Below are positions 1 through 36,603 of a DNA stretch of 36,603 nt, in pieces. Within the stretch, counting starts at the first letter, position 1. Each line of letters begins with the position of its first letter. The DNA comes from an uncultured Mycobacteriales bacterium (GTDB lineage: Bacteria; Actinomycetota; Actinomycetes; Mycobacteriales; CADCTP01), in assembly GCA_902805565.1 (NCBI GenBank), contig CADCTP010000275.1, forward strand, positions 1 through 36,603, read 5' to 3'. Below the pieces are notes generated by a model, which was not told the DNA's origin, made no database searches, and was given only the letters and a program-made list of their open reading frames with translations. Made by a program: the position numbers and the translations under genes.

Positions 1-102
1 CTCCACCCGAAGCACGGCTTCGCCGTCCCCGGCCGCTGGGGTGTCCGCCTCGACCAGCACGGAGTCCGACACGTCCGCCCGGGAGACCGCAAGAGTCCAC
101 AT
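1..102 (-). CDS. DUF2855-like protein, N-terminal fragment (truncated by window edge)
   Basis: Reverse-strand ATG at 100-102 opens MWTLAVSRADVSDSVLVEADTPAAGDGEAVLRVE..., open to the window edge; resembles DUF2855 N-termini. Confidence 0.5.
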   Translation of the reverse strand, partial: MWTLAVSRADVSDSVLVEADTPAAGDGEAVLRVE

Positions 103-164
103 GGTCCCACCGTATCGACAAATCGGACCGGCCGGCGGGGCTGATCACCGGGGGACCGCCCCGG

Positions 165-1118
165 TCACCCCTCGGTCAGCAGCGCCCGGGCCAGCGAGGT
201 GTGGGTGACCAGGCCGGACACCAGCCGGGACCGCAGCGCCGCCCGCACCGCCGGTGCCTTGACCACGTCGTACGGCACCCCGATCACCTCCCGCATGGCC
301 CGCAGTTGGGCCGCGCTCACCCCGATCATCCGCTCGGCGAGCGCGGTCGGCAGGGTGTCGCCGGCCTCGGTGAGGAACACCCCGGACACCTCGGCGCACA
401 CCCCCTGCCGGCGCAGCGCCCGCCGCTCCCGGTCGGTCGCCGCGTCGTACACGGTCGACTGGTTCGGCGCCCACCGGCCGATCCCGACGACCGCCTTGGT
501 CACCGAGCGGAACTGCGCGAAGGCGCGGGCGACCTCCGGCTGCCGGCGCAGCGCCCGGGCGGTGGCCGGGTCGGGCACCAGCAACGGGGCGTGGAAGAAG
601 TACGCCGGCCCGCCGGAGATGCGGGCAACGTCCCGGACCACGTCGACCGACCCGTCGTCGCCGTCGGGGCGGGACAGCGCGCCGGTCAGCTGGACCACCG
701 GCGTCGGCGCCAGCTCGGTCAGCGCCGCCGCCACCGCGCTGACCGACCGCGACCAGCCCAGCCCCAGCACGTCCTCGGCGGTGACGATCTCGCCGAGCAG
801 GTCGGCAGCGGCCGCGCCCAGGCGCCGGCGCAGCGAGCCGATGTCGTCGTCCGGGGTGTCCACCACCACCGAGTGGCACAGCCCGAAGCGTTCCTGCAGC
901 AGCCCGGACAGCTCCAGGTCGACCTCGCCCGGATAGCCGATCTCGATCCGCACCAGCCCGGTGGCCCGGGCCGACTCCAGCAGCCGGGCGACCTTGAACC
1001 GGCTGAGCGCGAACTCCTCGGCGATCTCGATCTTGGACCTGCCGTCGAGGTAGTAGCGCCGGGCGACCGACGCGGTCAGCACCAACTGGGCCGGTCCGCC
1101 GGCGGGGTCACGGGCCAT
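165..1118 (-). CDS. SorC/DeoR-type sugar-binding transcriptional regulator
   Basis: 317 aa; N-terminal HTH (VARRYYLDGRSKIEIAEEFALSRFKVARLLESARATGLVRIEI) plus SorC sugar-binding domain; divergent from a sugar ABC operon. Confidence 0.88.
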   Translation of the reverse strand: MARDPAGGPAQLVLTASVARRYYLDGRSKIEIAEEFALSRFKVARLLESARATGLVRIEIGYPGEVDLELSGLLQERFGLCHSVVVDTPDDDIGSLRRRLGAAAADLLGEIVTAEDVLGLGWSRSVSAVAAALTELAPTPVVQLTGALSRPDGDDGSVDVVRDVARISGGPAYFFHAPLLVPDPATARALRRQPEVARAFAQFRSVTKAVVGIGRWAPNQSTVYDAATDRERRALRRQGVCAEVSGVFLTEAGDTLPTALAERMIGVSAAQLRAMREVIGVPYDVVKAPAVRAALRSRLVSGLVTHTSLARALLTEG

Positions 1119-1259
1119 CCTCGACGCTCCTGCTCATCTGAGCGGTTGGCCGCCCAGTATGGCACGGAGGTATTGACGCGCGGCCGGAGTCGCGGGAACT
1201 CTGACAGACGAGAGGCCGCCCGCTCATATGTGCACCACCAGCCCGCACCGGAGGCAGCA

Positions 1260-2621
1260 GTGGCTCGCAACGGCGCGACGTCGTCCCGGCTCGTGGCGGT
1301 CGGCCTGGCCGCCGCCCTGCTCGGCACCGGCTGCGCCGGCTGGGGCGGCGGCGGTGGGGGCGGCGACAGCCTCAACGTGCTCATGGTCAACAACCCGCAG
1401 ATGGTCGACCTGCAGAAGCTCACCGCGGAGCACTTCACCAAGGAGACCGGCATCCGGGTCAACTTCACGGTGCTGCCGGAGAACGACGTCCGGGACAAGA
1501 TCAGCCAGGAGTTCTCCAGCCAGGCCGGCCAGTACGACGTGGCCACGGTCAGCAACTTCGAGATCCCGATCTACGCCAAGAGCGAGTGGATCGCGCCGCT
1601 CACCCCGTACATCGAGCAGGACCCGGAGTTCGACCAGGACGACATCTTCGCGCCGATGACCAAGGCGCTGTCCGGCGAGGACGGCCAGGTCTACGGCGAG
1701 CCGTTCTACGGCGAGTCCTCGTTCCTGATGTACCGCAAGGACGTCCTGGAGGCCAAGGGCGTGCGGATGCCGGCCGACCCGACCTGGCCCGAGGTGGCCG
1801 ACATCGCGGCGAAGGTCGACGGGGCCGAGCCCGGGATGGCCGGGATCTGCCTGCGCGGCCAGCCCGGCTGGGGCCAGCTGTTCGCCCCGCTCACCACCGT
1901 GGTCAACACCTTCGGCGGCACCTGGTTCACCGAGGACTGGCAGGCCCAGGTGGACAGCGAGCCGTTCCGCAAGGCCGTGCGGTTCTACGTCGACCTGGTC
2001 CGGGCGCACGGCGAGAACGGCGCCCCGCAGGCCGGCTTCACCGAGTGCCTGAACAACGTCGTCCAGGGCAACGCCGCGATGTGGTACGACGCGACCTCGG
2101 CCGCCGGCTCGCTGGAGGCCGAGGACTCGCCGGTCAAGGGCAAGATGGGCTACGCCCCGGCCCCGGTGGTGGAGACCAGGAGCTCCGGCTGGCTGTACGC
2201 CTGGTCCTGGGGCATCCAGCAGGCCAGCGAGAAGAAGGACGACGCCTGGAAGTTCATCTCCTGGGCCTCCGGCAAGGAGTACGAGGCCCTCGTCGGCAAG
2301 GAGATCGGCTGGTCCAGCGTGCCGGCCGGCAAGCGCGCCTCGACGTACGAGAACCCGGACTACCTGGCGGAGTCGAAGGCGTTCGCCGAGCCGACCCGGG
2401 CCGCCATCACCAGCGCCGACCCGGAGAACCCGGGCGTGCAGCCCCGGCCGGCCATCGGCATCCAGTTCGTCGGCATCCCGGAGTTCCCCGACCTCGGCAC
2501 CCAGGTCTCGCAGTACGTCAGCTCGGCCATCGCCGGCCAGACCACGGTGGACGAGGCGCTGAAGAAGGGCCAGAAGCTGGCCGAGGACGTGGCCGAGCGC
2601 TACCGGTCCCGGGAGTCGTGA
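1260..2621 (+). CDS. Extracellular sugar/polyol ABC transporter solute-binding lipoprotein
   Basis: GTG at 1260 after GGAGG-like RBS; signal peptide LVAVGLAAALLGTGC then SBP family 1 sequence (LNVLMVNNPQMVDLQKLTAEHFTKETGIRVNFTVLPENDVRDKISQEF). The ORF call from 201 is an upstream extension. Confidence 0.88.
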   Translation: MARNGATSSRLVAVGLAAALLGTGCAGWGGGGGGGDSLNVLMVNNPQMVDLQKLTAEHFTKETGIRVNFTVLPENDVRDKISQEFSSQAGQYDVATVSNFEIPIYAKSEWIAPLTPYIEQDPEFDQDDIFAPMTKALSGEDGQVYGEPFYGESSFLMYRKDVLEAKGVRMPADPTWPEVADIAAKVDGAEPGMAGICLRGQPGWGQLFAPLTTVVNTFGGTWFTEDWQAQVDSEPFRKAVRFYVDLVRAHGENGAPQAGFTECLNNVVQGNAAMWYDATSAAGSLEAEDSPVKGKMGYAPAPVVETRSSGWLYAWSWGIQQASEKKDDAWKFISWASGKEYEALVGKEIGWSSVPAGKRASTYENPDYLAESKAFAEPTRAAITSADPENPGVQPRPAIGIQFVGIPEFPDLGTQVSQYVSSAIAGQTTVDEALKKGQKLAEDVAERYRSRES

Positions 2622-2652
2622 TGGGCCCGGACCCCACGAGCGAGGAGGCGGC

Positions 2653-3609
2653 ATGAGCGTCGCTGTGGACACCGAGGCCCCCGAGGGCCGGGCCGCCCCG
2701 CCGCCGGGCACGCTGCGCCGGACCGGCGACTGGGCCCGCCGGGCCCCGCTGCTGCCCGCGCTGATCTTCACGATCATCGTGACCCAGCTGCCGTTCGTGG
2801 CCACGCTGGTCATCTCGTTCATGAACTGGAACGCGTACTACCCGGACGAGCGCGGGTTCGCCGGGCTGGACAACTTCCGCCGGGTCTTCACCGACGTCAA
2901 CATGCGCGAGTCGGTGGTCACCACGATCATCCTGACCGTCGCGGTGGTCCTGGTCAGCCTGGTGCTGGGGCTGGTCATCGCGCTGCTGCTGGACCGCAAA
3001 TTCCGCGGCCGGGGCGCGGTCCGGACCATGATGATCACGCCGTTCCTCATCGTGCCGGTGGCGGCGGCGCTGCTGTGGAAGCACGCGCTCTACAACCCGG
3101 AGTACGGCCTGCTCAACGGCAGCCTCACCGCGCTGTGGAAGCTGTTCGGCTCGGACGACGCCCCGCAGCCGGAGTGGCTGACCAACAACCCGCTGATCGC
3201 GGTCGAGGTCGCGCTGATCTGGCAGTGGACCCCGTTCATGATGCTGATCCTGCTGGCCGGACTGCAGAGCCGGCCGCTGGACGTCATCGAGGCCGCCCGC
3301 ATCGACGGCGCCTCCAGCTGGGACATCTTCCGCTACATGACGCTGCCGCACCTGCGGCAGTACCTGGAGCTGGGCGCGCTGCTCGGCTCCATCTACATCG
3401 TGCAGAACTTCGACGCGGTCTTCACCATCACCTCGGGCGGGTTGGGCACGGCGAACCTGCCGTACACGATCTACCAGACCTTCTACAACGCGCACGACTA
3501 CGGCCGGGCCTCCGCGGCCGGGGTGGTCGTGGTGATCGGCACGATCGTCATCGCCACGCTGGCGCTGCGCACCGTGTCGTCCCTCTTCCGCGAGGAGAAC
3601 GCCCGATGA
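2653..3609 (+). CDS. Carbohydrate ABC transporter permease (MalF/UgpA type)
   Basis: Multiple TM segments; EAA-like loop DVIEAARIDGASSWDIFRYMTLPHL. Confidence 0.9.
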   Translation: MSVAVDTEAPEGRAAPPPGTLRRTGDWARRAPLLPALIFTIIVTQLPFVATLVISFMNWNAYYPDERGFAGLDNFRRVFTDVNMRESVVTTIILTVAVVLVSLVLGLVIALLLDRKFRGRGAVRTMMITPFLIVPVAAALLWKHALYNPEYGLLNGSLTALWKLFGSDDAPQPEWLTNNPLIAVEVALIWQWTPFMMLILLAGLQSRPLDVIEAARIDGASSWDIFRYMTLPHLRQYLELGALLGSIYIVQNFDAVFTITSGGLGTANLPYTIYQTFYNAHDYGRASAAGVVVVIGTIVIATLALRTVSSLFREENAR

Positions 3610-4499
3610 GCTCCGTCACCGACACGGCGCCGGTCCCGGCGACCCGGACCGCCGCCGGCGAGCCGCGCAAGCCCCGCAAGCCGCGCGGCGGGTTCTTCCT
3701 CGGCCTCGCGGCCTGGATCATCGGCATCCTGTTCGTGCTGCCGGTGGTGTGGATGGTCATCACCTCGTTCCACTCCGAGACCGACGCGGCCACCAACCCG
3801 CCGTCGCTGGGCGCGCCGCTGACCCTGCAGGGCTACCGGGAGTTCTTCGGCGCCTCCACCGGCACCAGCCCGTGGCCGCCGCTGGCCAACTCGATGACCG
3901 CCAGCGTGCTGTCCACGCTGCTGGTCCTGCTGCTGGCGATCCCGGCCGCGTACGCGCTGTCGATCCGGCCGGTGCGCAAGTGGACGGACGTGCTGTTCTT
4001 CTTCCTGTCCACCAAGATGCTGCCGATCGTGGCCGGCCTGCTGCCGATCTACCTGTTCGCCCAGTCGGTGGGGCTGCTGGACAACATCTGGCTGCTGATC
4101 ATCTTCTACACCTCGATGAACCTGCCGATCGCGGTCTGGATGATGCGGTCGTTCCTGGCCGAGGTGCCGGTGGAGATGCTGGAGGCCGCCGCCGTCGACG
4201 GGGCCGGGCTGACCCGCACGCTGCGCTCGGTGGTGCTGCCGGTGGTGGCGCCCGGGATCGCGGCCACCTCGCTGATCTGCTTCATCTTCAGCTGGAACGA
4301 GCTGCTGTTCGCCCGGGTGCTGACCGCGACCGTGGCGCAGACGGCGCCGGTCTTCCTGACCGGCTTCGTGACCAGCCAGGGGCTGTTCCTGGCCAAGGTG
4401 TGCGCGGCCGCGGTGGTGGTGTCGCTGCCGGTGATCATCGCCGGGTTCGCCGCCCAGGACAAGCTCGTCCAGGGCCTGTCCATGGGCGCCGTCAAGTAG
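3606..4499 (+). CDS. Carbohydrate ABC transporter permease (MalG/UgpE type)
   Basis: ATG at 3606 overlaps upstream stop (ATGA); EAA loop VEMLEAAAVDGAGLTRTLRSVVLPVVAPG. Confidence 0.9.
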   Translation: MSSVTDTAPVPATRTAAGEPRKPRKPRGGFFLGLAAWIIGILFVLPVVWMVITSFHSETDAATNPPSLGAPLTLQGYREFFGASTGTSPWPPLANSMTASVLSTLLVLLLAIPAAYALSIRPVRKWTDVLFFFLSTKMLPIVAGLLPIYLFAQSVGLLDNIWLLIIFYTSMNLPIAVWMMRSFLAEVPVEMLEAAAVDGAGLTRTLRSVVLPVVAPGIAATSLICFIFSWNELLFARVLTATVAQTAPVFLTGFVTSQGLFLAKVCAAAVVVSLPVIIAGFAAQDKLVQGLSMGAVK

Positions 4500-4508
4500 G
4501 AGGAAGTC

Positions 4509-5513
4509 GTGCAGGCTGTCGTCATCCAGTCCCCGGGCGTCGTCGAGGTGACCCAGGTCCCGGACCCGGAGCCCGGCCCGCGGGACGTCGTGGTGAAGGT
4601 CGCCGGGTGCGGGATCTGCGGGACGGACCTGCACATCCTCGAGGGCGAGTTCGCGCCGACGCTGCCGGTGGTGCCCGGGCACGAGTTCGCCGGGGAGGTC
4701 GTGGCGGTCGGCGCCGAGGTCCCGGCGGACAGGGTGCGGGTCGGCGACCGGGTCGCCGTCGACCCGTCGCTGCACTGCGGCGAGTGCTACTACTGCCGGC
4801 GCGGCCGCGGCAACCTCTGCGAGAACTGGAACGCCATCGGCGTCAGCGTCCCCGGCGGCGCCGCGGAATACGCCAAGGCGCCGTTCGCCAACTGCTTCGT
4901 GCTGCCCGAGGGCGTGTCCACCGCCGACGCCGCGCTGATCGAGCCGCTGTCCTGCGCGGTCCGCGGCTTCGACGTGCTGCGCCCGCATATGGCCGATCAC
5001 GTCCTCATCTACGGCGCCGGCACGATGGGCCTGATGATGATGGAGCTGGCCAAGCGGGCCGGCGCCGCCACCGTCGAGGTCGTCGACCTCAACCCGGCCC
5101 GGCTGGGGACCGCTGAGCTGCTCGGCTGCACCGCCACCGCGGCCACCCCGGACGAGCTGGACCGGCCGCGCGGCTGGGACGTCGTGATCGACTGCACCGG
5201 CGTGGTCGCCGCGATCGAGGACGGCCTGGGCCGGGTGGCCCCCGGCGGGACGTTCCAGCAGTTCGGGGTGTCGGCGCAGAAGGCGGAGGCGCGGTTCTCG
5301 CCGTACCGGGTCTACAACAAGGAGATCACCATCGTCGGCTCGATGGCGGTGCTGCACTCCTTCGAGCGGGCCGGCGACCTGTTCGTCGGCGGCGTGCTGC
5401 GGCCGGACGTGATGATCAGCGACCGGTTCCCGCTGGCCGACTACCCGAAGGCGATCGAGCAGTTCCGCAACGGCGTCGGCCGCAAGATCCAGGTTCAGCC
5501 GTTCCTGACGTGA
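4509..5513 (+). CDS. Zn-dependent alcohol/polyol dehydrogenase (sorbitol dehydrogenase-like MDR)
   Basis: GCGICGTDLHILEGEF...VVPGHEFAGEVVAVG catalytic-zinc region and DPSLHCGECYYCRRGRGNLCENW structural-zinc cysteines. Confidence 0.88.
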   Translation: MQAVVIQSPGVVEVTQVPDPEPGPRDVVVKVAGCGICGTDLHILEGEFAPTLPVVPGHEFAGEVVAVGAEVPADRVRVGDRVAVDPSLHCGECYYCRRGRGNLCENWNAIGVSVPGGAAEYAKAPFANCFVLPEGVSTADAALIEPLSCAVRGFDVLRPHMADHVLIYGAGTMGLMMMELAKRAGAATVEVVDLNPARLGTAELLGCTATAATPDELDRPRGWDVVIDCTGVVAAIEDGLGRVAPGGTFQQFGVSAQKAEARFSPYRVYNKEITIVGSMAVLHSFERAGDLFVGGVLRPDVMISDRFPLADYPKAIEQFRNGVGRKIQVQPFLT

Positions 5514-6367
5514 TCCAGCGCGCCGGGGTGGGCGGCGAGGAAGTCGGTCAGCGAGGTGGCCGGCCGGCCGGTGAAGTGCTCGACCGTGCTGGTCACCTCG
5601 GCCACGTCGCCGGCCCGGATCGCGGTGTACGTACTCACCCAGGCGTCCACCTGCCAGTCCGGGGCGCCGTACGAGGCGCGGGACGCGTACGCCTCCTCGA
5701 CGCTCTGGTCGGTGAAGACGATCCGCTTGCCGGCGGCGGCGGCCAGCCGGGCCGCCGCCTCGGCCATGCTCAGCGCCTCCGGGCCGGTGACGTCGTGGGT
5801 CTCGCCGTCGTGGCCGCCGTCGCCGAGCAGCCGGGCCAGCACCGCGGCGACGTCCCCCCGGCTGACCAGCGCGGCCCGCCCGTCCCCGGCCGGCCCCTCG
5901 ATCGCGCCGGCCGCGGTCACCATCCGCGGCAGGAAGTCGAGGTAGAAGTTCATCCGGACGAACGTCCAGGCCAGGCCGGAGTCCCGGACCCGCTGCTCGG
6001 TGGCCCAGTGGTCCCGGCCGAGGGTGAAGGTCGAGTCCTCCCGGGCGCCGACGAAGGACAGGTACATGATCTTGCGGACGCCGGCGGCGGCCGCGGCGTC
6101 GACGACCGACCGGTGCCGCCGGAGCCGGTCGGCCGACTCGTGCGCCGGGATCAGCAGCAGCGTGTCCACCCCGTCCAGCGCCGCCCGGACGTCGTCGGCG
6201 GCGGCGTAGTCGGCGATCCGCCGGACCTCCGCCCCGGGCAGCCGCGGGGCCCGGGCCGGGTCGCGGACCAGCAGCCGCTGCGGCAGGCCGTCCTCGGCCA
6301 GCAGCTCGGCCACCGTCCCGCCGACCGCCCCGGTCGCGCCGGTCACCGCGATCGCGCCATCAGCCAT
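5495..6367 (-). CDS. NmrA-like NAD(P)-binding SDR
   Basis: MADGAIAVTGATGAVGGTVAELLAEDGLPQRLLVRDPARAP: Rossmann GATGAVGG motif; convergent 19-bp overlap with the preceding gene. Confidence 0.82.
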   Translation of the reverse strand: MADGAIAVTGATGAVGGTVAELLAEDGLPQRLLVRDPARAPRLPGAEVRRIADYAAADDVRAALDGVDTLLLIPAHESADRLRRHRSVVDAAAAAGVRKIMYLSFVGAREDSTFTLGRDHWATEQRVRDSGLAWTFVRMNFYLDFLPRMVTAAGAIEGPAGDGRAALVSRGDVAAVLARLLGDGGHDGETHDVTGPEALSMAEAAARLAAAAGKRIVFTDQSVEEAYASRASYGAPDWQVDAWVSTYTAIRAGDVAEVTSTVEHFTGRPATSLTDFLAAHPGALDHVRNG

Positions 6368-6414
6368 GCCGGCATTCTCCTCCGCCGGGCCCGGTCCCAC
6401 CCCGTACTCGCCGT

Positions 6415-6465
6415 CCCCGAGCCCGGCCGCACCCCGAGCCCGGCCGCACCCCGAGCCCGGCCGCG
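6415..6465. repeat. 17-bp tandem repeat x3
   Basis: ccccgagcccggccgca repeated three times head to tail, the last copy ending in g. Confidence 0.9.
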
Positions 6466-6481
6466 GCGGCCGGGAAGGAGT

Positions 6482-6583
6482 GGTCGGCCGAGGGGCGGCC
6501 GGGAAGAAGCCGGGTCCGGTCGGCCGAGGGGCGGCCGGGAAGAAGCCGGGTCCGGTCGGCCGAGGGGCGGCCGGGAAGGGGCC
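6482..6583. repeat. 36-bp tandem repeat, about 2.8 copies
   Basis: ggtcggccgaggggcggccgggaagaagccgggtcc at 6482-6517 and 6518-6553, partial third copy to about 6583; each contains the inverted repeat CGGCCG-AGGGG-CGGCCG. Confidence 0.9.
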
Positions 6584-6620
6584 GGTCGCAGGGAGGGGCG
6601 GTCGGCCGAGAGGGCGGGTG

Positions 6621-7304
6621 TCAGGCCGGGCGGGGGGAGCGGGCGGTCGGGGCCAGCCGGGCCACCCGCACCGGCCCGGTCAGGCCGGGCGGCTCCCAGG
6701 CCGGCACGCCGCCCGCCCCGTACGCCGCGGCGTCGGCGAACCGGGCGAACGTCACGAACACCGAGGCGTCCCCGCGGACCGGCAGCCACTTGTACGTGTT
6801 CGGCGTCGGGTCGGTGACGAACCGTCCCTCGACCGCCTCCGCCCCCACCTCGGCGGTGAACCGGGCGGCCGCCGCCTCCGGGTCGGCCACCGGGTACGTC
6901 GTCGCGACCACCAGCCCGCCGGGCGGCGTGGTCGCCTCCCGCGGCGGCCGGGTCGCCGCCATCGCGGGCAGGTGCCCGTCCGCCCCGTACGGCCGCAGCA
7001 GCAGCACGTCGTCGGAGGAGATCATCGTCGCGTTGACCGGGTCCTTGTGCGCCTTCCAGACCGGCCCGGTGTAGAACTCCCACAGCGCGTCGTAGCGCGA
7101 GGCCATGTCGCGGAACCCGCGCAGCCAGACGAACGTGTCCGGGTCGTCGAGGTCGCGGAACTGCCCGAGCAGCCGCATCCCGGCGGCCTCCTGGCCCTCC
7201 ATCAGCTCCCGCTCGAAGATCCGGATCATCTCGTCCCGGGTCCCCGGGTGCAGCGCGTAGCGGCGCAGCTCGACCAGCGGCACGTCGGCGTTCGTCACGG
7301 GCAC
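6621..7304 (-). CDS. NIPSNAP family protein
   Basis: VELRRYALHPGTRDEMIRIFERELMEGQEAAGMRLLGQFRDLDDPDTFVWLRGFRDMASR...FYTGPVWKAHKDPVNATM is typical NIPSNAP sequence. Confidence 0.8.
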   Translation of the reverse strand: MPVTNADVPLVELRRYALHPGTRDEMIRIFERELMEGQEAAGMRLLGQFRDLDDPDTFVWLRGFRDMASRYDALWEFYTGPVWKAHKDPVNATMISSDDVLLLRPYGADGHLPAMAATRPPREATTPPGGLVVATTYPVADPEAAAARFTAEVGAEAVEGRFVTDPTPNTYKWLPVRGDASVFVTFARFADAAAYGAGGVPAWEPPGLTGPVRVARLAPTARSPRPA

Positions 7305-7362
7305 TGTCTAGCGGACGGGTGGGACGGAACGCGCCGGCGGCCGGCCCGAGTACTCTCGTCGG

Positions 7363-7788
7363 GTGGACTCCGGGACGACCTCGCTGCGGGTGCAGCACGC
7401 CGAGCAGTCGCTGGGCGGGCTGCGGCCGCTGGAGGCGTTCGCCCCCAAGGTGCTGTACGCGGTGGACGGCGTGACCACCGACCCGGCCGTGACGACCGAC
7501 CCGGAGGGCATCGCCGCCGCCGCCCGGGCCGCGGTCGCCGCCGGGGACGGGCACGTGCTGGACGAGACCGCGGTGGTCTTCCCCAACGGCGCGGTGACGC
7601 TGGTGCTGGTGCTGGCCGAGTCGCACCTGTCGGTGCACACCTGGCCGGAGGAGGACCTGGTCGCGGTGGACCTGTTCAGCTGCGGCGCCATCGACGGCGA
7701 GCTGGTCACCGGGGAGCTGGTCCGCAGCCTGGGCCTGACCGACCTGCGCGTGCAGCGTCTGGACCGCGGGTCGGCCCGCCGCCGGTGA
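7363..7788 (+). CDS. speH: S-adenosylmethionine decarboxylase proenzyme
   Basis: ESHLSVHTWPEEDLVAVDLFSCG, the conserved AdoMetDC processing region; GTG start. Confidence 0.88.
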   Translation: MDSGTTSLRVQHAEQSLGGLRPLEAFAPKVLYAVDGVTTDPAVTTDPEGIAAAARAAVAAGDGHVLDETAVVFPNGAVTLVLVLAESHLSVHTWPEEDLVAVDLFSCGAIDGELVTGELVRSLGLTDLRVQRLDRGSARRR

Positions 7789-8978
7789 GCCCGCCCGATC
7801 CGGGCCCGGCCGTGGCCGGTCCCGCCCTGCTCGACCCGGACGCCGTCGCGGCCGAGGTGGCCGCCGCCGTCGGCCTGGCGGAGGGACCCTCCGGCGTCCG
7901 GGCCGTGCTCCGGGAGATCGCCCGCGGCGCCGGCTCGACCCGGGCCGTCGGCCGCGCGGCCGGGCTGCCGCTGCCGGTCGTCGCCGCCGTGCAGGGCGAG
8001 CTGCGCACCCGCGGCGTGCTCACCGCCGAGCGCCCGTCGAAGCTGACCGCGGCCGGGCGGGCGGCGTTCGACCCGGGGGTGACGCTGTCCGGCCGCTGCC
8101 CGGCCTGCGCCGGCCTCGGCGTGCTGGACACCGCCGCCGCCGACCTGACCGCCGCGCTGGCCGGCCCGGCCGCCGACGTCCCACCGGTCCGGGTCGAGCT
8201 GGACCAGACCCACTGCACCCCGGCGACCAAGACCCGCCGGGTGCTGGCCATGCACGACGCCGGCGCGCTGGCCGGCCGGCACGTGCTGGTGCTCGGCGAC
8301 GACGACCTGGTGTCGCTGGCGCTGGTGCACTTCGCCCGGCTGCACGGCACCGGGCCGGCCTCGCTGACCGTCGTGGAGCTGGACCCGGCGCTGGTCGGCT
8401 TCCTGCGGGACCGGCTGGCCGACGCCCCGTTCCCGGTGGAGGTGGTCGAGCACGACCTGGCCGACCCGCTGCCGGCGCGGCTGCTGGGGACCGCGGACAC
8501 CGTGCAGACCGACCCGCCGTACACGGTGGCCGGCGCGCAGCTGTTCCTCACCCGGGCCGCGAGCGCGCTGCGGGCGGGTGCCGGCGGCGAGGTGTTCCTG
8601 TCCCTCGGGGTGCGCCGGCCGGCCGAGACGGTCGCGCTGCAGCAGGTGCTGACCCGGCTCGGGCTGGCCGTCCGGTCGATGCTGCCCGGCTTCAACGACT
8701 ACGTCGGCGCCGGCGTGCTCGGCGGCACCAGCGCGCTGTGGCACCTGGTCGCGGCCGGCGCGGCCCCGGCCGCCGAGCCGGACGGCGACGACGCCCTCTA
8801 CTCCGGCGAGGGCCGCAACCGCCGCCGGTACGTCTGCGCCCACTGCGGCACCGCCCAGACCGTCGGCGTGGGCCGCCGCTGGCGGACCGTCGGCGAGCTC
8901 AAGGAGGCCGGCTGCCCGCGCTGCGGCGGCCGCACCTTCCGCCCCCGCACCACGACGAGGACCCCCCGTGCCGACTGA
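7785..8978 (+). CDS. bpsA: N4-bis(aminopropyl)spermidine synthase (BpsA)-like branched-chain polyamine synthase
   Basis: GTGA overlap with upstream stop; VLGDDDLVSLALVHF and TDPPYTVAGAQLFLTRAASAL motifs; N-terminal wHTH-like region; C-terminal CxxC zinc ribbon (YVCAHCG...GCPRCGGRTF). Confidence 0.8.
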   Translation: MSPPDPGPAVAGPALLDPDAVAAEVAAAVGLAEGPSGVRAVLREIARGAGSTRAVGRAAGLPLPVVAAVQGELRTRGVLTAERPSKLTAAGRAAFDPGVTLSGRCPACAGLGVLDTAAADLTAALAGPAADVPPVRVELDQTHCTPATKTRRVLAMHDAGALAGRHVLVLGDDDLVSLALVHFARLHGTGPASLTVVELDPALVGFLRDRLADAPFPVEVVEHDLADPLPARLLGTADTVQTDPPYTVAGAQLFLTRAASALRAGAGGEVFLSLGVRRPAETVALQQVLTRLGLAVRSMLPGFNDYVGAGVLGGTSALWHLVAAGAAPAAEPDGDDALYSGEGRNRRRYVCAHCGTAQTVGVGRRWRTVGELKEAGCPRCGGRTFRPRTTTRTPRAD

Positions 8979-9420
8979 CCCGGTCCGGCCGGCCACCGAG
9001 GCCGACCTGGACACCCTGATCGCGTACGAGATCGAGATCGCCCGGATCTCCTTCGGCGACGAGGCGGTCACCGACCCGGAGCTGCACCGCAAGCGGGTGT
9101 CCGGCTCGCTGGGGAAGAAGGACGAGGTGACGCTGGTCGCCGAGCGGGACGGCGCGGTGGTCGGCTGGGTCTGGCTGTCCGGCCGGACGAACTCCCTCAC
9201 CGGCGACCGGTACGGCAACCTGCGCTCCCTGGCCACCAGCGACGTCCCCGGCCGGTCCGCGGTCGCCGAGCTGCTGCTCGACGCCGCGCTGGCGGCGGCG
9301 AAGGACCGCGGCGTGACCGAGGTGGTCGGCAAGGTCCACATGCGCAACGTGAACATGCGCGCGGTGTACGCGAAGCTCGGCTTCGCCGCCGAGCACCTGT
9401 CCATGCGGAAGGCCCTGTGA
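8968..9420 (+). CDS. GNAT family N-acetyltransferase
   Basis: VRPATEADLDTLIAYEIEIARISFGDEAVTDPE...NVNMRAVYAKLGFAAEHLSMRKAL; GTG start overlapping upstream CDS by 11 bp. Confidence 0.78.
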   Translation: MPTDPVRPATEADLDTLIAYEIEIARISFGDEAVTDPELHRKRVSGSLGKKDEVTLVAERDGAVVGWVWLSGRTNSLTGDRYGNLRSLATSDVPGRSAVAELLLDAALAAAKDRGVTEVVGKVHMRNVNMRAVYAKLGFAAEHLSMRKAL

Positions 9421-10427
9421 GCGGTCCGGCGCCCCGGCTGGTCAAGGTGGTGGTCTGGGACCTGGACGGCACGCTGTGGCCGGGCGTGGCGCTGGAGTCC
9501 GCCGCGCCGCCGGTGGCCGCGGCCGGGGCGGTGCGGGCCCTGGACGTCCTGGCCGGGCGGGGGATCCTGCTCAGCGTGGCCAGCCGCAACCCGGCCGAGG
9601 TCGGCACCCTGGTCGAGTCGCTGTTCGGCGACCGCTTCGTCGTCCCGCAGTACGGCTGGGGCCGCAAGGTCGACGCCCTGCGCCGGATCGCCGACGCCCT
9701 GGACGTACGGCTGGACGCGGTGGCGTTCGTCGACGACGACCCGATGGAGCGGGCCGACGTCGAGCGGACCCTGCCCGAGGTGGTCGTGCTGGCGCCGGAG
9801 GAGGTCCCGGAGGCGCTGGACTGGCCGGAGTTCGACCCGGGGCCGGTGACCGCGGCCGCCCGGGGCCGGCTGGACAGCTACCGGCAGCGGGCGGCCCGGC
9901 GGGCGGCCCGGGCCGGGTTCGCCGGGTCCGAAGAGGACTTCCTGCGGTGGTGCGACCTGCGGGCGACCGTCCGCGCGGCGGTGCCGGCGGACGCCGACCG
10001 GCTGGCCGAGCTGGCCCGGCGGACCACGCAGTACAACTCCACCGGCGCGGCGCTGCCCGACGGGACCCGGGTGGTGCTGGAGCTGGCCGACCGGTTCGGC
10101 GACGACGGGCTGGTCGGGGTGGCCGCGGTGCCGGCCGCGGCCGGCCCGGAGTGGCGGGTCGAGCTGGTCGCGGTGTCCTGCCGGGCCGGTGGCCGCGGCG
10201 CCGTGCCGGTGCTGCTGGCCGGCACCGGCCGGCTCGCCGCCACCCGCGGCGCACGGCGGCTGCTCGTCCCGTGCCGGCTCACCGAGCGCAACGTGCCGGT
10301 CCGGCTCGGCCTGCGCGCGGCCGGGTTCGCCGCCGCGTCCCGGGACGGCGACACCGCGGTGTTCGCCCGCGACCTGGACCCGGCGCCGGCGTACCCGGAG
10401 TGGGTCACCGTGCGGGAGGACCTGTGA
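9417..10427 (+). CDS. HAD-IIIC family / FkbH-like protein
   Basis: VVWDLDGTLWPGVALE (HAD DxDGT), VASRNPAEV, AVAFVDDDPMERADV, and a C-terminal extension (LARRTTQYNSTGAALPDG...DRFGDDGLVGVAAV) typical of FkbH-like proteins. Confidence 0.83.
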   Translation: MSGPAPRLVKVVVWDLDGTLWPGVALESAAPPVAAAGAVRALDVLAGRGILLSVASRNPAEVGTLVESLFGDRFVVPQYGWGRKVDALRRIADALDVRLDAVAFVDDDPMERADVERTLPEVVVLAPEEVPEALDWPEFDPGPVTAAARGRLDSYRQRAARRAARAGFAGSEEDFLRWCDLRATVRAAVPADADRLAELARRTTQYNSTGAALPDGTRVVLELADRFGDDGLVGVAAVPAAAGPEWRVELVAVSCRAGGRGAVPVLLAGTGRLAATRGARRLLVPCRLTERNVPVRLGLRAAGFAAASRDGDTAVFARDLDPAPAYPEWVTVREDL

Positions 10428-10690
10428 GCGTGCCGGAGATCCTCGCCCGGGTGCTGGGCGACCCAGCCGCGGCGGCGCTGCCGGCCGGCACCCCGCTGCT
10501 GTCCGGCGGCCTCGGCCTGGACTCGGTGACCGTGGTCCGGCTGCTGGCCGAGGTCCGCGCGGAGTCCGGGGTGGACGTGGCCGACCTGGACCTGGACCTG
10601 GACGCGCTGGCCACCATCGCCAGCCTGACCGCCTTCGTCGAGGCGCACCGGGGAACAGCCCGACCGGACCGGGGGTTGGGCCGGTCGTGA
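10424..10690 (+). CDS. Free-standing acyl carrier protein
   Basis: 88 aa; GTG in GTGA overlap; LLSGGLGLDSVTVVRLLAEV phosphopantetheine site with Ser codon at 10523-10525. Confidence 0.82.
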   Translation: MSVPEILARVLGDPAAAALPAGTPLLSGGLGLDSVTVVRLLAEVRAESGVDVADLDLDLDALATIASLTAFVEAHRGTARPDRGLGRS

Positions 10691-11322
10691 GAATCGGCAT
10701 CGTCGGCGCCGGCAACATCGGCGGCACGCTCGCGACCCTGTTCACCCGTTCCGGCCACGAGGTGGCCCTGGCCAACTCGCGGGACCCGCGGACGCTGGCC
10801 GGCCAGGTCGCCGCGCTCGGCCCGCGGGCGCACGCCGCCACCGCCGCCGAGGCCGCCGCGTTCGGCGAGGTCGTGGTGCTCGCCATCCCGCTGGGGGCGT
10901 ACGCGGACCTGCCGCCGGAGCCGTTCGCCGGCCGGATCGTCGTGGACGCCAACAATTACTACCCCGCGCGGGACGGCCGGATCGCCGAGCTGGACTCCGG
11001 CGCCCTGACCTCGACCGGGCTGCTGGCCCGGCACCTGCCCGACGCCCGGGTGACCAAGGCGTTCAACACCATCCACTGGGAGCACCTGCGCGACCTCGGC
11101 CGCCCGGACGCCCCGGCCGCCGACCGCCGGGCCATCCCGATCGCCGGCGACGACGCCGCGGCGAAGGCCGTGCTGACCGACCTGATCGACCAGATCGGCT
11201 TCACCGCGGTGGACACCGGCCTGCTGGTGGACAGCTGGCGCCAGCAGCCGGACACCCCGGTGTACGGCGCCGAGGTCTCCGCCGACCAGGCCACCGTCCT
11301 GATCGCCCAGGCCCGCCGCTGA
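10687..11322 (+). CDS. F420-dependent NADP reductase-like dinucleotide-binding protein
   Basis: VRIGIVGAGNIGGTLATLFTRSGHEVALANSRDPRTL and VTKAFNTIHWEHL; GTG start in GTGA overlap. Confidence 0.82.
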   Translation: MRIGIVGAGNIGGTLATLFTRSGHEVALANSRDPRTLAGQVAALGPRAHAATAAEAAAFGEVVVLAIPLGAYADLPPEPFAGRIVVDANNYYPARDGRIAELDSGALTSTGLLARHLPDARVTKAFNTIHWEHLRDLGRPDAPAADRRAIPIAGDDAAAKAVLTDLIDQIGFTAVDTGLLVDSWRQQPDTPVYGAEVSADQATVLIAQARR

Positions 11323-11332
11323 CCGCCCGGGC

Positions 11333-11352
11333 CGGGTGCCCGCCCGCACCCG
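11333..11352. terminator. Putative hairpin terminator between convergent genes
   Basis: CGGGTGC-ccgccc-GCACCCG perfect 7-bp stem between convergent genes ending at 11322 and 11368. Confidence 0.5.
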
Positions 11353-11367
11353 ACCCGCCGCTCCGGA

Positions 11368-13134
11368 TCAGCTCGTGCTCGACGTTGGCGCCGGCAGGAA
11401 GTGGGCGGCCCGTCCCTTCCCGGGCCCCCGCACCAGCAGGTCGCCCTGGCTCGCGAGGTCGGACAGGACCTTGGAGACGTAGGGCTGGTGCATGCCGGTC
11501 AGGCCGGCGACGTCCCCGGACGTCACTCGCGGGTGATCGGCGAGCCAGACCTGTGCCACTCGGCGCACCGTCGCGGCTCCGCTGGCCCGGAACCACAGGA
11601 GCTCACCGGCAGCGGGTACCGGACCGTACCGTCCCGCCGCCGCGTCCCGTGCGGTCGAGGCTTCCAACCGCCACGTCCCGGCGACGTGCACGAACAGCGA
11701 CCGGCCCTCGACGTGGCACTCCTCGATCGCGGCCAGGGCGACGGTGGCCGCGTCCCGACCGGACTGGAGGACCCGGCCGACCTGGTCCAGGGTGAGGAAG
11801 GGTTGCCGGAGAAGGGCGTCGAGGAGGACGGCGACGCGTACGTCGCGTCGGCGCGGCGCCGGTTCGATCGCGGCGAGCAGGTGCGCGAGTACCGGCAGCA
11901 GTGGCCGTCCCGCCAGCGTGGTGCGGACGCGTGGCCCCGCGACCTCCTCCAGGAGTGGCGGCCGGTGGCCCTCGGCGAGCATCGTCTGGTACATCCGCGG
12001 GACGCCCACCCCCTGTCGGTCCACCAGTCGGAGCGCCCGGAAGAGGTCGGCCAGCGCCGGATACCTCGAGTGGCGCGTCGACAGGGCGTTCGACGGGGTC
12101 ACGCCTCCGGTGAAGCCGCCGGGGCTGGTCACCTCCAGCAGGTCGTCCGCCTCCACCCACCGTACGGCCGTCGGCTCGGGTTGGAACCAGTCGCGGTGGG
12201 TCAGCCCGTTGAGGATCGCCTCCCGCACGGCCCGGGGTGGCAGCAAGCGCTGCCCGCTCTCCACGAACCCCCGGCTGGACGGCCGTACGCCGTTGACGGC
12301 GTCGAGTCGGTCCTCCACCGCCTGCAGCGCCTCGATGAGGCTGGTCCCCGCCGGCTGGGTGTAGCGCAATGTCACGTCCCCGCCCACCACGTCCAGCCGG
12401 GACAGCTCGACGAGCGGCACCGACGACGGGCAGAGCAGCAGTACGCCGGCCTGACTCAGCCGGCCGTCGGGCCGCAGGACGCCGAGCCGGGTGAGTAGCT
12501 CGGTGTTGCCGGACTCGGCCGCATCGAGGTCCCCACCGGCGCGGAGGTAGTCGCGGGTCACCGCCAGGGCGCGCGTCGAGATGTCCGCCGCCCCCCGCTC
12601 CGTCGTCGCGGCCATGGGGTCCAGGCCGATCCGGGCGGCGCGATGGCTCCACCATTCGGCCCGGTCCACGGTCCGGCACTGGTCCCCGACCCGCCAGCGA
12701 AGGCGGTGATCAGGGTCCTCCACCGGCTCCGGGCTCTCGCTCACCAGCAGGATGAGGATCCTGATGCCGCGGAGGTGCCGCTCTTCGATGACGGGAGCGA
12801 TCCCGGTCAGGTCGTCCAGACGCTGTCGCAGCCACTCGGTGTTGAGCTGGGTGCCCAGCGGACCCAACGTCTTGTCGTCGACCCCGAGCACGATGACCCC
12901 ACCGCCAGGGGTGTTGGAGAAGCACCGGACCTCGCCCGCGAGGTGCTCGGCCGCCGTCGGGTTGGTCGCGGTCCCCGGCTGCAGGGTCCCATCCCGCCCG
13001 CGCCGGCCGGCCTCCTCCTTGAGGTCGACCTTCTCGCTCTCCACACCCGATGCCGGGCCGGCCGACAGTGCGACCAGCACCCGATCGGCCTCCGCGCGGA
13101 GTCGCGCCCTGGCCTCGACCGGGTCCGGAATCAT
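11368..13134 (-). CDS. AlbA_2/Schlafen-like putative DNA-binding ATP-binding protein
   Basis: ESEKVDLKEEAGR...EHLAGEVRCFSNTPGGGVIVLGVDDKT (AlbA_2) and RAVREAILNGLTHRDW...LLEVTSPGGFTGGVTPSNALSTRHSRYPALADLFRALRLVDRQGVGVPRM (HATPase-like C-domain); C-terminal wHTH-like segment. Real start near MIPDP; the upstream ORF extension is another gene's antisense. Confidence 0.8.
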   Translation of the reverse strand: MIPDPVEARARLRAEADRVLVALSAGPASGVESEKVDLKEEAGRRGRDGTLQPGTATNPTAAEHLAGEVRCFSNTPGGGVIVLGVDDKTLGPLGTQLNTEWLRQRLDDLTGIAPVIEERHLRGIRILILLVSESPEPVEDPDHRLRWRVGDQCRTVDRAEWWSHRAARIGLDPMAATTERGAADISTRALAVTRDYLRAGGDLDAAESGNTELLTRLGVLRPDGRLSQAGVLLLCPSSVPLVELSRLDVVGGDVTLRYTQPAGTSLIEALQAVEDRLDAVNGVRPSSRGFVESGQRLLPPRAVREAILNGLTHRDWFQPEPTAVRWVEADDLLEVTSPGGFTGGVTPSNALSTRHSRYPALADLFRALRLVDRQGVGVPRMYQTMLAEGHRPPLLEEVAGPRVRTTLAGRPLLPVLAHLLAAIEPAPRRRDVRVAVLLDALLRQPFLTLDQVGRVLQSGRDAATVALAAIEECHVEGRSLFVHVAGTWRLEASTARDAAAGRYGPVPAAGELLWFRASGAATVRRVAQVWLADHPRVTSGDVAGLTGMHQPYVSKVLSDLASQGDLLVRGPGKGRAAHFLPAPTSSTS

Positions 13135-13164
13135 GTGAGTCACCGCAGCCGCCCGACATTCTCG

Positions 13165-13189
13165 TAAGATTAGAAGCTGCCTAATCTTA
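13165..13189. promoter_or_regulatory. Inverted repeat TAAGATTAG-N7-CTAATCTTA, candidate operator or terminator
   Basis: Perfect 9-bp arms; AT-rich in a GC-rich context; centred about 45 bp upstream of the AlbA_2-like start and spanning the stop codon of the upstream CDS. Confidence 0.55.
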
Positions 13190-13979
13190 TACTCTCGATC
13201 TTGACCCCGTCGCCGGCCCGTACGCCGAGCAGCGCCGCCGCGTCGCCCCGGTTGACGGCCACCGCGAGCAGGCCCGCGCTGTCGGCGATCACCACCGGCT
13301 CGCCGGCCGGCACGTCGGCGAAGGTCCGCCCGGTCCGGGCCGCCAGCGCGGTGTCCCCGGCCACCACCCGGACCGCGCCGGACAGCCCGGCCGCGGCGAG
13401 GTCGGCCGCGGTCGCGGCCAGCTGGACGTTGCCGAAGCCGTCCACCGTGGCCACGGTGGCCCGCAGGACGCCCGGCCCGGTGCGGACGGCCGGCACCGGC
13501 AGCCGCACCAGGTCGGCCACCGGCGGTCCCAGCTCGGCCGGGTCCAGCCCGCGGCACAGCGCGGCCGCGACCGGCGCGAACACGTCCCGGCCGTGGAAGG
13601 TGGCCGACACCACCGGCAGGTGGTGGGCGGGCTCGGTCAGCGCGTACGCCGCGGTGACCCCGCCCAGCGCGTCCGCGGCCGGCGGCAGCAGGCCGTTGTC
13701 CGGCCCGACCAGCACGCCGCGGCCGGTCAGCACGGCGACCCCGCGCCGCTCGGTGCCGACGCCGGGGTCCACCACCGCCAGGTGCACCGACGGCGGCAGC
13801 CACGGCACGGTCTGGGCGAGCACCGCCGCCCCCCGCCGTACGTCCTGCGGCGGGACCTGGTGGGTCACGTCGATCACCGTCACCCCGGGCGCCCGCACCG
13901 CGAGCACCCCCTTGCAGGCGGCCACGAACCCGTCGGCGGTCCCGTAGTCGGTGGTGAACGAGACGTGCCGGTAGCTCAC
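13170..13979 (-). CDS. SAM hydroxide adenosyltransferase / SAM hydrolase (DUF62)
   Basis: [26 protein letters not shown]...[34 protein letters not shown]...[12 protein letters not shown]: classic DUF62 motifs; GTG start. Confidence 0.88.
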
Positions 13980-14269
13980 GCCTGCAGGTGCCTCTCCACC
14001 GAGGCGATCTTCGCCGACATCATGTCGGTCATCCCCTCCCGCAGGTCGGCCTTGAGCACCAGGCTGACCCGGGGCGACTGCGCGGCGACGGCCTCGGTGG
14101 CCGCCTTGACCACCGCCATCACCTCGTCCCACTCGCCCTCCAGCGTGGTGAACATGGCATCGGTCCGGTTGGGCAGCCCGGACTCCCGGACCACCCGGAC
14201 CGCCTCCGCGACCGCCGCCCCCACCGTCTCCCCGGTCCCCACCGGACTCACCGAGAACGCCACCAACAT
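13976..14269 (-). CDS. MTH1187 family thiamine-binding protein
   Basis: [57 protein letters not shown]; its stop overlaps the DUF62 GTG start. Confidence 0.8.
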
Positions 14270-14380
14270 GCCTGCTCCAACTCCCTCACCTCGTCGGCGG
14301 GCCCGGACAGGTCCGCCCGGGAGATGCATGCCCGCTCGCCGTACCTTTCACCGGGCGACCGCCCGACCGGAGGTGCACCG

Positions 14381-15208
14381 TTGCCCGCGCGCCGCAGCGT
14401 CCTGTTCGTGACCGACCTCGCGTACCCGGCCCGGGGCCGGCGCTACGGCGACGAGGACGTCTTCCTGACCTCGCGGTTGCGGGCCGGGTTCGACCTCGCC
14501 CTGTGCCACCCGCTGGACGCGGTCGCGCTGATGGACGCCTTCGACGTGGTCGTGGTCCGCAACAGCGGTCCGGTGCTGCACTACCGCGCCGGGTACGACG
14601 CCTTCCGGGAGCAGGCCACCGCGCGCGGCACCCGGGTCTACAACCCGCTGTCCGGCCGCGGCGACATGGCCGGCAAGGGATACCTGGTGGAGCTGACCGC
14701 CGCCGGGCACCCGGTCATCCCGACCGTCGACCGGCCCGAGGACCTGCACCTGCTGCCCGCGGCGGCCGAGTACGCGGTCAAGCCGCGGGCCGGCGCGGAC
14801 TCCATCGGCCTGACCTTCGTCCCCCGGGACCGGCTGGCCGGCGCCCTCGCCTCCGGGAACCTGCTGGCCCAGCCGCGGGTGGACTTCCGCTACGAGGTCT
14901 CGTTCTACTACGTCGACGACGCCTTCCAGTACGCCCTGCACGCCCCCGACCCGGCCCGGCGCTGGGCGCTGGCCCCGTACGACCCGACCGACGCGGACCT
15001 CGACTTCGCCCGCGGGTTCATCGAGTGGAACACCCTCGACCACGGCGTACAGCGGGTGGACGCCTGCCGGACCCGGGCCGGGGACCTGCTCCTGGTCGAG
15101 CTGGAGGACCTCAACCCGTACCTGTCCCTGGACCTGCTGCCCGAGCGCACCCGGGACGCCTTCGTGGCCGACCTGACCTCGTCGCTGCACCGCTACCTGG
15201 ACAGCTGA
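14381..15208 (+). CDS. ATP-grasp superfamily-like protein, function unknown
   Basis: Probable TTG start after GGAGGTG; MPARRSVLFVTDLAYPARGRRYGDEDVFLTSRL...VVVRNSGPVLHY...YAVKPRAGADSIGLTFV...ECxx-like LLVELEDLNPYLSLDLL; fold resembles ATP-grasp ligases. Confidence 0.55.
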   Translation: MPARRSVLFVTDLAYPARGRRYGDEDVFLTSRLRAGFDLALCHPLDAVALMDAFDVVVVRNSGPVLHYRAGYDAFREQATARGTRVYNPLSGRGDMAGKGYLVELTAAGHPVIPTVDRPEDLHLLPAAAEYAVKPRAGADSIGLTFVPRDRLAGALASGNLLAQPRVDFRYEVSFYYVDDAFQYALHAPDPARRWALAPYDPTDADLDFARGFIEWNTLDHGVQRVDACRTRAGDLLLVELEDLNPYLSLDLLPERTRDAFVADLTSSLHRYLDS

Positions 15209-15331
15209 CGGCCCGAGTGGGGCACCGTCGCCGACCCTCGGGGCGGAGCCGCACGGCCGCCGGGCCGCCGGGATCCCCCGGCCGGGCCGGTCCTCGGGCG
15301 GGGGAGTCCTCGGGGGCGGGGGCGACCCGCG

Positions 15332-15640
15332 TCACCGGTCCAGCGGCTCGACGGTCACCGTGGCGAGGTCCCCCTCGTCCAGGTCCTCCGCCCGGCGTAC
15401 CGCCTTCTTGACCGGCAGCGAGTAGCCGCCCCGCGCGGCGTCCGGGAAGATCGAGGTCGCCCACGTGCTGCCGCCCACGGTGACCCGCACCCGCACCGAC
15501 CCGAACCCGCGCCGCGGCGCGGTCCCCACCAGGTCCCGGATCTCCGCCGACGCCTCCGCCGGCAGGCTGACGAACATCCAGCTGTCCGTACGGCGCGCGT
15601 CCCACCTCCACAACCGCGCCTCGAAGCTGAATCTCACCAC
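15332..15640 (-). CDS. DUF1905 domain protein
   Basis: VVRFSFEARLWRWDARRTDSWMFVSLPAEASAEIRDLVG...GFGSVRVRVTVGGSTWATSIFPDAARGGYSLPVKKAVRRAEDLDEGDLATVTVE is typical DUF1905. Confidence 0.8.
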   Translation of the reverse strand: MVRFSFEARLWRWDARRTDSWMFVSLPAEASAEIRDLVGTAPRRGFGSVRVRVTVGGSTWATSIFPDAARGGYSLPVKKAVRRAEDLDEGDLATVTVEPLDR

Positions 15641-15793
15641 CCCACCCTGGCACGTCCCCGGGACGGTCGGGGACCGAGGTGAGGGGTCCGCGGAGCCCGA
15701 CTCCGGTCGGAGCGACGCACATCCACCGCAGCACCGCGGACGCCGGCCCCGGTGAAATCCTTCGTGCTGAACGCGTGGCCGGCCGGGCCGCAA

Positions 15794-15840
15794 TTTCCGA
15801 GCAATGACCGGCCGATGGCGATCGTGCGGCTATGTTGACC
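15794..15840 (+). promoter_or_regulatory. Promoter-like repeat, copy 1
   Basis: tttccgagcaatgaccggccgatggcgatcgtgcggctatgttgacc; 38/47 identical, ungapped, to copy 2. Confidence 0.5.
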
Positions 15841-15970
15841 TGATTTAGGGCGTGTCCTGAGTTCCAGCGGAGCGTGGGGCTCTGACCTGCTGGTTCGCTG
15901 TTCGGCGGCTCTTTTCGACCTCTCGACTCCGCACGTCGGGACCGACGCCGGCGACGGGTTCCGCGAGCCG

Positions 15971-15990
15971 GGGTTTCTCGCGAGAACCCC
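15971..15990. promoter_or_regulatory. 20-bp near-palindrome in the cluster-start intergenic region
   Basis: GGGTTTCTCG|CGAGAACCCC, 9 of 10 pairs complementary. Confidence 0.4.
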
Positions 15991-16058
15991 ACTCGAACCC
16001 GAGAACACAGGCGGGCCGCTCGCCGACGCCGCCGGGTTCCCGTTCATGGTCAACGCAG

Positions 16059-16105
16059 TTTCCGAGCGATGACCGGCCGGCGATATGCGTGCGGCTACGT
16101 TGACC
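16059..16105 (+). promoter_or_regulatory. Promoter-like repeat, copy 2 (upstream of the FAD monooxygenase gene)
   Basis: tttccgagcgatgaccggccggcgatatgcgtgcggctacgttgacc, 74 bp upstream of the ATG at 16179. Confidence 0.5.
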
Positions 16106-16178
16106 GGCAGAACCGGCTCCGGCGGAGAGTGTCGCGGAATCTGCGACGAGCAGAGACCGGGCGCAGAGGAGAGATGCG

Positions 16179-17495
16179 ATGAACAGCCGTAAGGCTACGA
16201 GCGCTGTCGTGCTTGGCGGAGGACTGGCGGGGTTGTTCGCAACCCGTGTGCTGGCCGCTGAGTACGACAAGGTCACGCTTGTCGACCGCGACCACGTGAC
16301 CGGACCGAACCTGCTCCGGCGTGGTCTGCCGCAGGGACACCACCTGCACGGCCTGCTCTCGCGGGGTCAGCAGATCACCGAGGAGCATTTCCCGGGAATC
16401 ACCGACCAGATGGTCGCCGACGGCTCGGCGATCGGTGACGCGGCCAATGACGTCCGGTGGATCATCAACGGCAAGCGCCTGGTGCAGACCGACTCCGGAA
16501 TGGTCTGCCTCACCGCGTCGCGACCGTTCTTCGAGTCGCACATCCGCGACCGCGTCCTCGCGCTGCCGAACGTCGTGCTGTCGGAGCAGACCGACATCAG
16601 CCGGCTCGAGGTCGGCGACGACGGCAAGCAGGTCCGCGGTGTCTGGGTGTTCCCGGAGGGCAAGCACGAGACCCTGCTGCCGGCCGATCTCGTGGTCGAC
16701 GCCTCCGGCCGCGGGTCACGCGCCGCGGTGTGGCTCGAGGACCTCGGCTACGGGCGGGTGCCGGAGGAGAAGCACAAGATCGGGATGGGCTACGCCACCC
16801 GGTACTACCGGATCCCGGACGCGGCGTTCGAGGGCAACATCTCCGTCAACACGGTCGCCTCCGCCGGCGTTCCGCGCGGGTGCATCTGCCAGAAGATCGA
16901 CGGTGGCCGGGCCATCGTGACGGCCTACGGCATCCTGGGTGATCACCCGCCGACCGACCCGGAGGGCTACCTGGACTTCATCAAGTCCCTGGCCGCCCCG
17001 GACATCTACGAGATCCTGCAGCAGTCCGAGCCGCTCAACGACCCGGTCGCGTACAAGTTCCCCACCAACCTGCGCCGGCGCTACGAGCTGATGTCCGATT
17101 TCCCGGCCGGGTTCCTGGTGACCGGTGACGCGGTGGCCAGCTTCAACCCCAGCTACGCGCAGGGCATGACGGTCGCCGCGCTCGATTCCATCGTGCTGCG
17201 TGACCACGTCGCCGGCGGCGGCCCGGTCGACCCCCTCGCCTACTTCCGTGACCTCGCGACCAAGGCGATCGACGGGTGCTGGGACATGGCGGTCAGCGCG
17301 GACCTGGCCTTCCCCGGGGTGGAGGGGGAGCGGACCGCGGAAACCTTGGAGACGCAGGAGTTCATCGCCAAGACGCAGGACGCCGCCAGCCGGGACGCCG
17401 AGGTCTCCAGGGCGTTCCAGCGGGTCATCGGTCTCGCCGACCACTACACCGTGCTGCACCAGCCGCACCTCGAAGCCAAGATCCTGGCGAGCTGA
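16179..17495 (+). CDS. FAD-dependent epoxidase/monooxygenase
   Basis: AVVLGGGLAGLFATRVLAAEYDKVTLVDRD (GxGxxG), GLPQGHHLHGLLSRG, FLVTGDAVASFNPSYAQGMTVAALDS; family resembling polyketide FAD epoxidases. Confidence 0.85.
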   Translation: MNSRKATSAVVLGGGLAGLFATRVLAAEYDKVTLVDRDHVTGPNLLRRGLPQGHHLHGLLSRGQQITEEHFPGITDQMVADGSAIGDAANDVRWIINGKRLVQTDSGMVCLTASRPFFESHIRDRVLALPNVVLSEQTDISRLEVGDDGKQVRGVWVFPEGKHETLLPADLVVDASGRGSRAAVWLEDLGYGRVPEEKHKIGMGYATRYYRIPDAAFEGNISVNTVASAGVPRGCICQKIDGGRAIVTAYGILGDHPPTDPEGYLDFIKSLAAPDIYEILQQSEPLNDPVAYKFPTNLRRRYELMSDFPAGFLVTGDAVASFNPSYAQGMTVAALDSIVLRDHVAGGGPVDPLAYFRDLATKAIDGCWDMAVSADLAFPGVEGERTAETLETQEFIAKTQDAASRDAEVSRAFQRVIGLADHYTVLHQPHLEAKILAS

Positions 17496-17501
17496 GCCGC
17501 G

Positions 17502-18362
17502 ATGACACTTCGACGGATCCCCCTCGGTGACCTCACCTTCGACGTGGACGTCGACGGTCCGGCGGACGGCCCTGCCGTCCTGCTGCTGCACGGCTTCCCG
17601 CACAGTCGGGAGTCGTGGGTGGACGTCGCGCCGATCCTGAACGACGCCGGCCTCCGCACGATCGCTCCCGACCAGCGCGGGTACTCCGACGGTGCCCGGC
17701 CCACCGACGTCGCCGACTACGCACTGCCGCTGCTCGCGGGCGATGCGCTCGGAATTCTCGACGCGCTCGGCGTCGAGTCCGCGCACGTCGCGGGGCACGA
17801 CTGGGGCGCGGCGGTCGCGTGGTACCTGGGTGCCCGGCACAAGGACCGGGTGCGCAGCCTCGTCGCGCTGGCGATCCCGCACCTGGACGCGTACCAGCAC
17901 GCCTTCCGCGTCGACGAGGAGCAGCAGCACGGCTCCCAGTACGTCGAGATGCTCATGTCCAGCGGCTCGGCCCAGGAGTTCCTGGCCGACGACTCGGCGC
18001 AGCTGCGGGCCTGGTTCTTGCAGGCCGGCGAGGGCGTGCTGACGCCCGGGCAGGTGGAGCGGTACGTCCACAAGCACTCGCAGCCCGGCGTCCTGGACGC
18101 CGCGCTCAACTGGTACCGGGCGAACAACCTGCTCGGCGAGCCGTTCGAGTTCGGCACCGTGTCGGTGCCGACCACGTTCGTCTGGAGCCCGAGCGACTTC
18201 GCGGTCAGCAAGCTCTCGGTCGCCGAGACCGCGGGGCACGTGACCGGCCCGTACCGGCTGGCCACGTTGCCGGAGACGTCGCACTGGCAGCCGCAGCAGG
18301 CACCCGAGGCGGTCGCCGCCGAGATCCTGCGGCTCGCCACTGCCGAACAGGAGGCCCGATGA
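17502..18362 (+). CDS. Alpha/beta hydrolase, epoxide hydrolase-like
   Basis: LLLHGFPHSRESW, DQRGYSDG, AGHDWGAAVAWYL (Asp nucleophile context GHDWG), SHWQPQQAP. Confidence 0.85.
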   Translation: MTLRRIPLGDLTFDVDVDGPADGPAVLLLHGFPHSRESWVDVAPILNDAGLRTIAPDQRGYSDGARPTDVADYALPLLAGDALGILDALGVESAHVAGHDWGAAVAWYLGARHKDRVRSLVALAIPHLDAYQHAFRVDEEQQHGSQYVEMLMSSGSAQEFLADDSAQLRAWFLQAGEGVLTPGQVERYVHKHSQPGVLDAALNWYRANNLLGEPFEFGTVSVPTTFVWSPSDFAVSKLSVAETAGHVTGPYRLATLPETSHWQPQQAPEAVAAEILRLATAEQEAR

Positions 18363-19894
18363 CCGCGACGGCAACTGAGGAACTCGCCGAACCGTACCTC
18401 CGCGGGGTGCTGGCCAGCGCGGGACTGGACGTGGAGTACGTCCGGGGCGACGGCGACACGCTCTACTACCGCAGAGGCACCGAGGACGTCCCGGTGCTGG
18501 ACTTCGTCGGCGGCTACGGATCGACGCTGCTCGGTCACAGCCACCCGGAGCTCATCGCGTACGCCCGGGAGCTGCTCGCCGCGCAGACGCCGATCCACGC
18601 GCAGTTCTCGCGCCATCCGTACGCCAACGAGGTCGCGGCCAAGCTCAACCGGATCATCAAGCGGGAGACCGGCTCCGACGAGTCCTACTTCGCGATCTTC
18701 GCCAACAGCGGTGCCGAGGCGATCGAGGCCGCGATGAAGCACGCGGAGTTCGAGCGCTACATCCGGGTCGAGACGCTGCGCGCCGAGATCGGGGCCAGCA
18801 TCGAGGCGGCGCGGACCGCTGTGGCGGACGGCACCGTCGCCGCCGGCGAGGCGGACGCGCTCCTCGCGGACGTGACCGCGCACAACGACGCGGTGTTCGC
18901 CGGCACGCCACCGCTGTTCCTCACCCCGGTGGGGTCGTTCCACGGCAAGCTCGCCGGCAGCACGCAGCTCACCCACAACCCGGTCTACCGGGCGGTGTTC
19001 TCGGCACTCGCCGCGCAGGCGCGGTTCGTGCCGGTCGACGAGCCTGGCGCGGTGGACGACGTCGTGCGATCCGAACGCCGGTGGCTGCACGACGTGGCGA
19101 TCGACGGCGACCGGATCACGGTCGTGCAGCGGCCCTTCCCGCGGTTCTGCGCAGTGGTGCTGGAACCGATCCTGGGCGAGGGCGGCATCCACGAGATGCC
19201 GGAGCCGTTCGTCCGCGACCTGCAGCGGGTGGCCGCCGAGCTGGAGATCCCGGTCGTCGTGGACGAGATCCAGAGCGGGATGGGGCGCACCGGCGCGTTC
19301 CTGGCGAGCACCCACCTCGGCCTGCGGGGCGACTACTACGCCCTGGCCAAGAGCCTGGGCGGCGGGATCGCGAAGGTGGCCGTGATGCTGGTGCGGGCCT
19401 CGCGCTACAAGAGCGACTTCGAGATGATGCACAGCTCGACGTTCGCCAAGGACAGCTTCTCGTGCCTGATCGCGGCCAAGGTGCTGGACCTGCTGGAAGC
19501 GGACGACGGCGAGGTCTACCGCACCGCCGAGTCGCGCGGAGCGGAACTGCTGACCGCGCTGCAGGGACTGATGAAGGAATTCCCGGACGTCGTCAAGGAC
19601 GTGCGCGGGCGCGGGCTGATGGCCGGCCTCGAGTTCGTCGAGCAGAGTGACGCGCGCTCCGGCACGTTGCGGGAACTCCACGGATCCGGGTTCTTCGGCT
19701 ACTACGTCTCCGGGTTCCTGCTGCGCGAGCACGGCATTCGCACGTTCCCGACCTCGAGCGCGGTGTACACCCTGCGGTTCGAGCCGTCCGCGAACATCGG
19801 CACCGCCGAGATCGGGAAGCTCACCGAGGCACTGCGCGACGTGTGCAGCCAGATCCGGGACACCGACGGCGAGCGGCTGGCGCCGATCGGCTGA
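18359..19894 (+). CDS. Class III (PLP) aminotransferase
   Basis: FANSGAEAIEAAMKHAE, VVVDEIQSGMGRTGAFLA, ALAKSLGGGIAKVAVMLV (PLP lysine); ATGA overlap with upstream gene. Confidence 0.9.
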   Translation: MTATATEELAEPYLRGVLASAGLDVEYVRGDGDTLYYRRGTEDVPVLDFVGGYGSTLLGHSHPELIAYARELLAAQTPIHAQFSRHPYANEVAAKLNRIIKRETGSDESYFAIFANSGAEAIEAAMKHAEFERYIRVETLRAEIGASIEAARTAVADGTVAAGEADALLADVTAHNDAVFAGTPPLFLTPVGSFHGKLAGSTQLTHNPVYRAVFSALAAQARFVPVDEPGAVDDVVRSERRWLHDVAIDGDRITVVQRPFPRFCAVVLEPILGEGGIHEMPEPFVRDLQRVAAELEIPVVVDEIQSGMGRTGAFLASTHLGLRGDYYALAKSLGGGIAKVAVMLVRASRYKSDFEMMHSSTFAKDSFSCLIAAKVLDLLEADDGEVYRTAESRGAELLTALQGLMKEFPDVVKDVRGRGLMAGLEFVEQSDARSGTLRELHGSGFFGYYVSGFLLREHGIRTFPTSSAVYTLRFEPSANIGTAEIGKLTEALRDVCSQIRDTDGERLAPIG

Positions 19895-19941
19895 GCTCGG
19901 CGAGCGGCACATTCGACGCAATCATCACAGGCGAGGATCAC

Positions 19942-21453
19942 ATGCAGAGCTCTTCCGTCGCGGTCGTCAAGCCCGGCGACGAACGGTACGCACCCCTGAC
20001 CGCGAGCTTCAACGGCAGGTGGGGGGCCGGCACGCCCGACTACGTCCTGCTGCCCGTCACGGCGGACGAGGCCGTCGAAGCGGTCCAGCACGTGGTCGAC
20101 AACGGGGACCGGTTCGCGATCCACAGCAGCGGCGCGTGCTACGAGGACCTGCTCACCAACCGTGGTGTCAGGGCGGTCGTCAGCACCTCGCAGCTGACGT
20201 CGGTCGAGTTCGACCCGCAGCGGTCCGCGTTCGCCGTCGGGGCGGGCATCTCGACCGTGGAGCTGTACCGGAAGCTGTACGAGGGCTGGCAGGTGACGGT
20301 CCCCGCGGGTGCGGGACCGCCGGTGGCGCTGGCCGGGCAGATGGTCAACGCCGGGTACGGTCCGCTGTCCAGGCAGCTCGGTCAGCTCGTCGACTACCTG
20401 GAGGCGGTCGAGGTGGTCGTCGTCGACAACGACGGCCGCGCGCGCAAGGTCGTCGCCAGCCGGCGCGCCGACGACGAGAACCGCGATCTCTGGTGGGCCC
20501 ACACCGGCGGCGGCGGCGGCACGTTCGGGCTGGTGACGACGTTCTGGCTGCGCTCGCCGGGCGCCGAGGGCGACGATCCGGCCGCGCAGCTGCCCGCCGC
20601 GCCGCAGGAACTGATCCTCTCGCAGGTCGCGTGGTCGTGGGACGCGATGACCGAGGAGGCGTTCAGCCGCCTGCTGAAGAACTTCAGCTCGTGGCACGCG
20701 GACAACAGCGCCCCCGACTCGCCGTCGGTCAACATCTTCAGTGCGCTCAAGCCGCGGCACGTCTCGGCGGGGGAGTTCCTGATGTCGACCGAGCTCGACG
20801 CCGGGACGCCGGGCGCCGAGCGGCTGCTCGACGAGTTCCTCGCCGCGGTCAACGAGGGCACCGGCCTGACCTACCGGCAGGAGCGCACGACGGTCGGCTG
20901 GCTGGAGCACGTGACCAGCTGGATAGGTCTCGGCGGGGACGGCTGGGAGGGCAAGGGTCGTTTCAAGGCGAAGTCGGCGTACCTGCGCACCGCCTTCACC
21001 GACGAGCAGCTGCGGGCGATGTACCGCCACCTGTCCGACCCGGGCTTCGACAACCCGGCGACCATGGTGGAGATCGGCGGGTACGGCGGGGCCGTCAACG
21101 CGGTCGGGGAGCAGGCGACGGCCACCCCGCAGCGGGACTCGGCCATGCGGCTGCTCTACCTCACGATGTGGGCGGACGAGGCCGACGACGCGGTGCACCT
21201 GGCGTGGCTGCGCCGCTGGTACGCCGACGTCTACGCATCGACGGGGGGCGTGCCGGATCTCCGCGGCACCGGCGACGGCGCGATCGTCAACTACATCGAC
21301 GCCGACCTGCTCGACGAGACGCTGAACACCTCGGGTGTCGCCTGGCACGAGCTGTACTTCGGCAGCGCGTACCCGAAGCTGCAGCAGATCAAGGCGACGT
21401 GGGACCCGCGGGACGCGTTCACGCACGCGCTCGCCGTACGTCGACCGGACTGA
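19942..21453 (+). CDS. BBE-like FAD-linked oxidoreductase, probably lacking covalent FAD attachment
   Basis: PCMH-type FAD domain and BBE C-terminus (WHELYFGSAYPKLQQIKATWDPRDAFTHALAVR); expected His and Cys anchors replaced (SSGACYED, AGAGPPVALAG). Confidence 0.85.
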   Translation: MQSSSVAVVKPGDERYAPLTASFNGRWGAGTPDYVLLPVTADEAVEAVQHVVDNGDRFAIHSSGACYEDLLTNRGVRAVVSTSQLTSVEFDPQRSAFAVGAGISTVELYRKLYEGWQVTVPAGAGPPVALAGQMVNAGYGPLSRQLGQLVDYLEAVEVVVVDNDGRARKVVASRRADDENRDLWWAHTGGGGGTFGLVTTFWLRSPGAEGDDPAAQLPAAPQELILSQVAWSWDAMTEEAFSRLLKNFSSWHADNSAPDSPSVNIFSALKPRHVSAGEFLMSTELDAGTPGAERLLDEFLAAVNEGTGLTYRQERTTVGWLEHVTSWIGLGGDGWEGKGRFKAKSAYLRTAFTDEQLRAMYRHLSDPGFDNPATMVEIGGYGGAVNAVGEQATATPQRDSAMRLLYLTMWADEADDAVHLAWLRRWYADVYASTGGVPDLRGTGDGAIVNYIDADLLDETLNTSGVAWHELYFGSAYPKLQQIKATWDPRDAFTHALAVRRPD

Positions 21454-21487
21454 CCCCTCCAGACATCCGCCCCTGAAAGGAGTCCCG

Positions 21488-22015
21488 TTGTCCATCGCAC
21501 AGCATCTCGACTACCTCGGCGAGACCTACGGCAAGGCGCGAGCCCAGCTCGGCGGGTCCCTGCCGGCCGAGCTCGACGGCTTCATGACCCGCTGGTTCGC
21601 GGCGGTGAACAACCAGGACATCGACGCGCAGCTCGCGATGTGCGCCGAGGACGTCCACGTCGAGGACCCGGCGATGCAGGGCCGTTTCACCGACGGCCAC
21701 GACGAGTTCCGCCGCTTCGCCGAGATCACCTACACCGCCTTCCCGGACATGCACTTCACCGAGATCGGCGCGCCGTACATCGCGCTGGACGGCAACAGCC
21801 TCTCGGTGCGGTGGCGCGGCACCGGCACCCTCACCGGCCACATCCAGGGCTGGCCGCCGGAGAACCCGGGCCCCCGGATCGAGGCCACCGGCAAGAAGTT
21901 CGACCTCGAGGGCTACGACATCTACCAGTTCTCCGGGGGAAAGATCTCCACCTGGTTGATCGGCTACGACAACCTGCAGATGTCGGCGCAGCTCGGGCTG
22001 CTGCCGGCGGGGTGA
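21488..22015 (+). CDS. SnoaL-like / NTF2-fold polyketide cyclase-type protein
   Basis: TTG start after GAAAGGAG; MTRWFAAVNNQDIDAQLAMCAEDVHVEDPAMQGRFTDGHDEFRRFAEITYTAFPDMHFTEIG. Confidence 0.8.
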   Translation: MSIAQHLDYLGETYGKARAQLGGSLPAELDGFMTRWFAAVNNQDIDAQLAMCAEDVHVEDPAMQGRFTDGHDEFRRFAEITYTAFPDMHFTEIGAPYIALDGNSLSVRWRGTGTLTGHIQGWPPENPGPRIEATGKKFDLEGYDIYQFSGGKISTWLIGYDNLQMSAQLGLLPAG

Positions 22016-22030
22016 GCGGGACGGAGCCGG

Positions 22031-22065
22031 CGAGGGCCGGGCTCGCTCCGCGGGCCCGGCCCTCG
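22031..22065. terminator. Bidirectional hairpin terminator
   Basis: CGAGGGCCGGG-N13-CCCGGCCCTCG perfect 11-bp stem between convergent genes ending at 22015 and 22071. Confidence 0.75.
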
Positions 22066-22070
22066 CGGCG

Positions 22071-22496
22071 TCAGCGCCGCAGCGCCTTGTGCAGCAGCGC
22101 CGCGAACTGCTTGCGTTCGGCGACGGTGAGGTTCGACGCGGCCGCCCTCGGGAACTCGAAGGACTCCTCGAACTCGCCGTACAGGTCGTCGCCGCTCGGC
22201 GTGCGCACGATCTGCCGGGAGCGCCTGTCCTCCGGGTTGGGCTCGCGGTGGACCAGCTCGCGGGCCTCGAGGCGGGCGACGATCTGGGTGATGTTGGAGG
22301 CGTCGCAGCGCAGTTCCTCGGCCAGCTCCCCCATGCTGCGGCGGGTCTCGACCCGTCCGAGCACGCAGGCGTGGGCCGTGCTCAGCCCGTGCTCGCTCGC
22401 CGCGGCCTCCCACGCCTGGTTGTAGGCGTCGACGAACTCGAACATCGCCTGCTCGACGTCGGTCGCGCCGCTCGCGGGTACGGCGGGCACTGCCAT
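22071..22496 (-). CDS. MarR family transcriptional regulator
   Basis: AHACVLGRVETRRSMGELAEELRCDASNITQIVARLEARELVHREPNPEDRRSRQIVRTPSGDDLY: MarR wHTH with wing DxRxR. Confidence 0.88.
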   Translation of the reverse strand: MAVPAVPASGATDVEQAMFEFVDAYNQAWEAAASEHGLSTAHACVLGRVETRRSMGELAEELRCDASNITQIVARLEARELVHREPNPEDRRSRQIVRTPSGDDLYGEFEESFEFPRAAASNLTVAERKQFAALLHKALRR

Positions 22497-22547
22497 GGAT
22501 CGATCGTAAGCCATGCACAGGGGAGCCACCACGACTCCGAGCAGGTG

Positions 22548-22586
22548 CTTGATTCGCTCAAGGGAACATGTCAGGATTCCCCTGAG
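22548..22586. promoter_or_regulatory. Candidate MarR operator(s) between divergent marR and ene-reductase genes
   Basis: CTTGA-TTCGC-TCAAG (22548-22562) and overlapping CTCAAGGGA-N12-TCCCCTGAG (22557-22586, 8/9 arms). Confidence 0.5.
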
Positions 22587-22639
22587 CTAATCACGCATTT
22601 TGCGCGTACAGGCACGTCCAGCGTTCGTGAGGAGAAGTC

Positions 22640-23722
22640 GTGAGCACCCTGTTCGATCCGGTGACAGTTGGCGCGCTGCAGTTGCCGTCCCGCCTGGTGA
22701 TGGCCCCGATGACGCGGAACAGGGCGACCCTGGAGGGGGTCGTCACCCCGACCACCGCCGAATATTACGCCCAGCGCGCCAGCGCCGGCCTGATCGTTTC
22801 CGAGAGCATCCAGCCGAGCGTGCTCGGCCAGGGCTACATCCTGACCCCCGGCCTGCACAGTGCCGAGCAGGTGGCCGCCTGGCGCACCGTCACCGAGGCG
22901 GTGCACGCCAAGGGCGGCCGCATCGTGGCCCAGCTCACCCACTGCGGCCGGATCGGGCACCCGTCGCTGTACCCGGACGGCGAGCTGCCCATCGCGCCGT
23001 CCCCGGTGGCCTCCGGTGAGCAGATGATCAGCTTCCAGGGCCCGCTGGACCACCCGACGCCGCGGGAGATGACCGCCGAGGACATCCGCACCGTCATCGA
23101 GGAGTTCGCGCAGAGCGCGCGCAACGCCATCGAGGCCGGCTTCGACGGGGTCGAGGTGCACGGCGGGAACGGCTTCCTGGTCCACCAGTTCCTCGCCGAC
23201 AACACCAACCTGCGCACCGACGAGTACGGCGGCTCCGTCGCGAACCGCATCCGCTTCGTCGTCGAGGTCGTGCGCGCGGTCGCCGACGTCGTCGGCGCCG
23301 ACCGCGTCGGCATCCGGGTGTCGCCGGGCAGCCCGTACAACAGCATGGTCGAGTCGGACCCGCTGTCGGTCTACACCCCGCTGCTGAACGAGCTCGCGGG
23401 GCTCGGCATCGCCTATGTGCACGTGATCGAGATGGGCACGCGCGATCTGACCAAGCAGCTGCGGGCCGTGTGGCCCGGCACGCTCATCCTCAACCCGCAC
23501 GAGACCATGGCGGTCTACCCGGCCACCGCCGAGGCGGCGGAGCAGGCCATGGAGGCCGGTATCGCGGACGCGGTGTCCCTGGCGGCGCTGTGGCTGGCCA
23601 ACCCCGACCTCGACGCGCGCATCAAGGCCGGCGGTCCGTTCAACACGCCGGACCAGGCGACGTTCTACGGCGGCGACCACGTCGGCTACACCGACTACCC
23701 GACCTTGGAGAACGCCAAGTAG
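22640..23722 (+). CDS. Old Yellow Enzyme-family NADH:flavin oxidoreductase / ene-reductase
   Basis: LFDPVTVGALQLPSRLVMAPMTRNRA, AQLTHCGRIGHPSLYPDG, FDGVEVHGGNGFLVHQFLADNTNLRTDEYGGS. Confidence 0.92.
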   Translation: MSTLFDPVTVGALQLPSRLVMAPMTRNRATLEGVVTPTTAEYYAQRASAGLIVSESIQPSVLGQGYILTPGLHSAEQVAAWRTVTEAVHAKGGRIVAQLTHCGRIGHPSLYPDGELPIAPSPVASGEQMISFQGPLDHPTPREMTAEDIRTVIEEFAQSARNAIEAGFDGVEVHGGNGFLVHQFLADNTNLRTDEYGGSVANRIRFVVEVVRAVADVVGADRVGIRVSPGSPYNSMVESDPLSVYTPLLNELAGLGIAYVHVIEMGTRDLTKQLRAVWPGTLILNPHETMAVYPATAEAAEQAMEAGIADAVSLAALWLANPDLDARIKAGGPFNTPDQATFYGGDHVGYTDYPTLENAK

Positions 23723-23762
23723 GTCGAGCACGGGAGTCGGCCGCACGTCGTGCGGGATACGC

Positions 23763-23804
23763 CGAGGCTTGTCCAGGATGCGTCAGCGTCCTGGACAAGC
23801 CTCG
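23763..23804. terminator. Perfect 16-bp stem hairpin
   Basis: CGAGGCTTGTCCAGGA-tgcgtcagcg-TCCTGGACAAGCCTCG, 41 bp after the ene-reductase stop. Confidence 0.75.
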
Positions 23805-23892
23805 GTCGTGCGCGAGGAACGGGCTTGTCCGAGTGATCGAGCAGGAGGTCCAGGGTCATGGACGGACCACGTACGAGAGGGCACCGGTCGAC

Positions 23893-25389
23893 GTGCTGAG
23901 TGGAGCGGTGGTCCGAGAAGGCGATGCCCGCTACCGGGGACTGACGAGCGGCGCGAACACCCGTTGGGTCGGGGCTCCGGAGTACGTGCGACTCGTCTCG
24001 TCCGCGGCCGAGGTCGTGGAGGCCGTGCAGGAAGCCGTCGACCGGGGCCTGAAGATCACGGTCCGCAGCGGCGGTCACTGCGACGAGGACTTCACCACCT
24101 CCGACGACATCCAGGTGGTGCTCAACCTCGCCGGTCTGGACGCGGTCTACTACGACGAGGAACGCCGTGCGTTCGCCGTCGAGCCGGGGGCGTCACTGGG
24201 ACGCGTCTACGAGACGCTGTACCGCGGTTGGGGGGTCACCATCCCCGGCGGGACGTGCCCCACGGTCGGCGCCGGCGGGCACATCGTCGGCGGCGGTTAC
24301 GGCGCGCTCTCCCGGATGTACGGACTCACCGTGGACTACCTCCATGCGGTCGAGGTCGTCGTCGTCGACGAGAGCGGGCGGTGCAGCACGGTCGTGGCCA
24401 CCCGCGAACCGGACGATCCACATCGTGAACTGTGGTGGGCGCACACCGGCGCCGGCGGCGGCAACTTCGGCGTGATCACCAAGTACTGGCTGCGCGCTCC
24501 GGACGCCGGCTCGGCGGAACCGGCCGATCAGCTGCCCACTCCGCCCGCGGAGCTTCTCGTGTCCGACGTCGCATGGTCGTGGGACGATCTCACCGAGGAG
24601 AGCTTCTCCCGCCTGGTCCGCAACTTCAGCGAGTGGCACGAGGCCAACTCCGCTCCGGACTCCCCCGGCACGGGCCTCTACAGCCAGCTCAAGACGCAGC
24701 ACCGGGCTGCGGGGATGTTCCGGATGAGCACGCAGGTCGACGCGAGTGCGCCCGATGCGCAGGGATACCTCGACCGGTTCCTCGCGGCGGTCAACGAGGG
24801 CACCGGCGTCGACTACACGGTGAACGACCGCAGCGTCCTGCCGTGGTTCTACGTCGTCCGGGAGTGGTTCGGGTTCGTCGAGGGGTCGCTGCCCCGCTGG
24901 AAGGCGAAGTCCGCGTACATGCGGAAGGCGATGCCGGCGGACCAACTCGCCGCCCTCTACCGGCAGCTGACGCGGGACGACTACGACAACCCGTTCTCGA
25001 TGGTCGCACTGGTGTCCTTCGGTGGCCGGATCAACGCGGTCGAGCCGGCGGCGACGGCGGTCGCCCAGCGCGACTCGGTGCTGAAGCTGCTGTACGTGAC
25101 GCTGTGGACCGACGGGTCGGAGGACGATCGCCACGACCGGTGGATCCGGGAGTGCTACGCGGACGTCTACGCCTCGTCCGGCGGCGTGCCCCGGTCCAAC
25201 GACGTCACGGACGGCTGCTTCATCAACTACGCCGACGCCGACGTCGCCGACCCGGCGTTGAACGGCTCCGGCGTCCCGTGGCACGAGCTGTACTTCAAGG
25301 ACAACTACGCCCGCCTCCAGGCAGTCAAGAAGCAGTGGGATCCGCGTGGCGAGTTCGGCCACGCGTTGTCCGTCCGCCCGTCCGCCTGA
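23893..25389 (+). CDS. BBE-like FAD-linked oxidoreductase, canonical bicovalent type
   Basis: TVRSGGHCDEDF (His anchor) and IPGGTCPTVGAGGHIVGGGYG (Cys anchor); BBE C-terminus WHELYFKDNYARLQAVKKQWDPRGEFGHALSVRP. Start uncertain: GTG 23893 or 23833. Confidence 0.88.
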   Translation: MLSGAVVREGDARYRGLTSGANTRWVGAPEYVRLVSSAAEVVEAVQEAVDRGLKITVRSGGHCDEDFTTSDDIQVVLNLAGLDAVYYDEERRAFAVEPGASLGRVYETLYRGWGVTIPGGTCPTVGAGGHIVGGGYGALSRMYGLTVDYLHAVEVVVVDESGRCSTVVATREPDDPHRELWWAHTGAGGGNFGVITKYWLRAPDAGSAEPADQLPTPPAELLVSDVAWSWDDLTEESFSRLVRNFSEWHEANSAPDSPGTGLYSQLKTQHRAAGMFRMSTQVDASAPDAQGYLDRFLAAVNEGTGVDYTVNDRSVLPWFYVVREWFGFVEGSLPRWKAKSAYMRKAMPADQLAALYRQLTRDDYDNPFSMVALVSFGGRINAVEPAATAVAQRDSVLKLLYVTLWTDGSEDDRHDRWIRECYADVYASSGGVPRSNDVTDGCFINYADADVADPALNGSGVPWHELYFKDNYARLQAVKKQWDPRGEFGHALSVRPSA

Positions 25390-25413
25390 CCGAACCCACC
25401 GAGGACCGATCAC

Positions 25414-26238
25414 ATGACCCGAACCGTCTTCGTCACCGGAGCCCGCGGCAAGACCGGCCGCGAAGTGGTGGCCCAGCTCGTCGAACGCGGTGACACCGAG
25501 GTCCGCGGCGGGTCCTCGCGGAGCCCGCAGGCGCCGACGACGGTCCCCTTCGACTGGCGGGACCAGGCGACCTGGTCGAAGGCGGTGGACGGGGCGGATG
25601 CGATCTACCTCGGACGCCCCGACGTCCAGGACTCGCCCGAGCTGGTCAGGCAGCTCATCGCCGCCGCACCGGACGCGCACATCGTCCTCGTCTCCGAGCA
25701 GGGCGCGGAGCGGGTCGCGGCCGACGGCTGGGTGCAGCGGGTCGAAGCCGCCGTCACCGGCACCGCGAGCCGCTGGACGATCCTCCGCCCGTCGTGGTTC
25801 CAGCAGGTGCTGACCGATCCCCGCTACTTCCTCGACGCGATCCGCACCGAGCGGGTGATCAGCCTGGCCACCGACGGTGCGCCGATCGCCTGGGTGGACA
25901 CCCGGGACATCGCGGCCGTCGCCGTGCGGGCGATCGCGGACCCTGCCACCCACCACGGCAAGGCCTACACCGTGACCGGCCCGGAGGCGGTCACCACCGC
26001 CGACATCGCGGCGGACATCTCCGCCGCGATCGGCGCCGAGGTCACGGCCGTGGTCCCGCCGCTGTCGGAGGCCCTCGCCGGAGCCCCGCCGTGGCTGGCC
26101 GACGTCGTCGGCGGCATGTTCGGCCGGGTGCACGACGGGACGTTCGCCATGGTCGACGACACCGTCGAGAGGGTCACGGGGACGCCGCCGCGCACGATCA
26201 AGCAGTTCATCGCCGAGCACGCCGACCAGTGGCGCTGA
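25414..26238 (+). CDS. NmrA-like NAD(P)-binding SDR
   Basis: MTRTVFVTGARGKTGREVVAQLVERG...ASRWTILRPSWFQQVL...YTVTGPEAVTTADIA. Confidence 0.85.
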   Translation: MTRTVFVTGARGKTGREVVAQLVERGDTEVRGGSSRSPQAPTTVPFDWRDQATWSKAVDGADAIYLGRPDVQDSPELVRQLIAAAPDAHIVLVSEQGAERVAADGWVQRVEAAVTGTASRWTILRPSWFQQVLTDPRYFLDAIRTERVISLATDGAPIAWVDTRDIAAVAVRAIADPATHHGKAYTVTGPEAVTTADIAADISAAIGAEVTAVVPPLSEALAGAPPWLADVVGGMFGRVHDGTFAMVDDTVERVTGTPPRTIKQFIAEHADQWR

Positions 26239-26281
26239 GCACCACCCCGACGGACTCGGTCGACACACGCAGATCGGACTC

Positions 26282-27211
26282 ATGATGAAGGCACTGGTCC
26301 ACCACCGAGCCGGCCAGCACATGCTGCGCCTGGACAGCGCACCGGCGCCCCGGCCCGGCCCGTCGCAGGCGCTCATCGAGGTCGTCGCGTTCTCCTTCAA
26401 CTTCGGGGAGGTCGCCTTCCGGACGCCGGACCTGCCGGACGGCACGATCCCCGGATGGGACGCGGCGGGCATCGTGGTCGCCCCGGCCGCCGACGGCTCG
26501 GGCCCGGCGGCCGGAGCGCGCGTGGTCACCTTCGGCTGGTCCGGCGCGTGGGCGGAGCTCCGCGCGGTCGACACCGATGAGCTCGCGGTCGTACCGGCCG
26601 GGGTGGACCTCGGATCCACGGCGGCGCTGCCGGTCGCCGGCATCACCGCGCTGCAAGCCGTCCGGCGGCTCGGCTCCCTGCTGGGCCGGCGTGTGCTGGT
26701 GACCGGGGCGTCCGGCGGGGTCGGCAGGTACGCCGTGCAGCTCGCGCACCTGGCCGGGGCGGAGGTCGTGGCCTCCGTCGGCTCGCCGGAGCGCGGCGAG
26801 GGCCTGCTCGAGCTCGGCGCGGCGGAGGTCGTCATCGGCCCGCAGGCCATGACGGGGCGGGTCGACGGCGTGGTGGACAACGTCGGCGGCCAGCAGTTGG
26901 CGGACGCGTACCAGCGGCTCTCGTCCGGCGGTGTCGTCGCGGCGGTGGGCATGGCGTCCAAGGAGCCGACCACGATCGACTTCGAGGAGGCCCGGATCGG
27001 CCACGATCGCGGGCGGATCGAGACGTTCAACATCTCCGTGCCGCTCGGCGGCGACCTGCAGTACCTCGTCCGCCTCGTGGAGCAGGGGCGGCTGGAGGTC
27101 CCCGTCGGCTGGCGGGGCGACTGGCACTCCTACGAGGAAGCCGTCGCCCGGCTACTGAACCGGCAGGTCCGCGGAAAGGCCGTCCTCGACGTCCAGGGCG
27201 GCGCCTCCTGA
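26282..27211 (+). CDS. Zinc-free MDR quinone oxidoreductase/enoyl reductase-like
   Basis: ALIEVVAFSFNFGEVAFRTPD, IPGWDAAGIVVAPAADG, RRVLVTGASGGVGRYAVQLAHLAGAEVVA. Confidence 0.85.
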   Translation: MMKALVHHRAGQHMLRLDSAPAPRPGPSQALIEVVAFSFNFGEVAFRTPDLPDGTIPGWDAAGIVVAPAADGSGPAAGARVVTFGWSGAWAELRAVDTDELAVVPAGVDLGSTAALPVAGITALQAVRRLGSLLGRRVLVTGASGGVGRYAVQLAHLAGAEVVASVGSPERGEGLLELGAAEVVIGPQAMTGRVDGVVDNVGGQQLADAYQRLSSGGVVAAVGMASKEPTTIDFEEARIGHDRGRIETFNISVPLGGDLQYLVRLVEQGRLEVPVGWRGDWHSYEEAVARLLNRQVRGKAVLDVQGGAS

Positions 27212-27248
27212 ATTCTTTCCCGTAGCTCGGGGCAATTGTTCCTCATCG

Positions 27249-27295
27249 ATTCCTGTTCGATGACCGGGCAGTGAGTTGCACGGCTCTACCTTTCG
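27249..27295 (+). promoter_or_regulatory. Promoter-like repeat, diverged copy 3 (upstream of NCS1 permease)
   Basis: attcctgttcgatgaccgggcagtgagttgcacggctctacc, sharing cgatgaccgg, tgc..cggct with copy 2, about 68 bp upstream of the GTG at 27363. Confidence 0.4.
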
Positions 27296-27362
27296 CCGCA
27301 GACCTGCCCGCGGACCTCGTGGGCGCCGTCGCAGAATCCACAGAGGTACGCGGAGGCAGGCT

Positions 27363-28799
27363 GTGACCACTTCCCGGGAAGAGACGACGCCGAAAAGTCC
27401 GGCAACGGCGGTGCCGGTCGATGCGTTCGGGCGCGTCGAGGCCCGCGGCATCGAATTCGTACCGGCGGCCGAGCGCGGCGGAAATCCCCGCGAGCTGTTC
27501 GCCGTCTGGGCCGCGTCCAACATCGCCTACATCTACGTCGTCCTCGGCGGGACCCTGCTCCTGCTCGGGCTGTCGCTGTGGCAGGCGCTCGCCGTCGTGG
27601 TGGTGGGCAACGCCTTCTGGCTCGGCGTCGGCCTGCTCGCGGTCAGCGGCCCGGCCGCGGGCACGCCGGGCGTCGTGGTCATGCGCTCCATGTTCGGCAT
27701 CCGCGGCAACCGCGTCTTCGGTGCCGGGCTGAGCTGGACGATCGCCATCTCCTACGAGGCCATCAACCTCTCGTTCGGCTCCCTCGCCGGTTTCGCACTG
27801 GCCGAGCACCTGGGCGCATCGCTCACGACACCGACGAAACTGCTGATCCTCGGCGTGATCGCGACGCTCACCTTCACGATCAGCATCTACGGGCACGCGA
27901 CGATCGTGCGGCTCAGCCCGATCTTCACCGCCGTCCTGGTGCTCTGCTGCGTGCTGCTCGGCGCCTTCGTCTTCGGTCACGCCGACGCCGGCTACGTGCC
28001 TGCGCAGCCGCTCTCGGGCGCGCCGATGTGGTCGGCGGTGCTGGTCGGGGTGGCGATCGTCGCCTCGGCCCCGCTGTCCTGGACGGTGGGTGCGGACTAT
28101 GCGCGCTACCTGCCCGAGGGAACCTCGCCGAAGGCCGTGCTCGCCTGGACGGCGCTGGGCGGCTTCGTGCCGGCGGTCGCGCTGGGCGTCATCGGCGTCG
28201 CCGCCGGCACCAGCGTGGACATGACCGATCCGCAGACCTCGCTGGGCGAGATCCTGCCCGGCTGGTTCTACCCGGTCTTCCTGGCCGTGATCGTGGCGGG
28301 CTCGATCACCACCAACGTCCTCACCACCTACTCCTCGGGGCTGTGCCTGCAGGCCATCGGCGTCAGGCTGCGCCGCTCCCGGTCGGTGCTCATCGACGGC
28401 GTCATCGGCGGCGCGATCACCTACTACGCCCTGTTCGTCGCCGACGACTTCCTCGCCACCCTCAGCCGCTACCTCGAGCTCACGGTCGCGGTGCTGGGCC
28501 CGCTGGTCGCCGTCTACGCGACCGACATCGTGTTGCGGCGCAACCGGTACGACGGTCCGGCGCTGACCGACGAGTCGCCGTCGAGCCCGCACTGGTACAC
28601 CTCGGGTTTCGGGCTTCCCGGGATCGCGGCGCTGCTGCTCGGCGTCGTGTCGGCGGGGCTCTGCGTCAGCACCACCTCGTGGCAGGGGCCGGTCGCGGCG
28701 GCGCTCGGGGGCGCGGACCTGTCGGTGCTGGTCGGCCCGGCGGTGGCCGCGATCGTGTACACGGTGCTGGTCCGGGCGACCTCGCGCGCACCCCGCTGA
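27363..28799 (+). CDS. NCS1 family (purine-cytosine permease-like) transporter
   Basis: ARGIEFVPAAERGGNPRELFAVWAASNIAYIYVVLGGTLLLLGLSLWQALAVVVVGNAFWLGVGLLAVSGPAAGTPGVVVMRSMFGIRGN; about 12 hydrophobic segments. Confidence 0.88.
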   Translation: MTTSREETTPKSPATAVPVDAFGRVEARGIEFVPAAERGGNPRELFAVWAASNIAYIYVVLGGTLLLLGLSLWQALAVVVVGNAFWLGVGLLAVSGPAAGTPGVVVMRSMFGIRGNRVFGAGLSWTIAISYEAINLSFGSLAGFALAEHLGASLTTPTKLLILGVIATLTFTISIYGHATIVRLSPIFTAVLVLCCVLLGAFVFGHADAGYVPAQPLSGAPMWSAVLVGVAIVASAPLSWTVGADYARYLPEGTSPKAVLAWTALGGFVPAVALGVIGVAAGTSVDMTDPQTSLGEILPGWFYPVFLAVIVAGSITTNVLTTYSSGLCLQAIGVRLRRSRSVLIDGVIGGAITYYALFVADDFLATLSRYLELTVAVLGPLVAVYATDIVLRRNRYDGPALTDESPSSPHWYTSGFGLPGIAALLLGVVSAGLCVSTTSWQGPVAAALGGADLSVLVGPAVAAIVYTVLVRATSRAPR

Positions 28800-28816
28800 G
28801 CCGGGTCCGTTGCGGT

Positions 28817-28850
28817 GACCCGGTGCGGGCTCCGGCCGGGATCCCGGGTC
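28817..28850. terminator. Possible hairpin terminator between NCS1 and PKS genes
   Basis: GACCCGG...CCGGGTC 7-bp arms within a GC-rich palindromic stretch. Confidence 0.35.
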
Positions 28851-28982
28851 CCGTCCCGGTGTCGTGGCCGCCGCACCGGGGCCCGAACCCGCCCGCACGA
28901 CGACCAAGGGAATGCCGGACTCATCGGTCCGCCATCGCCCGCCCATCGGGTCGGCATTTCCTCTCCAATAAGGAATTACCGA

Positions 28983-31900
28983 GTGGTGACCATGGCCACT
29001 GGATATCACCGGTGGTACCGGGTTAGCTTTCCGGACGTGTCGACGATCGGTGAACGTCAGACCACCATTGCTGTTATCGGAATTTCCTGCCGGCTGCCCG
29101 GCGCGGGGAATCCGGTCGAATTCTGGGAGCTGCTGCGGCGGGGGGGCAGCGCGGTACGGGAGATGCCGCCGGAGCGGAGCGGGTCCGGTGGCGCCCGCTG
29201 GGGCGCGTACCTCGACGGGGTCGACGGCTTCGACGCGGGCTTCTTCGGGATCTCGCCGCGGGAGGCCGGCGTCATGGACCCGCAGCAGCGGCTGGCCCTC
29301 GAGCTCGTCTGGGAGGCGCTGGAGGACGCGGCGATCGTCCCCGCGACGCTGACCGGCAGCCCGACGGCCGTGTACGTGGGCGCGCACCGCGACGACTACG
29401 CGGCCCTGACCTACCAGCGCGGCGCCGAGGCGATCACCCAGCACACCTTCACCGGCGTGAACCGGGGCGTCATCGCCAACCGGGTCTCGCACGGCCTCGG
29501 TCTGCGCGGCCCGAGCCTGACCGTCGACTCGGCGCAGTCGTCCGCCCTCGTCGCCGTCCACCTGGCCTGCGACGAGCTGCGGTCCGGCCGCTCGACCCTG
29601 GCCGTCGCGGCCGGGATCAACCTCAACCTGCTCGCCGAGGCGGCCGTGACGGCCGAGCGTTTCGGCGGGCTGTCGCCGGACGGCACGGCGTACGTCCTCG
29701 ACGCCCGCGCCAACGGCTTCGTCCGGGGCGAGGGCGGCGGCGTCGTCATCCTGAAGCCCCTCGACCGCGCGCTGGCCGACGGTGACCACGTCTACGGCGT
29801 GATCCGCGGCGGCGCGGTCAACAACGACGGCCCGGCGGACGGGCTCACCATCCCCAGCGCCGCCGCGCAGGAGCAGGTGCTCCGCGCCGCCTGGGCCGCG
29901 GCGGGGATCGAGCCGTCGCTCGCCCAGTACGTGGAGCTGCACGGCACCGGCACGCCCATCGGTGACCCGGTCGAGGCCGCCGCCCTGGGCGCGGCCCTGG
30001 GCTCCGCCCGTGCCTTCCCGCTGCGGGTGGGCTCGGTGAAGACCAACGTCGGGCACCTGGAGGGCGCCGCCGGAGTGGTGGGCCTGCTCAAGGTCCTGCT
30101 CAGCCTGCACCACCGCGAGCTCCCGCCGAGCCTGAACTTCGCCACGCCGCACCCGGAGATCCCGCTGGACCGGCTGGGCCTGGCCGTCCAGCGCTCCCTC
30201 ACGCCCTGGCCCGACCCCGCCCGCCCCCTGGTCGCGGGTGTCAGCTCCTTCGGCATCGGCGGCACCAACTGCCACCTCGTCCTCACCGAGTCCCCGGCCA
30301 CGCCGCGCACCCCGTCCACCGGCACGCCGCCGCCGATCCCCTGGATCCTCTCGGCCCGCACCCGGACAGCCCTGTCCGCGCAGGCCGCCGCGCTCCGCTC
30401 CGCCGACGGCGGGCCGGCGGACGTCGGATGGTCGCTGGCCACCGGGCGGACCCGGTTCGCGCACCGCGCGGTGGTGGTCGCCGCCGACGGTGCCGGCCTG
30501 CGCGCCGGCCTGGACGCCGTCGCCGACGGCGTTCCCGCGCCCGGGACCGTGACCGGGTCGGTGGCGCCGGGCGCGCTGGCGTTCCTGTTCGCCGGCCAGG
30601 GCGCACAGCGCACCGGGATGGGGGCCGGGCTGTACGAGCGGTACCCGGTGTTCGCCGGCGCCTTCGACGCGGTCTGCGCCGAGTTCGACCGCCTGCTGCC
30701 CGGCTCGCTCCGCGACGTGATCACCAGCGGCGTCGACCTCGACCGGACCGGCTGGACCCAGCCCGCCCTCTTCGCCCTGGAAGTGGCGCTGTTCCGGCTC
30801 GTCGAGTCGTGGGGCCTGCGGCCGGACCGCCTGGCCGGCCACTCGATCGGTGAACTGGCCGCCGCCCACTGCGCGGACGTCCTGGACCTGCCGGACGCCT
30901 GCGCCCTGGTCGCCGCGCGGGCCCGGCTGATGGAGGCGCTGCCGTCCGGGGGCACGATGCTCGCGGTCCGGGCCGCGGCGGAGGACGTGCTGCCGCTGCT
31001 CGGGACGGGTCTCGGGCTCGCGGCGGTCAACGGCCCCGCGTCCGTGGTCGTCTCCGGCGCGGCCGGCCCGGTGCAGGAGTTCGCGGCCGAGGCGGGCCGC
31101 CGGGGCTGGAAGACCCGCCCGCTGACGGTCAGCCACGCTTTCCACTCCTCCCTCATGGAACCGATGCTGGCGGAGTTCGGCCGGGTCGCGGAGCGCCTGA
31201 CGTACCGCCTCCCGTCCGTGCCGATCGTCTCGACCGTGACCGGCCGGGAGGAGACCGACCTCTGGCGCTCGCCCCGCTACTGGACCGACCAGATCCGGCT
31301 GCCGGTCCGCTTCCTCGACGCCGTCCGCACCCTCGAGGCCGCCGGCACCACCGCCTTCCTGGAGATCGGCCCGGACGCCGTCTGCGCCGCCCTCGCCGCC
31401 GACTCGCTGCGCGCCCCCGGGGACAGCCTGACCGTGCCGCTGCTGCGCGCGTCCCGCCCCGAGCCGGAGACCGTCCTGACCGCCGTCGCCGCCGCGTACG
31501 TCCGAGGCGTGCACGTCGACTGGGCCGCCCTCTTCACCGACCCGGTCACGGTCCCGCTCCCCACCTACCCGTTCGAGCGCACCCGCCACTGGCTGCCCGG
31601 CGCGTCCGCCACCCCCGCCGTCCCAACCGAGCAGTCCGCCGTCCCCGCCGAGGAGCCCGCCATCTCCGCGGAGCAGGCGGCCCGCCCGGCGCAGGAGCCC
31701 GCCCCCGCCCGCCGGCCGGTGCGTGCGGTGGACGAGCTGGTGCTGGCCGAGGTGGCCGCGGTGCTGGAGTACGCGCCCGGTCAGCCGGTCGAGACCGGCC
31801 TGCCGTTCAGGGAGCTCGGGTTCGACTCGCTGATGTCGGTCGAGCTGCGCAACCGGCTCGACCGGGCCACCGGGCTCAGCCTGCCCAGCGGGCTGCTGTT

Positions 31901-34900
31901 CGACCACCCGACCCCGGCCGAGCTGATCGGGCACCTCACCGCCGAGCTGGCGGGGGAGCCCGAGGACCCCGAGGACCTCCCGCAGCGGCGGGCCGCGGCC
32001 GAGGACGGCGAGCCGATCGCGATCGTCGGGATGGCCTGCCGGTACCCCGGTGGGGTCGGCTCACCCGAGGATCTCTGGCGGCTGGTGGCCGAGGGCCGCG
32101 ACGCCACCTCCGACGTCCCGTCCGACCGGGGCTGGGATGTGGACCTGGCCGTGTCCCGAGGCGGGTTCCTGCACGACGCGGGCCTGTTCGACGCGGCATT
32201 CTTCGGGATCTCGCCCCGCGAGGCCCTGGCCATGGACCCGCAGCAGCGCGTGCTGCTGGAGCTGGCGTGGGAGGCGGTCGAGCGCGCCGGCCTCGATCCG
32301 CGCGTGCTGCGGGGCACCGGGACCGGGGTGTACGTCGGCGCCACCACGCTCGACTACGGCCCCCGGATGCACGAGGCTCCGGCCGAGGTCGAGGGACAGG
32401 TCCTGACCGGCACCACCAGCAGCTTGATGTCCGGCCGGATCGCCTACCAGCTCGGCCTCAACGGCCCCGCCGTCACGATCGACACCGCCTGCTCGTCGTC
32501 CCTGGTGGCGCTGCACCTGGCCGTCCGCTCGCTCCGTTCCGGCGAGACGGAGCTGGCGCTGGCCGGCGGCGCGACCGTGATGTCCGGTCCGGGGATGCTC
32601 GTGGAGTTCGCCCGCCAGGGCGGCCTCGCCCCCGACGGCCGCTGCCGGCCGTTCGCCGCCGCCGCGGACGGCACGGCCTGGGCGGAGGGCGCCGGTCTGC
32701 TGCTCCTGGAGCGCCTCTCGGACGCCCGGCGCAACGGCCACCGCGTACTGGCCGTGATCCGGGGCTCCGCGATCAACCAGGACGGCGCGTCCAACGGCCT
32801 CACCGCCCCGAACGGCCTGGCCCAGCGCCGCGTCATCCGCGACGCGCTGGCCGACGCCCGCCTGGCCCCCGCCGACGTCGACGCGGTGGAGGCGCACGGC
32901 ACCGGCACCCGCCTGGGCGACCCGATCGAAGCGGACGCGATCATCGCCACCTACGGCCGCGACCGCGCCGGCCGCCCGCCCCTCGAGCTGGGCTCCCTCA
33001 AGTCGAACGTGGGCCACGCCCAGGCCGCCGCCGGTGTGGGCGGCGTCATCAAGCTGGTCCAGGCCCTGCACGCCGAGACCCTCCCGAAGACCCTCCACGT
33101 CGACGCCCCCACGCCCCACGTCGACTGGTCCGCCGGAACCGTCCGCCTCCTCACCACCGCCCGGCCCTGGCCCGCCTCCGACACCCCCCGTCGCGCCGCC
33201 GTCTCCTCCTTCGGCATCAGCGGCACCAACGCGCACCTCGTCCTGGAGGAACCTCCCGCCACCGGGACCGACACCGCTCCGCTGCCGCCGGCCGGCGGCG
33301 GCTCGCCCACCCGCCCGGTGCCCTGGGTCGTCTCGGCGCGGGACGACGCGGCGCTGCGGGCGCAGGCCGCCCGGCTGCGGGAGGCGGCCGGCGGGCTGGC
33401 CGTGGACGGTGTCGGCCTCGCGCTCGCGAGCGGGCGGACGCTGTTCCAGGAGCGGGCGGTCGTCGTCGGCCACGGCCCGGAGGAACTGCTCGCCGGGCTG
33501 GACGCGCTCGCCCAGGGCGGCGGCGCGCTGCGGGGCAGCGCCCGGGCGGGGAGGACGGCGTTCCTCTTCACCGGGCAGGGGGCGCAGCGGCTCGGGATGG
33601 GACAGGAGCTGTACGCGGCGTACCCGGTGTTCGCCGAGGCGCTGGACGAGGTGGCGGCGCTGCTGGACGCGCAGCTGGAACGGCCGCTGCTCGACGTCGT
33701 CCTCGGCGACGACGCCGGGGCGCTGGACCGTACCGGCGCGGCCCAGCCCGCGCTGTTCGCGATCGAGGTGGCGCTCGCCCGGCTGCTGGCGTCGCACGGG
33801 CTCGTGCCGGACCTGGTCGCCGGGCACTCGGTGGGCGAGTACGCGGCCGCCCACGTCGCCGGGGTGATGTCGATCGAGGACGCGGCGCGGCTGGTCGCGG
33901 CCCGGGGACGGCTGATGCAGGGCGCGCCGTCCGGCGGAGCCATGGCCGCGATCCAGGCGACCGCGGACGAGGTGGTCACCGACGGGCGTACGACCGTGCT
34001 GGCCGCGGTGAACGCGGCGGACTCGGTGGTCGTCGCGGGCGACGCCGACGCCGTCCGGGCGCTCGCGGAGGAGTGGCGGGGGCGCGGGCGCCGGGTGAAG
34101 GAGCTGCGGGTCAGCCATGCCTTCCACTCGCCGCACATGGACGGGATCCTGTCGGAGTTCCAGCGGGTCGCCGGGTCCGTGGCCCTCCGCGAGCCGTCGA
34201 TCCCGCTGGTCTCGACGCTGACCGGGGCACTCGCCGCTCCCGGCGAGCTGACCGATCCGTCCTACTGGGCGCGGCAGATCCGGGGGACCGTCCGGTTCGC
34301 GGACGCGGTGGCGGCGCTGACCGTCCAGGGGGCGGTCCGGTTCGTGGAGGTCGGCCCCGACGCCGTGCTGAGCGCGGTCGTGCCCGGAGCGCTCCCGCTG
34401 CTCCGCGCCGGGCGTCCCGAGGCCGAGAGCCTGGTGACGGCCCTGTCCGCCGCGCTGGTCGACGGCGCTCCGGTCGACCTGGCCCCGTTCTTCCCCGGCG
34501 CGGTCCCGGCCGACCTCCCGACCTACGCCTTCCAGCGCGAGCACTTCTGGCTGCGCCCCGCCGAACGCGCCGACGCGCCCGGCCTCGGCCAGGAGACCGG
34601 CGCCCACCCGTTCCTCGCCGCGACGGTCACGCTGGCCGACCGCGACGAGCACGTCCTCACCGGCCGGATCAGCCGCTCCGCCTGGCCGTGGCTGGCCGAC
34701 CACACCGTGGCCGGCACCGTGCTCCTGCCGGGCACGGCCTTCCTCGACCTCGCCGTGGCCGCCGCCGAGCGCACGGCCACCGGCACGCCGGCCGACCTCA
34801 CCCTGGAAGCCCCCCTTCCCCTCCCGGCGGACGGCTCCGTGCCCGTCCAGGTCGCGATCTCCGCCCCCGACGACACCGGAGCCCGCCGCCTCACGCTGCA

Positions 34901-36603
34901 CAGCCGCACCGGCGACGACTGGACCCGGCACGCCTCCGGCACCCTGACCCCCTCCGTCCCCGTCCCCGACGACGACCTGCGCTCCTGGCCCCCCGCCGGA
35001 GCGGTCGCCGAACCCATCGACGACCTCTACGACCGCCTGGCCGCCCTCGGCTACGACTACGGCCCCGCGTTCCAGGGCGTCCGCGCCCTCTGGCGCCGCG
35101 CCGACACCGTGTTCGCGGAGGTCGCCCTCACCGGCGACGCGGGCCCCTTCGGCCTGCACCCCGCCCTCCTGGACGCCGTCCTCCACCCGGTCGTCCTGAA
35201 CCTGGCCCAGGACGGCCGGGTCTGGCTCCCCTTCACCTGGACGGACGTCCAGCTCCTGCGTCCGGGCGCCGCCACGGCCCGCGTCCGGATCACCCCCAAC
35301 GGCTCCGGGGACGTCGCCCTCCTGCTGGCCGACGACACCGGCGCCCCCGTCGCCTCCGTCGGCTCCCTGGTCCTCCGGCCCGCCGCCGCGCCGACCCCGG
35401 CCGGTTCGCTGCTCTCCCTCGGCTGGCAGCCCGTCGAGCCGACCGCTCCCGATCACGCGCCCGATCACGCCCCCGACCACGTCACCGTCGAACTGGACGC
35501 CGCGGACCCGCACCAGAACGCCCACCGCGCCCTCGCCGCCATCCGCGACCACCCGGACACCGACCCCCGCCCCCTGGTCCTGGTGACCAGGGGCGCCGTC
35601 GCGGTCACCCCCGGCGCCCCCGTCCCGGGCCTCGACCAGGCCACGGCCTGGGGCCTGGCCCGCACCGCCCAGTCCGAGTACCCCGGCCGCGTCGTCGTCG
35701 CCGACGTCGAGTCCACCGACGACATCCCCCGTGCCGTCTCCACCGGCGAACCCCAGGTCGCCGTCCGCTCCGGTCGCGCGTACGCCCCCCGGCTCCAGGC
35801 CGGTCCGGCCGGCGGCGCCGCGCCGGACGATGCCGGGGCGGCACCGTTCGGCCCGGACGGCACCGTGCTCATCACCGGGGGGACCGGCGGGCTCGGGCGA
35901 ATCTTCGCGCGCCACCTCGCCGTCCGGTACGGCGTCCGGGACCTGCTGCTGGTCAGCCGGCGCGGGACGGACGCGCCCGGTGCGGCGGAGCTGGTGGCGG
36001 AGCTGGCCGCGCTCGGTGCCCGGCCGGTGGTCCGGGCCGTCGACATCGGTGACGCCGAGGCCGTCCGGGAGCTGCTCGCCGGGATCCCCGCGGACCGGCC
36101 GCTGAGCGCGGTGCTGCACGCGGCGGGCATCGTCCTGGACGGGACTCTCGCGTCGCTCGAACCCGAGGTGATCGACCGGGTGCTGTGGCCCAAGGTCGAC
36201 GCGGCGCGGATCCTGCACGAGCTGACCCTCGGGTCGCAGCTCAGGGCGTTCGTGCTGTTCTCCTCGATCACGGGGTTGACCGGGCCGGCCGGCCAGGCCG
36301 CCTACGCCGCCGCCAACACGTACCTCGACGCGCTGGCGCTGCACCGGGCCGGGCTCGGGCTGCCCGCCACCTCGCTGGCCTGGGGACTCTGGGCGGACGG
36401 GATGGGTGAGGCGCTCGGCGAGGCGGACGTGGCCCGCTGGCGCAGGTCCGGATTCCTCCCGCTGACCGCCGAGGAGGGGCTGCGGCTGTTCGACGCCGCG
36501 CTGGCGGACGGCGGGCCGGTGCTCGCACCCGTGGCGATGGACCGGCCCGCGCTGCGCGCCCTGGGCGCGGACGTCCCGGCCGTGCTGCGCGGGCTCGTGC
36601 CCG
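28983..36603 (+). CDS. Type I modular polyketide synthase, KSQ-AT-ACP / KS-AT-DH-KR... (continues past window)
   Basis: One uninterrupted frame. Likely GTG 28983 (AAGGA 8 nt upstream), alternatives ATG 28992 or GTG 29037. KSQ ([16 protein letters not shown], Gln codon 29535), malonyl-type AT (HAFH, 31134-31145), ACP ([15 protein letters not shown]), KS ([16 protein letters not shown], Cys codon 32490), AT (HAFH, 34116-34127), DH ([17 protein letters not shown]), KR ([12 protein letters not shown]). Confidence 0.95.

Follow-up and report, generated by a model that had tools for sequence, protein, structure and literature searches.

Six genes lie in a row on the + strand at positions 7363-11322 of the window, the 36,603-nucleotide stretch of DNA from an uncultured Mycobacteriales bacterium analyzed here. 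They encode, in order, a class 1b AdoMet-decarboxylase homologue (AMD, 7363..7788; AdoMet_dc PF02675, 78 bits, cut-off 25), a BpsA-like aminopropyltransferase (BPS, 7785..8978; BpsA_C PF01861, 112 bits, cut-off 27), a GNAT acyltransferase (8968..9420; Acetyltransf_1, 40 bits), an FkbH-like HAD-IIIC protein (9417..10427; TIGR01686, 154 bits, above the cut-off of 146.65), a stand-alone ACP (10424..10690; PP-binding PF00550, 33 bits, cut-off 21) and an F420/NADP-type Rossmann reductase (10687..11322; F420_oxidored PF03807, 67 bits). Direct inspection of the sequence revealed 4-bp GTGA overlaps at 7785, 9417, 10424 and 10687 and an 11-bp overlap between BPS and GNAT (8968-8978). All six reading frames and their overlaps were thus found where the initial annotation had placed them. 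A promoter-like TACTCT-N6-GTG pattern on the + strand (7351..7365, within the stretch GAGTACYCTCGTCGGGTGGAC) suggests a leaderless transcript that would begin at the AMD start codon, and the stretch is kept in the sister genome L033.

GC at the third codon position is 0.94-0.99 for all six genes, and substitutions between the window and L033 fall mostly at third codon positions. Because both patterns favor the six + strand genes, we interpret a 1215-aa antisense open reading frame (7308-10955) as an artefact of GC content. Chance neighbors or mis-called reading frames were rejected on the same codon-position evidence and on cross-family synteny, as the same gene order was found again in other families at protein identities of about 40-45%. 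A plasmid search gave no match. The reductase is translationally coupled and lies outside the conserved core. It was detected only in the window and in L033, from the window's genus, and is absent from other lineages, which eliminates it as a core pathway enzyme substituting for FkbK.

Conservation of the cassette across actinobacteria

Searches with BPS gave a bimodal result, with strong matches at E <= 1e-92 versus distant ones at E >= 1e-37. Counts refer to the 17 loci with this BPS subfamily (the window and 16 others), and the cassette loci are distributed over four actinobacterial families. AMD is present at all 17 loci (16/16 outside the window) and GNAT at 16 (15/16 outside), while an intact FkbH and an ACP each occur at 15 (in both cases 14/16 outside). 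A phosphopantetheinyl transferase (PPTase) is encoded within the cassette at 11 of the 17 loci; none adjoins the window cassette. BPS and GNAT form a single open frame at 12/17 loci, joined by Ala/Pro linkers and free of internal stops where read. This fused protein of ~650 aa occurs in two lineages. The AMD gene is convergent in L080 and divergent in f33, showing that the sets were rearranged yet kept. A contig scan with poor N-terminal patterns yielded one locus, L045 from Allokutzneria. The cassette is rare and patchy, being found in 9 of 296 genomes in one genus. Actinobacterial PF01861 proteins of ~550 aa were considered as informative homologues and set aside, as the GDDD motif is absent from those sampled and they have no cassette.

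Partial sets were also identified. G1161 retains AMD and BPS-GNAT, having lost the other three genes (FkbH, ACP and PPTase) jointly. The G778 lineage has the AMD-BPS pair only, with no FkbH match genome-wide; because it keeps the pair without FkbH, AMD-BPS must have some function by itself. Rare co-occurrence of BpsA/AdoMetDC genes with HAD/ACP genes was checked for, and the opposite holds within this BPS subfamily. The proposal that the two halves belong together is supported by their co-occurrence in this subfamily, and the link between the AMD/BPS half and the FkbH/ACP half is well supported as more than a local one.

The decarboxylase homologue and the acyl-carrier enzymes

The window AMD contains both the pyruvoyl-forming Ser motif and the catalytic Cys (ESHLSVHTWPE...DLFSCG). 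Alignment to the T. maritima AdoMetDC (1tlu) places the pyruvoyl Ser at position 87, together with His92, Trp94, Glu96 and Cys107. Phe73, His92 and Glu96 are invariant, and the catalytic Cys, kept in the window copy, is Tyr in 14 of the 17 operon AMDs. Against the NCBIfam equivalog TIGR03330 (cut-off 75.65 bits) the window AMD scores 72 bits, and other operon AMDs score 71, 74 and 81 bits. The window AMD is probably an AdoMet decarboxylase, as first annotated. Family homology and the intact Ser and Cys agree with this, but the assignment is not secure because Tyr takes the place of the catalytic Cys in most of the operon homologues.

A second AMD copy has been used as a flag for finding neofunctionalised pyruvoyl-dependent ornithine/arginine decarboxylases (PMC10407285). 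The operon AMD of G110 is such a second copy, since that genome has a separate ODC-like/SpeD/SpeE set. If the operon AMD were an enzyme of this kind, it would supply an amine for acylation, and BPS would take dcSAM from elsewhere or carry out a reaction other than aminopropylation. The Tyr in most operon copies and the scores near or below the equivalog cut-off also favor this. However, the window AMD is the only one in its genome and keeps its Cys, it adjoins an aminopropyltransferase-family gene that needs dcSAM, and the three active-site residues are invariant, so we consider this explanation unlikely.

The operon FkbH copies score 146-202 bits against TIGR01686, compared with 339 bits for the genome's own methoxymalonyl-type FkbH. 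Their DxDGT and SCRxxGRG motifs are intact and invariant across the nine operon copies aligned, and their core residues are common to the methoxymalonyl-type paralogues. Identity to the FkbH of the FkbGHIJK-like set L117 in the same genome is 36%. The attachment Ser of the ACP lies in GLDSV and is invariant in 15/15 ACPs. A glycolytic three-carbon unit on the ACP, as proposed initially, fits the intact FkbH motifs, and the cargo is probably D-glycerate. The FkbH is divergent, however, and its cargo may differ from glycerate because its score is far below that of the methoxymalonyl-type enzyme.

An FkbH-like protein with intact DxD/SCR motifs and a stand-alone ACP are likewise found in glyceryl-ACP cassettes (methoxymalonyl FkbGHIJK; tetronate mad7/mad8). 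Those systems also have companion enzymes, a FabH-like enzyme and a PKS, but this cassette has none of them. Genes for O-methyltransferase, acyl-CoA dehydrogenase and 3-hydroxyacyl dehydrogenase were not found in the window operon, nor were they conserved at other loci; the separate L117 set contains all three. With the companions absent and an FkbGHIJK-like set elsewhere in the genome, an ordinary methoxymalonyl or tetronate cassette was ruled out. No KS or adenylation gene adjoins the ACP, consistent with the earlier view that this is not ordinary PKS/NRPS.

The predicted structure of the GNAT (pLDDT 86.8) gave the DpA polyamine acetyltransferase as its best Foldseek match, with a narrow lead over the next GNATs. 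DpA has also been solved with 1,3-diaminopropane, and small-amine acetyltransferases make up the nearest fold matches. The canonical (Q/R)xxGx(G/A) loop, through which GNATs bind the CoA pyrophosphate (PMC12273574), was sought in 16 GNAT copies and is absent from all of them; the site reads PGRSAVA, PERTEVA, DNRSDVA and similar. One explanation would have the GNAT N-acetylate a polyamine with acetyl-CoA, with FkbH and ACP separately producing a glyceryl or other unit for later attachment or for use in a different context. The closest fold is indeed an acetyl-CoA polyamine acetyltransferase, and the Pfam family is Acetyltransf_1. We nevertheless regard this as quite unlikely, as the pyrophosphate loop is missing from all 16 copies and the cassette conserves no other acyl-accepting enzyme that could use the ACP.

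LuxI uses an AdoMet-derived amine. LuxI-type AHL synthases and FeeM-type N-acyl amino acid synthases have a GNAT fold that takes acyl-ACP (see also PMC4234381). The likeness to the cassette GNAT lies in this proposed logic only: no LuxI or FeeM match was found for it, and it folds nearer to small-amine acetyltransferases.

BPS and the transfer of aminopropyl groups

Enzymes that modify the amino groups of planar bases typically carry a DPPY motif. In BPS this motif forms part of TDPPYT (242-247), which is invariant in 17/17 loci along with GDDD (171-174) and a C-terminal CxxC...CxxC tail (351-380). BPS is homologous over its N-terminal and catalytic domains to BpsA, the N4-bis(aminopropyl)spermidine synthase (EC 2.5.1.128; PDB 5xnc, 6j27), with a profile match to Tk-BpsA 5xnc of E=1.9e-45. 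Its match to PF01861 spans only profile positions 10-194 of 243, compared with 2-241 for the typical BpsA-like protein L107. The predicted BPS structure was too poor for use (pLDDT 52.5). In BpsA, which is described as confined to thermophiles, GDDD is essential for dcSAM positioning and an acidic C-terminal tail acts as the aminopropyl carrier (PMC12979288). The actinobacterial BPS shares the GDDD but has no acidic carrier cluster at its C-terminus, where the CxxC...CxxC tail ends FRPRTTTRTPRAD and is followed by the fused GNAT in 12 loci. Because this tail is absent and DPPY replaces the DPPE of Thermococcus BpsA (TDPPET), the branched polyamine predicted in the initial annotation is unproven. 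Spermidine biosynthesis by SpeD/SpeE likewise pairs an AdoMet-decarboxylase homologue with an aminopropyltransferase, but SpeE belongs to PF01564 and that pathway has no place for the ACP, FkbH and GNAT.

The winged-helix-like N-terminus of BPS, its zinc-knuckle-like CxxC motifs and DPPY could instead point to a macromolecular target of BPS-GNAT, whether RNA, protein or the ACP itself, in place of a small amine. There seems little chance of this, given that BpsA relatives sharing this GDDD donor site use polyamines as substrates and that a presence so rare and patchy is unlike housekeeping RNA modification. Two independent activities merely sharing an operon would suit the AMD-BPS pair of G778, but this is highly improbable for a set kept through rearrangement in four families, with fused BPS-GNAT and joint loss of FkbH, ACP and PPTase.

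A candidate pathway to acylated polyamine-like compounds

Because of the conservation, the BPS-GNAT fusion and the joint FkbH/ACP/PPTase loss, we tentatively place the parts in one carrier-protein-dependent pathway to an acylated, aminopropylated amine, with confidence just short of even. The chemistry is inferred from homology and conserved motifs. AMD would decarboxylate AdoMet to dcSAM, and BPS, through its conserved donor site, would transfer the aminopropyl group to an amine. A PPTase, for the window presumably encoded elsewhere in the genome, would activate the ACP. FkbH would accept a C3 acid on its Cys, with D-glycerate derived from 1,3-bisphosphoglycerate as the most likely candidate, then strip the phosphate and hand the acyl group to the ACP. 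From this carrier the GNAT would finally transfer the acyl group onto the aminopropylated amine, forming an amide. The order of the BPS and GNAT steps is itself putative. It is possible, though less likely than not, that the fused aminopropyltransferase and ACP-dependent GNAT represent a new class of specialised-metabolite pathway, in which AdoMet and a glycolytic intermediate are turned into an aminopropyl compound bearing an N-glyceroyl (or related C3-acyl) group. In one version of this, the GNAT would acylate dcSAM first, as LuxI does AdoMet, and BPS would then transfer the already acylated aminopropyl group.

No description of such a cassette was found in the open-access literature searched, in line with its earlier designation as a candidate undescribed pathway. 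The conserved cassette points to an undescribed pathway for an acylated polyamine-like compound. Polyamine and carrier-protein chemistry are regarded as separate, except where an NRPS/PKS condenses a finished polyamine. The ~650-aa fusion, FkbH and ACP are small enough for in vitro reconstitution, which makes the proposal directly testable. Such cassettes may well evade the usual PKS/NRPS cluster rules. If the proposal is true, acylated polyamine-like compounds could be reached by a new and compact route of five to six genes, with no KS or adenylation gene by the ACP. The range of BpsA-type enzymes would then no longer end with thermophiles, and their changed C-terminus would be relevant to how the aminopropyl relay works.

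Structure and distribution of the cassette

The initial annotation described six overlapping plus-strand genes at 7363-11322, encoding an AdoMet-decarboxylase homologue (AMD), a BpsA-like aminopropyltransferase (BPS), a GNAT, an FkbH, an ACP and a reductase. All six positions were confirmed in the window, each family name was backed by Pfam and NCBIfam, and the gene overlaps (GTGA at four junctions, 11 bp at the fifth) were read directly from the sequence. Base composition by codon position and the distribution of differences relative to a sister genome of the same genus revealed that the plus-strand frames are coding. A 1215-amino acid antisense ORF over the operon was rejected as non-coding by the same analyses. 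Judged by sequence pattern, the transcript probably starts leaderless, because TACTCT lies six bases ahead of the AMD GTG start and this stretch is kept in the sister genome. The reductase is restricted to the window genus.

BPS and AMD are each single-copy in the window genome, a draft of 460 contigs. There were three strong BPS matches in 299 genomes of the same order, and the search of 395 class genomes was sharply bimodal, with six matches at E <= 1e-92 and the next at 1e-37. Further sampling covered the phylum, 296 genomes of one genus (g93), the order of genome G372 and the class of genome G778, for a total of 17 loci, including a named Allokutzneria locus (L045). AMD is present in 17/17 loci, GNAT in 16/17, and intact FkbH and ACP in 15/17 each; a phosphopantetheinyl transferase occurs in 11/17 (Pfam identification on sampled copies). 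These counts apply to the genomes sampled. Because 11 of the loci come from g93 and are related to one another, four to five lineages, not 17, provide independent support. In nine g93 genomes (L077, L078, L079 and L128-L133), the cassette is bordered by a chaplin-like gene and a tyrosinase gene, from which g93 may be Streptomyces; these neighbours may be functionally linked to the cassette or may simply mark where it inserted.

Linkage between the two halves

In 12 loci (all those of g93, and G372), BPS and GNAT are encoded as one continuous reading frame, joined by a linker rich in Ala and Pro. In g93 AMD is transcribed divergently, and in G372 it sits at the far end in convergent orientation; therefore, the gene set has been reshuffled yet retained. 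In G1161 (L134:10900-12900), a decayed FkbH, truncated and with its catalytic residues lost, lies beside an intact BPS-GNAT fusion. ACP and the phosphopantetheinyl transferase are both missing there and AMD and BPS-GNAT are kept, so that one functional half was lost jointly. The AMD-BPS pair can exist alone, as G778 carries only these two genes and FkbH had no match anywhere in its genome; the pair may be the older unit. We consider it very probable that the cassette parts serve one pathway.

Features of the encoded proteins

In AMD, four residues of the class 1b motif are invariant: the pyruvoyl-forming Ser, a His, a Trp and a Glu. The catalytic Cys is kept in the window genus and G372 and is Tyr in 14 of the 17 loci. 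Genome G110 additionally encodes an ODC-like/SpeD/SpeE set apart from the operon, making its operon AMD a divergent second copy; TIGR03330 gave 71 bits for the sister operon AMD of L045 versus 118 for the canonical G110 enzyme. SpeD homologues have evolved more than once into decarboxylases of ornithine or arginine (PMC10407285), so the assignment of AMD as an AdoMet decarboxylase is likely without being secure. Both genus members carry, close to the operon, a gene for a SAM hydroxide adenosyltransferase (PF01887; window 13170-14132, minus strand, 167 bits; sister locus L033 7023-8195, plus strand), which is possibly tied to AdoMet or decarboxylated AdoMet (dcSAM) balance. A Schlafen AlbA_2/DUF5635 protein (11368-13803, minus strand) separates it from the operon in the window, but not in the sister genome.

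BPS is homologous to the solved BpsA. All 17 copies have the GDDD motif and, towards the C-terminus, two CxxC pairs (four Cys), with TDPPYT (IDPPYT in G778) where BpsA has TDPPET. In characterised BpsA, an acidic cluster at the C-terminus stores the aminopropyl group, and a 2026 review confines bpsA orthologues to thermophiles (PMC12979288). In contrast, the BPS subfamily lacks this cluster, and the aminopropyl group would therefore be relayed via other residues or transferred directly. Actinobacterial PF01861 (BpsA_C) proteins of ~500-550 amino acids are common (L035, L036, L081, L082 and ~50 order genomes). Where read, these have neither GDDD nor the paired CxxC motifs; the name of the family thus probably claims too much for them, and they may resemble methyltransferases.

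The GNAT structure model is good (pLDDT 86.8). DpA, a polyamine acetyltransferase that has also been solved with 1,3-diaminopropane, ranks first among its fold matches, although other GNATs score nearly as high. None of the 16 GNAT copies retains the CoA pyrophosphate loop, the HAD Asp and Cys motifs of FkbH are intact in 9/9 aligned copies, and the ACP attachment Ser is invariant. The reading of GNAT is based on motif loss, and that of FkbH on motif retention.

Candidate pathway and relation to known systems

The simplest pathway using every conserved part is proposed here tentatively. AMD would supply dcSAM, BPS would transfer the aminopropyl group, FkbH would load an acyl group onto ACP, and GNAT would move it from ACP onto the amine. 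The BPS-GNAT fusion argues that aminopropylation and acylation would be consecutive, in either order. Glycerate is the likeliest predicted cargo, because the FkbH family makes glyceryl-ACP (e.g. PMC7489565) and the cassette has no conserved oxidising or methylating enzyme.

Elsewhere in the window genome, L117:2240-8095 (contig C394) carries a methoxymalonyl-type FkbGHIJK-like set (O-methyltransferase, FkbH, acyl-CoA dehydrogenase, 3-hydroxyacyl dehydrogenase and ACP); the operon FkbH is divergent from the genome's own FkbH of this type, at 36% identity and with 154 vs 339 bits on TIGR01686. Within the window, a redox/tailoring run at 16179-27211 (FAD oxidoreductase, alpha/beta hydrolase, class III aminotransferase, two BBE-like oxidases, old yellow enzyme, and NmrA-like and zinc dehydrogenases) resembles a specialised-metabolism cluster of its own. 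About 17 kb from the operon, a large open frame for a type I PKS (28815-36603) continues past the end of the contig, and no link between it and the operon was found.

The cassette is a clean member of neither nearest kind: its BPS departs from BpsA in the acidic tail, and the companion genes of methoxymalonyl and tetronate cassettes are absent from it. Such a cassette was not found described in the open-access literature searched. Each part belongs to a known family, and what is new is their combination; should the chemistry be confirmed, the cassette would be a new pathway class.
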